Positions 1 through 64,000 of a stretch of DNA of 64,000 bases are shown here, one piece after another. Every line of letters starts with the position of its first letter. Positions within the stretch are counted from its first letter, which is position 1. The notes beneath the pieces were generated by a model that had not been told where the DNA came from, did not search any database, and saw only the letters and a list, made by a program, of their open reading frames with translations. The stretch is from Phycisphaerales bacterium. GTDB lineage: Bacteria > Planctomycetota > Phycisphaerae > Tepidisphaerales > Tepidisphaeraceae. Location: NCBI GenBank assembly GCA_020853095.1, contig JADYZN010000056.1:1-64000 (forward strand), given 5' to 3'. A program made the position numbers and the translations under genes.

Positions 1-57
1 CAGCACCTTCAGCACATCCCGTTCCCGCTGTGACATCAATATCCGATCTTTCTCCAT
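1..57 (-). CDS. Transposase N-terminus (partial, runs off the left edge)
   Basis: Reading leftward from an ATG at 57-55 gives 19 codons beginning MEKDRILMSQRERDVLKVL, preceded by a purine-rich AAGGGATG-like ribosome site. An opening of MSQRERDxLKVL followed by a helix-turn-helix is what I recall for ISNCY-type transposases. It fits the repeated terminal motif immediately upstream. Only the first 19 residues are visible, so no catalytic residue can be checked and the family is tentative. Confidence 0.45.
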   Translation of the reverse strand, partial: MEKDRILMSQRERDVLKVL

Positions 58-121
58 CCCTTACAGTGGAGCCGAAACCGGACATTTCTACCTTGCTAAG
101 ACCGGACATTACTATTTTGCT
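1..121 (-). mobile_element. Right end of an insertion sequence (partial)
   Basis: Two near-identical 20-bp direct repeats of the form CCGGACATTnCTAnnTTGCT lie at 78-97 and 102-121, just upstream of a leftward ORF that runs off the window. Tandem motifs of this kind are typical of the terminal region of some insertion sequences (ISNCY-like), so the element probably ends near 121. The rest of the element lies outside the window, so the family is an inference. The end sits 65 bp from the tRNA-Cys gene. Confidence 0.5.
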
Positions 122-186
122 ACGACAGCGCCAGCTTGCGGACCTCTCGATCAGGCCTATAATCCCTCCGCTGACGTTGAGTTTGC

Positions 187-260
187 GGCCGGATACCCAA
201 GCGGACTAAGGGGATGGATTGCAAATCCATTATTCGTGGGTTCGAATCCCACTCCGGCCT
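187..260 (+). tRNA. tRNA-Cys (GCA)
   Basis: A full cloverleaf can be drawn: acceptor GGCCGGA pairs with TCCGGCC, the anticodon stem ATGGA/TCCAT encloses the loop TTGCAAA (anticodon GCA), and the T arm is GTGGG-TTCGAAT-CCCAC. The discriminator base is U, as expected for cysteine tRNAs. CCA is not encoded. Confidence 0.95.
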
Positions 261-304
261 TTGATTTTTCGGACATTGTTTCATCTCCCATCCCGACGAT
301 CCAT

Positions 305-1300
305 TCAAAACCATCGCTTTTTACGGAACAGGTAGAGCATGATCGTCATCGCGATGATCATCACGACCACCACCGCCCAGAAGGCGATTGGAGAATGCAA
401 CCCGGGGATGGATTCAAAATTCATCCCGAAAAAGCTCGTCACCACCGTGAACGGCAGCGCCACCACGCTGATGATCGTCAGCGTTTTCATGATCTGGTTC
501 AGATGGTTGCTGATGCTTGACAGGTAAATGTCCCGCGCGCCCATGATCAGGTCGCGGTACAGCTCCACCATTTCCACCACGCGGATCAGGTGATCCTGCA
601 CGTCCCGCAGATAGGTCCGCGTCGATTCGCGGATGAACGGGACTTCGCCGCGCGTCAATTGGGCGATCACCTCGCGCTGCGGGCCGACGATCCGCCGAAG
701 ATTCAGCAACTCGCGCTTCTTGCTGGAGATCGCATGAAGCACCTGCGGCGTCGGGTTGGCCATCGCCTCCTCCTCCAGATCGTCGATCGATTCCTGCAAA
801 TACTCCAGGATCGGCTCGTAATAATCGACCAGATGATCCAGGATGTTGTACAGAAGCATGTCGATGCCCGCGTCCAGCACCACCGGCGTGTCGGCCGCCG
901 CCTTCTGGGCCAGCTCGTCGAGATGTTTCAGTTCATCATCGTGGATCGTCACCAGGTATCGGCTCGACATGAACAGATCGATCTCCATCGTCTGGATGCG
1001 TTTGCGATGCTCCTTGACGTCCGGCCCATGCACCACCATGTAAAAGTATCCCTGCCGGTTGACGTCGCCGATGTGGTCGTAGCTTTCGATTTTTGGCCGC
1101 TGGCTGTATTTGATGCTGTCTTCGATGGCCAGCGGATGAAACCCGAACACTTCATCCAGCAGCGCATATTCCTTTTCCGTGGGCTGTTGCATGTCCAGCC
1201 ACAGCACCGCCTTCGGGTCCCGCAGCGCGGATCGCAAACTGTCCGCCGAGCTGTCCGTGGACGTTTTGTCATCACCGAATTTGATGAATGCGCGTATCAT
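305..1300 (-). CDS. corA: Magnesium/cobalt transporter CorA
   Basis: A 331-residue inner-membrane divalent cation channel of the CorA family. The protein has a long acidic and coiled N-terminal cytoplasmic part, then two C-terminal membrane helices (about 271-291 and 304-325). The signature GMN lies at 292-294 at the end of the first helix and forms the selectivity loop. It ends in a basic FRKKRWF tail. I chose the ATG at 1300 (MIRAFIKF) over an upstream in-frame start because the extra 40 residues are low-complexity Arg/Trp-rich and would overlap the divergent promoter region. It is transcribed divergently from the dipeptidase gene at 1372, leaving about 70 bp for two promoters. Length and topology are normal for CorA. 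Confidence 0.93.
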   Translation of the reverse strand: MIRAFIKFGDDKTSTDSSADSLRSALRDPKAVLWLDMQQPTEKEYALLDEVFGFHPLAIEDSIKYSQRPKIESYDHIGDVNRQGYFYMVVHGPDVKEHRKRIQTMEIDLFMSSRYLVTIHDDELKHLDELAQKAAADTPVVLDAGIDMLLYNILDHLVDYYEPILEYLQESIDDLEEEAMANPTPQVLHAISSKKRELLNLRRIVGPQREVIAQLTRGEVPFIRESTRTYLRDVQDHLIRVVEMVELYRDLIMGARDIYLSSISNHLNQIMKTLTIISVVALPFTVVTSFFGMNFESIPGLHSPIAFWAVVVVMIIAMTIMLYLFRKKRWF

Positions 1301-1371
1301 GAAATCCCACTTTATCCGCCGACAACCGAACACAACAGGACGTTCCCGCCATCGGATGCTATGATCCCTCC

Positions 1372-2754
1372 ATGCTCGACAACGTCCTTCAGACCATTGA
1401 CGATGGCTCGGAACAATCACTTGACGGCCTAAAGGAATTTTTACGCATCCCCAGTGTCAGCACGGATGACCATTACGCGGCCGACATCCGCCGTTGCGCG
1501 GATTGGCTGTCCGGCACGATCCGCAAGCTCGGACTGGAGTCGCAGGTCCTGCCCACCGCCGGCCATCCGGTGGTGGTCGCCCGCAACGAACACAAACCCG
1601 GCCGTCCCACCGTGTTGTTTTACGGGCATTATGATGTTCAACCCCCCGATCCGTTCGATCAATGGACCACGCCGCCGTTCGAGCCGGCCATTCGGGATGG
1701 CGCGATTTACGCCCGCGGCGCGGCCGACGACAAGGGACAGGTCTGGGCACACCTGCAAGCCATCCGCGCCTGGCAGCGACATGGCGGCCTGCCGGTCAAT
1801 CTCACCATGTTGATCGAAGGCGAAGAGGAGATCGGCAGCGGCAGCCTCCCCTCGTTCATCGAATCCCACCGCCAGATGCTGCACGCCGACCTGGCGATCG
1901 CCAGCGACACCAACCAGTACGCCCGCGGCCTGCCGGCCATCTCGTATGGTCTGCGCGGCATCGTCTTTCTGGAAATCACGCTCACCGGCCCATCCCACGA
2001 TCTGCACAGCGGCATTTATGGCGGGTCGGTCCCCAACGTCGCCAATGTCCTGACCGAATTGCTGGCGACGCTGCACGATAAGCAGGGCCGGGTCGCCGTC
2101 GAGGGTTTTTATGATGATGTGCTTCCGTTGACCGATGCCGAACGCCAGATGTGGCGAAAACTGCCATTTGACGAAAATCGCTTCGCGGCCGAGCTGGGGA
2201 TGTCTTCCTCCCAACTCGGCGGCGAAACCGGCTACAGCACCCTCGAACGCCAATGGGCCAGGCCCACCTGTGACATCAACGGCATGACCAGCGGCTATCA
2301 AGGCCCCGGCGCCAAGACCATTATCCCCGCCACCGCCTCGGCCAAACTCTCCATGCGGCTGGTCCCCAGCCAGGACCCCGCGACCATCGCCCGAAAGGTT
2401 GAACAGGCCCTTCGTCGGCGCTGTCCCGACACGGTCAAAATGGAGGTCAGCGGAGTCACCTGGTCGCCGCCGATTTTAATCCCCCACGATGGCGCTCCAA
2501 TTCGCGCGGCCACCGATGCGTACAAGGTCGGTTTCAACGCCACGCCAACCCTGATCCGGTGCGGCGGCACGTTGCACGTGGTGCCCCAGATCAAATCGCT
2601 GCTGGGGATCGACACGCTGCTGGTGGGTTTTGGACTGCCCGATGACCGGGTTCATTCACCCAATGAAAAATTCGACCTTGACGCCCTCCATTGCGGCACG
2701 CGGACGGCGGCGGCGCTCTATCAGAACCTTGCCGGGATCGACTCGTTCAAGTGA
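1372..2754 (+). CDS. M20 family metallopeptidase (dipeptidase)
   Basis: A 460-residue cytosolic zinc peptidase of the M20/ArgE/CNDP group. The metal and catalytic motifs are intact: YGHYDVQPPDP with His86, RGAADDKG with the bridging Asp119, and EGEEEIGSGS around 149-157. The dimerisation insert follows (GPSHDLHSG and after). The C-terminal ligand His lies in the HSPNEKF motif near the end. The family hydrolyses dipeptides or acylated amino acids, and the PPDPFDQW stretch after the first His favours the carnosinase-like dipeptidase branch. The substrate cannot be read from sequence. The 3' end overlaps the convergent SDR gene by 8 bp. Confidence 0.9.
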   Translation: MLDNVLQTIDDGSEQSLDGLKEFLRIPSVSTDDHYAADIRRCADWLSGTIRKLGLESQVLPTAGHPVVVARNEHKPGRPTVLFYGHYDVQPPDPFDQWTTPPFEPAIRDGAIYARGAADDKGQVWAHLQAIRAWQRHGGLPVNLTMLIEGEEEIGSGSLPSFIESHRQMLHADLAIASDTNQYARGLPAISYGLRGIVFLEITLTGPSHDLHSGIYGGSVPNVANVLTELLATLHDKQGRVAVEGFYDDVLPLTDAERQMWRKLPFDENRFAAELGMSSSQLGGETGYSTLERQWARPTCDINGMTSGYQGPGAKTIIPATASAKLSMRLVPSQDPATIARKVEQALRRRCPDTVKMEVSGVTWSPPILIPHDGAPIRAATDAYKVGFNATPTLIRCGGTLHVVPQIKSLLGIDTLLVGFGLPDDRVHSPNEKFDLDALHCGTRTAAALYQNLAGIDSFK

Positions 2755-3481
2755 TCGACCGCCCGCCATCCAGCCGGATGATCTGGCCAGTGATGTATGA
2801 GCCGCCGGTCACCAGGTAATGAACCAGCTCCGCGACATCCTCCGGCGTGCCGGATCGGGCCAGCGGCACGCGCTGAAGGTATTTTTCGCGTTCCTGTTTC
2901 GGATAATCATCCGGCCACTGAACCACCCCCGGCGCGATCCCGTTCACGGTGACCTGGGGCGCCAATTCCCGTGCCAGGCCAAGGGTTAAATTTCCCAACG
3001 CCGCCTTTGACGCACAATACGCCAGAAATTGCGGCCAGGGGCGTTCGGCCAGCAGGTCGATCATGTTCACCACATGGCCATGGTTTTTTCGCAGCATTTT
3101 TTCAAATTTCTGGCACAACAGCAGTGGGACCTGAACATGCAGTTGCATGAGCTGTTCAATCAATTTTATTCGGGTTATACTCAGCCGGGCAGGTTGATAG
3201 ATCGAGGCGTTGTTCACCAGCACATCCAGCCGTCCAAAATGACTGCGGATGGTTTTGGCAATGGCATTTACCGCCCGTTCGGGGTGGTTGAAGTCGGCCT
3301 TGATCGCCAACGCACGGGGGCCTTGCGGGTCCAATTGTTTTTGCAGGGCAATCGCTTCTTTGCGGCTGTGCATGTAAGTGAAGGCCACATCATAACCTGC
3401 GCTCCATAGGCGCTGGGTGATGGCCTTTCCCACGCGGATCGCTCCGCCGGTGATTAAAGCAACGGGTAGGGTATTTGCCAT
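2747..3481 (-). CDS. SDR family oxidoreductase, FolM/pteridine reductase-like
   Basis: A 244-residue short-chain dehydrogenase with a Rossmann fold. It starts with TGGAIRVG (11-18), the TGxxxRxG form seen in FolM and PTR1 pteridine reductases rather than the usual TGxxxGIG. NNAS is at 90-93. The active site is YCASK (Tyr155, Lys159). The position usually held by the catalytic Ser is Asp142 (NMIDLL), again as in PTR1/FolM. Reduction of dihydromonapterin or dihydrobiopterin with NADPH is therefore the best guess. An open frame continues 207 codons upstream, but the ATG at 3481 gives a normal-length protein and the upstream part is antisense to the next gene. Its start lies 30 bp from the divergent zincin gene. 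Confidence 0.82.
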   Translation of the reverse strand: MANTLPVALITGGAIRVGKAITQRLWSAGYDVAFTYMHSRKEAIALQKQLDPQGPRALAIKADFNHPERAVNAIAKTIRSHFGRLDVLVNNASIYQPARLSITRIKLIEQLMQLHVQVPLLLCQKFEKMLRKNHGHVVNMIDLLAERPWPQFLAYCASKAALGNLTLGLARELAPQVTVNGIAPGVVQWPDDYPKQEREKYLQRVPLARSGTPEDVAELVHYLVTGGSYITGQIIRLDGGRSIT

Positions 3482-3511
3482 GAGGGGAGCATAACATGAT
3501 ATGATCTGTTT

Positions 3512-3892
3512 GTGCCGTATCAGGTCAGCCAGGAACGTTTTGGGGAGTTGGTCGAGCGGGCGCTGGCCGAATTGCCGGCGGAATTTGCGCGATTTCTGGA
3601 GGAGGTTCCCATCGAGGTGCGTGATCGTCCATTGGCCGGCCAGCTTCAGCGGCTGGGGATGGGGCGTAATGAATTGCTGTTGGGCCTGTACCAAGGCCGG
3701 CCGCGAACCCAGCGGAGCGTTGAGGATTCCGGGCAAATGCCAGATGTCATTTATCTCTATCAAAAACACATTGAATCGGTCAGCCGTTCGGAAAAGGAGC
3801 TGATCCAGCAGGTCCGCACAACCGTATTGCACGAGATCGGGCATCATTTCGGCATGGATGAGGAGGACCTGGACAAGTTGGGCTACGGCTGA
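3512..3892 (+). CDS. Small zincin-like metallopeptidase family protein
   Basis: A 126-residue protein starting at GTG. The C-terminal motif HEIGHHFGMDEEDLDKLGY holds an HExxH zinc site (His107, Glu108, His111) followed by an acidic stretch. This matches the small bacterial zincin family often annotated as metallopeptidase family protein or DUF1025. No signal peptide or membrane helix is seen, so it is probably cytosolic. The natural substrate of the family is not known to me. It is divergent from the SDR gene and followed by 145 bp of non-coding DNA before the export cluster. Confidence 0.85.
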   Translation: MPYQVSQERFGELVERALAELPAEFARFLEEVPIEVRDRPLAGQLQRLGMGRNELLLGLYQGRPRTQRSVEDSGQMPDVIYLYQKHIESVSRSEKELIQQVRTTVLHEIGHHFGMDEEDLDKLGYG

Positions 3893-3954
3893 GGCCGCTG
3901 GTAAAGAATTGGCAAATGATGTGACGATTTTCTTTAATTGAACGATCCACGGGC

Positions 3955-3982
3955 TTGACCGGGCGTATGTCCGATTGATACT
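3955..3982 (+). promoter_or_regulatory. Candidate sigma-70 promoter for the HlyD/M50/SecA cluster
   Basis: A TTGACC -35 at 3955-3960 is followed after 16 bp by a GATACT -10 at 3977-3982, about 55 bp upstream of the chosen start of the first cluster gene. Match and position are reasonable, but this is a by-eye call. Confidence 0.35.
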
Positions 3983-4037
3983 TCGGGGGTTAGAATAAGC
4001 AAACGATGTGGGTGGGCGGATGTCTGGAGATTCTGGA

Positions 4038-4901
4038 ATGATCCCTTGGAAGAAGCGTTTAAGTGGTGTGGCGGTGTTGGCCGGATTGCTGGCCGGCGGC
4101 ATGGCATGGGCGGCTCAGGCCCCATCAGCGGCCGACCAGACGGTTCCTGCGGTGAGCAAGCCGTCGCAAAAGCGTGAATTGACGCTCACCATCCGCGGGA
4201 CCATCAGCCAAGTGCCTGTCAAAGAAGGAGATACGGTCAAGGCGGGGCAGCTTTTGCTGGCCGAGGACGACCGGGTGGAGCAAAAAGAATTGGAACGGTT
4301 GCAACTTGAGGCCCAGTCACAAATTGCGATCAAGGCCGCCGAGGCCGAATTGAAGGTGAAGCAGGCGGAATTGGCCAATTACGAGGAGATGTACAAAAAT
4401 CACGCTTCCAATGAGATCGAGCTGCGCAAGGCGCAGGCGGAGGCGGAGGTGGCCTTGTTGCAGGTGGAGAAGGCCAAACAGGATTCGGAAATCAGGAAAA
4501 AAGAGGCAGAGAAACAGGCGGCGGTGCTGGAATTGATGCGCCGATCCAGTCCGATTGACGGGGTGATCGCCAAGCTGGAAGTGGGGGTGGGCGAGGTGGT
4601 GGACCCGACCAAGCCGGTCTGCACGGTTGTGCAGAACAATCCATTGTGGGTTGAGGCGTACGTTCCGGTTGGCGTGGCGGCGCAGTTGAAGGTGGGGCAG
4701 ACGATGCAGGTGCGCTATCCGCAGGAGGACCAATGGCTGGCGGGCGAGGTGAATTTTCTGTCTCCCGTGGCGGATGAGCGCAGCGGGATGCGGTTGATCC
4801 GGCTGCAACTGCCCAATCCGGAGCTTCGCGAATCCGGGTTGAACATGCTGTTGCGGTTGCCGGACCAGGTGGCGCGGGCCGAGGATGCTTCATCCCATTA
4901 A
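4038..4901 (+). CDS. HlyD/RND-type periplasmic adaptor (membrane fusion protein)
   Basis: A 287-residue secreted adaptor. Residues 1-28 form a signal peptide (MIPWKKRLSGVAVLAGLLAG, then an AWA-AQA cleavage region). A half biotinyl-lipoyl motif follows (VPVKEGDTVKAGQLL), then a long alpha-helical hairpin rich in Ala, Glu, Lys and Gln. The second lipoyl half is SSPIDGVIAKLEVGVGEVV, and a beta-barrel domain follows. This is the plan of MFP/HlyD proteins that bridge an inner-membrane pump and an outer-membrane exit. I chose the ATG at 4038 because GGAG lies 8 bp upstream and the signal peptide then starts cleanly; in-frame ATGs at 4008 and 4020 are alternatives. It is the first gene of a four-gene run, 33 bp before the next. 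No RND pump is nearby. Confidence 0.85.
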   Translation: MIPWKKRLSGVAVLAGLLAGGMAWAAQAPSAADQTVPAVSKPSQKRELTLTIRGTISQVPVKEGDTVKAGQLLLAEDDRVEQKELERLQLEAQSQIAIKAAEAELKVKQAELANYEEMYKNHASNEIELRKAQAEAEVALLQVEKAKQDSEIRKKEAEKQAAVLELMRRSSPIDGVIAKLEVGVGEVVDPTKPVCTVVQNNPLWVEAYVPVGVAAQLKVGQTMQVRYPQEDQWLAGEVNFLSPVADERSGMRLIRLQLPNPELRESGLNMLLRLPDQVARAEDASSH

Positions 4902-4934
4902 GTCACAAGACGGCTATTGAACAAGGTAAAAGCG

Positions 4935-6848
4935 ATGTCATCAGGTATCGTCGAGTCATCACAGGGATCGGGAGCGGACACGCCGGCGGCGTCCGGGCCG
5001 GCGCGATCGAAGCTGGTGCAGCGTCTGCTGGCGGCGTCGGAAAACCTGCCGGCGTTTATGAACGATCTGTTGACGACGCAGGCGGTGTCGGTGGCGGGGA
5101 CGGAGGCGGCGGCGTTTCTGATCGAACGGCAACAGGAGGCGGCGGCGGAATTCAACCTTCGGCCGATCGCGCACATCCGGCCGGACAATTCGAGCCAGGA
5201 GACGCGCCAGGCGGCGATCAATGCGTTCGTGGACATCATTCGGCCGTGCGTGATTCAGGGGAAGGATGGCGCGATCGAAGTCGGCCCGACGCCCGATGCG
5301 GGGGAGATCCAGTTCTGCCTGGTGACGCTGTTGCGCAGCGAGGGGCAGATCGTGGCGGTGTCGGCGGTGATCACGCGCTGCCGGGACGTTGAACGGGCCA
5401 AGCAGCGGTTGATGTCGATGCAGCTCGTGGCGGGGTATTTTGAGTTGTATTCGCTTCGGCGCAGCAGCGAGCAGTCGCGGTTCATCGCCCAGAGCCATCA
5501 GCAGGTGCTGCAACTGGCCGGCGCGGTGGCGACGGCCGAGGGGTTTGAGGGGGCGTCGATGAACCTGTGCAACGAACTGGCCCAGCGCAGCGGCGCTGCG
5601 CGGGTGGCGATCGGGTGGCTGAGCGGGACGAGGATCAAGCTCAGGGCGCTGTCGCACACGGAAAAATTCGATAAAAAGCAGGAACTGGTGGTGGCCCTGG
5701 AGCGCGCGATGGAGGAGTGCGTGGACCAGGAGCAGCCGGTGCAGTTTGATCCCAAGGGTGAGACTTCATCGCCCAACGTGTCGCGGGCGGCCCGCGAATT
5801 GTCGCAGTCGCAGGGGGGCAACATCGTGTTGACGCTGCCATTGCGGCGGCGCGCCGAAGTGGTGGGGGCGGTGACGCTGGAATTTCCATCGGATCGTCAA
5901 CTGGGCGAACACGCGGCCAGCGGGCTGGCGGTGGCGGCGGATCTGCTGGCTCCCCAGTTGTACGACCGGTTTCAAAACGACCGCTGGCTGATCACCAAGA
6001 CCGGCGTGAGCATCCGAGAAACCGCGAAACTGGCGGTGGGCCCCAAACACATGCTGGCCAAGCTGATCATCGTACTGGTGATCGCGGCGGGGTTGTTCGT
6101 GACGTTTTATCGTCCGATGTATCGCGTCAACGCGGCGTTCAAGTTTGTGCCGGTGCAACGGCAGTCGATCTCGGCGCCGTTCGAGGGAAGGGTGCAGGAG
6201 GCGTACGTCCGGCCGGGCCAGGCGGTCAAGGCCGGCGAGCTGATGTTGAAGATGGACACCTCCGACCTGGAGATCAAACTGTCGGAGGCGATGAGCAAGG
6301 CGCAGCAACTGGCCAAGGAAGCGGACAAATACCGCGGCGAGGACAAGATCGCCGAGATGCGGATCGCGCTGGAGGAAAAGGCGCAGGTCGAGTCGCAGGT
6401 CCAGTTGATTCAACTTCAGATTCAGCGTGCGAGCATCGTGGCGCCGATCGACGGCGAGGTGATCGCCGGGGATTGGCAGCACAAGAAAGGGGCGCCGTTG
6501 AAGCAGGGGGATGAGGTCTTCCAGGTGGCCGATCCGCATCATCTGCGGGCGGAATTGACGGTCTCCGACCGGGACATCCAGGAGATGGGGGAGCATTTTG
6601 TCGGCAAGCTCGCGACGACGGGCCAGCCGCAGGAAAAATACGAGTTTGAGGTGTCGCGGATCGTGCCGCTGGGCCGCGCCGATGAGGGGAGCAACGTCTT
6701 CACGGTGTACGCGGACATGCGGCAGACCTCGCCGACGTGGCTGCCGGGGATGGTGGGGCAGGCGCGAATCGACATCGCCAAACGGCCGCTGGTGTGGATC
6801 TGGACGCATCGCGTGGTTGAGTTTGTGCGGTTGAAATTCTGGGTGTAG
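4935..6848 (+). CDS. GAF domain-HlyD fusion adaptor protein
   Basis: A 637-residue protein with an unusual plan. There is no signal peptide. Roughly 370 N-terminal residues look cytoplasmic and include a GAF-like region (about 195-340). One membrane helix follows (about 376-394), then a periplasmic HlyD part: a lipoyl half (SAPFEGRVQEAYVRPGQ), a short helical hairpin, a second lipoyl half (APIDGEVIAGDW) and a beta barrel. It ends with a hydrophobic tail near VWIWTHRVVEFVRLKFWV. The GAF part could sense a ligand and set the state of the exporter, which is inference. The ATG at 4935 (with AAGG upstream) is preferred over a TTG at 4917. It resembles the C-terminal half of the next gene product, suggesting the two adaptors work together. 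Confidence 0.8.
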   Translation: MSSGIVESSQGSGADTPAASGPARSKLVQRLLAASENLPAFMNDLLTTQAVSVAGTEAAAFLIERQQEAAAEFNLRPIAHIRPDNSSQETRQAAINAFVDIIRPCVIQGKDGAIEVGPTPDAGEIQFCLVTLLRSEGQIVAVSAVITRCRDVERAKQRLMSMQLVAGYFELYSLRRSSEQSRFIAQSHQQVLQLAGAVATAEGFEGASMNLCNELAQRSGAARVAIGWLSGTRIKLRALSHTEKFDKKQELVVALERAMEECVDQEQPVQFDPKGETSSPNVSRAARELSQSQGGNIVLTLPLRRRAEVVGAVTLEFPSDRQLGEHAASGLAVAADLLAPQLYDRFQNDRWLITKTGVSIRETAKLAVGPKHMLAKLIIVLVIAAGLFVTFYRPMYRVNAAFKFVPVQRQSISAPFEGRVQEAYVRPGQAVKAGELMLKMDTSDLEIKLSEAMSKAQQLAKEADKYRGEDKIAEMRIALEEKAQVESQVQLIQLQIQRASIVAPIDGEVIAGDWQHKKGAPLKQGDEVFQVADPHHLRAELTVSDRDIQEMGEHFVGKLATTGQPQEKYEFEVSRIVPLGRADEGSNVFTVYADMRQTSPTWLPGMVGQARIDIAKRPLVWIWTHRVVEFVRLKFWV

Positions 6849-6896
6849 GGTGGGCAATGCCCATCAAATCGTTCGTGGTGGGCAATGCCCACCCTA
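6846..6896 (+). repeat. Dispersed palindromic (REP-like) repeat
   Basis: The outer arms TAGGGTGGGC and GCCCACCCTA can pair, and each half also contains its own small palindrome TGGGCAATGCCCA. A second copy with the same architecture lies at 61367-61434. It starts at the stop codon of the GAF-HlyD gene and could also act as a hairpin in the mRNA between the second and third cluster genes. Confidence 0.75.
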
Positions 6897-6947
6897 CGGC
6901 CCTGAAAAAACGGGGACATGACTGAATCGGCGGGATACGGCTAATCA

Positions 6948-9131
6948 ATGACCTTGCAGCTTCGCCCGACATTTTCTGAATCGTGGTATCGGGTGGCGGA
7001 ATTGCGCGCCAAGTTGCGGAGCAGCGCGCACATTTTCCGCCAGTTTTATCGCGGCGAGCGCTGGTACGTCGTCCGCGATCCGGCCGGCAACCAGTTTCAC
7101 CGTCTCAGCGACGCGGCCTATCGGTTCGTGGGATTGCTGGACGGTCGGCGGACGGTGGCCGAGGCGTGGGAACTGGTCGGCGGCCAGTTGGCCGACGATG
7201 CTCCGACGCAGCCGGAGGTGATCCAGATTCTCTCGCAGCTTTATTCGGCCAACCTGCTGGAGGCGGACATCTCGCCCGATGCCACCGTGCTGTTGCGCCG
7301 GCACAAACAACTGCAAAAACGGCAGATGCAGGGCCGGCTGATGAACGTCCTGTTTCCCCGCATTCCCTTGTGGGATCCGGATCGGTTCCTGAAGCGGTGG
7401 ATGCCGGTGATGGGCCTGCTGCTCAGCAAGTTCGGGGCGATCCTGTGGATGGTGGTGGTGGCGGCGGGATTGTTCATTCTGACCAGCCGTGGATGGGACA
7501 AGCTGTTCGCGGCCACCAGCTCGGCGACCGATCCGGGCAACTGGTTTTTCCTCTGGGTGACGTTCGTCCTGATCAAGTTCATCCACGAATGCGGCCACGC
7601 CTTCGCCTGCCGGAGGTTCGGCGGCGAAGTTCACGAGATGGGGATCATGTTCCTGGTCTTCGTGCCCACCCCCTACGTGGACGCCTCCACCGCGTGGGCG
7701 TTCGCCAGCCGCTGGCAGCGGATGTTCGTCGGGGCGGCCGGCATGATCTTTGAACTGTTCGTCGCCTCGATCATGGCGTTCGTCTGGGCGAACACCAACG
7801 AGACGTCGATCTGGAATCAACTGGCGTTCAACGCCATGCTGATCGCCAGCGTCACGACGATCATCTTCAATGCCAACCCGCTGCTGCGATACGATGGTTA
7901 TTACATGCTCTCGGACTGGCTGGAGATCCCCAATCTTCAGCAGCGCAGCACCGAATACGCCCTGGGTTTGATCAAACGGCACATCTTCCGCGTGAAACTG
8001 CAACAGCCGCTGCCGCCGCTTGGCCAGCGGGCGTGGATGCTGGTGTACGCGATCTGCTCGTCGATCTATCGCGTCTTCGTGGGGATCGCGATCATCCTGT
8101 TCGTGGCGTTCAAGGTTCCGGTGCTGGGGGTGCTGATGGCCATCGGCGGCGTCGTCACCTGGCTGGTGATGCCGGTGGTGAAACTGGGGCGATACCTGAT
8201 GCTGGAGCCGGAGCTGCACCGCAAACGCGGCAGGGCGATCGCCTTCAGCGGGGCGATTGCGGCGGCGATCGTGATCCTGATCGGCCTGGTGAGGTTTCCG
8301 GTGCATTTTCGGACCGAGGGCGTGGCCGAACCGCTGCGTCAGGAACGGTTGTTCGCGATGACATCGGGGTTTGTCAGCCAGATCCCGGCGCACGATGGCC
8401 AACTGGTGCATCAGGGCGATCCGATCCTGATCTGTCGAAACGACGAGCTGGCGACCGAGGTCCGGCAGTTGCAGCACGTTCTGGCGGCGCTGGAGATTCG
8501 ACGGCAGTCCAACGTGTCGGACCCGGCGCAACGGCAGATCGACGAGATCGAAATCACGGCCAACCAGCGGAAACTGGCCGATGCGCAGCGCCGGCTGGAT
8601 GACTTGACGATTCGCGCCCCCATCGACGGCCGGCTGGTGGCGCCGGGACTGGAAGACCTGGCCGGGCGGTTTTTGCCCGAACGAACCGAAGTGGCGATGG
8701 TGGCGGCGATGGATCAGTTGGTGGTGCGGTCGGTGTTGCAGCAGTCCGATGCGGAACTGGCGACGATGGTTCCCGGGGACCAGTGGCGGCCGGAGGTGCG
8801 GCTGGCCGGGGCGAGCGACCAGGTGCTCAAGGCGGTGAAGGTGGAATTGATCCAGGGGGCGCAGCAGGAGGTGGCCCACCCCTCGTTGACGTGGGCGGGG
8901 GGCGGACAGGTCGCCGCCGACCCGCGCGATGACCGGCAGGTGCGGCCGCTGGTGCCGCAATTCGAGGTGCGGGTGACGTTGGACAACGCCAATGAGCGAT
9001 ATCTTCCCGGGCAGATGGCGGTGATCCGATTCCAGCCGTTCAGCCGGCCGTTGATCTGGCAATGGACCAACAGCTTTCTGCGGCTGATCCAGACCGAGAG
9101 CATGCGCCAGCCGGCGGGGATGACGCCGTAG
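6948..9131 (+). CDS. PqqD-like/site-2 protease (M50)/HlyD fusion protein
   Basis: A 727-residue multi-domain membrane protein. Residues about 25-100 form a PqqD/RRE-like winged helix (RLSDAAYRFVGLLDGRRTVAEAW). A polytopic M50 core follows with the zinc motif HECGHA (His213, Glu214, His217). The distal ligand motif NPLLRYDGYYML has Asp316. The C-terminal third (about 460-700) is an HlyD lipoyl/barrel module with IRAPIDGRLVAPGLEDL. All M50 metal ligands are present, so protease activity is expected. PqqD-like domains bind peptide leaders in RiPP systems, so a peptide substrate is plausible but unproven. It lies 99 bp after the GAF-HlyD gene and 51 bp before the SecA-like gene. No precursor peptide gene is recognisable nearby. 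Confidence 0.85.
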   Translation: MTLQLRPTFSESWYRVAELRAKLRSSAHIFRQFYRGERWYVVRDPAGNQFHRLSDAAYRFVGLLDGRRTVAEAWELVGGQLADDAPTQPEVIQILSQLYSANLLEADISPDATVLLRRHKQLQKRQMQGRLMNVLFPRIPLWDPDRFLKRWMPVMGLLLSKFGAILWMVVVAAGLFILTSRGWDKLFAATSSATDPGNWFFLWVTFVLIKFIHECGHAFACRRFGGEVHEMGIMFLVFVPTPYVDASTAWAFASRWQRMFVGAAGMIFELFVASIMAFVWANTNETSIWNQLAFNAMLIASVTTIIFNANPLLRYDGYYMLSDWLEIPNLQQRSTEYALGLIKRHIFRVKLQQPLPPLGQRAWMLVYAICSSIYRVFVGIAIILFVAFKVPVLGVLMAIGGVVTWLVMPVVKLGRYLMLEPELHRKRGRAIAFSGAIAAAIVILIGLVRFPVHFRTEGVAEPLRQERLFAMTSGFVSQIPAHDGQLVHQGDPILICRNDELATEVRQLQHVLAALEIRRQSNVSDPAQRQIDEIEITANQRKLADAQRRLDDLTIRAPIDGRLVAPGLEDLAGRFLPERTEVAMVAAMDQLVVRSVLQQSDAELATMVPGDQWRPEVRLAGASDQVLKAVKVELIQGAQQEVAHPSLTWAGGGQVAADPRDDRQVRPLVPQFEVRVTLDNANERYLPGQMAVIRFQPFSRPLIWQWTNSFLRLIQTESMRQPAGMTP

Positions 9132-9182
9132 GATTGGCGCTGGATGCGGATCGGGCCAGTGACAATCGACATCGAATAATCC

Positions 9183-11117
9183 ATGACACAAGTCCTGCAC
9201 AACGAGGTTTATGAAGTCTTTGACGCCCGGCGGGTGAAGGCGCCGGAGTTGCGCGGGCTGGATCAGTTCGTCAACGGGCTGGTGGGATGGGCGAAAAACC
9301 GCCGGCCGATGCTCAAGCGGCTGCGGGCCATGGCCGACCAGGTGGAAAAGCTGGAGCCGGAGATCCACGAGCTGGGGGCGACGCGGTTTCGCGAGCAGGT
9401 GGCCTTATCACGGGATGAAGCGAGGCTTGGGCGGCTGGAGGGGGATGCGTTCATTCGCGGCGTGGCGCTGGCGCGCGAAGCGGCGTGGCGGGCGCTGGGA
9501 TTGCGGCCATTTCCAGTGCAGTTGATGGGGGCGATGGCGATGTGCCGGGGGGCGATCGCGGAGATGGCCACCGGCGAAGGCAAGACGCTGACGGCGTCTT
9601 TGGCCGCGTCGATCTGGGCCTGGTCCGGCCGGCCCGTGCACGTGATCACGGTCAACGATTACCTGGTGACGAGGGATTCCCACGAAATGGGGCCGGTGTA
9701 CCAGTTGCTGGGGTTGTCGGTGGGATCGGTGGTTCACGAATCCGCGCCGCAGGAACGCCACGAACATTACCGGCGGGATGTGGTCTATTGCACCAGCAAG
9801 GAGCTGCTGGCGGATTTTCTGCGCGACCAGATCGCCATGGGGAACGTGCGCACGTCGACGCAGATGGCGCTGGGCATGATGATCTCGTCACAGTCGAGGG
9901 CGATGATGGTTCCGGGGCTGTTCCGGGTGATCGTGGACGAGGCCGACAGCCTGCTGATCGACGAGGCGGTGACGCCGCTGATCATTTCCAATTCGCCCCA
10001 GGAGGATGCCAACGCGGTGCTGTATCGCGCGGCCGACGAGCTGGCGACGAAGTTGAAGTCCGGCCGCGATTTTCTGATCGACTGGACGACCCGCACGGTG
10101 GAACTGACCGCGCGCGGCCAGGACCGGCTGGATCTGCTGGCCGATGGATCGGGATTCTGGCGCGGCCAGCGGCGCCGCGAAGAGCTGGTGACGCAGGCGC
10201 TGGTGGCGCGGCATTGTTTCATCCGCGATGAGCAATATCTGATCGCCGCGGATGGCAGTGTGCAGATCATCGACGAATTCACCGGCCGGGTGATGGCCGA
10301 CCGAAGCTGGCGGCACGGCCTGCATCAGGCGATCGAGGTCAAGGAAAACGTCAAGGTCACCGCCGACAAGGAAAACCTGGCCCGCCTCAGTTTTCAGCGG
10401 TTTTTCCGCCAATACCCCACCATGGCCGGCATGACCGGCACGGCCTGGGAATCATCGGGGGAATTGTGGCAGATTTATCAACGTCCGGTGATCCGCATCC
10501 CCACCAACCGGCCGTGCATCCGCAAGCAACTGCCCGTTCGCATGTTCGACACGATGGACCTCAAATGGCAAGCCGTGGTGGAGCGGGTATGTGAATTGAA
10601 CGATCAGGGCCTGCCGGTGCTGGTGGGGACTCGCAGCGTGCTGGCATCGGAGGAAGTCAGCAAACGCTTGAGCGCCATGAGCCGGGCGCATCGCGTCCTG
10701 AACGCCAACCAGACCGCGCAGGAAGCGTCGATCGTGGCCGAAGCCGGTCAGGTGGGCCGAATCACCGTCGCCACCAACATGGCCGGCCGCGGAACCGACA
10801 TCAAATTGAGCAAGGGGGTCGCCGAGCTGGGTGGCCTTCAGGTGATTGCCACCGAGCCGCACGGTTCAGGCCGGGTGGATCGCCAGCTTTATGGCCGTGC
10901 CGCCCGCCAGGGGGATCCGGGGACGGCGCAGCTGTTTTGCAGCGCCGAGGATGATGTGTTCATCCGTCACGCTCCGATCGCCCGCAAGGCGTGGAGGACG
11001 ATCGGCCCCATGCGGCTGATCCGCATCGCCCAGGCCCGCGCAGAACGGCTGGCTCGGTTCAATCGCAAGCAGGTTCTCAAATCCGACGAGTGGATGGACC
11101 AGTCGTTGCCGTTTTGA
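9183..11117 (+). CDS. SecA-like translocase ATPase, C-terminally short
   Basis: A 644-residue DEAD-type ATPase clearly homologous to SecA. Walker A ATGEGKT is at 129-135 and Walker B DEAD at 252-255. A recognisable preprotein cross-linking region follows (FTGRVMADRSW, then MTGTAWES). The second motor domain has MAGRGTDIKL and the arginine motif GRAARQGD. The protein stops within what would be the first long scaffold helix (QARAERLARFNRK). It therefore lacks the two-helix finger, wing domain and zinc tail of housekeeping SecA (about 900 residues in E. coli). It is likely a dedicated motor for the adjoining M50/HlyD proteins and not the general secretion ATPase; this role is inference. It is the last gene of the cluster. 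Confidence 0.87.
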   Translation: MTQVLHNEVYEVFDARRVKAPELRGLDQFVNGLVGWAKNRRPMLKRLRAMADQVEKLEPEIHELGATRFREQVALSRDEARLGRLEGDAFIRGVALAREAAWRALGLRPFPVQLMGAMAMCRGAIAEMATGEGKTLTASLAASIWAWSGRPVHVITVNDYLVTRDSHEMGPVYQLLGLSVGSVVHESAPQERHEHYRRDVVYCTSKELLADFLRDQIAMGNVRTSTQMALGMMISSQSRAMMVPGLFRVIVDEADSLLIDEAVTPLIISNSPQEDANAVLYRAADELATKLKSGRDFLIDWTTRTVELTARGQDRLDLLADGSGFWRGQRRREELVTQALVARHCFIRDEQYLIAADGSVQIIDEFTGRVMADRSWRHGLHQAIEVKENVKVTADKENLARLSFQRFFRQYPTMAGMTGTAWESSGELWQIYQRPVIRIPTNRPCIRKQLPVRMFDTMDLKWQAVVERVCELNDQGLPVLVGTRSVLASEEVSKRLSAMSRAHRVLNANQTAQEASIVAEAGQVGRITVATNMAGRGTDIKLSKGVAELGGLQVIATEPHGSGRVDRQLYGRAARQGDPGTAQLFCSAEDDVFIRHAPIARKAWRTIGPMRLIRIAQARAERLARFNRKQVLKSDEWMDQSLPF

Positions 11118-11132
11118 CAATTCAAATTCAAG

Positions 11133-11215
11133 TGTGCCACAGAGACACGGAGATCACAGAGAATAACAATAAAATTCTTTGTATTTCTCTGTGTGCTCCG
11201 TGTCTCCGTGGCACA
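11133..11215 (+). repeat. Long inverted repeat, probable bidirectional terminator
   Basis: Arms of about 33 bp starting TGTGCCACAGAGACACGGAG and ending CTCCGTGTCTCCGTGGCACA pair almost perfectly around an A/T-rich loop. It lies exactly between two convergent genes (the SecA-like gene and lysA), so a terminator role is likely. CACAGAGACACGGAG-type sequences are a common dispersed repeat in bacterial genomes. Confidence 0.7.
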
Positions 11216-11223
11216 TTGTCTTT

Positions 11224-12513
11224 TTACTTGACGACCCGTTCAGGCCCCACCAGGTCTTCGAACGTCTCGCGCCGGCGTATGATCGTGTATTGATCCCCAT
11301 CGACCAGGATTTCAGGCGGGCGGGGGCGGTTGTTGTAATTGCTGCTCATGGCGAATCCGTACGCCCCGGCCGTGAAGACCGCCAGCAAATCGCCCCGCTT
11401 GGTGACCGGCAGCGGGCGGTTTTGCGCCAGGTAATCGCCCGATTCGCACACCGGGCCCACCACGTCCACGATTTCGCCATCGCGCGGTTCAAAGGACTTG
11501 TCACGCTGCGGGGGCACGTTGGCCGCATCCGGCGACACCGGCCAGATGTGGTGATAGGAGTCGTACAGCGTCGGCCGGATCAGGTCGTTCATGCCGGCGT
11601 CGATGATGACGAATTTTTTGCTGCCGCCCATTTTTCGATACAACACCCGCGTCAGCAGAATGCCGGAATTTCCGGAGATGTACCGGCCCGGCTCCAGGGC
11701 GATGCGGTACGGTTTGTCCTTCAGCAACGGCACCAGCGCCCTGGCGTGTTCGGTCACCGGGTGGGCCTGTCCCGGCCGCTCGTAATTGACCGCGAACCCG
11801 CCGCCGAGGTCCAGCCATTCGATTTTGTGGCCGCGGGCCGACAGCCGGTCGATCAGGTCGATCGCCTTTTTCACCGCGTCGACGTACGGCTGGATTTCAT
11901 ACACCGGTGAGCCGATGTGCAGGTGAATCCCGCCGATGCGGAGGTTTTTCAGCGAGCGGTATTGTTCAAAGACGCGCTCGGCCCGTTCGATGTCCACACC
12001 GAACTTGGTCTCTTTTTTTCCCGTGGTCGTCTTGACGTGCGTCTTGGGATCGACGTCCGGGTTGATGCGGATGGCGCCCACCGCCCGTTTGCCCATCAAG
12101 GCGGCGATGCGGTCGATGTTTTCGATCTCCGCCTCCGATTCGATGTTGAACGCTGCGATGCCCACCTCGATCGCCTGTCGAATCTCTTCGTCCGTCTTTC
12201 CCACGCCCGCGTAGATGATCTTTTTCGGGTCGCCGCCGGCCTGCAGGGCGCGGTACAGCTCGCCGCCGCTGGTGACGTCGAACCCGCACCCTTCGCCGGC
12301 GAGAACCTTCAGCAGATTGATGTTTCCGTTGCTCTTGATCGAGTAACAGATCATCGCGCCGATCGGCGCGAACGCCTCGGCCACCTGCCGATAATGGTGC
12401 AGCAGCGTCGCCTTGGAATAAACGTACGCCGGCGTCCCGACCTTGACGGCGATCCGCTCCGCCGGCACGCCTTCACAATACAACTCTCCGTTTTGATATT
12501 GAAAATAGTCCAT
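11224..12513 (-). CDS. lysA: Diaminopimelate decarboxylase
   Basis: A 429-residue PLP enzyme of the alanine-racemase fold III group that converts meso-diaminopimelate to lysine and CO2 in the cytosol. The PLP lysine is in CYSIKSNGN (Lys60). Other signatures are HIGSPV, the EPGRYISGNSG phosphate-binding loop and GPVCESGDYLA with the catalytic Cys that completes the neighbouring subunit's active site. Length is typical of LysA. It begins 6 bp after the stop of the TIM-barrel gene and is probably co-transcribed with it. It ends against the inverted repeat at 11133-11215. Confidence 0.95.
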   Translation of the reverse strand: MDYFQYQNGELYCEGVPAERIAVKVGTPAYVYSKATLLHHYRQVAEAFAPIGAMICYSIKSNGNINLLKVLAGEGCGFDVTSGGELYRALQAGGDPKKIIYAGVGKTDEEIRQAIEVGIAAFNIESEAEIENIDRIAALMGKRAVGAIRINPDVDPKTHVKTTTGKKETKFGVDIERAERVFEQYRSLKNLRIGGIHLHIGSPVYEIQPYVDAVKKAIDLIDRLSARGHKIEWLDLGGGFAVNYERPGQAHPVTEHARALVPLLKDKPYRIALEPGRYISGNSGILLTRVLYRKMGGSKKFVIIDAGMNDLIRPTLYDSYHHIWPVSPDAANVPPQRDKSFEPRDGEIVDVVGPVCESGDYLAQNRPLPVTKRGDLLAVFTAGAYGFAMSSNYNNRPRPPEILVDGDQYTIIRRRETFEDLVGPERVVK

Positions 12514-12519
12514 GATTGT

Positions 12520-13353
12520 TTAATGAATTTTGCCCAAATGCTCGTACGCCCGCCGGGCGACACCCGCCGCGGAAGTTTCATACGGATACAATTCCACCGT
12601 CATCCAACCGTCATAGCGAATGTCCCGCAAGGCGGCGAAGATGGATGAAAAATCGATCACACCCCGTCCCGGCGTCAGGTGCTGATGAACGCGATTGTCG
12701 CCGATGTCCTCCAGATGGACGTGAACCACCTGGTCGGCCATTTCCCGGATCACCTTCGCGGGGTCTTCGCCGACGCAAAACAGATGTCCCACGTCGCAAT
12801 TCATCCGCACCGCCGGCTCATCGCGAAAATACCGGTTCTTGAATGCCACGTATTCCTCGGCCGACTGGATCATCAACCCCGGCTCCGGCTCGATGCCCAG
12901 CGTGATGTTCAATTTTTTGGCCAATGGCAGCACCTGATGCAGCCCCTGGGCATACCGGTCGGCCGCCTCATCGGTCGACAATCCCATCCCGATCAACGGC
13001 CCACCGGGCTGCAAACTGACCGTCCGGCAACCGATATCGGCCGCCAGTTCAATCGCCGCCAGGGTATGCTCCACGCGAAGCTGTCGTTTGGCCGGGTCGT
13101 GCTCGATCCAGGTCGGGTGATACGTGTCCCCGCAGGCGAAAAGCGTAAAGGCGTTGACGTTGCTGACGGCCAGCTTTCGTTCGGCGATTTGCGCCCGCAA
13201 CTTCGCGCGGTCCTCCCGTCCGAACGCCCGCGGATCGGCATGGGGAACGTCCGCCATGATCTCCACCGCCCCGTATCCGATCCGCGCGATCTCATCGACC
13301 GCCTCGTCGACGCGGTTCTGTTTGAACGCATTGGTCGAAAACGCCAGTTTCAT
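12520..13353 (-). CDS. Sugar phosphate isomerase/epimerase (TIM barrel)
   Basis: A 277-residue xylose isomerase-like TIM barrel. The four metal-binding motifs expected for the family are visible in order: GIEPEPGLM (Glu), MNCDVGHLF (Asp and His), HVHLEDIG (His) and TVELYPYE (Glu). The family holds sugar epimerases, myo-inosose dehydratases and endonuclease IV relatives, so the substrate cannot be told. The ATG at 13353 gives the standard opening MKLAFSTNAF; a start 14 codons upstream adds only an unrelated tail. It precedes lysA by 6 bp, but lysine synthesis has no obvious need for it, so the pairing may be only transcriptional. Confidence 0.82.
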   Translation of the reverse strand: MKLAFSTNAFKQNRVDEAVDEIARIGYGAVEIMADVPHADPRAFGREDRAKLRAQIAERKLAVSNVNAFTLFACGDTYHPTWIEHDPAKRQLRVEHTLAAIELAADIGCRTVSLQPGGPLIGMGLSTDEAADRYAQGLHQVLPLAKKLNITLGIEPEPGLMIQSAEEYVAFKNRYFRDEPAVRMNCDVGHLFCVGEDPAKVIREMADQVVHVHLEDIGDNRVHQHLTPGRGVIDFSSIFAALRDIRYDGWMTVELYPYETSAAGVARRAYEHLGKIH

Positions 13354-13452
13354 GCCGGCCGGCATTGTAGGGCCATCGCCCCGCTCGGACCACATCCTCC
13401 CACCCGCTCATCCAGTTGACCGCCGCCAATCGCCATCCTACAACTCCCACAG

Positions 13453-14556
13453 ATGACCAGCCTCACCTACGAGCAAAGCGGCGTGGATTACGGCCCCCTG
13501 GACGCCTTCAAACGCGCCTGCCAGCAACAGGCCGCCGCCACCGCCGCCGCCCTGGCCTCCCACAACGTCACCGAGCCTCCGGGCACCCGCGGCGAAAGCG
13601 CCTACCTGGTCGAAACCCCCGATGCCTTCTGGGCACACGTCGAGGAAGGCCTGGGCACCAAAAACCTCGTCGCCGACGCCATGGCGAAACTGACCGGCAA
13701 AACCCATTACCACGCCATCGGAATCGACACCGTCGCCACGATCGTCAATGACCTGATCACCTGCGGCGCGTTGCCCCTTTCCGTGGCGATGCACGCCGCG
13801 GTCGGCGATTCGGGCTGGTTTGCCGATGCCCCCCGCGCCAACGAGCTGGCCCGCGGGTTTGCCGATGGGTGCAGGGCGGCCAACGCCGTCTGGGGCGGCG
13901 GCGAAACCCCCGCCCTCAAGGGAATGGTCAACCCCGACACGATCATCCTGGCCGGATCCGCATTCGGCCGAATCTCCCCCAAATCGCACCGCATCACCGG
14001 CGATGTCCGCGAAGGCGACTCCATCATCCTCCTGGCCGGCTCGGGCGTGCAAACCAACGGCCTGACCTTGTGTCGTGCCCTGGCCGAACGATTGCCCGAA
14101 GGGTATCTCACCCCCATCGCCGATGGCCGAACCTACGGCCAGGCCCTGCTCGATCCTTCGGTGATCTACGTCAATTTCATCGCCGCCTGCCAGAAGGCCG
14201 GCCTCCACCTTCATTACGCCGCCCACCTGACCGGCCACGGCTGGCGTAAATTGATGCGGCTCAACGAACCGTTCGTCTATCGCATGACCCACCTCGGCCA
14301 GCCCCAACCGATTTTCGATGCGATCCGTCAGGCCGCAAAGATGGACCTGCGCGAAGCCTATGCCACGTTTAACATGGGGGCTGGTTTTGCCGTCTGGGTT
14401 GACCCCGCCGACGCCGCCACCGCCATCCGGCTGGCGGCCCAGGCCGGCCACGAAGCATGGATCGGCGGCACCACCCACAAACAGGACGGCCGAAAGGCCG
14501 TGGAGCTGGTTCCGCTCAACATCACCTACGAAGCCGACACCCTCCAGGTGCGATAA
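13453..14556 (+). CDS. purM: AIR synthase-type protein (PurM-like)
   Basis: A 367-residue protein of the PurM superfamily. The N-terminus has the SGVDYGPLDAFK motif typical of phosphoribosylformylglycinamidine cyclo-ligase. ATP-site elements follow: GIDTVATIVNDLITCGALP, then GGGETPALKGMV and the later GSGVQTNGLTL. PurM closes the imidazole ring of AIR in purine synthesis using ATP. The C-terminal GHGWRKLMR and NMGAGFAVWV motifs also fit. Typical PurM has DxVGTK and GxGxHSNG; here the corresponding stretches are slightly changed (GIDTVAT, GSGVQTNG). A divergent PurM paralog therefore remains possible. It is divergent from the TIM-barrel gene with 99 bp between starts. Confidence 0.8.
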   Translation: MTSLTYEQSGVDYGPLDAFKRACQQQAAATAAALASHNVTEPPGTRGESAYLVETPDAFWAHVEEGLGTKNLVADAMAKLTGKTHYHAIGIDTVATIVNDLITCGALPLSVAMHAAVGDSGWFADAPRANELARGFADGCRAANAVWGGGETPALKGMVNPDTIILAGSAFGRISPKSHRITGDVREGDSIILLAGSGVQTNGLTLCRALAERLPEGYLTPIADGRTYGQALLDPSVIYVNFIAACQKAGLHLHYAAHLTGHGWRKLMRLNEPFVYRMTHLGQPQPIFDAIRQAAKMDLREAYATFNMGAGFAVWVDPADAATAIRLAAQAGHEAWIGGTTHKQDGRKAVELVPLNITYEADTLQVR

Positions 14557-14564
14557 ACCATCGA

Positions 14565-14585
14565 GGCGGCTCACAATGAGCCGTC
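14565..14585. terminator. Hairpin between convergent purM and cyclophilin genes
   Basis: A 9-bp stem GGCGGCTCA / TGAGCCGTC with a 3-nt loop lies 9 bp past the purM stop. It lacks a clear T tract on either strand, so termination would be weak or factor-assisted. Confidence 0.4.
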
Positions 14586-14626
14586 TTGGGCGGTCGTCGC
14601 ATCACGGCCGGGGATGAATTGTTCGA

Positions 14627-15115
14627 TCACGATTCCTGGATCGTCACGCTTTGCAGGATGTCGCCCTGCTTGGTGTTGTTGACGATGTCCTGACCGGATT
14701 TGACCTGCCCGAAGACGGTGTGCTTGCCATCCAGCCAGTCGGTGACGACGTGGGTGATGAAAAATTGCGAACCGTTGGTGTTGGGGCCGGCGTTGGCCAT
14801 GGAAAGCGAACCGATCTGGTGCTTGTGCGGATTTTTGCGGGGATCGGTTTCGTCGCCGAAGCGATAGCCCGGGCCGCCGCTGCCGGTGCCGGTGGGGTCT
14901 CCACCCTGGATCATGAAATCCTTGATGACGCGATGGAACTTGGTTCCATTGTAAAACCCTTCGCGTGCCAGAAAGACGAAATTGTTGACCGTGGCGGGTG
15001 CTTCCAATGGAAAAAGATCACAGACGATCGTGCCGCGGTTGGTGGTGAAGGTGGCGGCGTATTTTTTGCCGGTGTCAATCGACATCGCCGGCGGCTTGGG
15101 ATACTGGTTGGACAT
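14627..15115 (-). CDS. Peptidyl-prolyl cis-trans isomerase, cyclophilin type
   Basis: A 162-residue single-domain cyclophilin that speeds cis-trans isomerisation at prolines. Signature stretches are [15 protein letters not shown] (with the catalytic Arg), TNGSQFFIT and KHTVFGQV. The ligand-site Trp of human cyclophilin A is not in its usual place, as in many bacterial forms, which tend to bind cyclosporin poorly. There is no signal peptide, so it is probably cytosolic. The gene is followed downstream by the hairpin at 14565 and lies 52 bp after the hydroxyacid dehydrogenase gene on the same strand. Confidence 0.92.
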
Positions 15116-15167
15116 TGGTTTCTCCTGAAGTTGAGGTTATGGATCGCTTGATCCTGAAAAAAGGCGA

Positions 15168-16142
15168 TTAGAACTGGTTCGCCTGAATGAAATCCTTTTC
15201 CCCCTTGAGATAATTCACGATGTTCAAAGTCGCCCGCATCGCCTGCCGTTCGACCGATTCAAAGGTTCGGCTGGCGATGTGGGGGGTGACGATGATGTTG
15301 TCGATGTCGTTGAAGGGGTGGCCGGGCTTTGGGGGTTCGTGTTCGAGAACGTCGGTGGCATAACCGGCGAGTTTGCCGCTCTTGCAGGCGTCGGCGATGT
15401 CCTGTTCGACCACCAGCCCGCCGCGGGCGGTGTTGATGATCATGGCGCTGTTCTTCAGCAGGGCGATGCGCTGCTTGTTGATGAATCCCCGGCTCGAATC
15501 GTCCAGGTTCATGTGCAGCGTGACGATGTCCGCATCGTGAAGCGCCTCCTCGGCGGTCATGCAGCGGCTGACGTTGCACAGCTTGGCGAAACCCTCATCC
15601 CAGTACAGGTCATAACCGACCGGCTTCATGTCGAAGGCGACGGCGCGCTTGATGACTTCCTTGCCGATCCGGCCGACCCCCAGCACGGCGATGCGCTTGC
15701 CGGCCAGCTCGGTTCCGGTGATGCGCTTCCATCCGCCCCCTTTGACCGACCGCAGGTGGGGCCAGAAATGCTTGGCCATGGCGACCATCAACCCGAACGC
15801 ATGTTCGGCGACGGTGGTGTGGTTGACGCCGGGGGTGAACAGGACCGGGATTTTTTTGCCCGTGGCGTACTTCACGTCGATCGAGTCCAGCCCGATGCCG
15901 TATTTGGCGATGACTTTCAGCGGAGTTTTGGCCTTCATCGCGGCGTCGATGACGCGGGCGGTGATGGCATCATCGCCGTTGAGAAACCCGTCAAACCCGC
16001 TGTGCTGCTCGACGAGATTGAGCATGTCCGCCTCAGGCAGCGGCCCGCGGGCGCGAACCACTTCAAACCCGCTGGCGGCCAACACCTCATGATGCCGGCC
16101 GGGAGTGTCCTGATAGCTGGTGGTGGTCAGGAGAATTTTCAT
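15168..16142 (-). CDS. D-2-hydroxyacid dehydrogenase (phosphoglycerate dehydrogenase-like)
   Basis: A 324-residue NAD-dependent dehydrogenase. It has the Rossmann motif GVGRIGKEV, a preceding YGIGLDSIDV stretch, and the catalytic set Arg (NTARGGLVVEQ), Glu (VLEHEPPK) and His (VTPHIAS). This is the short form without the C-terminal ACT domain of serine-feedback SerA. Phosphoglycerate is one candidate substrate, and glyoxylate or another 2-ketoacid is equally possible. The start at 16142 (MKILLTTTSY) removes a nine-residue Lys-rich extension. It lies 40 bp downstream of the sugar-kinase gene on the same strand, suggesting joint use in sugar-acid breakdown. Confidence 0.86.
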   Translation of the reverse strand: MKILLTTTSYQDTPGRHHEVLAASGFEVVRARGPLPEADMLNLVEQHSGFDGFLNGDDAITARVIDAAMKAKTPLKVIAKYGIGLDSIDVKYATGKKIPVLFTPGVNHTTVAEHAFGLMVAMAKHFWPHLRSVKGGGWKRITGTELAGKRIAVLGVGRIGKEVIKRAVAFDMKPVGYDLYWDEGFAKLCNVSRCMTAEEALHDADIVTLHMNLDDSSRGFINKQRIALLKNSAMIINTARGGLVVEQDIADACKSGKLAGYATDVLEHEPPKPGHPFNDIDNIIVTPHIASRTFESVERQAMRATLNIVNYLKGEKDFIQANQF

Positions 16143-16182
16143 CAATATTTCCTTGCTTTTAGGGTTCAATTTCAGTTTCGGT

Positions 16183-17265
16183 CTACCGCTTGATCCGCGC
16201 GCTGCCGCCGGCGGCGATGTGGGTCAGTTCCTCCAGCGTGATCTGGCTGGAATCGCCCATGGTGCTCATCAGCAGCGCCCCGTGGGCGACGCCGAGATTG
16301 ACGCATTCCTGCGGCGTTTTGCCATTGAGGAACCCATAGGTGAAACCGCTGGCAAAGCCGTCGCCGCCGCCAACCCGGTCTTCGATCTCCAAGTCGTCGA
16401 ATTTCAAACCATCGTAGAATTGTCCCTCGGTCCACATGATGGCCGACCAGTCGTTGATGGTGGCGGTCTTCACGCCGCGAAGGGTGGTGCCGACGATCTT
16501 GATGTTCTTGTAATCCTTGACGACGCGCTCAACCATCTTCTTGAACGGCCCCACGTCCAGCGAGCCGCTTTTTTCCACGTCCACACCCTCGGCCTCATAC
16601 CCAAGCACCTTGTGAAAATCCTCCTCGTTGCCGATCAGGCAGTCGATGTAGGGGATCAAGGGCTTGGTGGTGGCCTGCGCCTCTTCGCTTTTCCACAACT
16701 TGGAGCGGAAATTCAGGTCATAGGAGACGATCGTGCCGGCGGCGTGGGCGGCCTTGACGGCCTCGGCGACGACCTGTCGGGTGTTCTCCGACAAGGCCGA
16801 GAAAATCCCGCCGGTGTGCAACCAGCGCACGCCATCCTCCTTGAACAATTTGTTCCAGTTGATTTCGCCCGGCTTGATGCCGCTGGTGGCGGTGTGACCC
16901 CGGTCGTACAGTGTGACGCTGCCCCGTTTGGCGACGCCGACCTCGGTGAAATTCAGACCAATCCGGTCCTTTTTGCCCACTCCATCGTATTTGCGTTCGA
17001 CGACGTACGACACATCCATCCCCACCGCCCGGGCGTGGTTGCGAATGATCGCCCCCATCGGCGATGAATTCAATCCGCCGATCCACCCCGTGCGCAACCC
17101 CAGTCGCGACAAGGCGTAAGCGACGTTGTATTCGCCCCCGCCCACCCACACTTCCAGCATCGGCGCAAATTCAATGCGCCCATGCTGCGGCGGCGAAAGA
17201 CGAACCATGCACTCGCCAAGACTGACCAGATCGTACCGGCACTCTTTGCTGTCGCGGATTTTCAT
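16183..17265 (-). CDS. PfkB-family sugar kinase, 2-keto-3-deoxygluconate kinase-like
   Basis: A 360-residue ribokinase-fold kinase. The N-terminal motif GGGEYNVAYALSRLG binds the sugar. The C-terminal signature VGGGDGFASGFTYG holds the catalytic Asp and anion hole; the usual GAGD is GGGD here. The spacing and the SLGECMVRLSPP opening favour the KDG kinase branch, which phosphorylates 2-keto-3-deoxygluconate for the Entner-Doudoroff route or uronate breakdown. At 360 residues it is longer than most KDG kinases (about 310), with an acidic insert after GNEEDFHKVLG. It forms a co-directional pair with the hydroxyacid dehydrogenase gene. Confidence 0.85.
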   Translation of the reverse strand: MKIRDSKECRYDLVSLGECMVRLSPPQHGRIEFAPMLEVWVGGGEYNVAYALSRLGLRTGWIGGLNSSPMGAIIRNHARAVGMDVSYVVERKYDGVGKKDRIGLNFTEVGVAKRGSVTLYDRGHTATSGIKPGEINWNKLFKEDGVRWLHTGGIFSALSENTRQVVAEAVKAAHAAGTIVSYDLNFRSKLWKSEEAQATTKPLIPYIDCLIGNEEDFHKVLGYEAEGVDVEKSGSLDVGPFKKMVERVVKDYKNIKIVGTTLRGVKTATINDWSAIMWTEGQFYDGLKFDDLEIEDRVGGGDGFASGFTYGFLNGKTPQECVNLGVAHGALLMSTMGDSSQITLEELTHIAAGGSARIKR

Positions 17266-17339
17266 GATGAAGCATCTCCTGGTGCGTAAAAAAGTTTGAA
17301 TACCAATTTAACAGGGACCGAAAAATTTGCGAATGGGCA

Positions 17340-18065
17340 TTACCATTGGGCTTCTTCAAATGGATTGGATGACTTGATTTTGGGCTTGGGCAGCAGATGA
17401 AGCATCGCCTTGGCCAGCGCGGCATCGCCCGCCGTGCCCAGCCGAACGTTCAATGGTGAGCCTTTGAGCAGTTTCAATTCCGAGGCGTGGGCCTCACGCT
17501 GGCTGGCCGCCATCTCCTTCAGTTTCGCGGCGCTGTACACCTGCGGCGTCAGCAGATGGACGTATTGGTTCGGCAAATGGCAGGCCACCGGCTGTTCACC
17601 CTCATCCAGCTCCACCAGTCGAGTCCGCACGGGAGTCGACAGCGCCACCGCCGAGGCCCCCTCGGCCGAATCGAGCAGGGCGTCGATGTCCGTGTAGGGA
17701 ACCACCGGCCGGGCGGCGTCGTGAAGAATCGCATGGGTGACATCCGGCGGCAGCGCCTCGGCTGCGGCACGGATCTGATCCATCCATCGCGGGCCGGCGG
17801 TGATGGCTTTCACCCCGGAAAACGAGAGGTGTGCCCCGTGCCGGCGTTTGGTTTCCTCGGCCACATCGGGCGACAAAACAAGAATCAAGTGTTTGATCGG
17901 GTCGCGGTTCAAAAACAATTCAATGCTGCGAACCAGCGATTCCCGGCCGTCAATTTTCACAAAAGCCCCACCCGCCTCGCCGGCCAGCCCCGGCGGAGCG
18001 GCCGTCAGTAAAATCGCGCAAAATACCGCCATTTCATGCTCCGGTTGATCCAAAGCCCGCATCAT
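17340..18065 (-). CDS. ispD: IspD-like cytidylyltransferase with an altered nucleotide loop
   Basis: A 241-residue protein resembling 2-C-methyl-D-erythritol 4-phosphate cytidylyltransferase of the MEP isoprenoid pathway. HDAARPVVPYTDID matches the IspD Asp motif, and the C-terminal LKGSPLNVRLGTAGDAAL keeps the late Lys. The N-terminal loop that is normally PAAGxGxRM is ILLTAAPPGLAGEAGGAF here: the Gly-rich turn and the conserved Arg are missing, although a Lys follows (FVKIDGRE). It may still work or may have drifted in function. The divergent ribBA start is 67 bp away. Confidence 0.72.
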   Translation of the reverse strand: MMRALDQPEHEMAVFCAILLTAAPPGLAGEAGGAFVKIDGRESLVRSIELFLNRDPIKHLILVLSPDVAEETKRRHGAHLSFSGVKAITAGPRWMDQIRAAAEALPPDVTHAILHDAARPVVPYTDIDALLDSAEGASAVALSTPVRTRLVELDEGEQPVACHLPNQYVHLLTPQVYSAAKLKEMAASQREAHASELKLLKGSPLNVRLGTAGDAALAKAMLHLLPKPKIKSSNPFEEAQW

Positions 18066-18132
18066 TCGATCATCGCTTTGTCATGTCAAGCCACCGGCAT
18101 ACAATCAAGGGGTCGGTTTGCAGAGGAGTTGT

Positions 18133-19365
18133 ATGCCATTGAGCGCGATACCGGAGGTTTTGGAAGACCTTCAGGCCGGAAAAATGATCGTCCTGGTGGA
18201 CGATGAGGACCGCGAAAACGAAGGCGACCTGGTCGTCGCCGCCGAACGCTGCACCCATGAAACCATCAACTTCATGGTCAAGCACGCCCGTGGTGTGGTC
18301 TGCCTGGCCCTGACCGGCGACCGCTGCGACCGCCTGCATCTGCACAGCCAGGTCGAGCGCAACACCGCCCAACTGGGGACCGCCTTCACCGTCACGGTTG
18401 ACGCCCATCCGCGCTTCGGCGTCACGACCGGCGTCAGCGCCCGCGACCGCGCCACCACCATCCAGGTCGCCATCGCCGAAGACGCCCAGCCGCAGGACCT
18501 GCTCCGCCCCGGCCACATCAACCCCCTGCGCGGCCGCGAAGGGGGGGTGCTGGTGCGGGCCGGCCAGACCGAAGGGTCCATCGACCTGGCCCGGTTGGCC
18601 GGACTGAAACCCGCGGCCGTCATCTGCGAAATCATGCGCGAAGATGGCGAAATGGCCCGCCGGCCGGAACTGGAGGCGTTCTGCGGCCAGCACGGCCTGA
18701 AAATGTGCACCATCGCCGACCTGATCAGCTATCGATTGAAGCGTGAACAGTTCGTCAAACGCATCGAATCCATCACCCTTCCCACCCGCTGGGGAACCTT
18801 CAACCTGCACGCCTATCAGAGCAGCATCGACCCCCAGCCGCACCTGGCGTTGTGCAAAGGGGGGATCGGCGATCTCGATCCCCAGGGCAACGCGATCGTG
18901 CAGGAACAACCGGCCTTGGTGCGCGTCCACAGCGAATGCCTGACCGGCGACGTCTTCGGATCGGGCAAATGCGAATGCGGCAGCCAGCTCGATCTGGCGA
19001 TGCGACGAATCGAGCAGGAGGGGCGCGGCGTGCTGCTGTATCTGCGACAGGAGGGCCGCGGCATCGGCCTGACCAACAAACTCCACGCCTATAAATTGCA
19101 GGAACAGGGCCTGGACACCGTCGAGGCCAACACCCGGCTTGGCCTGCCGGTCGACAAGCGCGACTACGGCATCGGCAGCCAGATCCTTCGCGACCTGGGC
19201 CTTCGCCAAATCCGCATCATGACCAATAACCCCAAAAAAATTTACGGCATCGAAGGGTACGGCCTGAGCGTCGTGGAACAGGTCCCCATCCAGATCGAAC
19301 CCACCGAACACAATCGCCGTTATCTGGAAACCAAAAAGTCCAAAATGGGCCACACGCTGCGATAA
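18133..19365 (+). CDS. ribBA: RibBA: DHBP synthase / GTP cyclohydrolase II
   Basis: A 410-residue bifunctional riboflavin enzyme. The N-terminal half (to about 200) is DHBP synthase with DDEDRENEGD and TGVSARDRATT. Its normally invariant GHTEA motif reads GQTEG, replacing a metal-ligand His by Gln. The C-terminal half is GTP cyclohydrolase II with the zinc cysteines in ECLTGDVFGSGKCECG, the RQEGRGIGL motif and the TNNPKK motif, all intact. Together the halves supply both precursors of lumazine. I chose the ATG at 18133 because GAGGAG lies 5 bp upstream. ribH follows 690 bp later after two tRNAs and a small gene, so the riboflavin genes are near but not tightly joined. Confidence 0.93.
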   Translation: MPLSAIPEVLEDLQAGKMIVLVDDEDRENEGDLVVAAERCTHETINFMVKHARGVVCLALTGDRCDRLHLHSQVERNTAQLGTAFTVTVDAHPRFGVTTGVSARDRATTIQVAIAEDAQPQDLLRPGHINPLRGREGGVLVRAGQTEGSIDLARLAGLKPAAVICEIMREDGEMARRPELEAFCGQHGLKMCTIADLISYRLKREQFVKRIESITLPTRWGTFNLHAYQSSIDPQPHLALCKGGIGDLDPQGNAIVQEQPALVRVHSECLTGDVFGSGKCECGSQLDLAMRRIEQEGRGVLLYLRQEGRGIGLTNKLHAYKLQEQGLDTVEANTRLGLPVDKRDYGIGSQILRDLGLRQIRIMTNNPKKIYGIEGYGLSVVEQVPIQIEPTEHNRRYLETKKSKMGHTLR

Positions 19366-19426
19366 CAAAATACCCGCCTCCCCCGGCATGGCGGGCGGCA
19401 GGAAGTCAACGTAGAATATCATCCGC

Positions 19427-19500
19427 GCCCGCGTAGCTCAGTTGGATAGAGCGTTGGTTTCCTAAACCGAAGGTCACAGGTTCGAATCCTGTCGCGGGTA
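19427..19500 (+). tRNA. tRNA-Arg (CCT)
   Basis: Acceptor GCCCGCG pairs with CGCGGGT, the D arm is GCTC-AGTTGGATA-GAGC, the anticodon loop TTCCTAA gives CCT, and the T arm is ACAGG-TTCGAAT-CCTGT. The discriminator is A. It reads AGG codons. Confidence 0.95.
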
Positions 19501-19560
19501 TTTTCCCCCTTGCCCTTGGTCGTTGGAGCGCCTTAAATCAATCAACTGAACAAGGCCAGG

Positions 19561-19773
19561 ATGAGCGATTCCACGCGAAAATTGCATCATGACATACGTG
19601 GCCGGATCAACGCACTTTTGTTGTGCGTCGCCGCGCTGGATACCCCGATGGAATCATCCGAAGCCGGGGAATTTCTGGATGATATCGTTCAGGTGTGTGA
19701 CTCCATGGAAGGTTTGATGGACCAACTGGAGCAACAAATCGCCACTGCCGGCGCTCAACCAACCAACCGTTGA
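19561..19773 (+). CDS. Small H-box protein, possible stand-alone phospho-acceptor
   Basis: A 70-residue acidic, helical protein between two tRNA-Arg genes. The stretch LHHDIRGRINALLLCVAALD resembles the H-box of histidine kinases (His-Asp-hydrophobic-Arg-x-x-Leu-Asn), followed by a second amphipathic helix (DDIVQVCDSMEGLMDQLEQQ). The two helices have the size of one DHp hairpin. There is no ATPase domain and no receiver gene nearby. It could be a monodomain phosphotransfer protein or a kinase-derived dimeriser. I know no named family for it. It is a real gene on grounds of its acidic composition, clean start and position, but the role is inference. Confidence 0.6.
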   Translation: MSDSTRKLHHDIRGRINALLLCVAALDTPMESSEAGEFLDDIVQVCDSMEGLMDQLEQQIATAGAQPTNR

Positions 19774-19836
19774 TGATTACCCTGCGATCGTGGACAGCCC
19801 CCCGTTGAACCAGTACACTTTATGCCATCATTCAGG

Positions 19837-19910
19837 GTTCCCGTAGCTCAATTGGACAGAGCGTCGGCCTCCGGAGCCGAAGGTTGCAGGTTCGACTCCT
19901 GCCGGGAACG
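19837..19910 (+). tRNA. tRNA-Arg (CCG)
   Basis: Acceptor GTTCCCG pairs with CGGGAAC, the anticodon arm TCGGC-CTCCGGA-GCCGA gives anticodon CCG, and the T arm is GCAGG-TTCGACT-CCTGC. The discriminator is G. It reads CGG codons and is the second arginine tRNA within 410 bp. Confidence 0.95.
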
Positions 19911-20052
19911 TTTTTCAATCCTTGCCAAAGACCTTCAATCGCGAACATATCAGGAAAGACCACGTCCAATCGACGCGATCGGTGCGGACGCTGGTTGAAC
20001 AACGTGGCCTTATTCAATTGCATTTTGTCGCCATGGGCGTAACGTGCTGGGC

Positions 20053-20544
20053 ATGAGCATTGATTCGCCCGCTTTTCAGCCCCATGAAATCCCACAACAG
20101 GCCAAAATCGCCATCGCGGCGGCGCGTTTTAATGTTGCATTGGTGGATGAGCTGCTGGCCGGCTGCCTGGGCCGGCTCAAGGAGCTGGGGCTGGATGGGC
20201 CGCGCGTACGGGTGCATCGGGTCCCGGGGGCGTTTGAATTGCCCTTGGCGGCCAAAATGCTGGCCGAAACCGGGCGGTTCGCCGCCGTCATCTGCCTGGG
20301 GGCGGTGGTGCGGGGGCAGACGGCACATTTTGAATATGTCGCCGGAGAATGCGCCCGTGGTATCGCGCAAGTCTCTTTGGATACAAGACTTCCGATTATA
20401 TTCGGAGTGTTGACCACCGATACCGTCGAGCAGGCATTGGATCGTTTGGGGGGCGCTCACGGTCACGCCGGCGTCCGGGCGGCCGAGGCGGCGGCGGAGA
20501 TGATCGTGCTGTTGAATCGAATTCAATCCACGACCGGATCGTGA
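20053..20544 (+). CDS. ribH: 6,7-dimethyl-8-ribityllumazine synthase
   Basis: A 163-residue lumazine synthase, which condenses the RibB and RibD products into the riboflavin precursor and usually forms 60-mer or pentameric shells. It shows the full motif set: AARFN near the N-terminus, PGAFELP, GAVVRGQTAHFEYV with the catalytic His, and FGVLTTDTVEQALDR. After that most family members have an NKG stretch, whereas here it is GGAHGHAGVRAAEAA, a small local change near the subunit contact. The ATG at 20053 is preferred to a GTG three codons earlier. Confidence 0.93.
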   Translation: MSIDSPAFQPHEIPQQAKIAIAAARFNVALVDELLAGCLGRLKELGLDGPRVRVHRVPGAFELPLAAKMLAETGRFAAVICLGAVVRGQTAHFEYVAGECARGIAQVSLDTRLPIIFGVLTTDTVEQALDRLGGAHGHAGVRAAEAAAEMIVLLNRIQSTTGS

Positions 20545-20678
20545 TGCCGCTGATCGCCTGCCGAAAAGCCCATCCACAATAGGTTTGTCAAGATGTTGCG
20601 ATGTCCGACAACTGAACGCGCGGGGGATGCTGGACGATAAGTAGAGGTAGGACGATCTATTGTCGGAGGGCATGGACC

Positions 20679-21518
20679 GTGTTGATAGTTAGTTGGTTGG
20701 CGGCCATCGTGGTGGGGGGAATGGTCTGCTTTGAAATGCTGCGGACGTGGTATCGCAAGTCTCTTTATTGGACCTGGTCCGAACGTCGGTTGCGGGTGAT
20801 GTTGCCGAAGGTGCGGGCCGGAGAAATTCCCATTGAGGAACTGTCGCGCGCGGGAGAGCCGATGAACGCGCTGGTTCCGATGATCCAGGATTTGTGCCGG
20901 GATTTGCGCCAGCAGCAGGCCGTGATCGCCGGCCTTGACCATGAACTAAGCCAAAAGGTCGCCCATCGGACCGGTGCGCTGGAGCGAACCATTCAATCAT
21001 TGAGACATCAGGCGAGCAGCGATGTATTGACCGGGTTGTACAACCGCCGTGCCCTGGAAACGAAGCTGCCGGAGATGATGCAAAAGTGCCGTCAGCAGGA
21101 AAAAGATTTGTCGCTGCTCATGATGGACGTGGATAACTTCAAGTTGTTGAATGACTTGCGCGGGCACGTGGTGGGTGATGAGTTTTTGAAGTCGTTGGGG
21201 CAATTGATCCGATCGTCGATCCGAGCCACCGATGCGGCATTTCGTTATGGTGGGGATGAGTTTGTGATCGTTCTGCCCAACTGCGGTCCGGGGCCGGCCG
21301 AGCAGATCGGCCAGCGGCTGGTGGAGACGGTGGAACAATTGGTCAAGCCGATGAAGCTGGATCGGCCGCCGGGATTGAGCATGGGACTGAACGCCTTGTC
21401 GCGGCATGAGTCTCACGTCGATGCGACCACGCTGCTGGATGGCGCGGATTGCGCGCTCTATGCACAAAAAGCGCAGCGCAGGCGGCCAACGAAGCCCGCA
21501 CAACCCGCGGCGGCATAG
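20679..21518 (+). CDS. Diguanylate cyclase (GGDEF), membrane anchored
   Basis: A 279-residue protein that should make cyclic di-GMP from two GTP. Residues about 1-20 form one membrane anchor (LIVSWLAAIVVGGMVCFEML). A coiled linker follows (DHELSQKVAHRTGALERT) and then a complete GGDEF domain with DVLTGLYNRRA and RYGGDEFVIVLP. An RATD sequence five residues before GGDEF fits the inhibitory I-site, so product feedback is likely. It starts at GTG with CGGAGGG 8 bp upstream; the nearby ATG at 20672 is out of frame. A PilZ protein at 35408 and a flagellin at 25617 are possible targets in the same window, which is inference. Confidence 0.93.
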   Translation: MLIVSWLAAIVVGGMVCFEMLRTWYRKSLYWTWSERRLRVMLPKVRAGEIPIEELSRAGEPMNALVPMIQDLCRDLRQQQAVIAGLDHELSQKVAHRTGALERTIQSLRHQASSDVLTGLYNRRALETKLPEMMQKCRQQEKDLSLLMMDVDNFKLLNDLRGHVVGDEFLKSLGQLIRSSIRATDAAFRYGGDEFVIVLPNCGPGPAEQIGQRLVETVEQLVKPMKLDRPPGLSMGLNALSRHESHVDATTLLDGADCALYAQKAQRRRPTKPAQPAAA

Positions 21519-21522
21519 CCGC

Positions 21523-23097
21523 TCAGGGTTCCAGCAACGATCGTCCGGTCATTTCCGCGGGTTTGGGAAGATTCAGCAGATCGAGGATGGTGGGGGCGAT
21601 GTCGGCGAGGCGGCCTCCTTCGCGGAGCTTTTTGCCGCGCAGCCGGTCATCGACGACGATCAGGTCCACATCATAGGTGGTGTGCGCGGTGTGGGGGCCG
21701 CCGGTTTCAGGGTCGATCATCTGTTCGCAGTTGCCATGGTCGGCGGTGATCAGGGCGATTCCGTTGTGACGTTGCAGCGCCTGGAGGATTTTTCCGACGC
21801 AGACATCAACGTGTTCGACGGCCTTGACGGCGGCAGCCAGCACGCCGGTGTGGCCGACCATGTCGCCATTGGCGAAATTGACGATGATGCAGTCGTACTG
21901 TTCGGAATCGATGCGTTTGACGACTTCATCGGCGATGCCGTAGGCGCTCATCTCCGGCTGCTGGTCGTAGGTGCTGACCTTGGGTGAGGGGATGATCTGG
22001 CGGTCTTCGCCGGGAAATGGGTCTTCGCGGTAGTCGTTGAAGAAGAAGGTGACGTGGGGAAATTTTTCGGTTTCAGCGCAGCGGAACTGCCGCAGGTGGT
22101 GTTTGGCGAGATACTCGCCAAGGATGTTGGCCATCTTGGGCGGCTTGGGATAGGCCACGTGGACGGGCAGTCCCTGCTCGTAGGCGGTCATGGTGCAATA
22201 AAACAGCGGGAGTTTGGCCCCGCGATCAAATCCGGCGAAGTCGTCGAGGACGAACGCCTTGGTCAATTCGCGCGGGCGGTCGCCACGATAATTGTAGAAA
22301 ATGATCGAGTCGCCGCCGCGAACCGTCGCCAGCGGAGCATCCTGTTGGTCGCAGATGACCGACGGGATGACAAATTCATCGCCGGACATGTTTGGCTCGG
22401 TGGGGTGGTCGTAATAGTGGGAAATGGCCGCCTCGGCGGTGTGGAATTTGGGGCCGTCGCCGTTGGCGATCGCGCGATAGGCCTTTTCGACGCGAGGCCA
22501 GCGGTTGTCGCGGTCCATGGCGTAATACCGCCCGCTGACGGTGGCGATCCGCCCGACGCCGAGCTGTTTCATTTTCCCCTCGACCTGTCGGACGTATTTC
22601 AGGCCATAGGAGGGGGGCGAGTCGCGCCCATCGGTGAATGCGTGCAGAAAGACGCGGGTCAACCCCCGCCGCTGGCACAATTCCAAGCATCCGTAGAGGT
22701 GTTCGAGCAGCCCGTGAACGCCGGCATCCGAGACGATTCCGAACAAATGGAGGTTGGAGCGGTTTTCCAGGGCGTGGGTGACGGCCGCGTTGAGCTGGGG
22801 GTTGTCGAAAAATTCGCCGGAACGAATCGCCTTGGTGATGCGGACGGATTCCTGATCGACGATCCGCCCGGCGCCGATGTTCTGGTGGCCGACTTCGCTG
22901 TTGCCCATGGTTCCTTCGGGCAGGCCGACGTCAAAGCCGCTGGTGTGAATCTGAACGTGGGGGTAATCGGCCAGGAGTTTGTCGTCCACCGGGTGCCTGC
23001 CCAGATGCACGGCGTTGGAGTTGTCCCACTTGGGATAGGGGTTGTGACCCCAGCCATCGCGGATGATCAGCACGAGCGGACGTTTGACGGTGGACAT
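21523..23097 (-). CDS. gpmI: 2,3-bisphosphoglycerate-independent phosphoglycerate mutase
   Basis: A 524-residue two-manganese enzyme that interconverts 3- and 2-phosphoglycerate in glycolysis. The N-terminal IRDGWG motif gives the first metal Asp. The phosphorylated serine sits in MGNSEVGHQNIGAGR. Later metal motifs are NFANGDMVGHTG and TADHGNCEQM. The ATG at 23097 gives the normal opening MSTVKRPLVLIIRDGWG; an upstream in-frame start adds 11 residues. Its stop lies 4 bp from the stop of the convergent GGDEF gene. Confidence 0.95.
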   Translation of the reverse strand: MSTVKRPLVLIIRDGWGHNPYPKWDNSNAVHLGRHPVDDKLLADYPHVQIHTSGFDVGLPEGTMGNSEVGHQNIGAGRIVDQESVRITKAIRSGEFFDNPQLNAAVTHALENRSNLHLFGIVSDAGVHGLLEHLYGCLELCQRRGLTRVFLHAFTDGRDSPPSYGLKYVRQVEGKMKQLGVGRIATVSGRYYAMDRDNRWPRVEKAYRAIANGDGPKFHTAEAAISHYYDHPTEPNMSGDEFVIPSVICDQQDAPLATVRGGDSIIFYNYRGDRPRELTKAFVLDDFAGFDRGAKLPLFYCTMTAYEQGLPVHVAYPKPPKMANILGEYLAKHHLRQFRCAETEKFPHVTFFFNDYREDPFPGEDRQIIPSPKVSTYDQQPEMSAYGIADEVVKRIDSEQYDCIIVNFANGDMVGHTGVLAAAVKAVEHVDVCVGKILQALQRHNGIALITADHGNCEQMIDPETGGPHTAHTTYDVDLIVVDDRLRGKKLREGGRLADIAPTILDLLNLPKPAEMTGRSLLEP

Positions 23098-23227
23098 GAA
23101 ATTCCTTTCGGCGAAATCGACCTGATTCATCTTACGCGGCCGTCGAATCGCCTCAAGCGCACGCGACCGTGGACGCGAACTCGGCGTGTCGGGTCAAGAA
23201 AAAAATGTTGTGAAACATAAAAAATCA

Positions 23228-23256
23228 TTGACTCTATTTTTGTTCGGCCTTAAATT
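23228..23256 (+). promoter_or_regulatory. Strong sigma-70 type promoter for the Lys-rich peptide gene
   Basis: TTGACT at 23228-23233 and TAAATT at 23251-23256 are separated by exactly 17 bp, close to consensus. A transcript starting near 23263 would reach the perfect ribosome site AAAGGAGGTGA at 23266-23276 almost at once. Confidence 0.65.
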
Positions 23257-23283
23257 TGCGCGCAGAAAGGAGGTGACAGCGCC

Positions 23284-23355
23284 ATGGCAGCTAAGAAGAA
23301 AGCCGCTAAGAAGTCGTCCAAGAAGACGACCAAGAAGACGACCAAGAAGCGGTAA
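23284..23355 (+). CDS. 23-residue lysine-rich histone-tail-like peptide
   Basis: An ATG at 23284 opens 23 codons: MAAKKKAAKKSSKKTTKKTT followed by KKR. Every residue is Ala, Lys, Ser, Thr, Arg or the initiator Met. It has the best expression signals in the window: a near-consensus promoter, a full AAAGGAGGTGA ribosome site 10 bp from the ATG, and a strong terminator downstream. The composition matches C-terminal tails of bacterial histone H1-like and HU-like proteins, so binding to nucleic acid is likely. It stands alone and is not fused to a DNA-binding domain. It is too short for routine gene callers. The function is inference. Confidence 0.72.
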   Translation: MAAKKKAAKKSSKKTTKKTTKKR

Positions 23356-23478
23356 GTCGATCGAATGATCGCTTGCGGCCGGAGACGTGGCTCCAACACT
23401 CCGGCGAACTTCAGGTCAGGATTCAAATTGTCACCGATCGTTTTGGGCCTGGCTCCAACCAAAGGCCACGAAACACAA

Positions 23479-23516
23479 AGAAACCTTCCCAGCCACGGCG
23501 GAAGGTTTCTTTTTTT
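23479..23516 (+). terminator. Rho-independent terminator
   Basis: An 11-bp perfect stem AGAAACCTTCC / GGAAGGTTTCT with a 10-nt loop is followed by a run of seven T. It ends the transcript of the Lys-rich peptide gene and insulates the GYF/TM2 gene that starts 52 bp later. Confidence 0.9.
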
Positions 23517-23567
23517 ATGCGCCTGTGGCGCGGGTTTGCGGTAGAATCATCCGCCAGGAGCAGGACC

Positions 23568-24029
23568 ATGGGTTATTTTCTGGGCGATGGCGGCGTTCAA
23601 CGCGGGCCGTTTGAGATCAACCAACTGGCGGAGCAGGGCCTTCGCGCCGACACGCTGGTCTGGAAGGAGGGGATGCCGCAGTGGCAGGCCGCGGGGATGA
23701 TCCCGGAGCTGCAATCGCTGCTGCAATCCCATCCCCAACCCGCGCCGACGCCCCAGGCGGTTCCCGTCGCGTATTCCAACATGCCCGCCTACCAGCCGGC
23801 CCAGAGCAAGAAGGTTCTGGCGGGTTTGATGGGCATCCTTTTTGGCGGCTGGGGGGTGCACAAGTTCATCCTGGGAATGCCGGGGACCGGATTTTTGCAG
23901 ATATTCATTACGTTCGCCACCTGCGGCCTGGGCGGATTGATCGGGTTCATCGAGGGGATCATTTACCTGACCAAGACCGATGAACAGTTTTATTATCAAT
24001 ACATGGTGCAGAAGCGCCAGTGGTTTTAA
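23568..24029 (+). CDS. GYF_2 and TM2 domain membrane protein
   Basis: A 153-residue protein. The first 55 residues form a GYF_2-type domain (GYFLGDGGVQRGPFEINQL and LVWKEGMPQWQAAGMIPEL), which usually binds proline-rich peptides. A Pro/Gln-rich linker follows, then a TM2 domain of two membrane helices (KKVLAGLMGILFGGWGVHKFILG and then LQIFITFATCGLGGLIGFIEGI) with the family's conserved G-x-H-x-F turn. It is probably a small inner-membrane protein of unknown role. I chose the ATG at 23568 because longer frames run back through the terminator at 23479-23516. proB starts 16 bp downstream and may be co-transcribed. Confidence 0.85.
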   Translation: MGYFLGDGGVQRGPFEINQLAEQGLRADTLVWKEGMPQWQAAGMIPELQSLLQSHPQPAPTPQAVPVAYSNMPAYQPAQSKKVLAGLMGILFGGWGVHKFILGMPGTGFLQIFITFATCGLGGLIGFIEGIIYLTKTDEQFYYQYMVQKRQWF

Positions 24030-24045
24030 TCGCGGTTGAAACTTC

Positions 24046-25170
24046 ATGTCTTCGGATTTCTCGAATCGGGCACAATATTTGTCGGCCGTCCGCAGCGTGG
24101 TGATCAAGCTGGGGACGCAGTCGCTGGCCGACAAGTCGGGCCAGTTGGATGGCGCGTTTCTGTCCGCCATCGCCTCCCAGGTGGCACGGCTGCGGCAAAA
24201 AGGGCTGGGCGTGACGATCGTCAGCTCCGGCGCGATCGGGTCGGGCATGCGCGAATTGAAACTCGCCAAACGTCCCACCGACCTGGCGACGTTGCAGGCC
24301 GTGGCGGCGGTGGGGCAGCGCCGGCTGATGGATGCGTGGGCGACGGCTTTTACGCCCCATTCGATGTGCGTGGCGCAGATCCTGCTGACGCGCGATGACG
24401 TTGAGGACCGAACGCGATTTTTGAACCTTCGCAACACGATTCACGCCGTTCACGAGCTGGGCGGGGTGCCGATCATCAACGAGAACGACACCGTCAGCAC
24501 CGATGAGCTGGTGAAAATCACCTTTGGCGACAACGACATCCTGGCCGCGATGGTCACCCACGCGCTGCGGGCCAACCTGCTGGTGCTGCTCAGCGTCGTC
24601 GATGGCCTGCTGGACGCCGCGGGCAGACCAGTTCGGCTGGTGCGTTCGATTGACGAGGCCCGCCGGCTGGTGCGCAGCGAAAAATCGTCCCTGGGCAAGG
24701 GCGGGATGGACTCGAAATTGACGGCCGCCAAGATGGTCACCGAGGCCGGCGAGACGATGGTGGTGGCCGATGGACGAATGGAGCGGGTGCTGATCCGGAT
24801 CGTCGAGGGCGAGGAGGTGGGAACGCTCTTTGCGCCGGCGGCCAGGCGGCTGTCATCCCGCAGCCGGTGGATTGGGTCGGTCCGGCCGGCCGGCGCGGTG
24901 ATCGTGGATGAGGGGGCGGTGCGGGCGCTGCTCGAAAAACACAAAAGCCTACTGCCGGCGGGGGTTCGCTCGGTGGAGGGGGAATTTGAACGCGGCGACA
25001 TCATCGCGGTCAAAGGCCCCGATGGCCGGGCGGTGGCGCGGGGATTGAGCAATTATGACTCGCACGACATCACCCGAATCCAGGGCCAGAAAACGTCCGC
25101 CGTGCGGTCGCTGCTGGGGGATGCGGCCTATGAAGAGGTGATTCATCGCAACAATCTGGTGGTGGGGTAA
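24046..25170 (+). CDS. proB: Glutamate 5-kinase
   Basis: A 374-residue cytosolic kinase that makes glutamyl-5-phosphate, the first step of proline synthesis. The amino-acid-kinase domain shows VVIKLGTQSL, VSSGAIGSGM, NENDTVST and FGDNDILAAMV, then the KGGMDSKLTAAKMV nucleotide region. The C-terminal 90 residues form a PUA domain (GAVIVDEGAVRALLEKH to the end), as in E. coli ProB. proA is not next to it. Feedback by proline is usual for this family. Confidence 0.95.
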   Translation: MSSDFSNRAQYLSAVRSVVIKLGTQSLADKSGQLDGAFLSAIASQVARLRQKGLGVTIVSSGAIGSGMRELKLAKRPTDLATLQAVAAVGQRRLMDAWATAFTPHSMCVAQILLTRDDVEDRTRFLNLRNTIHAVHELGGVPIINENDTVSTDELVKITFGDNDILAAMVTHALRANLLVLLSVVDGLLDAAGRPVRLVRSIDEARRLVRSEKSSLGKGGMDSKLTAAKMVTEAGETMVVADGRMERVLIRIVEGEEVGTLFAPAARRLSSRSRWIGSVRPAGAVIVDEGAVRALLEKHKSLLPAGVRSVEGEFERGDIIAVKGPDGRAVARGLSNYDSHDITRIQGQKTSAVRSLLGDAAYEEVIHRNNLVVG

Positions 25171-25616
25171 AGGGCGCAATAATTGCCGACCGGATCGGTC
25201 CGGGTCGATGGCAACCCGCTTTGGGGTCATCCAAGGCGGTATTATGGGGCCTGGCGGGGGCGCAAAAATGGCTGCGGATTCGGTTCAAGTTTGCGCGGGT
25301 GGACATCCGAACAATTAAACCAGACAGGCAAACCGCCGGCGATGCCGGTGGCGTAGCGGTGGTCGAACGGATTCGGCCGCATGGTTTTTTCGAACAAGGA
25401 GGTTCACTCCCACCCATTTCATTTCATCCGCCGGGGCGGAGCGCCGGTTATTCGTCTTTTATCGTGTGTCGTGAATCCGGATGGGCATTTGGTCGCGGTG
25501 GAGTCCGCTTCAAGAATGTCGAGCCGGGTTGAGTTTCAGTCGTACGCCGCGGATACGGACATCCACGGCCAAAAACAAACGGCCCCAACCGGCCTTAGTG
25601 TATCACGGAGGATACC
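25171..25616. other. 446-bp non-coding leader region before flagellin
   Basis: No convincing gene is present. The region holds a candidate sigma-28 promoter (25316-25342) and an AAGGAGG at 25396-25402 that has no start codon at the right distance. The flagellin ribosome site CGGAGGAT comes just before 25617. A long flagellin 5' leader is the simplest reading. The CACGGAGGAT context around the ribosome site also resembles the A-n-GGA core bound by CsrA, a known flagellin repressor, but this was judged by eye only. Confidence 0.4.
25316..25342 (+). promoter_or_regulatory. Candidate sigma-28 (FliA) promoter for flagellin
   Basis: TAAA at 25316-25319 and GCCGGCGA at 25335-25342 are separated by 15 bp, the spacing of the flagellar TAAA-N15-GCCGATAA consensus. 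The last half of the -10 is weak. The leader would be about 270 nt. Confidence 0.3.
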
Positions 25617-27020
25617 ATGAGTCGTATCAACACCAACATCTCGTCTTTGCAGGCCATTCATCGTTTGAACAAGAACCAGGGTGACCTGGCGATGCGTCTG
25701 CAACGTCTCAGCAGCGGTCTTAAAATCAACAGCGGCAAGGACGCCCCGGCGGGCCTGATCGCCAGCGAAACCCTGCGCAGTGAAATCAACGGCATCAACC
25801 AGGCGATCGACAATTCATCCCGCGCCGGCAACGTGATCAACACCGCCGAAGGCGCGCTGGGCGAAGTGTCGGCGCTGCTTCTGGAAGTTCAAACCCTGAC
25901 CAACCAGGCCGCCAACAGCGGCGCGTTGTCGCCCGAAGAAATCAGCGCCAACCAGTTGCAGGTGGACGCGATCCTCAATTCGATCAACCGGGCGGCCAAC
26001 ACCACCCAGTTCAACGGCGTCAAACTGCTCAATGGTTCGCTGGATTACACCACCAGCGGCCTGAACGCATCCGACATCGACGTGGCGCAGATCAACGCCG
26101 CGAAAATTCCCGACAACGGCACGGTCAACATCGCCGTGCAGGTCACCGGCAGCGCCCAGTTGGGATCGATCGCCTACGCCGCTTCGGGCATCGGCGGATC
26201 GCCGACGACGATCGAAGTCGCCGGCAACCTCGGAACCGAGCAGTTGTCCTTCGCCGCCAGCGCCCACAACAGCGCCATCATGGTGGCGATCAACCAGTTG
26301 AAAAACTCCACCGGCGTCAGCGCGGCGATGAGCGGCGCGAGCCTGAAACTGACCAGCACGGCCTACGGGTCCCGGCAGTTCGTCAGCGTCAAGACGATCA
26401 CCGGCACGTTCGCCAACGGCAAGGACTTTGGAGCCGATGCCCAGGTCAACGTCAACGGCAGCCAGGCCGAGGTCGATGGTCTGGTCGCCTCCGTGCGAAC
26501 CGGCGATCTGGATCTGTCTCTGACGCTGGACAGCGCCTTTGGCACCCAGACGGCCACCACGTCCAACTTTTACATCACCGGCGGCGGCGCCAAGTTCCAG
26601 CTTGGATCCGAAGTCAACCGCCAGGGACAGGTGCAGATCGGCATCGGCGCGGTGGCGACCACCAAGCTGGGCGATCAGGTCTCGGGATTTCTCTCGAGCC
26701 TCGGCAGCGGCGGGGCCAACTCGCTGGTGTCGGGCAACACGATCCAGGCGCAGAAGGTGCTCACCAACGCCATCCGCCAGGTGGCGACGCTTCGCGGGCG
26801 TCTGGGCGCGTTCCAGAAGGACATTCTGGAAACCAACGTCAACAGCCTTTCGGTGGCGCTGGAAAACGTGACCGCCAGTGAAAGTGCGATCCGCGATGCG
26901 GACTTTGCCTCGGAAACCGCCGCCATGACAAGGGCGCAGATCCTTGTCCAGGCGACCACGTCCGTGCTGGCGCAGGCCAACTCCTCGCCACAGAACGTGT
27001 TGTCGTTGCTTGGCCGCTAA
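25617..27020 (+). CDS. fliC: Flagellin
   Basis: A 467-residue flagellar filament subunit. The conserved D0/D1 N-terminus (INTNISSLQAIHRLNKNQ, LQRLSSGLKINSGKDAPAGL) and C-terminus (SAIRDADFASETAAMTRAQI, QANSSPQNVLSLL) are complete. The central part holds one flagellin hook-IN-like stretch (LSFAASAHNSAIMVAINQLK) and a variable surface domain that is longer than in minimal flagellins. It is exported by the flagellar type III apparatus, not the Sec pathway. No other flagellar gene is in the window. It has its own long leader and a terminator directly after the stop, so it is monocistronic. It shows that the organism can make a motile stage. Confidence 0.96.
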   Translation: MSRINTNISSLQAIHRLNKNQGDLAMRLQRLSSGLKINSGKDAPAGLIASETLRSEINGINQAIDNSSRAGNVINTAEGALGEVSALLLEVQTLTNQAANSGALSPEEISANQLQVDAILNSINRAANTTQFNGVKLLNGSLDYTTSGLNASDIDVAQINAAKIPDNGTVNIAVQVTGSAQLGSIAYAASGIGGSPTTIEVAGNLGTEQLSFAASAHNSAIMVAINQLKNSTGVSAAMSGASLKLTSTAYGSRQFVSVKTITGTFANGKDFGADAQVNVNGSQAEVDGLVASVRTGDLDLSLTLDSAFGTQTATTSNFYITGGGAKFQLGSEVNRQGQVQIGIGAVATTKLGDQVSGFLSSLGSGGANSLVSGNTIQAQKVLTNAIRQVATLRGRLGAFQKDILETNVNSLSVALENVTASESAIRDADFASETAAMTRAQILVQATTSVLAQANSSPQNVLSLLGR

Positions 27021-27045
27021 CCTGCGACAGCAGGGTAAACACGGG

Positions 27046-27075
27046 AAAGGCGGCTCGGAAACGGGCCGCCTTTTC
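27046..27075 (+). terminator. Rho-independent terminator of flagellin
   Basis: The stem AAAGGCGGC / GCCGCCTTT with a 10-nt loop continues into TTTTC. It starts 25 bp after the flagellin stop. Confidence 0.85.
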
Positions 27076-27108
27076 TTGATTCTGATGGGAGAAATGCGTC
27101 GGTCCGCC

Positions 27109-27336
27109 TCAATCCATCGCGCACGGCCCCGGCCCGCCGCATCGCCCGCACATGCCCGGCGCCGCGGCGGGGGAGCTTGAGGTGGATTGGGCGCCAACCG
27201 CGAAAACGCTCAAGGTGCGCGCGGTTTGAATCGATCCGCATTTGGGGCATTTAACCCTGGCGGCGTCGTTCATGGTGCGTTGCAACTGCTCAAAGGAATG
27301 ATTGCACGATTTGCAGGCATATTCATAAATGGGCAC
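27109..27336 (-). CDS. FmdB-family zinc ribbon protein
   Basis: A 75-residue protein with the family opening PIYEYACKSCNHSFEQLQ. Two CxxC pairs follow (CKSC and CPKC) that would bind one zinc. The low-complexity tail ends in MCGRCGGPGPCAMD, which contains further cysteines. The start is a GTG at 27336 with AAGGAG 7 bp upstream; a longer reading from 27372 adds a tail not seen in the family. FmdB-type proteins are common but their role is unclear, with a regulatory link proposed for the formamidase operon. It is convergent with flagellin and downstream of birA on the same strand. Confidence 0.85.
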   Translation of the reverse strand: MPIYEYACKSCNHSFEQLQRTMNDAARVKCPKCGSIQTARTLSVFAVGAQSTSSSPAAAPGMCGRCGGPGPCAMD

Positions 27337-27419
27337 GTCTTGGCTCCTTGGCTGACACATTATAGCCATCAAATCATGGATCGACGATGCCCGGACCGGC
27401 GAAAAATGCGATTTTGGAG

Positions 27420-27439
27420 GGCGGCGGTCCTCCGCCGCC
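27420..27439 (-). terminator. GC-rich hairpin after birA
   Basis: A perfect 8-bp stem GGCGGCGG / CCGCCGCC with loop TCCT lies 8 bp past the birA stop. The T tract is poor on the minus strand, so it may stabilise the mRNA end or terminate only weakly. Confidence 0.4.
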
Positions 27440-27447
27440 GTGTTTGG

Positions 27448-28209
27448 CTATTCCCCGACGATGACCGTGCCGGCCAGAATGCGGTGCAGGGTCTGGCCGC
27501 GGCGGATCAACAGCCGGCCGATGTCGTCGATTCCCTCGCAAGTCCCGGCCAGCGGCGATTCGCCCGGGATGGATTGGACCTGGATGCGCCGGCCGGTCAG
27601 GGCGTGATACTGGTTGTATTCCTCCAGCAGCTTGGCATAAGGGTGTTCACTTCGCCGCCCGAGGGTGCGATGCAGGGTTTGGGCCAGCGTGATGAGCACC
27701 TCGTTGAGATCAAACCGCCGTCCTGCGATGCAACACAGGCTGGTCAGTTTCATTCGCAGGTCGGCCGGCGCATCCGCGGGATCGAGATTCACGTTCAATC
27801 CCACGCCGATCAGGTCCGCCTTGTGAAGGCGTTCACAAAGCAGTCCGGCCAGTTTTCGACCCTCGTGCAGGATGTCATTGGGCCATTTCAGCTCGATCTG
27901 ATGATTATCGGTCAATTTCGCGGCCGCGTTGCGAACCGCCAATCCGGCCACCAGCGGCAGTTGCAGCGGGGATAAATGCTCCTCCACCGGAAGGATGAAC
28001 GTGACTGTCAGGCTGCCGCCGGCGCTGAACCATCGGTTTGCCCCGCGCCCCCGGCCGGCGATCTGATGCGAAGTCAGTACGATCGCCGGCGCGAACAATT
28101 CACCCCTTTTGCGCAGCGCCGCCGCGTGATCGTTGGTGGAGCGCAGACGCGGAAAAAAATGGAGACGGAACGGTTTAAGCTCGGCGCGTAATCGGGATAG
28201 GCGATACAT
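27448..28209 (-). CDS. birA: Biotin--[acetyl-CoA-carboxylase] ligase
   Basis: A 253-residue class I biotin protein ligase with catalytic and C-terminal domains but no N-terminal DNA-binding domain, so it should not repress a biotin operon. Visible motifs are the biotinyl-AMP loop AGRGRGANRWFS, KWPNDI and GRKLAGLLCE with the catalytic Lys. It attaches biotin to the Lys of carboxylase carrier domains. It directly follows pyc on the same strand, whose product is its obvious client. The start is uncertain: the ATG at 28209 aligns with the family, while a GTG at 28257 and an ATG at 28239 are also in frame. Confidence 0.9.
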   Translation of the reverse strand: MYRLSRLRAELKPFRLHFFPRLRSTNDHAAALRKRGELFAPAIVLTSHQIAGRGRGANRWFSAGGSLTVTFILPVEEHLSPLQLPLVAGLAVRNAAAKLTDNHQIELKWPNDILHEGRKLAGLLCERLHKADLIGVGLNVNLDPADAPADLRMKLTSLCCIAGRRFDLNEVLITLAQTLHRTLGRRSEHPYAKLLEEYNQYHALTGRRIQVQSIPGESPLAGTCEGIDDIGRLLIRRGQTLHRILAGTVIVGE

Positions 28210-28276
28210 GGCGTTAGGCCCGACCGGTGCGCGGGCCATCTCCAATGCGGTCCGCACGCCGTGCGGAACCTGCGGA

Positions 28277-31200
28277 TCACTCCAGCACGATCAGCAAATC
28301 CCCCGCGACAACCGTCGAGCCGGCCTTGACCAGCACATCCGCCACCGTCGACTCGCGGGGAGAATAGACGGCGGTTTCCATTTTCATCGCTTCGATGCTC
28401 AATAGCCGCTCGCCCCCTTTGACCTTCTGCCCTTTTTTCACCACCACCGAGCTGACTTTGCCCGGCATCGGTGCGGCCACGTCGTTGGGGTCTTCGGGGT
28501 CGGCCTTGGGGTGCTTGTGAAGGTTCCCCTCCAGCGCGCGATCCGGGACGACCACCTCGCGCGGCTGGCCGTTGAGCTCAAAGAAAATGGTGCGCATGCC
28601 ATCCTCGCGCGGCTCGCCGGTGGTCAGGTATTTGACGATCAGCGTCTTGCCCGGCTCGATTTCGATGCTGACTTCCTCGCCCGGCAGCACGCCATAAAAG
28701 AAATTCGGCGTGGGAATCACGCTGGTGTCGGAATATTGCTGGCGGAATTTTTCCAGGTCCATGAAGACCTGCGGGTACAGGACGTAGCTCAGCACGTCCA
28801 CATCCCTGGGATCACGATGAATTTTGCCCGCCAGCTCTTTTTTGGTCGCCTCGAAATCCACCTTCGGCAGTTTCGCCCCGGTGCGACCTCGAATCGGCTC
28901 GACGCCGGCCGAATTCAGGATGATCTTCTGCAACACCTTCGGCCAGCCCCCTTCGGGCACGCCGATCGCCCCCTGCATCATCTCCACGACGCTCTTGGGA
29001 AAACTCAGCTTCTTGCCCGGCGTCAGCACGTCCATGGCACTCAGATTGTTGGTCACCATGTACAACGCCATGTCGCCGACGACCTTGCTGGAGGGCGTCA
29101 CCTTGACGATGTCGCCGAAAAGCTGGTTGACGGTCGCGTACGCATCGGCCACATCGTGCCAGCGATCGGCCAGGTGCAGGCTCTTGGCCTGCTGGCGCAA
29201 ATTGGTGTACTGCCCGCCGGGCATTTCGTGTTCATAGACCTCGGCCGTGCCGGATTTGAGACCTTCTTCAAACGGATAATAATACTCCCGCGCCGCCTGC
29301 CAGTAGTCGCTCAGGGCATTGAGCGAACGCAAATCCAGCCCCGAATCACGCGGCGTGTTCTGCAACGCCGCCACCAGCGAATTGAGGTTCGGCTGGCTGG
29401 TGGTCCCGCTCATGGACGACAGCGCCGCATCCGCGATGTCCACCCCCGCATCGCACGCCCGCAACACCGAACCGGCGTTGATCCCGCTGGTGTCGTGGGT
29501 GTGGAAATGGATCGGCACATCCACCTCCTGCCGCAGCGCCTTGACCAGCGTATGGGCCGCGTAAGGCTTGCAAAGGCCGGCCATGTCCTTGATGCCCAGG
29601 ATGTGCGCCCCGCGCTTCACCAGCTCCCTGGCCATCTTGACGTAATAATCGAGCGTGAACTTGGTGCGTTTTGGATCGAGGATGTCGCCGCTGTAACAGA
29701 TGGCCGCCTCGCACAACGACGAGGTCATTTCCCGCACCGCTTCCATCGCCACCGTCATGTTGTCCACGACGTTCAGCGAGTCGAAGATGCGGAAGACGTC
29801 GATCCCGTGGCCGGCGCTGTCGATGATGAACTTCCGCACGGCGTTGTCGGGATAATTGGTGTATCCCACCGCGTTGCTCGCCCTCAGCAGCATCTGGAAC
29901 GGGATGTTGGGGATTTTCACCCGCAACTGGTCCAGCCGGTCCCACGGGTCTTCCTGCAAAAACCGCATCGAAGCGTCAAACGTCGCCCCGCCCCACATTT
30001 CAAGGCTGAACAGTCCCGATTCCAGCCGGGCAACCGCATCGGCGATCTTCACCAGGTCATACGTCCGCACGCGGGTGGCCAGCAGCGACTGGTGGGCATC
30101 GCGCATGGTGGTGTCGGTGAAGAACATGCGCCTCTGTTTGCGCACCCACTGGGCGAATTTTTCCGGCCCCATCTCCAGCAGCTTGTTTCGCAGTCCGCCG
30201 GGAACCTCCCCGCGCGGATGGTTGGGCATCGGCGGATCGACAAACTCCCGGCCCGCCAGCACCTTGCCTTTGACGTCCGGCCGGCTGTTGATGATCACAT
30301 CCCCAAGGTAACTGAGAATTTTCGTCGCCCGGTCCCGTTTGGGCTGGAAATGGAACAGCTCCGGCGTGTTGTCGATGAACGTCGTGGTGGCGTCGCCGCT
30401 CTGAAACACCGGGTTCAGGATCAGATTTTCCAGGAATGGAATGTTGCTCTTGACCCCGCGCACCCGAAATTCGCGCAACGCCCGGTCCATCCGCCGGATC
30501 GCCTCGGCGAAGGTCGTCCCCCACGCCGTCAGTTTCACCAGCAGCGAGTCGAAATAAGGCGTGATGACCGCGCCGCTGAAGGCCGTTCCCCCATCCAGCC
30601 GGATGCCGAATCCCGCCGCCGACCGATACGTCGCCAGCCGCCCGTAATCAGGGATGAAATGGTTCTCCGGATCCTCCGTGGTGATCCGGCTCTGCACCGC
30701 GTAGCCGCGCGTCTCGATCTTGTTCTGGGCCGGCACGTTCAACGGCGCTTCATGCAGCTTGTGCCCCTGGCAGATCAGAATCTGGCTTTTCACCAGGTCC
30801 ACGCCGGTCACCACCTCGGTGACGGTGTGTTCCACCTGGATGCGCGGGTTGACCTCGATGAAAAAGAACTCCTGCCGATCCATGTCCACCAGGAATTCCA
30901 CCGTGCCGGCCGCCTGATATTTGACCGGCTTGCACAGCCGCACCGCCGCATCGCAGATGCGCTGGCGCAAATCCTGCGACAGATTCACGCTGGGCGCGAT
31001 CTCGACCACCTTCTGGTGCCGCCGCTGCACCGAACAGTCCCGCTCCCACAGATGCACCAGGTTTCCGTGCGAATCGCCCAGGATTTGCACCTCGATGTGC
31101 TTGGCGCGGGCGATGTATCGCTCGATGAAAACATCCGCCCGTCCAAACGCCGCGCCGGCCTCCCGCTGGGCCTCCTCCAGCTTGCCGGCCAGTTCCGCTT

Positions 31201-31726
31201 CATTGCGCACCACGCGCATTCCCCGGCCGCCGCCGCCGAAGCTGGCCTTGATGATGATCGGATACCCCACCTCTTTGGCCGCGGCCTTCACCTGCGCCAA
31301 ATTCGTCAATGCCCGGTCCGTCCCTGGCACGGTCGGCACTTTCGCCTGGACCGCCAGCCGCTTGGCGGCGGTCTTGTCCCCGAACATCTCCAGCATCTTC
31401 GGCGTCGGGCCGATGAACGTGATGCCGTTTTTCTCGCACGCCCGCGCCAAATCCGCGTTTTCCGCCAGGAACCCATACCCCGGATGAATCGCATCCACCC
31501 CATGCTCCAACGCCACCGCGATGATGGCGTCAATGTTCAAATACCCTTTGACCGGCTCGCCACCCTCCTCCGGGCCGATCAGATAGGCTTCATCCGCCTT
31601 GAATCGGTGCAGCGCGAAACGATCCTCATAGGTATAAATCGCCACCGTCTCCAGCCCCAGCTCCGTGGCGGCGCGAAACACTCGAATGGCGATCTCACTT
31701 CGGTTGGCTACCAGTAACTTGCGCAT
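28277..31726 (-). CDS. pyc: Pyruvate carboxylase
   Basis: A 1149-residue single-chain pyruvate carboxylase, the full length of the family. The order is biotin carboxylase (about 1-450; KLLVANRSEIAIRVFRA start, ATP-grasp GGGGRGMRVV), then the carboxyltransferase barrel (about 530-1000; FTDTTMRDAHQSLLATRVRT and FHTHDTSGIN). The C-terminal biotin carrier has the acceptor Lys1115 in EAMKMET. It converts pyruvate, bicarbonate and ATP to oxaloacetate and so refills the TCA cycle. birA follows within 70 bp. Divergent pheT begins 170 bp upstream. Confidence 0.97.
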   Translation of the reverse strand: MRKLLVANRSEIAIRVFRAATELGLETVAIYTYEDRFALHRFKADEAYLIGPEEGGEPVKGYLNIDAIIAVALEHGVDAIHPGYGFLAENADLARACEKNGITFIGPTPKMLEMFGDKTAAKRLAVQAKVPTVPGTDRALTNLAQVKAAAKEVGYPIIIKASFGGGGRGMRVVRNEAELAGKLEEAQREAGAAFGRADVFIERYIARAKHIEVQILGDSHGNLVHLWERDCSVQRRHQKVVEIAPSVNLSQDLRQRICDAAVRLCKPVKYQAAGTVEFLVDMDRQEFFFIEVNPRIQVEHTVTEVVTGVDLVKSQILICQGHKLHEAPLNVPAQNKIETRGYAVQSRITTEDPENHFIPDYGRLATYRSAAGFGIRLDGGTAFSGAVITPYFDSLLVKLTAWGTTFAEAIRRMDRALREFRVRGVKSNIPFLENLILNPVFQSGDATTTFIDNTPELFHFQPKRDRATKILSYLGDVIINSRPDVKGKVLAGREFVDPPMPNHPRGEVPGGLRNKLLEMGPEKFAQWVRKQRRMFFTDTTMRDAHQSLLATRVRTYDLVKIADAVARLESGLFSLEMWGGATFDASMRFLQEDPWDRLDQLRVKIPNIPFQMLLRASNAVGYTNYPDNAVRKFIIDSAGHGIDVFRIFDSLNVVDNMTVAMEAVREMTSSLCEAAICYSGDILDPKRTKFTLDYYVKMARELVKRGAHILGIKDMAGLCKPYAAHTLVKALRQEVDVPIHFHTHDTSGINAGSVLRACDAGVDIADAALSSMSGTTSQPNLNSLVAALQNTPRDSGLDLRSLNALSDYWQAAREYYYPFEEGLKSGTAEVYEHEMPGGQYTNLRQQAKSLHLADRWHDVADAYATVNQLFGDIVKVTPSSKVVGDMALYMVTNNLSAMDVLTPGKKLSFPKSVVEMMQGAIGVPEGGWPKVLQKIILNSAGVEPIRGRTGAKLPKVDFEATKKELAGKIHRDPRDVDVLSYVLYPQVFMDLEKFRQQYSDTSVIPTPNFFYGVLPGEEVSIEIEPGKTLIVKYLTTGEPREDGMRTIFFELNGQPREVVVPDRALEGNLHKHPKADPEDPNDVAAPMPGKVSSVVVKKGQKVKGGERLLSIEAMKMETAVYSPRESTVADVLVKAGSTVVAGDLLIVLE

Positions 31727-31896
31727 GTACGTCTATCCAGGCGGGAGAGCAAATAATTGACAAAATGTCGCCCATCGGCCCCGGCGGGCCTCATCGGCCG
31801 CGTTATTGTGGGCCAGCGGGCGCAATTTTCAAGCAATCGACGATTTTCCATCCGGTTCGTGCCAAACCCGCCTCTTTCCTTTACATTGGGAACGCT

Positions 31897-33900
31897 ATGA
31901 AAACCAGCATGGAATGGCTAACCGATTTTCTCCCCGGCGAACTGTCCGCATCCGCCGCCGCCGACGCCATGACCAACGGGGGCCTGCCCGTGGAAGTGAT
32001 TGAACGTCATGGGGATGACACCGTCATCGACATCGAAGTGACCAGCAACCGGGGTGACTGTTTGTCACACCTGGGAGTCGGTCGCGAATTGTCCGCTTTG
32101 TTGAACCGGCCATTCAAACCCCTTGAGATTTCGGCCAATGAAACCGGCCCCGCCGCCAATACTTTGACCCGCGTGGATATCGAATCGCCCTTATGCCCCC
32201 ATTATCAGGCCAGGGTCATCCGCAATGTCAAAGTCGGCCCCAGCCCGCAATGGATGGTTCGGCGGCTGGAGGCGGTGGGGCTGCGGTCGATCAACAACAT
32301 TGTGGATGTCACGAACTATGTCATGCTGGAGATGGGGCAGCCATTGCATGCGTTTGACTACGACAAATTGGCCGGCCGACGGATTGTTGTTCGCCAGGCC
32401 AAAGCGGGTGAAAAGATCACCAGCATCGACGGGCACGAACGCATTCTTCAGCCGGGCATGTTGGTGATCGCCGACGAAAAACGGCCGGTGGCATTGGCCG
32501 GCGTCATGGGGGGGCTGGAGACGGAAGTGTCCGCCGCCACAGTGAATGTCCTGCTGGAATCCGCCCGATTCGATCATCTTTCGGTCCGCAACACGGCCCG
32601 TACGCTGTCGATGAAAAGTGACAGCTCGTACCGGTTTGAGCGCGGCATCGACCCGGAATTGCCACAACGCGCCAGTCTTCGGGCGGCACAGTTGATTCTG
32701 CAAACCGCCGGTGGCGAATTGGCGGCCGGCGTGGCCGAGGCGGGGCAAAGTGGATGTGTGCCCAGGAAATTGACCCTTCGGATGTCGAAACTCAAGCAGG
32801 TTCTGGGGATCGAATTGCCGCCGGAGGAGGTGTCGGATGCCCTGAATCGTCTTCAATTGTCGCCCAAACGGGTTGGGGAGGGGTTTGAAGTGGATATTCC
32901 CAGTTGGCGGCTGGACTTGAACATCGAGGTGGACCTGGTGGAGGAGGTCGCCCGCGTGGTGGGGTATGACAAGGTTCCGGTTCGGGATGAGATTTCGATT
33001 CGGCTGACCCCGCCGGAGCCGGGCCGGGTGACGATGGAATTGATCCGGTCGGTGCTGGTGGCGGGGGGGTATAACGAAGCGGTGACGTTCAGTTGGGTCA
33101 GTGATCCGCTGGCCCGTGATTTTGTTCCACCCGAAGCGCACGATCTGTTGAGGGCGGAACACGCTGTGCGCAAGGCCGATGGGCAATTGCGTCCGAGCCT
33201 GATTCCGGGCCTTCTGGAAGGGGTTGGACGAAATGAATCGGTCGGGAATCAAAACGTCAGGCTTTATGAGATCGGCGCCACGTTCTGGAGCGATCCGGCC
33301 GGGGCGGTGGTTGAACATCAGCGGATCGGGCTGGCGGGGGGGAACGTTCGCCAGCTTCGCGGCACGATTGAGCAACTGCTCGGTCGGCTGAACGCCGGCC
33401 GGTCGATCAAAATCTCGCCGGATCGACGGCCGGGTTATGATCCGGGGGCGTGCGGTCGGCTTGAATGGGAAGGGCGGACGATCGGATATCTGGGGTTGGT
33501 GGATGCCGGCATCGCAAACAAGCTGGGATTGCGGCAAACGCCGGCCATTGCGGAATTGGAATCGCAGGCGTTATTGGAAGGGGTTCAACACGTGCCGCAA
33601 TTGCGGGCATTGCCGAAATATCCGGCCGTCCGGCGCGACCTGTCGCTGGTGGTGGATGAGCGGATGCGCTACGAGCAGGTGGAGCAGCTCATTGAAGGAG
33701 TGCGTCCGGAGCTGATGGAGGAGTTGGAATACGTCACCACGTATCGAGGCAAGCCGTTGGAAAAGGGGACCAAGAGCATCACCATCACGCTGGTGTTCCG
33801 CTCAAATCAGGGAACGCTGACCGGCGAGCAGGTGGAACAGTCGGTGCAAAAAGTGATCGACGCCGCCAAAAGCAGCTTGAACGCAACCGTCCGGGTGTAA
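31897..33900 (+). CDS. pheT: Phenylalanine--tRNA ligase beta subunit, short form
   Basis: A 667-residue PheT. It starts with the usual MEWLTDFLPGELSASAAADA. After GGLPVEVIERHGDDTVIDIEVT it goes straight to the SNRGDCLSHLGVGREL motif. The OB-fold (EMAP-II-like) tRNA-binding domain of about 100 residues that lies between these in most bacterial PheT proteins is missing. The B3/B4 editing region, B5 domain, core and C-terminal FDX-ACB anticodon domain (YPAVRRDLSLVVDERM to the end) are all present. The subunit pairs with PheS, whose gene is not adjacent, although the two usually sit together. The open frame extends upstream of 31897, but only this ATG matches the family. Confidence 0.93.
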   Translation: MKTSMEWLTDFLPGELSASAAADAMTNGGLPVEVIERHGDDTVIDIEVTSNRGDCLSHLGVGRELSALLNRPFKPLEISANETGPAANTLTRVDIESPLCPHYQARVIRNVKVGPSPQWMVRRLEAVGLRSINNIVDVTNYVMLEMGQPLHAFDYDKLAGRRIVVRQAKAGEKITSIDGHERILQPGMLVIADEKRPVALAGVMGGLETEVSAATVNVLLESARFDHLSVRNTARTLSMKSDSSYRFERGIDPELPQRASLRAAQLILQTAGGELAAGVAEAGQSGCVPRKLTLRMSKLKQVLGIELPPEEVSDALNRLQLSPKRVGEGFEVDIPSWRLDLNIEVDLVEEVARVVGYDKVPVRDEISIRLTPPEPGRVTMELIRSVLVAGGYNEAVTFSWVSDPLARDFVPPEAHDLLRAEHAVRKADGQLRPSLIPGLLEGVGRNESVGNQNVRLYEIGATFWSDPAGAVVEHQRIGLAGGNVRQLRGTIEQLLGRLNAGRSIKISPDRRPGYDPGACGRLEWEGRTIGYLGLVDAGIANKLGLRQTPAIAELESQALLEGVQHVPQLRALPKYPAVRRDLSLVVDERMRYEQVEQLIEGVRPELMEELEYVTTYRGKPLEKGTKSITITLVFRSNQGTLTGEQVEQSVQKVIDAAKSSLNATVRV

Positions 33901-33942
33901 CGTTCATACGCCGGACGGGGTTAGTTCATGGGATGACAATCC

Positions 33943-34575
33943 TCACTTGAATTCCAGAGACATCACCTTCCATTGGTCGGATTCCAGATCGACGTGGATT
34001 TCGTAGTTTTTGGTGGCGTTGGCGAAGGTGGCTTTTCCCTTCAGGACGCCGCCATCGGTATCGATGGAAATGCTGGTGTTGGTCATGTCCTTGAGGGTTC
34101 CCCAGGGTTTCATCGTCCGCATCAGTTGCGCCATGTCTTCCTTATCCATCCTGGAACTGCAAACGGACATGGCGGCGGTGAGATTGCCATCACTGAGGTC
34201 TTGAACCACCTGTCGGGCGGCGGCACGGGGTTTTTCGGTGACTTTGGCGGCCGTCCAGAGGGCCAGTCCACCAAAGGCGAAAAAGACCGTCCATCCGATC
34301 AGCCCGATGAAACCAAGGATGATCCCGACAACAGCCAGCCCTCTGCCGCCGCCGGCGACCTGTGGGTCGCGTGCCCGGCGAAGCCCCATAAAACCGAGGA
34401 TGACCGCCAGCAGTCCCATTAAAAACGGGATGCACTGGAACAGTCCGAAAATCAGGCTGAACAGGGCCGAGAGGTTGTTTTTGGCCGGTGGGGGTGGGTT
34501 GTAAGGTCCGCCCGGGCCGGATGGAGTCGTGGGTGGATATTGCGGCGGATAAGCGGGGGGAGGGGCCTGTGACAT
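33943..34575 (-). CDS. DUF4190 membrane protein with a C-terminal soluble domain
   Basis: A 210-residue protein. The first 30 residues are Pro/Tyr/Gly-rich (PPPAYPPQYPP). Two or three membrane helices follow in the DUF4190 pattern: NLSALFSLIFGLFQCIPFLM, then LLAVILGFMGLRRARDPQVAGGGRGLAV and a third helix. The last 90 residues form a soluble domain (RQVVQDLSDGNLTAAMSVCS and on) with alternating hydrophobic strands, resembling small DUF4878/NTF2-like folds. The function is unknown; related proteins are common in planctomycetes. It converges on pheT, with 42 bp between the stops. Confidence 0.75.
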   Translation of the reverse strand: MSQAPPPAYPPQYPPTTPSGPGGPYNPPPPAKNNLSALFSLIFGLFQCIPFLMGLLAVILGFMGLRRARDPQVAGGGRGLAVVGIILGFIGLIGWTVFFAFGGLALWTAAKVTEKPRAAARQVVQDLSDGNLTAAMSVCSSRMDKEDMAQLMRTMKPWGTLKDMTNTSISIDTDGGVLKGKATFANATKNYEIHVDLESDQWKVMSLEFK

Positions 34576-34636
34576 GCGTTCTCCGTTTTATTCCGATCGG
34601 GCATTACAGGTAAACAATAACGCTAAAATATTGGAA

Positions 34637-34708
34637 AGCCGAAGATGGGAGTTGAACCCACAACCCCCGCTTTACGAAAGCGGTGCTCTGCCATTGAGCT
34701 ACTTCGGC
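34637..34708 (-). tRNA. tRNA-Thr (CGT)
   Basis: On the minus strand, acceptor GCCGAAG pairs with CTTCGGC, the D arm is GCTC-AATGGCA-GAGC, the anticodon arm CCGCT-TTCGTAA-AGCGG gives CGT, and the T arm is GTGGG-TTCAACT-CCCAT. The discriminator is U. It reads ACG codons. Confidence 0.94.
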
Positions 34709-34935
34709 ATGGCGATCGTCCGGCATCTTTTGGCCGTCCGTGCCTTTATTTGAGCTTGAATTTTAGCAAGATCCATCGCCTCGGCAAGGCGATGGGCAGG
34801 CCGCGATGGCCGGGGTGTATCCCATCCGGCGGGTTAAATTCAAAGGTCCGGAGGTTTGCCGAGGCCGTCGGGGTGGGGTACGATGTTGTTTTCAACCTGA
34901 CCGGACCTTTAACTGACCGCGCGGAGTTGTTCGAC

Positions 34936-35397
34936 ATGCGCCTGATTGAAATTCTCAAGCCTCAGGACATCAAAGTCCCGTTGCAAGCAACCCAGAAGAC
35001 CGAGGCGATTACGGAGTTGGTCAACCTGCTGGCGGCCAACGGGCAGTTGCTGGATGCCAAAAAAGTGCTGGACGCCGTTCTCGACCGCGAGACGACGCGG
35101 ACCACCGGCATCGGCAACGGTCTGGCCATTCCCCACGGCAAATCCACCGGCACTTCCAACCTGGTCATGGCCATCGGCAAGGCCGCCACCCCGATCGATT
35201 TTCAGGCCATCGACGGCCGGCCGGTGACGTTGATCTGGCTTTTGAGTTCGCCCCCCGACAAGACCGGCCCCCACATTCATGCCCTGGCGCGCATCAGCCG
35301 GTTGATGACGATCGATAAATTCCGCCAGCAGCTTTCTTCGGCCGCCACCTCGCAGGAAGTCTTCGACATCATCGCCCAGCAGGAAAACGCGCTGTAA
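34936..35397 (+). CDS. PTS EIIA-type protein (PtsN-like)
   Basis: A 153-residue EIIA domain of the fructose/nitrogen PTS class. The phospho-accepting His67 lies in GNGLAIPHGKS, and the motifs LIWLLSSPPDKTGPHIHALARIS match the family. There is no transmembrane domain and no EIIB, EIIC, HPr or EI gene nearby, so a regulatory role like that of PtsN is more likely than sugar transport. The ATG at 34936 is chosen because the frame upstream runs through the tRNA-Thr region. Non-coding DNA of 227 bp, with no recognised signal, separates it from that tRNA. Confidence 0.88.
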   Translation: MRLIEILKPQDIKVPLQATQKTEAITELVNLLAANGQLLDAKKVLDAVLDRETTRTTGIGNGLAIPHGKSTGTSNLVMAIGKAATPIDFQAIDGRPVTLIWLLSSPPDKTGPHIHALARISRLMTIDKFRQQLSSAATSQEVFDIIAQQENAL

Positions 35398-35407
35398 GGC
35401 GCGCGGC

Positions 35408-36175
35408 TCAACCCGCCGCCAGCCCGATGCGCAACCGGCGGAGTTCTTCGCGTTGCAATTCGCCGATGATCCGCGTCAACGTGGCCATCGTCTGGCGGCC
35501 TTCCAGGTCATCCTGCATCAACTTGAACCGGATGCCGCTGCGGATGACATCCTGCCGCGGCGTTGACTGAGGCTTGCGCAGTCGGCCTTCCATCAACAGG
35601 TCGTGTTCCTGATAACTCAACTGGAGGCGCAGCCGGTCTGCCTCGGTCACCCGCGGAGGGGTTCCATCTTTGCCTTTGATCAGCACGCCCACTCCGCCGA
35701 TGCTCAAATCCCACAATTCCACGGCCAGTTCCTGCGACGCCATCGGGCGGTCCCGCAGGTGCGTTTTTTCACCGATTCGCCAGACCCGAAGCTTCATCGC
35801 CAAATCACCCGTGGCCCGCACTCGATAATTGGCCCGCCGCTGGATCGTCTTCACGCCGTCGGGGTGTTTGAGCAACAGCGCCTCGACGGTGGTCTGTGAA
35901 TTGATCTGATATTGAGGCAGTTTTCCCAGGATGCGGGTGGTGAAGACGACCTTGGTCTGTCCGTGTTTGAACGAGATGCCGACAAGTTGCTGGCCGATGA
36001 TCAGGTCGTCAATCAACGCCGATTCGCCCTGTGCGCTCTCGATGGCGAAGCCTTGCCCGGATTCAGACAAAAACCGCGACTTGTAATGTCGCAACATGCC
36101 GGCCGAGGGGAGCGACAACACCAACGCGGCATTGCGTGCGATCGCCTCGATTAAATTCTGGTTCTGATCATCCAT
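35408..36175 (-). CDS. PilZ domain protein, YcgR-like
   Basis: A 255-residue putative cyclic di-GMP effector. The N-terminal 100 residues look like the YcgR_2 beta domain (LIIGQQLVGISFKHGQ, RILGKLPQYQ). The PilZ domain opens with RRANYRVR, giving the RxxxR ligand motif (Arg114, Arg118), followed by DLSIGGVGVL with the second ligand motif (Asp156, Ser158, Gly160). YcgR proteins slow the flagellar motor when c-di-GMP is high, and this genome has both a flagellin and a diguanylate cyclase nearby, so a similar role is plausible. The ATG at 36175 begins the domain; the longer frame upstream is basic and unrelated. It converges on the EIIA gene with 10 bp between stops. Confidence 0.85.
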   Translation of the reverse strand: MDDQNQNLIEAIARNAALVLSLPSAGMLRHYKSRFLSESGQGFAIESAQGESALIDDLIIGQQLVGISFKHGQTKVVFTTRILGKLPQYQINSQTTVEALLLKHPDGVKTIQRRANYRVRATGDLAMKLRVWRIGEKTHLRDRPMASQELAVELWDLSIGGVGVLIKGKDGTPPRVTEADRLRLQLSYQEHDLLMEGRLRKPQSTPRQDVIRSGIRFKLMQDDLEGRQTMATLTRIIGELQREELRRLRIGLAAG

Positions 36176-36309
36176 GGAGCTTTTCCAGCCATTTAACAAT
36201 ATCGGATGATTCATCGGGGAGTGGTTAAATGGGCTTGTCACACCCCATGGTCCGATAATCATCGAAACTGCTATCCTCATTCCCCGTCGATGCTTACAAT
36301 TCATCCACC

Positions 36310-37479
36310 ATGACCGGCATCGGTTTGATCCTGCTGCTTGCCTCAACCACCACGGCCCCGGCCGCATCGCAACCGGCCACCGCGCCCAGCGCCATCGCCA
36401 CGTTGCGCAATCAGGTAATGGCCGGCGTGCATCAGCGGCTGGATGGGTTGCCGTTGCTGGGGACGTACACCCGATCCCAGGTGCTGCGGTTGGGGCTGGC
36501 GGACCACCAGATCACCGTCCACACCGACCTGCCGGCCACCAAAGGCCAACAACGGATCATCATCAGCGACCTGCCGGGCGTCTGCATGGTCGCGGTCGAA
36601 CGGGATCAGGCGAACGAGTCCGACCATGGCCCGCTGCGTTCAATCCAGTTCCAGCGATTCGACTTTGGCGAACCGGACATCATATTGCGCGAGACCAGTT
36701 TTTCGGCCCTTCCCGGGCGGGTTTCCATCGCCTGTTCGTGGCAGCGGCCGCTGCGCAGCCGGGTGGTGCAGTTGATCGAAAGCGTGCCGTTGTTCATCGA
36801 CCCCGAAAATCCGCAGTTGCCGGAGGTGTCCTTTTACGTCCAGGAATTTTCCGGCCCGGAAGATCAGGAACAGGAAACCATCCGCCTGCATCTGACCGCG
36901 CCGGACCTGCCAACGCTGTCGCGCCGGCATCCCCGCGAGGTGGATGAGTATCTTCGTCCGGCGTTGCGGCAACTGGGCATGGAATCGCTGGTGGCGGTGG
37001 ATCAGCGGGTGGCGTGGCAGGTTTTCGCGGATCAATGGACGCCCGATCCCCAGATCACGCAAAAGGTGAAGCAGCTCCTGCCGCTGCTGAATTCGCCCGA
37101 CTATCGCCAGCGCGAGGAGGCCACCCGGCAGTTGCAGCAACTGGGCGTCGCCGGAGCGTTGACGTTGCTGCGCGTGGATCGGGAGGGTTTGACCGAAGAA
37201 CAAAAAACCCGCATCGACAGCGTCATCGCCGCCTATCAAACCCTCTCGGCCCAGGAAGTGAAGACCCTGCGGGAAGATGTGGGTTTTTTGTTGGATTGCC
37301 TGCTGATCGACGATCCGAAATTGCGCAGCGCGGCGTTGCGACAGCTTCGCATCGTCACCGGCCGGCCGATCGAGTTTGATGAACAGGCCGACGCCACCCT
37401 GCGTTCGGAACAAGTGGCCAAACTTCGCGGGCAATTGCTTGCGCCTCCCGCCAGTCAGCCCATCGATCCCGAATCCTGA
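36310..37479 (+). CDS. Secreted protein with HEAT-like degenerate repeats, unknown function
   Basis: A 389-residue protein that I cannot assign to a named enzyme family. Residues 1-25 form a signal peptide (LILLLASTTTAPAASQPATA). The middle is beta-rich. Near residue 258 a HEAT-like stretch reads LLNSPDYRQREEATRQLQQL, followed by GVAGALTLLRVD. That pattern is very common in planctomycete secreted proteins. A later unit is DDPKLRSAALRQLRIVTG. It is probably periplasmic. It sits 17 bp before the ABC ATPase gene on the same strand and may belong to that operon. Confidence 0.6.
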   Translation: MTGIGLILLLASTTTAPAASQPATAPSAIATLRNQVMAGVHQRLDGLPLLGTYTRSQVLRLGLADHQITVHTDLPATKGQQRIIISDLPGVCMVAVERDQANESDHGPLRSIQFQRFDFGEPDIILRETSFSALPGRVSIACSWQRPLRSRVVQLIESVPLFIDPENPQLPEVSFYVQEFSGPEDQEQETIRLHLTAPDLPTLSRRHPREVDEYLRPALRQLGMESLVAVDQRVAWQVFADQWTPDPQITQKVKQLLPLLNSPDYRQREEATRQLQQLGVAGALTLLRVDREGLTEEQKTRIDSVIAAYQTLSAQEVKTLREDVGFLLDCLLIDDPKLRSAALRQLRIVTGRPIEFDEQADATLRSEQVAKLRGQLLAPPASQPIDPES

Positions 37480-37496
37480 ACTTATATTTTTTCACC

Positions 37497-38564
37497 ATGA
37501 CGACCATCGGCCTGCGAGATTTGAACAAGCGATTCGACCAGACGGTCGCGGTGCGCAACATCAGGTTGCAAATTGAAGCCGGCGAGTTGTTTTTCCTCCT
37601 CGGACCCAGTGGATGCGGCAAAAGCACGCTGTTGCGGATGATCGCCGGGCTGATCGAGCCGACGGCCGGCAGAATCCTGTTCAATGATCGCGATGTCACG
37701 AGCCTGGGCACCGAACAACGCAACGCGGTGATGTGCTTTCAAAGTTATGCCCTCTGGCCTCACATGACGGTGCGACAGAACGTCGCATTTGGCTTGGATG
37801 TCCGCAGGATGGGTCGGGCCGGTCAGGATCAACGGATCGGCGAGGTGTTGCGGATGGTGCAATTGTCCGCGTTGGCCGGCCGCAAACCCAATCAACTGTC
37901 CGGCGGCCAGCAACAACGTGTGGCGCTGGCACGGGCGCTGGCGGTTCGGCCGGATTGTTTGCTGTTGGATGAGCCTTTGTCCAATCTCGATGCCCAGCTT
38001 CGTCAGGAAATGCGCGGTGAAATTCGTCGGATTTGCAAAAGTGCTGGATTGACAACGATTTACGTCACGCATGACCAGCGTGAAGCGCTCAGCGTGGCCG
38101 ACCGGATCGGGATTATGCAAAATGGGGAGCTGGTGCAGGTGGGCACGCCGACGGAGCTGTATCATCGGCCGGTCAATTCGTTTGTCGCGGGTTTTATCGG
38201 GCAGACCAACCTGATTCCCGGCCGGGTGATCCATCAGGATCAAAACCGCATCACAATCCAATGCGAAATGGGGGAGGTGATGGGGACCGGTTCAGGCCCG
38301 ATGGGAGCCGGGGATGCGTTGTTGAGCATTCGTCCCGAACAGTTGCGGCTGGCCAAGCCGGATTCCATCGCCACGGCATCGCCGGGGATCAATCGTCTGC
38401 GCGGGCGGCTGGTGCAAAGCACGTTTCTGGGCGATTCCAGCGAATACACGGTCGCCGTGGCGGGTCAGAATCTGAAAATTTCGTCGGCTGGACCATTGCG
38501 GGATTGGACCGAGGATGTCGCGGTGGAATTTGACCCGGCCGATGCGCTGGTGCTTGAAAATTAG
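37497..38564 (+). CDS. ABC transporter ATP-binding protein (PotA/FbpC type)
   Basis: A 355-residue importer ATPase with a C-terminal TOBE domain. Walker A GPSGCGKST is at 36-44. The signature LSGGQQQR, Walker B LLLDEPLSNLD and the H-loop VTHDQREAL are intact. The TOBE part follows residue 240 (VNSFVAGFIGQTNLIPG, then SIRPEQLRL). The family energises uptake of spermidine/putrescine, iron, sulfate or sugars, so the substrate is open. The binding-protein gene follows 14 bp later, but no permease gene is present in the window. Confidence 0.92.
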   Translation: MTTIGLRDLNKRFDQTVAVRNIRLQIEAGELFFLLGPSGCGKSTLLRMIAGLIEPTAGRILFNDRDVTSLGTEQRNAVMCFQSYALWPHMTVRQNVAFGLDVRRMGRAGQDQRIGEVLRMVQLSALAGRKPNQLSGGQQQRVALARALAVRPDCLLLDEPLSNLDAQLRQEMRGEIRRICKSAGLTTIYVTHDQREALSVADRIGIMQNGELVQVGTPTELYHRPVNSFVAGFIGQTNLIPGRVIHQDQNRITIQCEMGEVMGTGSGPMGAGDALLSIRPEQLRLAKPDSIATASPGINRLRGRLVQSTFLGDSSEYTVAVAGQNLKISSAGPLRDWTEDVAVEFDPADALVLEN

Positions 38565-38578
38565 AAAGACCGCCTCCC

Positions 38579-40168
38579 ATGCGCCGATGGATTTTTCTGA
38601 TTTTGTTCGCCGGGGTGTTGGCGCTGCCATTTGCGTTGCGGGCGTTTCTGGCAAGGCCCAAGCAGATCATCGGGGCCGATGCCTTTCGACTGGTGATCGT
38701 CACGCCGAACAATCAGGACATTCGACGGGAATTTTCCGATGCGTTTGATCAATGGCATCGGAGGCACTTCGGCAAATCGGTGCTGATCGACTATCGCACC
38801 CCCGGCGGGACCAACGACATCAAACGGCTGCTGGAGACCACCTATCGGGCGTATCTGCGGCCGGATGGGACGTTCTGGGATCAGATGCCGGCCGACATTC
38901 ACATCGTCTGGGGCGGGGGCGATTATTTTTTTGACCGCGAGTTGAAACGGCTGTTTGTGCGAGAAGGCAAACCGATCAGCATCCTTCAGCCGCTGTCGCT
39001 GGACAGGCCGTTGTTGAACCGCGTGTTTCCGGAAGATTCCATCGCGGGGGTCAGGTTGTATGACACCTCCGTTGATTCGGCGGGAAATCCGGTTCCGCAA
39101 TGGGTCGGCGGTTGCCTCAGCGCGTTTGGCATGGTCTACAATCCCACGCTGTACGATGCGTTGAAATTGCCCGCGCTGCGCACCTGGGCCGACCTGGCCG
39201 ATCCACGGTTGTCCGGTTTGGTGGCGCTGGCCGATCCAACCCACAGCGGTTCGGTGGCGCTGGCCTACATGATGGTGATCCAGCGGGCGATGGCGGATGA
39301 GGAGGCGATTTATCTGCGTCAACGGGGCCTTTCGCACGTCGAGGATAAGAACGACCCGGCGTATCAGGCAGCCCTGTCGCGCGGATGGAAACGCGGCATG
39401 GGGCAATTGCTGCTGATCGCGGCCAATGCGCGGTATTTCACTGATTCGGCGTCGCAGGTGCCGACGGACGTGGGGAATGGGGATGCGGCGGCGGGGGTGG
39501 CGATTGATTTTTATGCCCGCGTGACCGAGGAATCGGTGGGACCGGATCGCGCCCGCTTTGTCATGCCGCCGGCCGCCAGCGCCATCACGCCCGATCCGGT
39601 GGCGATTTTGGCCGGTGTGCGAGGGGAGGCGCGCGAGGTGGCGGGGCATTTTGTGCGTTTTCTTCTCTCTCCCGAAGGGCAGCGGTTGTGGATTCTCAAG
39701 GCCGGCGTGCCCGGCGGGCCGGCACATCGATCGTTGCGACGGTCGCCCATTCGTCGGGATGTTTATGCCGATAAGACCCAATGGGCCGATGATGTGGACC
39801 TGTTCGCCCTGGCGGGTGGATTTAATCAGCGGGCCGAATGGTTCGGCCTGTTCGCCGACACGCGCACGCTCTGGGCGGCCGCGTGGATCGACAGCCGCGA
39901 TGCCCTCAAGCGGGCGTATGCCTCCATTTTGGCCGTGAAGGATCAATCCCGGCGCGGGCAGTTGCTGATGGAACTGGCGAATTTGCCCGTTGAACGCGCC
40001 GACGTTGAACAACTTGCCCGTCAACGCGCCGAGTTGGAACGGGCCGGCGGCGCCGATGAATGGAAAGCCCGCCAGCGCATCGATTGGGCGAACCGGTTTC
40101 GATCCCACTACGAACGGATCATGGCCGAGGCCCGCTCATCGAATGCCCATCACGATTTGCCCAACTGA
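38579..40168 (+). CDS. Extracellular solute-binding protein, iron-type
   Basis: A 529-residue binding protein with an N-terminal membrane anchor or signal (WIFLILFAGVLALPFALRAF). The two-lobe part shows motifs of the Fe3+/polyamine-binding cluster: FRLVIVTPNNQDIRREFSDA near the start, then LSAFGMVYNPTLYDAL and RTWADLADPRLSGLVALADP. It also has GNGDAAAGVAIDFYARV and HFVRFLLSPEGQRL. The C-terminal 120 residues are an extra helical extension not needed for a binding protein. With the ATPase gene it forms a partial importer. Its last 19 bp overlap the convergent glutathione peroxidase gene. Confidence 0.85.
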   Translation: MRRWIFLILFAGVLALPFALRAFLARPKQIIGADAFRLVIVTPNNQDIRREFSDAFDQWHRRHFGKSVLIDYRTPGGTNDIKRLLETTYRAYLRPDGTFWDQMPADIHIVWGGGDYFFDRELKRLFVREGKPISILQPLSLDRPLLNRVFPEDSIAGVRLYDTSVDSAGNPVPQWVGGCLSAFGMVYNPTLYDALKLPALRTWADLADPRLSGLVALADPTHSGSVALAYMMVIQRAMADEEAIYLRQRGLSHVEDKNDPAYQAALSRGWKRGMGQLLLIAANARYFTDSASQVPTDVGNGDAAAGVAIDFYARVTEESVGPDRARFVMPPAASAITPDPVAILAGVRGEAREVAGHFVRFLLSPEGQRLWILKAGVPGGPAHRSLRRSPIRRDVYADKTQWADDVDLFALAGGFNQRAEWFGLFADTRTLWAAAWIDSRDALKRAYASILAVKDQSRRGQLLMELANLPVERADVEQLARQRAELERAGGADEWKARQRIDWANRFRSHYERIMAEARSSNAHHDLPN

Positions 40169-40755
40169 GCCTCCACCGCCTCCACCACCTTGGGATCATC
40201 CGGCTGGGTGCGCGGTGAAAAACGGGCGATCACCCGCCCATCCCGGCCGATCAGAAATTTTTCAAAATTCCATGAGATCTCTCCGGCCGGTTGCGGGGCG
40301 GTTTGTTGCTGGATCAGGTATTGGTACAACGGCGCGATGTCATCCCCCTTGACGCTGATTTTGGAGAACATCGGAAATTTCACATCATAGGTGGATTGGC
40401 AGAATTCCTTGATCTGTTCGTTGTTTCCCGGCTCCTGCTGGCCGAAATTGTTGGCCGGGAAACCCAGGATGACCAGCCCCTGGTCCTTGTATTTCTGGTA
40501 CATCGCCTCCAACCCCTCGTACTGTGGAGTGTTGCCGCATTTGCTGGCGACGTTCACCATCAGGATCACCTGTCCGTGGTATTTGGACAGATCGACCGGA
40601 TGGCCGTCGATGTCGTTCATCGTAAAATCAAGGGCGGACCGGGCCGGCTGGGTGGATGGCGCCGGTTCATCGGCCCATGAGGCCACCGCGCTGCCCAGCA
40701 TCATCAATGCCCCAATCATCACCGCCGCCAACGTCATCGCATGAATCGATCGCAT
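40150..40755 (-). CDS. Glutathione peroxidase family protein, secreted
   Basis: A 201-residue thiol peroxidase. A signal peptide covers about 1-29 (MTLAAVMIGALMMLGSAVASW, with ADE after it). The catalytic Cys is in NVASKCGNT (Cys in place of Sec), followed by the family motifs FPANNFGQQEPG (Gln) and WNFEKFL (Trp, Asn), so the tetrad is complete. Like other Cys-type bacterial members it probably uses thioredoxin-like donors rather than glutathione. The start at 40755 gives a clean signal peptide. It is convergent with the binding-protein gene. Confidence 0.9.
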   Translation of the reverse strand: MRSIHAMTLAAVMIGALMMLGSAVASWADEPAPSTQPARSALDFTMNDIDGHPVDLSKYHGQVILMVNVASKCGNTPQYEGLEAMYQKYKDQGLVILGFPANNFGQQEPGNNEQIKEFCQSTYDVKFPMFSKISVKGDDIAPLYQYLIQQQTAPQPAGEISWNFEKFLIGRDGRVIARFSPRTQPDDPKVVEAVEAQLGKS

Positions 40756-40842
40756 CGCCGTTCTCCTTGGTTGAAAGTTGGCAATATTGTAGGCCGCCAC
40801 TTTCAGGATTGTAAAATTGGCCTGATTCGTCAGACTACGGGC

Positions 40843-41862
40843 ATGTCATTGTATCCATTGAAATTTCGGCCGAGGCTGGTGGAGAAGATATGGGGAGGTC
40901 GCAAATTGCAGACGGTCCTGGGCAAGGAATTGCCCGCGGGGATCAACGTCGGGGAAAGCTGGGAATTGTACGATTTTCCGCCCGGCGTGGTGGACAAGTC
41001 CGATGACTGGGTCAGCGCGGTGATCGCCAATGGGCCGCTGGCGGGAAAGACGTTGCATTGGGCCGTTGAGGAGTATGGTCCGCAATTGCTGGGGGATGTT
41101 CCGCTGGCGGGGGCGGGGCAGTTTCCGGTGTTGATCAAGTTTCTCGATGCCCGGGAAGACCTTTCCGTGCAGGTGCATCCGGATGAAGCCTATGCCCGCC
41201 GGCATCCGGAGGCCCATCTGAAATCCGAGGCGTGGTACGTCGTGCAGCACGATCCGGACAGCCGGTTGCTCAAGGGGCTTATGCCCGCCGTCACCCGTGA
41301 ACAGTTTCAATCGGCCATCGTAGCCGGCACGGTGGAGCAACTGATCCGGGCGATCACCGTCAAGGAAGGCCAATGCCATTACCTGCCCAGCGGTACGGTG
41401 CATGCGCTGGGCGCGGGAATCCTGGCGGCCGAGGTGCAGACCCCCAGCGACACCACGTTTCGGGTGTTTGATTTCAACCGCATCGACGCCCAGACTGGCC
41501 GGCCGCGCGGGTTGCACGTGGAACAGGCATTGGAGTGCATCGATTTTTCGCATCCACCCGAACCAACGCAGCCGAGAAGCCACGTTGCGGGGTTTTTTAC
41601 CACCGTGACCCGCCTGATTCGCTCCCCGTATTTCACGATCGAAAAGGTGCGATTCACCGAAGGGGTGGAACAGTCCGTGCCGTATGATCAGCCGGTGGTC
41701 TGGATGTTGCTCGAAGGCAAACTGGAATTGCGGGCAGGAGGGCTGGAGGAGGCCGTGCAGGTCCAGCGCGGCGAAACGGTCCTGCTTCCGGCGCGAATGA
41801 AGGATGCGAAAATCAAAACGTTGGCCGAATGTCAGTGGCTGGAAATAACGTTTGGGGGATGA
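40843..41862 (+). CDS. manA: Mannose-6-phosphate isomerase, type I-like short form
   Basis: A 339-residue cupin-fold zinc isomerase linking fructose-6-phosphate to mannose-6-phosphate. The zinc motif LSVQVHPDEAYA, with Gln and His, is intact, followed by KSEAWYV (Glu) and GTVHALGAGI (His). The opening LKFRPRLVEKIWGGRKL is typical of the short bacterial form. It may supply mannose units for exopolysaccharide or glycan synthesis. The phosphatase gene follows after 25 bp. Confidence 0.9.
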   Translation: MSLYPLKFRPRLVEKIWGGRKLQTVLGKELPAGINVGESWELYDFPPGVVDKSDDWVSAVIANGPLAGKTLHWAVEEYGPQLLGDVPLAGAGQFPVLIKFLDAREDLSVQVHPDEAYARRHPEAHLKSEAWYVVQHDPDSRLLKGLMPAVTREQFQSAIVAGTVEQLIRAITVKEGQCHYLPSGTVHALGAGILAAEVQTPSDTTFRVFDFNRIDAQTGRPRGLHVEQALECIDFSHPPEPTQPRSHVAGFFTTVTRLIRSPYFTIEKVRFTEGVEQSVPYDQPVVWMLLEGKLELRAGGLEEAVQVQRGETVLLPARMKDAKIKTLAECQWLEITFGG

Positions 41863-41887
41863 AGGGGATGAAAGGTATGTTGGGAAC

Positions 41888-43534
41888 ATGGATTTGCTGT
41901 CGGGAACACAATCCGCCTGGCTTGTTGCGATGGCCGGGCCGCCGTTGGAAGCGCTGGAGCTGGTCCCACAGGCCGGCGGGTTGACGATCGGCCGCCATGA
42001 GGAGGCGGAGATTCGCCTGCCCGCGGACGCCGAACAGGTGTCTCGTCAACACGCCCGGCTGGAATGTGTCGACGGCCGGTGGCATCTGACGGATTTAAAA
42101 AGTCGCTGGGGCACGTTCCTCAACGGGGTGGCGCTGGAACCGGGCCGGTCGATGCCTCTGTCCGATCAGGACATGGTTCGCATCACCCCCTGGACGTTCG
42201 GATTTCACACCTCGCGTCCGGCCGGCGGCGTGGATTCGGTCAATGACCTGGCGCAGATGCAAACGATCGTCCGGTCGATCGTCAACGTGCCGGACAAGTC
42301 GGCGATGCGACAGGACCGGCTGGCGCTGCTCCTGGAAGCGGCGTCGGCGATTCATTCGGCCGCCGATGAAACCGCGCTGGCGAAAGTGGTGCTGGATGAG
42401 GCGTTGCGTGGAACGGGCCTGACCGGAGCGGCCTGGCTGCGGCCGGTGGATGCCGGCGGGCGGGTGCAGGTGATCGCCCAGCGCGGGAAGGGAACCGAGC
42501 CGGGCAAGGCGGTCTACAGCCGATCCCTGCTGGCGGCGGCGGCCGCGGGAAACGTCGCCGAATTGTCCGGCGGATCGGGCGTGGCCACCTCCCAAAGCAT
42601 CGTCCAGATGAACATTTCATCCGCCTTGTGCGTTCCCCTGACGCTGGGGACGGCCATCGCGGCCTATCTGTATCTGGATTCGCGCCAGCGCGGACCGGCC
42701 ACCCTGCCCGCCGGCGCGAGCGAATTCTGCATGGCACTGGGTCGAATCGCCAGCCTGGCGCTGGCGAACCTCAAACGCCAGGAGATCGAACGCCGACATG
42801 CGCTGATCGAGGCTGAATTGTGTGCCGGCGCCGAGGCACAGAAGTGGATTTTGCCTCCACGAACGGGCCGATTCGGACCCTTGAGCTATACCGGCGAAAG
42901 CCGCCCCGGAACCTACATGGCGGGGGATTTTTTTGACGTGATCCCGCTGGAAGATGGCCGGCTGGCGGTCGCACTGGGGGATGTGGCCGGCAAGGGGGCC
43001 GCCGCCTCGGTCCTGATGACGGCCGCGCAGGGGTTCCTTCATGCGGCGTTGCGACAACACGGCGACCCGGGGCGGGCGGCCAGCGACTTGAATCGCTTCA
43101 TCCAGCCGCGTTGCCCGCACCACAAGTTCATCACGCTGTGGCTGGGGGTGTTTGATGTCAACCGGATGAAGCTCAATTACGTGGATGCCGGCCATGGATG
43201 GGCGTTGCTGTGCCCCGCCGGACACGAAAGCGAACAGCTCAACAGCGGCGGCGGGCTGCCGGTGGGGGTGATGGAGGATACGGTCTACGAGGCACAGGAA
43301 ATCCCGCTGCCGGCGGCCTCATCCGCCCTGATCGTCAGCGATGGCATGATCGAACAGTTCGGCCCGCCCGACGCCGATGGCACGCGGCATCAATTTGAAC
43401 TGTCCGGTGTGCGACAATTGACACAAAGCCATTTGCCGCATGAGTTTGTGGATTCGCTGTTCACCGCCATCTACGCCCACGCCGCCTCCACCACCCTGTC
43501 GGATGATGCCACGGCGGTCGTGGTGCAATGGTAA
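41888..43534 (+). CDS. FHA-GAF-PP2C (SpoIIE-type) protein phosphatase
   Basis: A 548-residue signalling protein with three domains in order. An FHA domain (about 20-110) has GRHEEAEIRLP, SRQHARL and WGTFLNG. A GAF domain (about 140-300) ends in a coiled linker. A SpoIIE-type PP2C phosphatase (about 320-548) has MAGDFFDVI, GDVAGKGAAASVLM, DAGHGW and SDGMIE, followed by DDATAVV. The metal Asp residues are present. FHA domains bind phosphothreonine, so it probably counteracts a Ser/Thr kinase or an anti-sigma-factor switch. It starts at ATG 41888, 25 bp after manA; the small spacing suggests co-transcription. Confidence 0.92.
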   Translation: MDLLSGTQSAWLVAMAGPPLEALELVPQAGGLTIGRHEEAEIRLPADAEQVSRQHARLECVDGRWHLTDLKSRWGTFLNGVALEPGRSMPLSDQDMVRITPWTFGFHTSRPAGGVDSVNDLAQMQTIVRSIVNVPDKSAMRQDRLALLLEAASAIHSAADETALAKVVLDEALRGTGLTGAAWLRPVDAGGRVQVIAQRGKGTEPGKAVYSRSLLAAAAAGNVAELSGGSGVATSQSIVQMNISSALCVPLTLGTAIAAYLYLDSRQRGPATLPAGASEFCMALGRIASLALANLKRQEIERRHALIEAELCAGAEAQKWILPPRTGRFGPLSYTGESRPGTYMAGDFFDVIPLEDGRLAVALGDVAGKGAAASVLMTAAQGFLHAALRQHGDPGRAASDLNRFIQPRCPHHKFITLWLGVFDVNRMKLNYVDAGHGWALLCPAGHESEQLNSGGGLPVGVMEDTVYEAQEIPLPAASSALIVSDGMIEQFGPPDADGTRHQFELSGVRQLTQSHLPHEFVDSLFTAIYAHAASTTLSDDATAVVVQW

Positions 43535-43553
43535 CGATCGGATGGGCCTACGC

Positions 43554-44573
43554 TTACACCGTCCAGGTCTCGCTGCCGCGCAGCAGGGCTTGGAGGTCTC
43601 CCTTGCCCAGCCGTTGCACCGCCTGTTCGGACTGGCTTCGGACCAGTTGGGCGTAACGTTCCTGATCGACGGCGCGGAAGACGCCCAGCGGTTCGGGGAA
43701 GTCCGGATGGCGCATCCGTGAAAGCATGAAGGCCAGGGTGGGGTTGGGGGCCTTTTCATCGTGGATCAGCAGCTCGTCGGCGGGGACATCCTTCACGTTC
43801 ACGATCTCGGGACGCATCTGGTTCACGCGGATGGCCTTGTCCAGTTCCTTGCCGAAACGCATCGGCTTGCCATGTTCGAGATAGAGCGTGGTGTCGGACT
43901 TGGATTGTTTGTCGGTGGCGTAGGAGTACGCCCCGTCGTTGAAGATGTTGCAGTTCTGATAAATCTCGACGAACGCCGACCCCTTGTGATGGGCGGCGCG
44001 CTCCAGGACGTATTCCAGGTGCTTGACGTCGATGTCGATCGCGCGGGCCGCGAAACTCGCCTCGGCCGCGATGGCGATGCTGATCGGCCGAACCGGCATG
44101 TCCGGCGACCCCATCGGCGTGGACTTGGTCTTTTTGCCATGTTCGCTGGTGGGGGAGTATTGCCCCTTGGTCAGGCCGTAGATGCGGTTGTTGAACAGCA
44201 GGATTTTCACGTCCACGTTCCGGCGGATCATGTGAATCAGGTGGTTGCCGCCGATGGACAGGGCATCTCCATCCCCGGTCACCATCCAGACGGTCAGTCC
44301 GGGGTTGGCCAGTTTCAATCCCGTCACCAGCGTGGGCGCGCGGCCGTGGATCGAGTGAAACCCGTAAGTGTTCATGTAATAGGGAAATCGGCTCGAGCAG
44401 CCGATGCCAGAGATGAAGACGGTCTTGGACCGATCCGCCCCGATCTTGGCCAGCACTTTTTTTGTTTGGGCGAGGATCGCGTAATCCCCGCACCCCGGGC
44501 ACCAGCGCGGGTCCTGGTCGCTGGCGAAGTCGGAGGCTTTCAAGACGTTGACGGGAGGCGTTGCGATGCTCAT
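43554..44573 (-). CDS. korB: 2-oxoacid:ferredoxin oxidoreductase, beta subunit
   Basis: A 339-residue thiamine-diphosphate subunit. The N-terminal WCPGCGDYAILAQTK supplies iron-sulfur-type cysteines, and the TPP-binding region is VTGDGDALSIGGNHLIHMIRRN followed by LLFNNRIYGLTKGQYSPTS. With the alpha subunit upstream it forms the two-subunit KorAB that oxidises 2-oxoglutarate (or pyruvate) with CoA and ferredoxin. The substrate cannot be fixed from sequence, though YSPTSEHGKKTKSTP resembles 2-oxoglutarate forms. It lies 63 bp downstream of korA. Its C-terminus converges on the phosphatase gene with 19 bp between stops. Confidence 0.92.
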   Translation of the reverse strand: MSIATPPVNVLKASDFASDQDPRWCPGCGDYAILAQTKKVLAKIGADRSKTVFISGIGCSSRFPYYMNTYGFHSIHGRAPTLVTGLKLANPGLTVWMVTGDGDALSIGGNHLIHMIRRNVDVKILLFNNRIYGLTKGQYSPTSEHGKKTKSTPMGSPDMPVRPISIAIAAEASFAARAIDIDVKHLEYVLERAAHHKGSAFVEIYQNCNIFNDGAYSYATDKQSKSDTTLYLEHGKPMRFGKELDKAIRVNQMRPEIVNVKDVPADELLIHDEKAPNPTLAFMLSRMRHPDFPEPLGVFRAVDQERYAQLVRSQSEQAVQRLGKGDLQALLRGSETWTV

Positions 44574-44636
44574 GGCTTGCTCTGAAAAATAATGTTCTTC
44601 GGACTTTTCAAGTACGGTCTTTGTGTTCGGGACAAA

Positions 44637-46604
44637 TCACCCTTCATCGTCGATCGGCTCGATCCGCGGCGCCGGGCCGTCGTTGACGGTCACCATGTGC
44701 CCGTCGAGATTGCCCCGCAACAGCGCGTGCACGCCGCGGGTGATCTCCGAAATCGTGAACGGCTGGCCGCGCACCTTGTTCAATCCCTGCACATCCACCA
44801 GGAATTTCGCCCGCAGCAGCATCCGCAACTGTCCGAGGTTCATCTCCGGCGACAGGATGTGCTTGAAGCGTTTCATCATCTCGCCAAGCTGTTCGGGCAG
44901 CGGATTGAGATAGCGGATCTGGCACGAGGCGACTGACACGCCCTCCTCGACCAGTTGCTGCACGGCCGCGCGGATCGCGCCATAGGTGCTGCCCCATCCG
45001 ACCAGCAGCACGTCACCGCTTTGCGGGCCGTTCCACAGATACGCCGGCCCGGCCGGTTTGATCTCGGCCACCTTTTGCGCCCGCAGGTGGATCATCCGCT
45101 CGTGGTTGGCCGGGTCGTAGCTGACGTTGCCGGTGACATCCTGCTTTTCCAGGCCGCCGATGCGGTGTTCCAACCCCGGCGTTCCCGGCAGCGCCCAGGG
45201 CCTGGCCCCATCCTCGTTGCGCTGATAGGGCATGAACCCCGCCTCATCGTTGGCGGCCGTGGGGTGATGAATCGTGATCTTCGGCAGCTTGTCCACCTCC
45301 GGGACAAGCCAGGGCTCGGCGCCGTTGGCGATGTACCCATCGCTCAAAAACAGCACCGGCGTCATGTATCGGGTCGCGATCGTGAACGCCTCGACCATCG
45401 CCGAAAAGCAGTCCGATGCGGAAGTCGCCGCCAGGATCGGCACCGGGCACTCGCCGTTGCGGCCGAACATCGCCTGCAACAGGTCCGCCTGTTCGGTTTT
45501 GGTGGGCAGACCCGTCGATGGGCCGCCCCGTTGAACGTCCACGATCACCACCGGCAGCTCGGTCATCACCGCCAGGCCAATCGCCTCCCCTTTGAGCGCC
45601 AATCCCGGCCCGCTGGTTCCGGTCGCCGCCAAGGCCCCGCCGAACGCCACGCCGATGGCCGCCCCCATCGCGGCGATTTCATCCTCCGCCTGGAACGTCA
45701 TCACGCCGAAATTCTTCTGCGCGGACAATTCGTGCAGGATGTCGCTGGCCGGCGTGATCGGGTAGCTGCAATAGATCAATTCCTTCCCCGCCAGGTGGGC
45801 CGCCGCCACCATTCCCAGCGCCACCGCCTCGTTGCCGGTGATCTTGCGATACAGCCCCGAAGCGAGTTTGGCCTTGGGAACTTCGTAATGCTCCTGGAAC
45901 AGCTCCGTGGTGATGCCGAAATTGTATCCGGCCCGCAGCGCCTTGGTGTTGGCCGTCGCCACCTGCGGCTTTTTCGCGAACTTTTTGTTGATGTACCCCA
46001 GCGTCGCATCCAGCGGCCGGCCGTACAGCCAATAGACCAGCCCCAGCGCGAACATGTTCTTGCAACGGTCGGTGTCCTTGGCCCCCAGCCCCGTGTCGGC
46101 CGTCGCGGCCGCGTTGAGCTTGTCGATCGGAACCTTCACCAGCCGATACCGCCCCAGCGACCCATCCTCCAGGGGGTTGGCGGTGTACTGGGCCTTCTTC
46201 AGGTCCACCGCGGTGAACGAGTCCTCGTTGACGATGACGATTCCGCCGGTCTTGACCGACTTCAGGTTCGTCCGCAGCGCCGCCGGATTCATCGCCACCA
46301 GCGCATCGACCTCGTCGCCGGGGGTGAAAATGTCGTTGCTGGAAAAATGAATCTGGTATCCGCTGACGCCCGCCAGCGTGCCGGCCGGGGCGCGAATCTC
46401 AGCGGGATAATCGGGCAGCGTGCTGATGTCGTTGCCCAGCAGCGCCGAGGTGTCGGTGAATTGCGTCCCCGCCAACTGCATCCCGTCGCCCGAATCGCCC
46501 GCGAAACGGATCGTCACCGCGGGCAGGCTCTTTCTTGGCTTGGTTGAAATATCGGACGAACTCGACGACCCATCCGGACCGGCCGGCTCCGTTGCGATGC
46601 TCAT
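44637..46604 (-). CDS. korA: 2-oxoacid:ferredoxin oxidoreductase, fused gamma-alpha subunit
   Basis: A 655-residue chain in which the gamma domain ([19 protein letters not shown], roughly 30-215) is fused in front of the alpha domain ([20 protein letters not shown] onward). [14 protein letters not shown] gives the substrate-site motif. [41 protein letters not shown] and the C-terminal [12 protein letters not shown] region are also typical. It partners KorB, encoded just downstream. No ferredoxin gene is adjacent. The start at 46604 (MSIATEPAG) parallels the KorB start MSIATPPV; further upstream lies the 248-bp spacer with a repeat. Confidence 0.93.
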
Positions 46605-46789
46605 GGCTCCAACTTCTGCGCCGATGGCGCACTGCCTGTGAACGCGGTGGAAAAAAGAAAACTCCCCAGGAGCCGATGCGCCCGGCTCCATCGTTGCCAC
46701 CGCTTCACAGGATCACTTAAGTGTATGTCTTCCAATCCGCCCGGTCCAGTTCGATCACCCTTTAATTGCCACGGGTTTCCCCCATTTCC

Positions 46790-46816
46790 CCCTCTCCCGG
46801 TACACCGGGGGAGGGT
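46790..46816 (+). repeat. GC-rich hairpin repeat in the korA upstream spacer
   Basis: CCCTCTCCCGGT pairs with ACCGGGGGAGGG around a short loop and is followed by TTGGGGTGG. The same CCCTCTCCC...GGGGAGGGTTGGGGTG pattern is a common dispersed repeat in many bacterial genomes. It sits between the korA start and the large AsmA-like gene (both minus strand). Confidence 0.6.
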
Positions 46817-46852
46817 TGGGGTGGCGGCGGGCGGGTGATGAGGAACGTTCGC

Positions 46853-49800
46853 TCAATTTTCCCGGAACACCTCATCCACCGTCGTGGTCACGGTGTTCAT
46901 GGCCGTCGCCGAGACCTTGGGGTCCTGGATGGTGCCCCGAACGTGGATTTGCAACAGTTCGTGGCGGGCGCCTTCGATCAAATCCTGGATGAACGGAAGC
47001 CGCGGCCAGTTGGGGTTGTCGGTGGTGAAGACCAGTTCCACCTTGCGGGTGTTGAAATCCAGCGAGCCGGATCCCTGCATCACCATGTTGGAGGAGCGCA
47101 GCGAGATGTTCTCAAACGTCACGGTCTGCCCCTGCACCATGTATCGCGTCGTCGCCTCGGTGAACGGGCTGCTGATCGGCAGCGACAGGTTGGCGATCTG
47201 CAACAACCCCAGCACCACCGGGATGCGATACATGTTCTTGCCGCCGACCAGCACATCCCCCCGGCCGCGCCGCGATGCGGGGTCATCCCAGTTGCCTTCC
47301 AGGTCCAGCGATGCGCTGAGCTGGCCTTTAAGTTCCGGCTCACGCTCGCCGGCCAGTTCCGCGACCGAGGCGTTGCGCAATAAAATCGACATCGCATAGC
47401 TGGATGGGCCATCCTCCGGAAACGCCACCTCCACCTGTCCGGCCATGTCGCCGCCGGCCAGGTCCGCCCGCATCTTCCCCAGCCGCACCCTGGGCTCATC
47501 GGCGGATTTGTCGATTTGTGCGTGGAAGTTGCCGCTGGATCGGCCGGCGATTTTCAGTTTCGGCAAATTCGCCTCCCCGTGCAATTCGGCCAGTTTTCCC
47601 TGTCGCACCGTGCCGTTGAGATCGATGCCCCCCTCCACGTCACTCATCGACATCCCCACGTTGAGCTGGCTCTGGTTCAACGTCAATTTGACGGCGAAAT
47701 CAATGTCCGCGTCGGGCGTGCCGTTTTGCTGGTAGATCAGTTTGTCAAACGCGAACGACAGCTTTCCACCGACTTTCAGGTTGTCGAACAGCGTTGCGAT
47801 GGATTTGGGCAGTGCCTCTTGAAACTCCTGGTCCACCGGCAGATCGTCGGCCGCCAGTTTCAAATCCCACATCGCGTTGTCGCCGAGTTTGCCCGTGCCG
47901 CTGAATCGAACCACCGCATTGCCGTGCCGCGCGGTCATCTCCTTCAACAACACCTTGTCGGCCAGCAGCGTGATCGTCCCTTTCAGGTCTTCCAGGCGAT
48001 AGGGCAGCACGCTGGGCGTGATGGACAGTTGACGCGGGTGCAGCGTGACTTCAAAACCCGCCGTCGAGGCCTCCTCCGCCGGCGCGGTGGTCGATGGCGC
48101 GAATCGTCCGCTGTAATTGATTTCCGCATCCACCGTCCCCTGTGGGTTGACCTGATCCCAGCCCGCCTGCGCTGTCGCCGGCAGCAGTTTGTACAACGCC
48201 GAATCCAGCAGCAACCCGGCCGCCGAGGCATTCAGCGCCACCCGCGGGATGTTGTCTTCCCATGAGATCGAGCCGCGTGTTTTGACCTGCGACTCGCCGC
48301 GCTGACCGATCAATTCCTTGATTCCCAGCCGTCCGGGCGTCAGCACCATCTCGCCCGACAAATTGCTGACCGCGAACGTTCCCTCCACCGGCCAGATCGA
48401 ACCTTCGCGCAGATGGATGTTCAAATCCAGTCCCAGGTGGTCGATCTCGCCGCCCGATCCCATTGGCCGCGTGGTCGGGCCGGCCGCCGACGGGTCGGCG
48501 AACACCCGTCCCTCAATGTCCAGTTTCCCCTGCAACCCGATCTTTTGCAGCCATTGCCGCCGGTCGGCCGGCAGGGCGTCGAGCAGTTGCTGGTCGATCG
48601 GGACGTTGGTGGCCTTGACGATCAAATCCGGCGTCGCCGGCCCGCCACGGTCGAAATTCACCCGCCCATTGAGCGACAAACTCGCATCCCCCCGATGCAT
48701 CGTAGCATCGACGATTCGCACGTACCCTTCGCGCACCTGCAATGTCGCCTTGACGTGTTCCATCGGATACGGAAACGCCACCAGCGCGCCGCTGGCATCG
48801 TCGAGGTTGATGTCGGTGTTGATCGTCCAGTGCGTGCGATACCCTTCGGGGCGGGTGACATCGCACAAAAAACTGCCGCGAAAAATGGGATATTCACCCT
48901 TCCCATCCGGGTCCAACAGCCGCAGGGCTTCCTGGGTTTCCGGCGGAAACGCCGCCCGCAGCAGCGGTTCCGACGAGATGTCCTTCCCCTCCACCGTCAC
49001 CTTCACGCCGGCCGTCGGGCCAAAAGGTGTGATGTGCCCGTTGACGAAAATGTAACAATTCTGGTTTGGACCTCCTTCGGCGCCCCGGCCGCGCAGGTCC
49101 TGGATGTCCAGCCGTTCGCGCCCCGTGGCCGGATCGGTCCCGATGACGATCCTCCCCGTCGCGTTGCGAACCGGGTAGGGAAAATGATCGAAGATGAACT
49201 TCCCATCCACGATTTGAATTTCGCCCGTGACCCGCGGCGTGGCGCCGGCCTTGTCGCGATTGAGTTCAATCCAGATCCGGCACGTCCCCTCCGGCCGGAA
49301 TCGATCGTACACCTCGCGAACCTGCGGCGGCATCGAATTCACGTAACGCGGCGAATGCGGGATGAATATGTTTTCCGTCTGCGGGGATGATATCTGAAAA
49401 TACGCCGCCGCATCCGGCGAATACCCTTCGATCCGCCCGCGACCGGCAAAGGCGTTGGTCTCCAACCGACCCGACACCTGTTTGATCTCGATCCCATCCT
49501 GCGTGAAGATGAACGTCCCCGACACCCGTTCAACCTTGATCGGCGGCGGATGAAACATCACGCCAAACGTGTCCACAAAGCCGCCGCCGTTGAATCCTCC
49601 CCGCTCAAACAGCTTCAACGTCCCGCGGATGGAGGCGATGCGCTGGTTTTCCTCGCGGCTGTTCCATTCATCCGGGCGCACCGCCAGCGTCACCCCGTCC
49701 AGGTCGGTCTCGACTCGAAACGTCGCATTCCTCCCGTTTCGCGGCGGGATGAACGACAATTCCGGAATGTCCACCCGTCCTTCCAGTTCGTGCTGTTCCC

Positions 49801-50599
49801 ACCACTTGCGCACCTGCGCCGGCAGCAGCGACCGGATGTCCGGCCCGAATTTGAATTTCTCCAACCGAAGATTCACCTGCCCCGTGTTCAACACCACCGA
49901 CCCGCTCACCACCGGCCCGATCCCCTCGGATTCCCCCCGGCTTTGCAATTCAAAATTGTACCGGCTGGTTTCCGACCCCGGCCACAACCGCCCCTCAATC
50001 GCCATCGACCCGCGAGGAATGAATTTGCCATCGCGGATTTCGCTGTAATCAAACTGCGCGTTGCGCAGCAGAATCTCCGGCGGCCGAATCGATTGTCCAT
50101 CGCCCGAAGGCAAACTCGTCGGCGTTGCATCCTCCCGCACCAGCCTCTGATAATTCCACCGGCCGGTGTCCAGGTTTTCCGTCAGCCGAACGTGTGGGTC
50201 GATCGCGACGATCTGCGTGGCGTCCAACCTCCCCTTGAGCATCGAACGTGGGTTGTATTTGATCAAAAACGTGTCGGCGGTGAAGATCACCGAATCTTCG
50301 CTGGTGGATTGATCCACCCGCACCGTGACATCCTCCAGCCTCAACCCTTCAAAAATCGACAACCGCGCCGACCCCACCATCACCGGCCCACCGAGCACCT
50401 TGGACAGATAACTCTCGGCCATGGCACGCACCCGATTGGAATCGGTGATGTACCAATACCCCCCGATGATCGCGGCCAGCAACAACAGCAGACACAACAT
50501 CCCCCATCGGCGCATCCCGCACAACCTGGGCTGAAATGGATGGCCCGGCCGCCAGGGACGGTCAAACAGGCGGTCGGGTTGAGTGGCCGATCGGTGCAT
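46853..50599 (-). CDS. Very large AsmA/YhdP-like membrane-anchored protein
   Basis: A 1248-residue protein. It has one N-terminal membrane anchor (MLCLLLLLAAIIGGYWYI, about 34-51), then a long stretch of beta-strand-rich repeats. The opening after the anchor (GGPVMVGSARLSIFEGLRLEDVTV) is characteristic of AsmA/TamB/YhdP proteins. The C-terminal part (VLGLLQIANLSLPISSPFTE, then SLDFNTRKVELVF) also fits the AsmA C-terminal family. Such proteins form grooved bridges between inner and outer membranes for lipid transport, so a diderm envelope is implied. A start at 50515 (MRRWGMLC) would remove 28 Arg/Pro-rich residues and is an alternative. The gene lies downstream of the glycosyltransferase gene on the same strand with 14 bp between. 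Confidence 0.8.
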   Translation of the reverse strand: MHRSATQPDRLFDRPWRPGHPFQPRLCGMRRWGMLCLLLLLAAIIGGYWYITDSNRVRAMAESYLSKVLGGPVMVGSARLSIFEGLRLEDVTVRVDQSTSEDSVIFTADTFLIKYNPRSMLKGRLDATQIVAIDPHVRLTENLDTGRWNYQRLVREDATPTSLPSGDGQSIRPPEILLRNAQFDYSEIRDGKFIPRGSMAIEGRLWPGSETSRYNFELQSRGESEGIGPVVSGSVVLNTGQVNLRLEKFKFGPDIRSLLPAQVRKWWEQHELEGRVDIPELSFIPPRNGRNATFRVETDLDGVTLAVRPDEWNSREENQRIASIRGTLKLFERGGFNGGGFVDTFGVMFHPPPIKVERVSGTFIFTQDGIEIKQVSGRLETNAFAGRGRIEGYSPDAAAYFQISSPQTENIFIPHSPRYVNSMPPQVREVYDRFRPEGTCRIWIELNRDKAGATPRVTGEIQIVDGKFIFDHFPYPVRNATGRIVIGTDPATGRERLDIQDLRGRGAEGGPNQNCYIFVNGHITPFGPTAGVKVTVEGKDISSEPLLRAAFPPETQEALRLLDPDGKGEYPIFRGSFLCDVTRPEGYRTHWTINTDINLDDASGALVAFPYPMEHVKATLQVREGYVRIVDATMHRGDASLSLNGRVNFDRGGPATPDLIVKATNVPIDQQLLDALPADRRQWLQKIGLQGKLDIEGRVFADPSAAGPTTRPMGSGGEIDHLGLDLNIHLREGSIWPVEGTFAVSNLSGEMVLTPGRLGIKELIGQRGESQVKTRGSISWEDNIPRVALNASAAGLLLDSALYKLLPATAQAGWDQVNPQGTVDAEINYSGRFAPSTTAPAEEASTAGFEVTLHPRQLSITPSVLPYRLEDLKGTITLLADKVLLKEMTARHGNAVVRFSGTGKLGDNAMWDLKLAADDLPVDQEFQEALPKSIATLFDNLKVGGKLSFAFDKLIYQQNGTPDADIDFAVKLTLNQSQLNVGMSMSDVEGGIDLNGTVRQGKLAELHGEANLPKLKIAGRSSGNFHAQIDKSADEPRVRLGKMRADLAGGDMAGQVEVAFPEDGPSSYAMSILLRNASVAELAGEREPELKGQLSASLDLEGNWDDPASRRGRGDVLVGGKNMYRIPVVLGLLQIANLSLPISSPFTEATTRYMVQGQTVTFENISLRSSNMVMQGSGSLDFNTRKVELVFTTDNPNWPRLPFIQDLIEGARHELLQIHVRGTIQDPKVSATAMNTVTTTVDEVFREN

Positions 50600-50613
50600 T
50601 CGTCAACGTCGAT

Positions 50614-51837
50614 TCAATCCATCTTCGTCCGTCGAACCATCGCACAGACGGCCAATATCGCCATGGGCGGCTCGACCGGCACCCGATATCGCAACGAACC
50701 CACGGACATAGCATGAACAACTGTAAAATATATCGCCGGAATCAGCACAAACACTTTCGCCGATCGCCTCAGCGATTTGCTCCCCAATCCAATCAAGACC
50801 AGCAGATCAAACGGGATACTGTAACACAACGCCGCGGCGACATATAAACTATTGCCGCCAAACTGTTTACTGAGCGGCAACGGGCTCCATGTGCGGGCGA
50901 TTTTGCTCGCGCCCAATTCCACCGACCGCCACGGATGCGTTGTCGCGTACCGCCATGCCAAATCCTGCAAATATCGCGAGCGTTGAACCTCCCCCATCCG
51001 TTTCAAATCGGCGTCCGCGAACCCCTCTAAAAACCGTTGATCGCTTCCGCCGGTGGCTTGAGGATTGAATCCATCATATGCCGTGATGCCACTATTGGTT
51101 GTGGTCCAAACCCAATGGCCCAATATACGGTGGTTGCGAATCGCCCATGGCAGAAACATCGCCACCAAAAAACCGACATTGACGGCCGATAAAATCACCG
51201 ATCGCCGCACAAATGAGTACGCCTCGGTCGTTGGCCGGTTCAGCCAACAAGCCCCCAGCGGCAGCAGAATCGGCAGCAGCATCGCCGAGGGTCGAACCAT
51301 CACCGCCAATCCCATGATGAACCCACCCACAAGGACAACCCATGCGCGCGATGGTTTGCCCGCAGCCACCGCCGCGACATAAATGCTCCAGGCGAGCAAG
51401 GTTGTGAAAAGTGTCTCGGAAAGGATCAGTCCGCTGAAATAAATCAAAAATGGATTGACCGCCACCACCCCCGCACCCAGCAGGCTCAACCATGGTTTGG
51501 CGGGAATCATCCTCCTGCCCAATAGAAAAATCGCCAGGATGGTCGAGGTGTCGAGCAATGCCTGCGCCACCCGGATGATCATCACGTTGGCGCCACAGAG
51601 CGCGACAAACATCGGATAACCCGGCGTGCGATAGGCATAAATCGTCTGATCAAATCGATGATCGAAGAAATATAAGCCTTGATGCTCCAACAAGTTGCGA
51701 CCAAGCGACAGATATTCCATCTGGTCCGGAAGGTTGATCAGCAACCTTTCATCGGCGCTTTGATGCCAAGCCCAACCCAGTCGGATGCCCAAAGCGGCGA
51801 TTAGGATGACAAGCAGGGACGCACCAGCCCGGTTCAT
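50614..51837 (-). CDS. GT-C glycosyltransferase, GT39/ArnT-like
   Basis: A 407-residue polytopic membrane protein with about nine predicted helices. The opening LLVILIAALGIRLGWAWHQSADE, then YLSLGRNLLEHQGLYF and YRTPGYPMFVALCG, is the pattern of PMT/ArnT-type transferases. They move a lipid-linked sugar (such as dolichyl- or undecaprenyl-phosphate sugar) to an acceptor on the outer face of the inner membrane. An acidic residue in the first loop (Asp near DQMEYLSLG) could be the catalytic base. The start at 51837 is chosen to begin with the first helix; the frame continues 40 codons upstream and would add another helix. Divergent from the zinc-ribbon gene. Confidence 0.75.
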   Translation of the reverse strand: MNRAGASLLVILIAALGIRLGWAWHQSADERLLINLPDQMEYLSLGRNLLEHQGLYFFDHRFDQTIYAYRTPGYPMFVALCGANVMIIRVAQALLDTSTILAIFLLGRRMIPAKPWLSLLGAGVVAVNPFLIYFSGLILSETLFTTLLAWSIYVAAVAAGKPSRAWVVLVGGFIMGLAVMVRPSAMLLPILLPLGACWLNRPTTEAYSFVRRSVILSAVNVGFLVAMFLPWAIRNHRILGHWVWTTTNSGITAYDGFNPQATGGSDQRFLEGFADADLKRMGEVQRSRYLQDLAWRYATTHPWRSVELGASKIARTWSPLPLSKQFGGNSLYVAAALCYSIPFDLLVLIGLGSKSLRRSAKVFVLIPAIYFTVVHAMSVGSLRYRVPVEPPMAILAVCAMVRRTKMD

Positions 51838-52011
51838 GGCCGATGAGCCTACACGAGCATAAACATTTCGCCAGAACAAAAACAAAATAAGAGTTCCCAA
51901 TCCGAATGGGACGATGTACAATATAAGAGGTGTGCCGGGGCCGGCATTCCGACCCATCGGTTCACATCACGTCCAAAGTTGTAGGTCAATTCAACGGTCA
52001 GGAGGTGTTGT

Positions 52012-52512
52012 ATGAACAGCACAACCCGCGACGAACTCGACACTCCCGATGTTCAGCGTGTCTCCAGCCCGCAATCAATCAACCTGAGCGACAGCGTGGT
52101 GGCATTGCCCACCAAGGTCTGCTGTGTCTGCGGCGAAAACGTCGCCGGCAAGCCGCGCATGAAAGACCATTCCGGCCGGTACTGGTGCTACGAATGCGGC
52201 ATGGCCGATCAGCAGAAAAAGCACAACAGCACCCTCAATGGAACCATCGTCAGCACGGTTCCGGAGCTGGCCTGCCCCGACTGCGGCAAGATGTTCCCCC
52301 AGACGAAGTTGCTGACCCACGAAAGCCTTCAGTTGTGCGAACCCTGCATCACCAAGCGCAAAGCCGCCGCCAAACGCGAGGCGGTCCGCATCGCCGCCGC
52401 GCAGGCCGAGGCCGAGGAACTGGCCCATAAACAGCGTTTTTATCTGCTGATCGGCGGCGCGGTGGCGGCGATCCTGGTTCTGTTTTTCCTGATCCGCGCC
52501 CTGATTTTGTAA
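52012..52512 (+). CDS. Zinc-ribbon protein with a C-terminal membrane anchor
   Basis: A 166-residue protein of no named family. The middle carries CxxC pairs in two zinc-ribbon-like units: KVCCVCGENVAGKP with WCYECGMAD, and LACPDCGKMF with LCEPCITKR. An Ala/Lys-rich coil follows (RKAAAKREAVRIAAAQAEAE), then one C-terminal membrane helix (FYLLIGGAVAAILVLFFLIR). It is probably a tail-anchored protein facing the cytosol. The AGGAGGTG at 51999-52006 is an excellent ribosome site. The GTPase pair follows 61 bp later on the same strand and may be functionally linked. Confidence 0.75.
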   Translation: MNSTTRDELDTPDVQRVSSPQSINLSDSVVALPTKVCCVCGENVAGKPRMKDHSGRYWCYECGMADQQKKHNSTLNGTIVSTVPELACPDCGKMFPQTKLLTHESLQLCEPCITKRKAAAKREAVRIAAAQAEAEELAHKQRFYLLIGGAVAAILVLFFLIRALIL

Positions 52513-52573
52513 GTTTTCCGGCCGCCGGGTGCTCACGCACGGGGGGATTTTATGGTATAGATCGCCGCGCACC

Positions 52574-54268
52574 ATGGCGCGGGACACACTGGATATTCGC
52601 GTACAAAAGGCCGATGCCCTTGTGGCGGCGTTGCGCGCCGATCCAACCCTGGCCCGGGCGATGCAGCGCTGGCGGGCCGATGCATCAGCGCTGCGGTTTC
52701 ACCTGCGGCACCGAGCCACCGTCAAGCCGGTGATCGTCGTCCTCGGCGGCACGGGAACCGGCAAAAGCACCGTGGTCAACCGCCTGATGGGCAAGGAAGT
52801 TTCCGCCACCAGTTATCGCAGAACCTTCACCTCCGGCGCGGTGGCGGCGGTGCGGGCATCGACCGACGTGCCGGCCGGCTGGCTGGGGGTGGATCACAAA
52901 ATCGCCGAACAAATCCCATCGGCCGGACAGGGCGAAGCGCTGGTCATCGCGCCGGCCGAGACGGAACTGACCGATCAGATCGTGCTGGTGGACACGCCCG
53001 ACGTCGATGGCGACCAACCCATGCACCACGAGCAGGCCGATCGCGCGTTTCGATGGGCGCAGGGGGTCGTGTTCGTCGTCACGCCTGAAAAATATCAGAT
53101 GACCGAACTGCTGGCCTATTATCGCCTCGCCCGGCGATACGCGGTGGGTTCGTTGTTTGTCATGAACAAGTGCGAAGAATCCGCGGTGCTGGATGATTAT
53201 GCCCAGCAATTGTCCGGGCGGGGTTGGGAGGAACCAAGGATATTCGCCATCGCGCGTGATGATGCGGCCTATGAGCCGCCGATCGAGGCCAATCTGTCCT
53301 CATTGCGCCAGGCGTTGTCCGATCCGGCATGGAAACAACCTCCTCAAACCGAAGGGATCAACCATCGGGCGGCCGACCTGGCCGGGCGGTTGCAGGATCA
53401 AATCATCGCCCCGTTGCGCCAGATGCGCACCGAAGCGCAACACCTCATGCAGTCGCTGCAACGATTGATCACCCCGGAACCGGGCGTGGATGTCAATCCG
53501 GTCACGCAGCAATTGCAGCGACGATTGCAGCAGCGCAGCGTGTTGTATCTGATGGGGCCGCAGCGCGTGTTGGATCGCGTGCGACAGGTTCCGGGGTTGC
53601 TCGCCCGGTTGCCGCGAACGGCGTGGGATTTGGTCATTCGTGGCGAAAAACCGAACCTGGACGATCCGACCCTGCCGGCCGATTCACGGGGTGTGCCGGA
53701 TTTCGCGGCCATCCTGACCGATCAATTCAAAATCCTGCACAGCCGGATGGACGATCTGATCCGCTCCAATGCCACCGGCCAGCGCTGGATCGACCAGCAG
53801 GAATCGACCTATCGTCAGGCATTGTTGCCAACCGAACAGGCGGGGGCCATCGCGCAGGAGGAACTGGCGGAGCTTAAACAGTGGCTGGAACAGCGTTGGA
53901 ACGCCACGCCGCGCGACACGGCCGTGCTGATGAAGCTCATCAAACACCTTCCCGGCGGAAAAAAACTGGCCCAGTGGTCCGAGGCCGCTCCCTATCTGCT
54001 GGCGATCGTCGTGGCGACCCATCACGCATTTTTCGGGCACATCGACCTGATGATCCTCGGCGGCTGGACGCTGGCCACCTGGCTGACCGAGCGGCTGAGC
54101 AATGAAGTGGCCGCCCGCACCCGCAAGGCCAATGCCCGCATCGCCGCGCGGTTCGCGGAGTTGGCACAGCGGCAGATCGATCGGGCGTGCGACTGGATCG
54201 ACAGCCGTGTTCCATGCGAAAACGATTTGAACCAGTTGCAACAGTCGGCCGAGGAGATGCAGCCATGA
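52574..54268 (+). CDS. Membrane-associated GTPase, dynamin-like P-loop (first of a pair)
   Basis: A 564-residue protein. The G1 loop LGGTGTGKSTVVNRLMG begins at residue 57. G3 is VDTPDVDGDQP and G4 is VMNKCEES (NKxx, slightly off NKxD). A large middle of helices follows, with little similarity to known translation GTPases. A hydrophobic patch in the last third (LLAIVVATHHAFFGHIDLMI and LGGWTLATWLTE) may insert in or rest on the membrane. A helical tail is near the end. The exact role is unknown. The start at 52574 (MARDTLDIRV) fits best; the frame runs back to 52529. The stop overlaps the next start in ATGA, so the two products are made in a fixed ratio and may form a heterodimer. Confidence 0.75.
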   Translation: MARDTLDIRVQKADALVAALRADPTLARAMQRWRADASALRFHLRHRATVKPVIVVLGGTGTGKSTVVNRLMGKEVSATSYRRTFTSGAVAAVRASTDVPAGWLGVDHKIAEQIPSAGQGEALVIAPAETELTDQIVLVDTPDVDGDQPMHHEQADRAFRWAQGVVFVVTPEKYQMTELLAYYRLARRYAVGSLFVMNKCEESAVLDDYAQQLSGRGWEEPRIFAIARDDAAYEPPIEANLSSLRQALSDPAWKQPPQTEGINHRAADLAGRLQDQIIAPLRQMRTEAQHLMQSLQRLITPEPGVDVNPVTQQLQRRLQQRSVLYLMGPQRVLDRVRQVPGLLARLPRTAWDLVIRGEKPNLDDPTLPADSRGVPDFAAILTDQFKILHSRMDDLIRSNATGQRWIDQQESTYRQALLPTEQAGAIAQEELAELKQWLEQRWNATPRDTAVLMKLIKHLPGGKKLAQWSEAAPYLLAIVVATHHAFFGHIDLMILGGWTLATWLTERLSNEVAARTRKANARIAARFAELAQRQIDRACDWIDSRVPCENDLNQLQQSAEEMQP

Positions 54269-56007
54269 GCCAACCCAATCCAACATCCGTCGATTCGCTG
54301 ATGGAACTGGTCAGGGAGACCATGGCGCTGACCGGCGCGCAGCGCCCTGAAATGGCCCGCGATGATGCGCCGGTGCTGCGGGATGACGCCCTGCGTGCGG
54401 AACGTTTTTATCTGGTTGGCCTGATCGGCGGCAAGGAAGTCGGCAAAAGCGCCCTGGTCAACGCATTGGTCGGCCAGCCCATCACCGAACAAACCAGCCA
54501 TGGCCCCGGCACGCAGCAGGCCATCGCGTATGCGCATCAGGATCAACTCGATCCGTTGCGGGAGCTATTGGAACAGGAAGTCCCCGGCCAGTATCGGCTG
54601 GTTCCGCACGCGATCGAATCGCTGCGGCAGCAGGTGCTCGTGGACCTGCCCGACATCGACAGCCACTGGCAGCAGCACGTTGAGGTCACCCGCCGGATGC
54701 TGCGGCACATGCTATTCCCCATCTGGGTGCAAAGCGTCGAAAAATACGCCGACCAGCAGCCGCGCGAGATGCTTAAAAAAGTATCGGCCGGCAACGCGCC
54801 GGACAATTTTCTGTTCGTGCTGAACAAGGCCGACCAGGTGGTCGCCCGCGAAGGCCCTGCCGCCGCCGAAGAATTGCGGGAGGATTACGCCCGGCGATTG
54901 GCAAACGTGCTGTCGTTGCACGCGACGCCGCGCGTCTGGCTGGTCAGCGCCGCGCAACCCCAGGGGTTTGACCTGCCGGAATTGCGACAAACGCTCTCCC
55001 GGCAAAAATCGCAACAGGCGGTGAACCAGTCCGTGCGGCGGGCCGGCCGCCAGCGCGGGTTGACGGTGCTCGACTGGCTGGACCATCAGGATTTGCCCGG
55101 CCGGTTGAAACGAATGGAACGCCTCGAGGTCGACGCCCAGGAACAGGTCGCCGACCGGCTTGGGCGAATCGTGCTGGAGGAGGCCGTGCCGTCGATCCTG
55201 GAGGATCCGGCCCATCGCATGGCCCTGGTGGATGAATGCCAGCAACGGCGGATGAAACGATGGCCGATCGTCGGGATCGTTCACACGGTCCTGTCGCCGG
55301 TGGTGGGGGCGTGGCGCAGAAGGCTTGCCATTTCACAGCAGCAGGGGCTGAGCGGCCCCGAAGCGCTGGTGGGGCAGTATCTTCACGAAGGGGGCCGGGA
55401 TTTGTCATCCGCCGTGCAGACGACCTTCGCCCATCTCCAGCAATCGGCGCCGGCCATCGGCGAATTGTATCGTCATCACAAGCTCTGGGAATCGGCCTGG
55501 GCCGATGCGAGTGTCGCCGACCTGCGTCGATCGCTGGCCGCCGTCGTGCAGCGACAACGGCAGGTGTTGGCCGACCGCGTCGGCGCCCGCGACAACGTCA
55601 TCGCCGCGTTCCTGCGAAGCATCCTGACGTGGGGGGCGCTGCTCTGGTTCCCGATCGTGCAACCGGTTCTGGAAGCGGTCCTGCACGACTGGCAGGATGG
55701 CTCGGTCACGCACGTGGGATTGCTGGTGGTGCGAATCCTGGGCGTGACGTTCCTGCTGCAAAACGCCTCGTTCCTGCTGCTCTGGTTCTTCGTCCTCTGG
55801 GCATACATCCGCTGGGACACCCAACGCAAAGTGGACAAACAACTCCAGCGCCTGCGCAACGCCGCCGAGGCCGACCCATCCACCAACCTGACCGCCGCCG
55901 CCGCCGGCTGGCTGACCGGCTTGACCGAACCGATCCACCAGGCCCAAAACCGGCTGGGGCGGTTAATGGAACGAATCACCCATTTCCGCGATTCCTTGGC
56001 GGCATGA
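54265..56007 (+). CDS. Membrane-associated GTPase-like protein (second of a pair)
   Basis: A 580-residue partner of the preceding gene. The G1 loop is LIGGKEVGKSALVNALVG (about 53-70). G3 is VDLPDIDSHWQ, and G4 is VLNKADQVV with a normal NKxD. A helical region follows. The last third has two membrane segments (LTWGALLWFPIVQPVLEAVL and ILGVTFLLQNASFLLLWFFV). The C-terminal GWLTGLTEPIHQAQNRLG looks amphipathic. The domain plan parallels the first GTPase, so the genes probably arose by duplication and divergence. The ATG at 54265 overlaps the previous stop by 4 bp. The function is unknown; membrane remodelling or trafficking is possible. Confidence 0.75.
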   Translation: MSQPNPTSVDSLMELVRETMALTGAQRPEMARDDAPVLRDDALRAERFYLVGLIGGKEVGKSALVNALVGQPITEQTSHGPGTQQAIAYAHQDQLDPLRELLEQEVPGQYRLVPHAIESLRQQVLVDLPDIDSHWQQHVEVTRRMLRHMLFPIWVQSVEKYADQQPREMLKKVSAGNAPDNFLFVLNKADQVVAREGPAAAEELREDYARRLANVLSLHATPRVWLVSAAQPQGFDLPELRQTLSRQKSQQAVNQSVRRAGRQRGLTVLDWLDHQDLPGRLKRMERLEVDAQEQVADRLGRIVLEEAVPSILEDPAHRMALVDECQQRRMKRWPIVGIVHTVLSPVVGAWRRRLAISQQQGLSGPEALVGQYLHEGGRDLSSAVQTTFAHLQQSAPAIGELYRHHKLWESAWADASVADLRRSLAAVVQRQRQVLADRVGARDNVIAAFLRSILTWGALLWFPIVQPVLEAVLHDWQDGSVTHVGLLVVRILGVTFLLQNASFLLLWFFVLWAYIRWDTQRKVDKQLQRLRNAAEADPSTNLTAAAAGWLTGLTEPIHQAQNRLGRLMERITHFRDSLAA

Positions 56008-56045
56008 TGTCAATGTCGCGGCGGGGCGTGTTGGAGATGGGACAT

Positions 56046-57470
56046 TCACAACAGATACCGCGCCCGGTTGACGGCCCATTGGATGAGCCGGTCGCGGATG
56101 GGGCGTTTGCGCCATTCGGAGGGGAGCATCCGTTTGGCGTACGACACATCGTTCTCAAACAGGTCGTTCATCTGCCGGCCAAATTCATCCGAACGGATCA
56201 GCGCTGAAATCTCAAGGTTGTATTCGATGCTGCGATAGTCCAGATTGGCCGATCCCATCACCGCCAGTTCCGAATCGATCACCAGCGTCTTGGCGTGCAG
56301 CACCACGCTTTGCCGTTCGTAAATCTCAACTCCGGCGTTCATCAACGTTTCATAAAACGACCGCGCCGCCCAGATCAGGATCGGCACATCGCCCCTGGCT
56401 GGCAACATCAATCGTACCCGCACGCCGCGCTTCGCCGCACGGCACAATTCATTGATCAGCAGGTCGGAAGGGGCGAAATAGGCCATCGTCAGTTCGATGC
56501 TTTTTTGCGCGCCATGCAGCAATTTCTGGAAAAATTCCGCCAACGGGCTGGAAACCGTCGGCACCGAGGCCAGGATTCCGAAATCGGCGTCGGTTTGCAT
56601 CTCCGGCAGGTCGAACGCCCCATGATAACCCGCCTTGGTTCCCGCCCAGGTCGGCCGGCGCGACCGCGGACGGCCCGCCTGCCGGCCGGCGGAACGTCGA
56701 TATTCCTGGTGGATCGCCGCCGGTACGGTCGATCCGAGATTAAAAATATATTCCGCCTTGCCGATCCGCCCGCCGGTGGAAACATAATGCCACGACTTCG
56801 CGAAAGAATGTAAAAACCGCCGCGCCGCAGGCCCGACGATGCCGATGGCGTTGTCACGCCAGAATTCGCAGCAATCCCGATCCGATGGCACGATCCATGA
56901 ACCGGCGTATTCCGAGCCGATGTTCAATCCACCCATGCCGACGATGTTGTCATCGATCACCAGCAGCTTGCGGTGGTTGCGGTTGAACGGCCGCCATCCA
57001 AACCGGTTTTCCCATGGACGGATCGGATGAAACGCCTGCAAATGAATCCCCGCATCGCGCATCTGTTGAAACATCGCCCGATCCGAACCGAGCGATCCGA
57101 ACGAGTCATAAATCAGGTAGACCTCGACCCCCTGTCGGGACTTGTGACAAAGCAAATCGGCAAACGCCCGGCCGGTGTGATCGCTGGCAAAGATGTATAC
57201 TTCCAGACAGATGCGGAATTTGGCCTGCGCGATCGCCTCAAAGGCCGCCCGCAAGGCCTCGCCATCCTTATAAAGCTGCACGCGCGACCCATCCCGCAGA
57301 CAGGCCGGCCGAGGGACCACCCACCCATCATCATCGCTGCCCGGCTCGATGTTGACCCCGCTTGACGTCCCGACCCGGCGGGGGGTGTCGGCGGCATGTT
57401 CAGCCAAATTGGGCTTGAACGCCCGGGCGATGGCGAAATCTTCGGCATCGGATACCCGCATGGGGGACAT
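56046..57470 (-). CDS. Cardiolipin synthase-like phospholipase D protein
   Basis: A 474-residue PLD-superfamily protein with two HKD motifs: NHRKLLVIDDNIVGMGG (first) and LHAKTLVIDSELAVMGSANL (second). Both retain the His, Lys and Asp. This fits ClsA/ClsB-type synthases that join two phosphatidylglycerols or phosphatidylglycerol with another lipid. No N-terminal membrane helix is evident, unlike ClsA, so it is nearer the ClsB type. The insert between the motifs is Arg/Pro/Gly-rich (RRSAGRQAGRPRSRRPTWAG). It is divergent from the PmtA-like methyltransferase gene, so both may act on membrane phospholipids. Confidence 0.87.
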   Translation of the reverse strand: MSPMRVSDAEDFAIARAFKPNLAEHAADTPRRVGTSSGVNIEPGSDDDGWVVPRPACLRDGSRVQLYKDGEALRAAFEAIAQAKFRICLEVYIFASDHTGRAFADLLCHKSRQGVEVYLIYDSFGSLGSDRAMFQQMRDAGIHLQAFHPIRPWENRFGWRPFNRNHRKLLVIDDNIVGMGGLNIGSEYAGSWIVPSDRDCCEFWRDNAIGIVGPAARRFLHSFAKSWHYVSTGGRIGKAEYIFNLGSTVPAAIHQEYRRSAGRQAGRPRSRRPTWAGTKAGYHGAFDLPEMQTDADFGILASVPTVSSPLAEFFQKLLHGAQKSIELTMAYFAPSDLLINELCRAAKRGVRVRLMLPARGDVPILIWAARSFYETLMNAGVEIYERQSVVLHAKTLVIDSELAVMGSANLDYRSIEYNLEISALIRSDEFGRQMNDLFENDVSYAKRMLPSEWRKRPIRDRLIQWAVNRARYLL

Positions 57471-57635
57471 GGTAGCCCGACGGGCATGATCCGGGCCAGT
57501 GAATTTGCGCCAAAAGCGGGCCGGACCGTTCTTTTTTTCAAATCATCCCTCTCCGGATCGTTTTTTACGCCTTTTGCGCTTGGCATTTGCGAATCAGATG
57601 ACTAATTTATGACATTCTTTTTAAGGGATGTGCCC

Positions 57636-58295
57636 GTGGCAATGCGAGAATCCAGCACCAAGCTGATCTACGACTTCCATTCGATGTTTTACGATGCCAC
57701 CTTCGGGCGGCTGGTCAAACGCCGGATCGCCCGCGCCTTGTCCCACATGAACATAACCGACAGCGACCGGATTCTGGACCTGGGCATCGGGACGGGGGCG
57801 TCGTTGAATTTTTATCCCCGACGCGGCAAGGTGTTCGGCGTGGATTTGTCCAGCGGGATGCTTCGCGAATGCCGCAAGAAAATCCGCGAAAACGGGTTGG
57901 ACCATGCCGTGGTCTTTCAGGGTGATGCCCTGCGGCTTCCCTTCGCCGACAGCACCTTTGATCATATTTTCATCAGCCACGTCATCAGCGTGGTCAGCGA
58001 TCCGTATCGCCTGATCAGCGAGGCCCAGCGCGTGGCCAAGCCCAATGCCCGCATCGTCATTTTGAACCATTTTCAGTCCACCAACCGGTTTGTCGCATTG
58101 TTGGAAAAGTGGCTTTGCCCCCTCTGCACCCGACTGGGCTGGCGCAGCGATCTGCCCTTGCAGGACCTGGTTCGTCGGACCGGCGTGGAGATCGACTACC
58201 GCTACAAGCTCGAAAGCATCGACCTGTGGGAGACGGTGGTCATCACCAACACCAAGTCGGCCGTGATCACCCCCAGTGCGCCGCTGGCGGCCTGA
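57636..58295 (+). CDS. pmtA: PmtA-like phospholipid N-methyltransferase
   Basis: A 219-residue class I methyltransferase. SAM motif I is ILDLGIGTGASLNFYP, followed by VDLSSGMLRECR, GDALRLPFADSTFD and FISHVISVVSDPYRL, then a NARIVILNHFQS strand. The overall pattern, including YDFHSMFYDATFG near the N-terminus, resembles Rhodobacter-type phosphatidylethanolamine methyltransferases that lead to phosphatidylcholine. The product is inference. The start is uncertain: the GTG at 57636 has AAGGG 8 bp upstream, while an ATG at 57609 adds nine residues. It is divergent from the PLD gene. Confidence 0.75.
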   Translation: MAMRESSTKLIYDFHSMFYDATFGRLVKRRIARALSHMNITDSDRILDLGIGTGASLNFYPRRGKVFGVDLSSGMLRECRKKIRENGLDHAVVFQGDALRLPFADSTFDHIFISHVISVVSDPYRLISEAQRVAKPNARIVILNHFQSTNRFVALLEKWLCPLCTRLGWRSDLPLQDLVRRTGVEIDYRYKLESIDLWETVVITNTKSAVITPSAPLAA

Positions 58296-58367
58296 TTGCT
58301 GGCGGACCGACTATAAGCACATATTCCATATGTACTTACGTCAAATCCGCAAGACAATCGTTTTTAA

Positions 58368-58395
58368 TTGAAACTGAGTCTCATTGTGCTATAAT
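58368..58395 (+). promoter_or_regulatory. feo promoter with a Fur-type operator
   Basis: A near-perfect palindrome GAAACTGAGTCTC (58370-58382) sits between a TTGAAA -35 (58368-58373) and a TATAAT -10 (58390-58395) with a 16-bp spacer. GAAACTGAGTCTC is the core of Fur boxes in many species, and the site overlaps the promoter, so iron-loaded repressor would block transcription of feoA-feoB. Confidence 0.75.
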
Positions 58396-58439
58396 CCATC
58401 GTCGGTGCGGAATGATCCGTGCCGTGGAGATGAGTTCAC

Positions 58440-58727
58440 ATGCAGAAATTCTGCACGGCCGCATCCTGTCAGCAGTGTGATGATCCCCGCACCTGCACCT
58501 TGAACCGCCTGGGCATCGGGTGCTGTGGGCAGGTGCATTCGGTGGGGGGAGACATGGACCTGCGTCGCCGCCTGCTGGAGATGGGGTTCTGCAACGGCGC
58601 CAGCGTGGAAGTGATTCGTCGGGCGCCGCTGGGTGATCCGATCGAATTTCGCCTGCGCGGCTATCATTTGTCGTTGCGGGATGAGCAGGCTCGGTTTGTG
58701 AATATTCTTCCCGCCTCGCGGTCGTAA
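58440..58727 (+). CDS. feoA: FeoA-family protein with a Cys-rich N-terminal extension
   Basis: A 95-residue protein. Its C-terminal 65 residues form the SH3-like FeoA domain (DLRRRLLEMGFCNGASVEVI, then DPIEFRLRGYHLSLR). The first 30 residues carry six cysteines (Cys5, 10, 13, 19, 28 and 29), which is not normal for FeoA. They could bind iron or an Fe-S cluster and add a sensing step. FeoA helps the FeoB GTPase in ferrous iron uptake at the inner membrane. It lies directly behind the Fur-box promoter and 52 bp before feoB. Confidence 0.9.
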   Translation: MQKFCTAASCQQCDDPRTCTLNRLGIGCCGQVHSVGGDMDLRRRLLEMGFCNGASVEVIRRAPLGDPIEFRLRGYHLSLRDEQARFVNILPASRS

Positions 58728-58779
58728 GTTCCCATTTGTGCCGTGAAGGAATCACTGGGAGTTCAGCACTGGGCTGGAT

Positions 58780-61092
58780 ATGTCCTCCTGTTGCGAAAAA
58801 CCCGAAACCACGGTCGCCAAGGCAACGTTCACCATCGCCTTGGCGGGCAATCCCAATAGCGGCAAAACCACCCTTTTCAATGCACTGACCGGCCTGCGGC
58901 AAAAAGTCGCCAACTATCCCGGCGTGACGGTCGAAAAAAAGACCGGCCGATGCAAACTTCCCACCGGCCAATGGATCAACGTCATCGACCTGCCGGGGAC
59001 GTACAGCCTGATCAGCCGATCGCCCGATGAGCAGGTGGCGATGGAGGTGTTGCGCGGCCTGCGTCCCGACACCCCCGCGCCCGATGCGGTGGTGGTGGTG
59101 GTCGATGCCAGCAATTTGCAGCGAAACCTCTACCTGGTCAGCCAGTTGATCGAGCTGGGCCGGCCGATGGTGGTGGCGTTGAACATGATGGACCTGGCCG
59201 AACAGCGCGGCAAGCCGGTTTCGGCCGAGGCGTTGTCCCATGAGCTGGGCGTGCCGGTGGTGCCGGTGGTGGGGCATCAGCGCAAGGGGATCGAGCAACT
59301 GAAGCAAGCCTTGGCGCACGCGAAGGTGGCGCCGATGCCCGATTGGCCGCTGCCGGACGCGATGAAGGAGGAATTGATGCTGGTCGGGGGAGGGCTGGCG
59401 ATTTTGCACAGTGGCGGGGAAGGGCAGGAGCCATGCGAATTCAAAGCCGCCCTGGGATTGAACGATGCAGCGCATCCTCATCCGCTGCCGCCGGTTTCGC
59501 AGCGGGTGAATTTGCCGTGCGATGAGGCGGGGCGGTGTCTGGACCGGTATCAGGCCATCGCCGAACGCCTGTTGATCGGCGACCGTGCGGGCGACCTGCT
59601 CCCTTTGTCGCAACAGGAGCCGGTGTCGTCGCTGTTGAATTCCGCCGCCGGAAGGATGAGTCAGTTGGGCATCGAACCGATGCAGGCGGACATCGAGGCG
59701 CACTACCGCTGGATCGAGCAGATCAGCGGCAGGGCATTGGCCGGGTCGGATGGGCCGGCCGCCGCCGCGGATTCGGACTCCCAAAGGCCCCCCTCATGGT
59801 CCGAGCGGATCGACGCGATTTTCATTCACAAGTTCTGGGGTTTGCTGATCTTCGCGGCGATCATGGGGACGTTGTTTGTCAGCATCTTCTGGCTGGCGCA
59901 ACCGGTGATGGATGGCATCGATGGCGGCGTCAGTTGGCTGGGAGCCGAAGTGGCAGGCCGGCTTCCCGATGGGCCGGTGCGAGATCTGGTCAACGATGGG
60001 ATTTTCGCCGGCGTCGGCGCGGTGGTGGTCTTTGTGCCGCAGATCGCGCTGCTCTTTTTCTTTTTGTCGATCCTGGAAGACAGCGGGTATCTCGCCCGCG
60101 CCGCCTTTTTGATGGATCGCCTGCTGGCCAAGGTGGGCCTGCACGGCAAAAGTTTCATTCCGCTGCTCAGCAGCTTCGCCTGTGCGATTCCCGGCATCAT
60201 GGCGACGCGGACGATCGAAAACCGCAAGGATCGGCTGGCGACCATCTTCGTCGCCCCGTTTATGAGCTGCAGCGCCCGCCTGCCGGTCTATACGCTGCTG
60301 ATCGGGACTTTTTTCGCCGCCTACGGGCCATTCAAACAGGCCGGCATCATGCTGGCGCTGTACGCCCTGGGGATCGTCGCGGCGGCCGGGACGGCCTGGA
60401 TTTTCAAACGCTCCATGCTCAAAGGTCCCAAGCCCGCCTTCATTCTCGAACTGCCCAGTTACAAGATGCCCCAGGCCTCGCAGGTGGCCCGCAGCGTCTA
60501 CTCCAACACCAAGGCGTTTTTGACCAAGGCCGGCACGACGATCTTCTGCCTGAGCGTCATCTTGTGGGCGATGATGTATTACCCGCGCATGTCCTCATCG
60601 CAGATTGAACAGGTTCAACAGCAGGCGTCGATCCACAACCAGGAGGTTGAATCGGCCGTCGCCGGCGAACAGTTGCGTTACAGCGTGGCCGGCCGGTTCG
60701 GACATCTGATCGAACCGGCGATCCGCCCGCTGGGATATGACTGGAAGATGGGGGTGGGGCTGGTCGGCGCATTCGCCGCCCGCGAGGTTTTCGTCAGCAC
60801 GATGGGGATCGTATACAGCGTCGGGGATGTGGAGCAGGAGGCGACGCCGCTGGAAGATGCGATGCGGGCGGACCATTACGCCGATGGGCGGGCGGTCTGG
60901 ACGCCGGTGGTGGCACTGAGCCTGCTGGTCTGGTTCGTGCTGGCGATGCAGTGCATGAGCACGCTGGCCGTGGTGAGGCGTGAAACCGGCGGCTGGAAGT
61001 GGCCGATGCTGATGCTGGTCTACATGAACGCGCTGGCGTACGTGGTGAGCCTGGCGGTCTATCAGGTCGGGATGCGGTTTTTACACGGATGA
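58780..61092 (+). CDS. feoB: Ferrous iron transporter FeoB
   Basis: A 770-residue iron(II) transporter. The N-terminal G domain shows GNPNSGKTTLFN from residue 23, IDLPGTYSLI (G3) and ALNMMDLA (G4). Several membrane helices with Gate repeats follow (FIPLLSSFACAIPGIMATRT with a conserved Cys, then FMSCSARLPVYTLLIG). Extra cysteines at positions 4 and 5 (MSSCCEK) echo the Cys-rich FeoA. Length is normal. GTP binding drives Fe2+ uptake. Its stop overlaps the start of the next gene (ATGA). Confidence 0.96.
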   Translation: MSSCCEKPETTVAKATFTIALAGNPNSGKTTLFNALTGLRQKVANYPGVTVEKKTGRCKLPTGQWINVIDLPGTYSLISRSPDEQVAMEVLRGLRPDTPAPDAVVVVVDASNLQRNLYLVSQLIELGRPMVVALNMMDLAEQRGKPVSAEALSHELGVPVVPVVGHQRKGIEQLKQALAHAKVAPMPDWPLPDAMKEELMLVGGGLAILHSGGEGQEPCEFKAALGLNDAAHPHPLPPVSQRVNLPCDEAGRCLDRYQAIAERLLIGDRAGDLLPLSQQEPVSSLLNSAAGRMSQLGIEPMQADIEAHYRWIEQISGRALAGSDGPAAAADSDSQRPPSWSERIDAIFIHKFWGLLIFAAIMGTLFVSIFWLAQPVMDGIDGGVSWLGAEVAGRLPDGPVRDLVNDGIFAGVGAVVVFVPQIALLFFFLSILEDSGYLARAAFLMDRLLAKVGLHGKSFIPLLSSFACAIPGIMATRTIENRKDRLATIFVAPFMSCSARLPVYTLLIGTFFAAYGPFKQAGIMLALYALGIVAAAGTAWIFKRSMLKGPKPAFILELPSYKMPQASQVARSVYSNTKAFLTKAGTTIFCLSVILWAMMYYPRMSSSQIEQVQQQASIHNQEVESAVAGEQLRYSVAGRFGHLIEPAIRPLGYDWKMGVGLVGAFAAREVFVSTMGIVYSVGDVEQEATPLEDAMRADHYADGRAVWTPVVALSLLVWFVLAMQCMSTLAVVRRETGGWKWPMLMLVYMNALAYVVSLAVYQVGMRFLHG

Positions 61093-61328
61093 TGGCGATG
61101 TCGATCTGGATTCAACATCTTGTGGTCCTGTTGATGGCGGGGGTGGCGGTGTGGATCATCGCCCGCCAGGCGTTTGGCGCCCTGCGCGGCCGAAGCACCC
61201 AACTGGCCGGTTGCGGCGGTTGCAAGGGATGCTCGACCGTCCCCCCGGCCGCTGATTCCAATCGCCCACCCAAAGTCCGCATTGTCTTCCTCCCAAGCGA
61301 ATCAATCGGCATCCACAAAAGCCGGTGA
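61089..61328 (+). CDS. FeoB-associated Cys-rich membrane protein
   Basis: A 79-residue protein with one N-terminal membrane helix (HLVVLLMAGVAVWIIARQAF), then a cysteine motif CGGCKGC and a basic tail. Proteins of this form follow feoB in many bacteria and are thought to support FeoB, taking the place of FeoC, by binding iron through the cysteines. The first ATG overlaps the feoB stop (ATGATGG at 61089), implying translational coupling; an ATG at 61098 is also in frame. Confidence 0.85.
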   Translation: MMAMSIWIQHLVVLLMAGVAVWIIARQAFGALRGRSTQLAGCGGCKGCSTVPPAADSNRPPKVRIVFLPSESIGIHKSR

Positions 61329-61366
61329 ATTCAATTAAAAACCGCATCACCGTCCCAACCCGCAAG

Positions 61367-61434
61367 TAGGGTGGGCCTTGGCCCACCACGAGGGCGGAAT
61401 AATCCTCAAAATCGGTGGGCCAAGGCCCACCCAA
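61367..61434 (+). repeat. Dispersed palindromic repeat, second copy
   Basis: The same architecture as the copy at 6846. A TAGGGTGGGCC arm opens the element and GGCCCACCCAA closes it. GGTGGGCCTTGGCCCACC and its exact reverse complement lie 24 bp apart inside. It sits between the feo operon and the agmatine deiminase gene (convergent), where it may also terminate transcription. Confidence 0.75.
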
Positions 61435-61490
61435 CGGGTGATTGGGTGTCCCGTTTCGGAAGTCAGCTAAGACATCGCCGGCGGCGATTG

Positions 61491-62564
61491 CTACCATTTG
61501 GGTTGTTGCTGGGTCAGGCAGTGGATCGCGCCCAGTCCCCAGATCAATTCCACGCAGTCGATGCCGATCACTTTGTGTCGGGGCAGATGGTGCTGGAGAA
61601 TCTCCAGCGCCCGGCGGTCGTTTTGGCGATGTCGATAGGTTGGCACCAGCAGGGCGCCGTTGATGAAATAGAAGTTCACATAGGTCGCCGGCAGTCGCTG
61701 GTTGTCGTATTCGATCACGCCGGGCATGGGGATTTCGATGATCTCGAACGGCCGGCCCTCCTGGTCGCGCAGGCGGTCCAGTTGTCGCCGGACGTTGCGC
61801 AACACCTTGTAATTTTTGTCCTTCGGATCCTGCTCCATTCCCACCACGATCTGTCGGGGGGAGATGAATCGGGCCAGGTCGTCGATGTGCCCGTCGGTGT
61901 CATCCCCCTCGATCCCGCCGGTGAGCCAGCAGACGTTCTTCTGGCCGTAATAATCCTTCAGATATCGTTCGATCCGCCCTTGAGTCAGCTTCGGGTTGCG
62001 GTTTTTGTTCAGCAGGCAATCCGTGGTCGTCAGCACGGTTCCCGCGCCGTTGAACTCAACACTGCCCCCCTCCATGATGACCGGTGGATTAAACACCGGT
62101 AGCTTCAAAATCTCCGCCACGCGGGTTGGGACCGCATCATCCTCCCCATAGGGTGGGTATTTTCCACCCCAGGCGTTAAACCCCCAGTCCACGACAGCGG
62201 CCTGTGTCCCGCCCCGTGATTTTTTCAGGACAAACGCCGGCCCATGATCCCGGCACCAGCTTTCGTTGGTGGGGATGTGGTGAAAGGAGATGTTGCGTAC
62301 CGGGCAGCTGTGTTCCTTCAACTGTCGGCGGACGATGAATTCCCAGTTGTCGTTGGGCACGTTGATGTGCACCCGCTCGCGCAGCTGGATCTCCTTCATG
62401 ATCCGCGCCAGGTTTTCCGGGATCGTGTGATACTTGCCCGGAAACGAAATCCCCTCCGGCCGCGGCCAACTGAACCACGTCCCCTCGTGCGGGTGCCATT
62501 CCGGCGGAAAACAATACCCCATCTCCGCGGGCGTCCGATCGAACACCTTCACCTTTTTGGCCAT
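61491..62564 (-). CDS. aguA: Agmatine deiminase
   Basis: A 357-residue peptidyl-arginine-deiminase-like enzyme that turns agmatine into N-carbamoylputrescine and ammonia. Motifs are NESWCRDHGPAFV (Asp, His), EGGSVEFNGAGT, GIEGDDTDGHIDDLARF (catalytic Asp and His) and the C-terminal GLGAIHCLTQQ with the nucleophilic Cys. Length matches AguA. The ATG at 62564 is preferred (MAKKVKVFDRTP). It is a step in polyamine synthesis. ilvC lies 82 bp upstream on the same strand. Confidence 0.93.
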   Translation of the reverse strand: MAKKVKVFDRTPAEMGYCFPPEWHPHEGTWFSWPRPEGISFPGKYHTIPENLARIMKEIQLRERVHINVPNDNWEFIVRRQLKEHSCPVRNISFHHIPTNESWCRDHGPAFVLKKSRGGTQAAVVDWGFNAWGGKYPPYGEDDAVPTRVAEILKLPVFNPPVIMEGGSVEFNGAGTVLTTTDCLLNKNRNPKLTQGRIERYLKDYYGQKNVCWLTGGIEGDDTDGHIDDLARFISPRQIVVGMEQDPKDKNYKVLRNVRRQLDRLRDQEGRPFEIIEIPMPGVIEYDNQRLPATYVNFYFINGALLVPTYRHRQNDRRALEILQHHLPRHKVIGIDCVELIWGLGAIHCLTQQQPKW

Positions 62565-62646
62565 GATCGCTCCGGGCAATATCCATAAGCGTCAACGGCA
62601 CGGGAAAATCCCGTGCCGCTGGGGAGACTTCGTTAAGTTGATGCAA

Positions 62647-63663
62647 CTACTTCGGCGGCTCCTTGGCATTCAGCCACGGCATCATCTTCCGCAGCCTTCG
62701 GCCGGTCACTTCGACCGGATGGCTGTTGTCTTGCTCGTACAGCCGCTTGAAATTCTTCATCCCACCCTCGTATTCCGCCCGCCACTCTTTGGCGAACTGC
62801 CCGCTGGTGATCTCGGAGAGGATTTTTTTCATCTCCTGCTTGGTCTGCTGGTTGATCAGCCGCGGCCCGCGGGTCAGATCGCCATACTCGGCCGTGTTGG
62901 AGATGCTGTAACGCATGTAATCCAGCCCGCCCTGATAGATCAGGTCCACGATCAGCTTCACCTCGTGAACGCACTCGAAATAGGCCATTTCCGGCGGATA
63001 TCCCGCCTCGATCAGCGTCTCAAACCCCGCCTTGATCAGCGCTGACAACCCGCCGCACAACACCGCCTGCTCGCCGAACAGGTCGGTCTCGCATTCATCC
63101 TTGAAGGTGGTCTCGATGACCCCCGACCGCGCACCGCCGATGCCCCGTGCCCAGGCCAGCCCGATCTTGCGGGCGTTGCCCGTGGCATCCTGATACACCG
63201 CCAGCAGGCAGGGGACGCCGCCCCCTTTTTCAAATTCGCTGCGCACCAGGTGTCCCGGCCCCTTGGGGGCCACCAGCAGCACATCCACATCCTTGGGGGG
63301 CACGATGGTCTTGAAGTGGACGTTAAAGCCGTGGGTTGCGCCGATGGCCTGTCCGGCCTTGAGGTTGGGGGCGATGCTTTTGGCGTACACCTCCGGCTGC
63401 ACCTCATCGGGAAGCGTGACGATGATCAGGTCGGCGGCCTTGACGGCTTCCTCGACGCTGAGCGGGCTAAACCCTTTTTCGATGGCGAGCCGGCCGTTGG
63501 GGCTGTCCTTGCGGTTGGCGACGATCACCTTGACCCCGCTGTCGCGCAGGTTCAACCCGTGGGCGTGCCCCTGCGATCCAAACCCGATGATCGCCACCGT
63601 CTTTCCCTTTAGGGCATCCAGCGGGGCATCCTTCTCGTACACCATCTTCAACGGCTCTGCCAT
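62647..63663 (-). CDS. ilvC: Ketol-acid reductoisomerase, class I
   Basis: A 338-residue NADPH- and Mg-dependent enzyme of valine and isoleucine synthesis. The Rossmann motif is [18 protein letters not shown]; the substrate and metal region begins [18 protein letters not shown] and continues with [17 protein letters not shown], with the metal Asp and Glu. The second metal site includes [18 protein letters not shown]. This is the short (class I) form. No other ilv gene is next to it. The gene is divergent from fumC with 167 bp between starts. Confidence 0.96.
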
Positions 63664-63830
63664 GTTCGTTTTCCTTTCATTCTCGTTGGAAACCCCCGAT
63701 GCTATCCCACGACGGCAGGCCTGTCAAAACGCGACCGACCAATCTGAAGAAGATCTCCGCCGCAGCGCTGTTTCCGATCCTTGCTCCAACGATTCCCCTG
63801 GCCATAATGGATATTGGAAAGGCAAACACC

Positions 63831-64000
63831 ATGACCCAACAGCAATTCCGAAACGAAAAAGATTCCATGGGGGAGATGCAAGTCCCCGCCGAGGCGTATT
63901 ACGGCGCGCAGACCGGCCGGGCGGTGGAGAATTTTCCCATCTCCGACCTGCGGTTTGGCCGTCGATTCATCGCCGCCATGGGGTTGATCAAATGGGCCGC
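63831..64000 (+). CDS. fumC: Fumarate hydratase class II, N-terminus (partial, runs off the right edge)
   Basis: An ATG at 63831, with GGAAAGG 8 bp upstream, opens the frame MTQQQFRNEKDSMGEMQVPA. It continues with EAYYGAQTGRAVENFPISD, the standard opening of fumarase C and its aspartase relatives. FumC interconverts fumarate and malate in the TCA cycle without an iron-sulfur cluster. Only 56 residues are visible. The active-site motifs lie outside the window, so aspartate ammonia-lyase cannot be formally excluded. Confidence 0.85.
   Translation, partial: MTQQQFRNEKDSMGEMQVPAEAYYGAQTGRAVENFPISDLRFGRRFIAAMGLIKWA

What the first reader, a model, noticed from the sequence alone, without database searches (positions are those of the whole stretch)
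4038..11117. Four-gene cluster that looks like an undescribed export machine: HlyD, GAF-HlyD, PqqD-like/M50/HlyD and a finger-less SecA
Four co-directional genes with gaps of 33 to 99 bp encode two membrane-fusion adaptors (one with a cytoplasmic GAF domain), an intact M50 protease carrying its own adaptor domain and a PqqD-like recognition domain, and a short SecA ATPase. No RND pump, ABC exporter or type I transporter is beside them. The set could form a peptide or protein exporter in which SecA is the motor, M50 cleaves the substrate in the membrane and HlyD domains bridge the envelope. I know of no named system with this composition. The domain content is seen in the sequence; the joint function is inference.
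Basis: partly seen in the sequence, partly recalled or inferred. Interest (0 to 1): 0.85.

Follow-up and report, generated by a model that had tools for sequence, protein, structure and literature searches.

The report
SecA/M50/HlyD exporter of LEPR-XLL proteins

Summary
The four genes are real, intact and co-directional, and their order is conserved. In 40 loci of short SecA from relatives of the same class, M50-HlyD lies beside it in 39; in 80 loci mostly from Pseudomonadota, short SecA is present in 77 and GAF-HlyD in 76. The module is not undescribed: Kamneva et al. 2015 (PMC4452313) reported it as 'secondary SecA_DEAD' loci without cargo or function. New here is the probable cargo. Proteins with the N-terminal LEPR-XLL motif (NF012209) track the module: 42 of 44 short-SecA genomes against 0 of 16 without it in one class; 30 of 31 LEPR genomes have M50-HlyD in a phylum sample (Fisher 3e-21) and 17 of 19 in a gammaproteobacterial sample (1e-15). 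In Pseudomonadota and a few other phyla a giant LEPR gene lies in the locus, frame-verified in 25 of 27 genomes checked. None of 50 LEPR N-termini has a Sec-like hydrophobic core. Best reading: LEPR-XLL is the export signal of an HlyD/TolC-type exporter with an M50 protease and a SecA motor. The machine's internal mechanics remain inference.

The parts
4038..4901 (+). Periplasmic adaptor (HlyD/RND_mfp family), 287 aa, with a Sec-type signal peptide (read by eye and hydrophobicity)
   Evidence: TIGR01730 105.9 bits over cut-off, HlyD_3 1.6e-20; hydrophobic core LSGVAVLAGLL, KD 2.33; found near the locus in 26 of 40 relatives' loci
4935..6848 (+). GAF-HlyD protein, 637 aa (alternative TTG start 4917): N-terminal part with two GAF-like domains, one putative TM helix, MacA/MexA-like adaptor part
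   Evidence: GAF 9e-6, HlyD_3 3.9e-19; model pLDDT 84.6, putative TM helix 373-391, second GAF-like domain inferred from secondary structure only; Foldseek best match MacA 3.7e-15
6948..9131 (+). PqqD-like domain + M50 intramembrane protease (HExxH 213-217, NPLLRYDG 310-317) + HlyD adaptor, 727 aa; proposed reader, cutter and membrane unit
   Evidence: Pfam; active-site residues invariant; model pLDDT 88.5; HlyD part Z 16.8 to MacA, residues 11-107 Z 10.3 to a GdmN domain
9183..11117 (+). Short SecA (NBD1, PPXD, NBD2; no scaffold, two-helix finger, wing), 644 aa; proposed motor
   Evidence: Pfam SecA_DEAD 2.7e-93, SecA_PP_bind, P-loop_SecA, no SecA_SW; PDB alignment ends after NBD2; short SecAs form one clade apart from canonical SecAs
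3512..3892 (+). Zincin_1 metallopeptidase, 126 aa; neighbour conserved in the same family only, probably not part of the machine
   Evidence: PF06262 6.2e-29; upstream in 11 same-family loci, not detected in the other families' loci

Best explanation
The cluster encodes an envelope-spanning exporter for proteins that carry the N-terminal LEPR-XLL motif in place of a Sec signal peptide. Supported here by comparative data: the module and LEPR-XLL proteins occur together across phyla and are directly linked in many Pseudomonadota, and LEPR N-termini lack a Sec-like hydrophobic core. Inferred: the PqqD-like and M50 parts of the 727-aa protein bind the LEPR leader at the inner membrane; M50 cleaves near L-L-S-[AG]; the short SecA feeds or pushes the chain using ATP without the usual two-helix finger; the three HlyD-type subunits make a periplasmic conduit to a TolC-family channel encoded elsewhere in this genome; the GAF domains sense a signal or hold the SecA protein. 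In the window's genome the candidate cargoes are a CAP-domain protein, a subtilase-family protease, and FG-GAP and PKD/RTX-repeat proteins, all encoded outside the window.
For: Gene order conserved: M50-HlyD beside short SecA in 39 of 40 relatives' loci; 77 SecA and 76 GAF-HlyD in 80 M50-HlyD loci, mostly of other phyla. LEPR profile: 42 of 44 short-SecA genomes with LEPR at E<=0.06 against 0 of 16 without, with contrasts inside one genus (G047 both; G029 and G055 neither). Phylum sample: 30 of 31 LEPR genomes have M50-HlyD against 37 of 263 others, Fisher 2.9e-21; gammaproteobacterial sample: 17 of 19 against 18 of 255, 1.4e-15. 39 of 43 genomes carrying the module have LEPR over cut-off. Linkage: giant LEPR frame in the locus, frame-verified in 25 of 27; on Methylosinus, Pseudosulfitobacter and Alisedimentitalea plasmids a giant gene with an LEPR N-terminus, and on a Thalassospira plasmid one annotated LEPR-XLL, precedes GAF-HlyD and M50-HlyD. 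A LEPR gene lies just downstream of SecA in G006. Motif a median of 39 aa from the chosen start, in a basic region (19% K/R, 8% D/E); no Sec-like core in any of 50, against 78% of HlyD/TolC controls. TolC-family genes present in the genome; TolC in some loci.
Against: No experiment. In this genome the LEPR genes are unlinked to the locus as assembled and only two score over the NF012209 cut-off (21.4 and 17.8 bits; the others were found by motif). Three LEPR-positive genomes of the samples have no detected M50-HlyD (G179, G316, G532), though few candidates per genome were scored. SecA is absent from 3 of 80 loci, from the Thalassospira plasmid locus and from the sister lineage's loci, so it may not be the only motor. 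Cleavage by M50, leader binding by the PqqD-like part and contacts between subunits were not tested. Fisher values ignore shared ancestry, and thresholds were chosen after seeing the tables.
Confidence: 0.78

Rival explanations
1. The module is a type-I-like exporter with SecA as ATPase (as suggested in 2015), but its cargo is something else, and LEPR proteins co-occur only because both suit bacteria that make giant surface proteins.
For: Same subunits as in Kamneva et al.; LEPR genes are unlinked to the locus in the window's genome.
Against: Direct gene linkage of giant LEPR genes in many Pseudomonadota and presence or absence together inside one genus are hard to explain by lifestyle; LEPR proteins lack a Sec-like signal.
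Confidence: 0.12
2. A peptide (RiPP-like) maturation and export system: M50 with a PqqD-like domain trims small precursors, as in daptide or YydH/LiaK pathways.
For: Best NCBIfam match of the M50 part is daptide_HExxH (163.7 bits) and then LiaK/YydH (44.5 bits); PqqD-like domains act as leader binders in RiPP pathways (general knowledge).
Against: Both scores are below the curated cut-offs (300 and 225); linked genes encode proteins of thousands of residues. No targeted search for small precursor ORFs was made.
Confidence: 0.04
3. The short SecA works with the ordinary SecYEG channel (SecA2-like), and the M50/HlyD proteins act later or in signalling.
For: NBD1, PPXD and NBD2 are kept with intact ATPase motifs.
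Against: No scaffold, two-helix finger or wing, the parts that canonical SecA uses on SecYEG (general knowledge); near-constant linkage to M50-HlyD and GAF-HlyD.
Confidence: 0.1
4. M50 plus GAF form a regulated-proteolysis sensor of the envelope and do not move cargo; SecA is a chaperone or unfoldase.
For: GAF domains and M50 proteases are common in signalling (general knowledge).
Against: Three MFP-type proteins, TolC in some loci and giant secreted-type proteins in the same gene cluster.
Confidence: 0.05

Closest known systems
Secondary SecA_DEAD locus (Kamneva, Poudel and Ward 2015, PMC4452313)
   Same: Short SecA without SecA_SW, beside an M50/HlyD protein, a GAF/HlyD protein and an HlyD protein; SecA already proposed as ATPase and M50 as membrane part.
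   Different: That paper names no cargo or signal. Here LEPR-XLL proteins are proposed as cargo, with profile and linkage tests, many more genomes, and a SecA-less sister lineage.
Type I secretion system (HlyB-HlyD-TolC)
   Same: HlyD-type adaptors, TolC-type exit, giant RTX-like cargo.
   Different: No ABC transporter in the locus; an M50 protease and short SecA instead; proposed signal is N-terminal, not C-terminal.
Accessory SecA2 systems
   Same: A second SecA dedicated to a subset of proteins.
   Different: Known SecA2 proteins keep the C-terminal half of SecA at least in part; this one ends after NBD2 and is tied to M50 and HlyD proteins.
LEPR-XLL domain (NCBIfam NF012209, LEPR-8K)
   Same: The N-terminal motif of the proposed cargo; two proteins of this genome score over its cut-off.
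   Different: A motif family without a stated export route in the papers that could be searched; its NCBI description could not be read here.
SecA-less TolC/HlyD/HlyD/M50-HlyD loci on E. coli, Citrobacter, Kosakonia and Burkholderia plasmids
   Same: Homologous M50-HlyD next to a giant protein with a related leader (LESRQLFDGAA, LEPRMLFDGAI, LEPRVVYDASV).
   Different: No SecA in the locus; separate clade of M50-HlyD, support 1.0; leader ends LFDGA or similar.

Membership tests
Secondary SecA_DEAD locus (Kamneva 2015) | SecA_DEAD protein lacking the SecA_SW domain | tested here: met
   No SecA_SW match in the window protein or in 34 homologues
Secondary SecA_DEAD locus (Kamneva 2015) | Neighbouring genes with Peptidase_M50+HlyD, GAF+HlyD and HlyD domains | tested here: met
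   Pfam on P0001-P0003
Secondary SecA_DEAD locus (Kamneva 2015) | SecA falls in a clade with proteobacterial short SecAs, apart from the host's canonical SecA | tested here: met
   Short SecAs monophyletic, support 1.0, against 8 canonical SecAs of relatives; the 2015 sequences themselves were not in the tree
Type I secretion system | ABC transporter (HlyB type) in the locus | tested here: not met
   None recognised among the ORFs of 1-16000
Type I secretion system | HlyD-type membrane fusion protein | tested here: met
   Three proteins with HlyD domains
Type I secretion system | TolC-type outer-membrane channel | tested here: inconclusive
   OEP genes elsewhere in the genome, none beside the locus
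Type I secretion system | C-terminal secretion signal on the cargo | not tested
   Only N-termini were examined
Accessory SecA2 | Second SecA with scaffold, wing and two-helix finger | tested here: not met
   Alignment to SecA structures ends after NBD2; no SecA_SW; SecA2 models below their cut-offs
Daptide intramembrane protease NF041824 | Score over the curated cut-off of 300 bits | tested here: not met
   163.7 bits
LEPR-XLL domain NF012209 (cargo, own genome) | Score over 17 bits near the N-terminus of a secreted-type protein | tested here: met
   21.4 and 17.8 bits at C26 and C61; domains FG-GAP and CAP
LEPR-XLL export pathway | Export of LEPR proteins depends on the module | not testable with these tools
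   Needs gene deletion and secretome analysis

The most novel reading that the evidence does not exclude
LEPR-XLL is a cleavable N-terminal export signal of a separate secretion pathway, used by bacteria of several phyla to export proteins of up to about 14,000 residues, powered by a SecA reduced to its motor core and gated by an intramembrane protease that is also part of the periplasmic conduit; a SecA-less sister pathway reads the related LExRxLFDGA leader.
Probability: 0.6. Interest if true: 0.87.

Novelty: new variant of a known kind. Interest (0 to 1): 0.74.

Why it matters
The secondary SecA locus was reported in 2015 without a cargo, and the LEPR-XLL motif of giant proteins appears in only two papers that could be searched, neither giving an export route. 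Joining the two makes both directly testable, gives a cargo list for each genome from a short motif, and suggests how some very large bacterial proteins may cross two membranes without an ABC transporter or a Sec signal. It would also show a SecA motor working without the parts thought to push chains through SecYEG.

Tried and rejected
Small-precursor (RiPP) reading: NCBIfam scores below cut-offs and linked genes are giant, so it is judged unlikely; small precursor ORFs were not searched for. LEPR ORF inside the window: none, so the cargo genes are unlinked here. The fold comparison of the 727-aa protein was dominated by its HlyD part, so the PqqD-like and M50 parts rest mainly on Pfam/NCBIfam matches and motifs; a match of residues 11-107 to a GdmN domain (Z 10.3) was not followed up. 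The zincin gene upstream was considered as a part and set aside because it is conserved only in the same family. Paper searches for the LEPR motif found two papers, neither naming an export route. NF012209 in the own genome at E<=0.001 gave nothing, because a 24-position model hardly reaches that E-value in a whole genome; it was repeated at E<=10. A first count of 32 of 39 'adjacent' LEPR genes by coordinates alone was replaced by the frame-verified count, since small contigs can coincide by chance.

Full report
Observation. The four genes are present as described, all on the + strand: HlyD adaptor 4038-4901, GAF-HlyD 4935-6848 (a TTG start lies at 4917), PqqD-like/M50/HlyD 6948-9131 and SecA-like 9183-11117, with gaps of 33, 99 and 51 bp. 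Pfam finds HlyD domains in the first three, GAF in the second, Peptidase_M50 in the third, and SecA_DEAD, SecA_PP_bind and P-loop_SecA without SecA_SW in the fourth. The PqqD match of the window protein is just under its cut-off (22.0 against 23.4 bits), but 24 of 46 homologues match at E<=0.001. The SecA protein aligns to solved SecA structures up to the end of NBD2 and no further, so 'finger-less' is right; none of 35 homologues matches SecA_SW. HExxH, NPLLRYDG and the ATPase motifs are conserved. The genome has another, full-length SecA frame, and short SecAs form a clade of their own with support 1.0.

Conservation. In 40 loci drawn from short-SecA matches in relatives of the same class, M50-HlyD lies beside SecA in 39, GAF-HlyD is found in 34 and HlyD in 26; some of the gaps are contig ends. 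A scan of GTDB genomes found at least 588 relatives of M50-HlyD; of the 80 kept, mostly Pseudomonadota and delta-type MAGs, with one Omnitrophota, one Nitrospiraceae and one Rokubacteria record, 77 have short SecA, 76 GAF-HlyD, 61 HlyD, 25 a DUF3467 gene and 9 a TolC gene in view.

Prior art. [quoted passage not shown] So the cluster is not undescribed.

Cargo. LEPR-XLL (NF012209) is a 24-position N-terminal motif. In 61 genomes of the window's class, searched for short SecA and for LEPR, 42 of 44 genomes with short SecA have LEPR at E<=0.06 and none of 16 without it does; outside the window's own family the counts are 16 of 18 and 0 of 16 (Fisher 7e-8). One genome (G032) was left out as ambiguous. 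In genus g26, G047 has both and G029 and G055 neither. In 294 genomes of the phylum, 30 of 31 LEPR genomes have M50-HlyD (E<=1e-20) against 37 of 263 others; in 274 genomes of the class of Neptuniibacter, 17 of 19 (LEPR E<=1e-3, M50-HlyD E<=1e-60) against 18 of 255. The thresholds were set after seeing the tables, and shared ancestry is not corrected for.

Linkage. Of 43 genomes with the module reached through the GTDB loci, 39 have LEPR over the cut-off; the median open frame of the LEPR hits compared was about 7,200 aa. In 27 genomes with coordinates that could be compared, the giant LEPR frame was verified by frame and position to end or begin inside the locus in 25, most often just upstream of DUF3467/GAF-HlyD on the same strand. 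On plasmids of Pseudosulfitobacter, Thalassospira, Methylosinus and Alisedimentitalea a giant gene precedes GAF-HlyD and M50-HlyD; LEPR motifs were read at the N-terminus for Pseudosulfitobacter and Methylosinus and just upstream of the annotated start for Alisedimentitalea, while the Thalassospira protein is annotated LEPR-XLL and reads IEPRILLSADP. In G006 a LEPR protein with RTX-like repeats lies just downstream of SecA.

The signal. In 50 LEPR N-termini the motif reads [FLIV]-E-x-L-E-P-R-[VL]-L-L-S-[AG]-D, lies a median of 39 residues from the start chosen by script, and follows a basic region. The highest 11-residue hydrophobicity has a median of 1.02 with none at 2.0 or more, against a median of 2.39 and 78% at 2.0 or more in 60 HlyD/TolC controls. 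In the window's genome the candidates are an FG-GAP protein, a CAP-domain protein, a subtilase-family protein, a PKD/RTX protein and a small protein without a family; two of them score over the NF012209 cut-off, the rest were seen by motif. None is in the window.

Mechanism. Models: M50-HlyD at pLDDT 88.5 with an N-terminal strand-helix domain at 21-106, a helical membrane part and a MacA/MexA-like adaptor; GAF-HlyD at pLDDT 84.6 with two GAF-like domains, a putative TM helix 373-391 and a MacA-like adaptor. TolC-family genes exist elsewhere in the genome. From this I infer: leader read by the PqqD-like/M50 protein, cut by M50, chain driven by the short SecA, path through three adaptor types to TolC. 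These steps are inference.

Sister lineage. On E. coli, Citrobacter, Kosakonia and Burkholderia plasmids a homologous M50-HlyD sits with TolC and two HlyD genes and a giant protein whose N-terminus holds LESRQLFDGAA, LEPRMLFDGAI or LEPRVVYDASV, with no SecA in the locus; seven such M50-HlyD proteins form one clade. Not all fit: the Magnetospirillum and Phyllobacterium loci of this clade show no such leader in the annotated neighbour. This suggests that the M50-HlyD protein rather than SecA reads the leader, and that SecA is not needed in every version.

Verdict. Observation confirmed; interpretation partly supported; the module is known, the LEPR-XLL cargo is new as far as the searchable papers show.

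Noticed in passing
L108, L294, L296, L299 (plasmid records): SecA-less relatives of the module on E. coli, Citrobacter, Kosakonia and Burkholderia plasmids, next to giant Ig-like or DUF4347 proteins with LExRxLFDGA-like leaders.
   Followed up: partly
window 3512-3892: Zincin_1 metallopeptidase gene kept upstream of the module in 11 loci of the same family but not seen in other families.
   Followed up: partly
L104 15059-17083, L106 14204-16120: Short SecA genes are annotated 'prepilin peptidase' in public plasmid records, which hides the module from text searches.
   Followed up: no
L106 9726-10046, L109 9717-10013 and 25 of 80 GTDB loci: A small DUF3467 gene often stands between the giant LEPR gene and GAF-HlyD in Pseudomonadota; role unknown.
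   Followed up: no
L059/L072 (G054), L060/L069 (G037), L070/L071 (G028): Three genomes of one genus carry two copies of the module, the second more diverged.
   Followed up: no
L307 1552-2829: A subtilase-family (PF00082) protein of the window's genome begins with LEPRQLLS near its N-terminus, a candidate exported protease.
   Followed up: partly
G179, G316, G532: Genomes with LEPR matches but no M50-HlyD found; incomplete assembly, missed candidates or another route.
   Followed up: no
model me54948b074c8 residues 11-107: The PqqD-like part aligns to a domain of the carbamoyltransferase GdmN (7vzq, Z 10.3, 88 residues).
   Followed up: no

Follow-up and report, generated by a model that had tools for sequence, protein, structure and literature searches.

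Between positions 23228 and 23516 of a 64,000-nucleotide stretch from a Phycisphaerales contig (the whole of the DNA that was analyzed, here called the window), a promoter, a ribosome site, a very short lysine-rich reading frame and a terminator are packed into about 290 bases. The question is whether so small a segment is a gene at all and, if it is, whether the peptide, the RNA or both are what has been kept. With somewhat better than even confidence, we read it as a single-copy micro-gene for an abundant, disordered, nucleic-acid-binding polycation, whose mRNA would end in a stabilizing or recognition structure; the rival readings are weighed below where the evidence on them is given.

The unit in the window

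The unit begins with a putative sigma-70-like promoter on the forward strand (TTGACT-N17-TAAATT, 23228..23256), in which the -35 hexamer TTGACT (23228-23233) and the -10 hexamer TAAATT (23251-23256) agree with the consensus at 9 of 12 positions; two sites of this grade were found in 1.2 kb, against 0.5 expected. The Shine-Dalgarno sequence AGAAAGGAGGTGA (23264..23276, forward) is perfectly complementary, over 13 nt, to the 3' tail of the 16S rRNA of this same organism, and it precedes a forward ORF of 23 codons plus stop (23284..23355), which runs from an ATG at 23284 to a TAA ending at 23355. Its predicted peptide, MAAKKKAAKKSSKKTTKKTTKKR, consists of A, K, S, T and R in addition to the initiator Met, and of nothing else. 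Beyond two further hairpins, termed H1 and H2, a forward terminator hairpin (23477..23516) has a 13-bp stem, a 2-nt 5' bulge, a GC(CACG)GC cap and a T tail. The hairpin proper (23477-23512) folds at -18.8 kcal/mol (z -5.0) and is followed by the T run, and the 259-nt transcript region as a whole folds 5.9 SD below its shuffles. A simple terminator scan did not pick up the terminator of this unit, probably because of the 2-nt bulge. The original prediction had placed a promoter with a 17-bp spacer, a Shine-Dalgarno sequence, a 23-codon lysine-rich ORF and a T-tailed terminator in this interval, and each of them is there; the ribosome site, which it had called perfect, is stronger than it had noted.

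Several counts bear on whether these signals came together by chance. Of all ATG ORFs of 15-40 codons in the window, this one alone reaches 40% Lys, and 40 Markov windows of equal size yielded no ORF that does. AGGAGG stands in place before none of the 78 window ORFs of at least 200 codons (unfiltered ORF list). The 3.6-Mb genome has three copies of the 11-nt core of the Shine-Dalgarno sequence, AAAGGAGGTGA: one complements the 3' end of the 16S rRNA, one is a chance-looking site, and one is that of the micro-gene. A chance origin of the unit was rejected on the simulated windows and on class-wide pattern counts, given below, that had no control matches.

Conservation in the family and the class

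The original prediction had proposed a search for conserved copies downstream of gpmI. The gpmI-adjacent regions of relatives do carry the same Lys-ORF unit, but the orientation was wrong: gpmI (21523-23130, minus; PF06415) begins roughly 150 bp left of the unit and reads away from it, so that the unit lies upstream of gpmI and is divergent. A covariance model built from the 3' part of the unit, when searched in 26 genomes of the window's family, found one copy each in 21 of them, at 66-143 bits. The unit is therefore not indispensable, being absent from the other five genomes (three of which are incomplete assemblies). Replacement of the missing unit by long HC2-like proteins was considered and set aside, as the cases are not comparable: in G012 the protein looks like a DksA-type fusion, and in G017 it stands at an incomplete contig end. 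The G012 locus (L269, on G012:C92) has a Lys/Ala-rich N-terminal region fused to a DksA/TraR-type-looking C-terminus. The terminator core CTTCCNNGCCACGGYGGAAG has exactly one match in 16 of the 26 family genomes, and a reversed-control search in the same genomes never matched; in all 16, including units that do not adjoin gpmI, a Lys-ORF lies about 200 nt upstream of the exact terminator.

Among the 21 family members, TTGAC is kept at -35 in every one, while the -10 element is mostly TACATT or TAAATT; the Shine-Dalgarno sequence contains GGAGG in all, GAAAGGAGG in 20 and GAGAGGAGG in one. The family peptides are 18-37 residues long and start with Met-Ala, their ORF lengths vary by whole codons, and the pattern of Lys pairs is retained. 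Between two genomes of the window's genus, the ORF differs at one silent base. Across the 21 family ORFs, differences at the first, second and third codon positions stand at 0.239, 0.143 and 0.366, and single-base codon differences divide into 769 synonymous and 315 non-synonymous, counts that lend support rather than form a test, the pairs being non-independent and the composition biased. Comparison of these relatives shows selection on the reading frame. The original prediction had staked its case against frameshifted or non-conserved ORFs in close relatives, and start and frame are kept there; its description of a complete transcription unit agrees with the conservation of the whole unit.

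The same comparison bears on the reading that the transcript is a purely non-coding RNA and the ORF a spurious feature of its purine-rich stretch. The RNA part is indeed structured and conserved, but the third-position bias, the whole-codon indels and an ATG and Shine-Dalgarno sequence that are always kept argue against such an explanation, as does the persistence of the Lys-ORF in families without H1 and H2, and it is strongly disfavored.

Outside the family, the nine weak matches to the covariance model that were inspected each lie 3' of a Lys-rich ORF, eight of which were recognized by the ORF pattern and one (L075) by eye. A strict pattern (perfect ribosome site, ATG-GC and KK-xx-KK), whose counts are lower bounds although some matches are other proteins (L091), was found in 122 of 397 Phycisphaerae genomes, at one place each among the matches listed, and in 3 of 229 genomes from the rest of the phylum; its reversed control had no matches in the class genomes. 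Class-wide, the shortest predicted peptide has 12 residues (MAKKKKAAKKKK) and the longest 129; K predominates in them, alongside A, T, S, V, P and R. In family f20 (L083-L094), a conserved stretch, roughly AAGGATTTNNTTAGCC, stands immediately upstream of the ribosome site and possibly represents a different promoter or leader. Judged by its sequence, the unit is a genuine micro-gene, single-copy and retained throughout Phycisphaerae. Standard annotation would miss its peptide, as had been predicted, and a gene whose product has only 12-37 residues can thus apparently be retained throughout a class, one copy per genome, and yet escape annotation.

Structured RNA and the terminator cap

The original prediction missed a conserved structured RNA 3' of the ORF, in which two stems show strong compensatory change and the loops carry CGUGGCUCC and UGGCUCCAA. 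In the window, H1 (23378..23405, forward) pairs 23378-23384 with 23399-23405 and has CGTGGCTCC in its loop (23386-23394), and H2 (23446..23467, forward) pairs 23446-23449 with 23464-23467 around the loop TGGCTCCAAC. Two-sided changes occur in 17 of 24 pairs in the MAFFT alignment and in 19 of 24 in a model-fitted alignment; in the latter, which leans to structure and includes one spurious antisense row, the covariation score is 0.449, against 0.177 +/- 0.014 for shuffled and at most 0.104 for slid alignments. All 7 pairs of H1 have two-sided changes, as does every pair of H2 counted in the model alignment. RNAalifold, run on the model-fitted alignment, recovered H1 and the terminator and not H2, which marks H2 as the weaker helix. 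In contrast to the changing stems, the loops are near-invariant (CGUGG in H1 and GGCUCC in H2). Comparison of the aligned units shows selection on RNA structure. An Rfam search of the unit returned no family at its gathering score (best 18.3 bits, against 55).

The best rival to a polycation gene with a stabilizing mRNA structure arises from these loops: a dual-function RNA, possible though doubtful, which would encode the peptide and also use two exposed (G)UGGCUCC loops to base-pair with mRNAs in trans. UGGCUCC is carried by each of two distinct covarying hairpins, as is usual for a repeated seed, and its CUCC complements the GGAG at the heart of ribosome sites, like the C-rich seeds of other small RNAs. 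The unit is also free-standing, with its own terminator, and its anatomy parallels that of VcdRP, which combines a 29-aa peptide with a conserved four-cytosine seed (PMC8672173). Both have a small transcript with its own promoter and terminator, an ORF of about 20-30 codons and conserved sequence outside the ORF; here, however, the peptide is predicted to be polycationic, Rfam has no match to the RNA and the likeness is drawn from sequence signals only. Against it, the motif is lost from H2 in L066 and altered in H1 in L057, and H1 and H2 were seen in the window's family only, whereas the terminator cap alone is kept class-wide. An equally tentative form of this idea holds the dual function to define the class, with one transcript that would both provide the main free polycation peptide of the cell and, by way of its two UGGCUCC loops and its CACG-capped terminator hairpin, regulate other messengers or its own translation. 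For a putative pairing between the ribosome site and the H1-H2 linker, the mean z is -0.54, and only 2 of 21 members are individually notable. A kissing contact between CGUGG of the H1 loop and CCACG of the terminator was discarded as a candidate, since both are near-invariant and allow no test of covariation, and the cap is kept where H1 is absent.

All 21 family units have GCC[A/G]CGG in the terminator cap. Among 55 loci of other families, 6 of which were chosen through the covariance model and are biased towards the cap, a script found a stem, a 2-5-nt bulge and GC(CACG)GC at 29, in 14 families, so that the cap is common to 15 families with the window's included. The CACG cap fits an UNCG-like (YNMG) tetraloop, of which CACG is a known example (Du et al., 2003, as cited in PMC5311481), and one relative has CGCG, which is also YNMG. 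YNMG tetraloops are a structural motif rather than a family; here, by contrast, the loop sits on a terminator with a 2-5-nt bulge beneath and is conserved gene-specifically. A generic terminator loop was rejected, because in six genomes the terminator-forming matches to GCCACGGC plus T tail were those of this gene where checked. In G001, G033, G042 and G115, the terminator-like match is that of the Lys-ORF gene, and in the window's genome (G000) the other matches do not fold as such terminators. In the genomes checked, comparison shows the cap to be specific to the putative micro-gene. A contig scan with the terminator pattern gave mostly chance matches and, among the matches listed, one true match, in a genus relative. 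Some members of f16 (L095-L101) have another shared loop, CUCAUCCAC, on the gene's terminator in place of GCCACGGC, and most f20 members have terminator loops of yet other kinds. At L249, L250, L074 and L078, a second GCCACGGC motif lies upstream of the terminator, apparently in a hairpin.

The peptide, its neighbors and candidate roles

Pfam and NCBIfam profiles gave zero matches to the 23-mer window peptide. Of the longer relatives tested, two scored 29.6 and 22.2 bits against PF07382 (HC2), where the cut-off is 40; over the HC2-type profiles, the weak matches of longer class members lie at about 19-30 bits, below cut-offs of 40, 80 and 135 bits. The H1-like proteins of the HC2 type (PF07382; NF038052, NF038053) are likewise disordered Lys/Ala/Thr/Pro repeats; the present peptides, on the other hand, are free-standing, 18-37 residues long in the window's family and followed by a conserved RNA structure. 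The original prediction was right that the peptide resembles an H1-type tail in composition; by score it falls outside HC2. A literature search, with most subscription journals outside its coverage, found no description of the micro-gene, and with no match above cut-off in Rfam, Pfam or NCBIfam, the peptide and the RNA both appear undescribed.

The favored mechanism would run as follows. A strong, constitutive-type promoter would yield an mRNA of about 260 nt, on which the maximal Shine-Dalgarno sequence would load ribosomes onto an ORF of 18-37 codons (12-129 elsewhere in the class). The product would be a poly-lysine peptide, disordered and abundant, which would bind polyanions in the manner of H1-like tails, with the DNA of the nucleoid or RNA as the likeliest partner. 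The conserved 3' structure would stabilize the mRNA and/or offer a site for recognition, and the transcript would end at the hairpin-capped terminator. High expression is suggested by the strong signals and polyanion binding by the composition; peptide length is loose while Lys content is kept, which is more in keeping with a sequence-tolerant binder driven by charge than with a specific ligand. The peptide thus probably binds DNA or RNA, and the transcript may also be a regulatory RNA; from the structure of its 3' part, we infer that this part controls stability or acts in trans. Against this explanation, a peptide with a specific function would be expected to vary less than from 12 to 129 residues and to keep some fixed motif, 12 residues are few for condensing DNA, and two conserved RNA loops exceed the needs of a plain mRNA.

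The phylum of the Phycisphaerae has unusual, condensed nucleoids. For the class, the peptide would be a concrete candidate for a small factor that acts on the nucleoid or binds RNA, paired with an undescribed conserved RNA element, and the low-complexity tail of H1-like proteins could evidently exist alone. An improbable variant keeps the same peptide and makes polyphosphate its polyanion, with a role on granules or in their spacing. AlgP, a DNA-binding protein, localizes to polyphosphate granules, and its H1-like, Lys/Ala-rich C-terminal KPAA-repeat tail, a polycation similar to the present peptide, is needed for granule spacing (PMC9239181). That tail has 154 residues and is fused to another domain, whereas here the tail alone would be the gene product. 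Moreover, nothing at the locus suggests polyphosphate, and many relatives have ParA and VanZ as neighbors rather than polyphosphate kinases.

A co-directional ParA-type ATPase gene (AAA_31) stands behind the terminator in 13 of the 21 family genomes, and families f6 and f10 have it there too; next after ParA comes a VanZ-like gene in f1 (L271) and apparently in f6. The place of ParA would suit a leader peptide or attenuator, in which ribosomes translating the Lys codons would decide whether transcription passes the terminator into the following gene. We regard attenuation as very unlikely, since another gene follows the unit in the window's genus and in most other families. In the window's genus, a GYF_2 and TM2 membrane protein (23568-24026, forward) is encoded directly behind the unit, a gene not found there in the other family members with ParA in that place; the window's genome has parA in front of vanZ on another contig (G000:C67:15624-16406, L283), without the unit. 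In addition, the 120-150-nt stretch between ORF and terminator, with its two conserved hairpins, is unlike classical attenuators. The linkage of the unit with ParA is old but breakable, and it hints at a connection of the preferred polycation with the nucleoid. In relatives, an orphan ParA-type ATPase lies directly 3' of the micro-gene at L271, L272 and L273.
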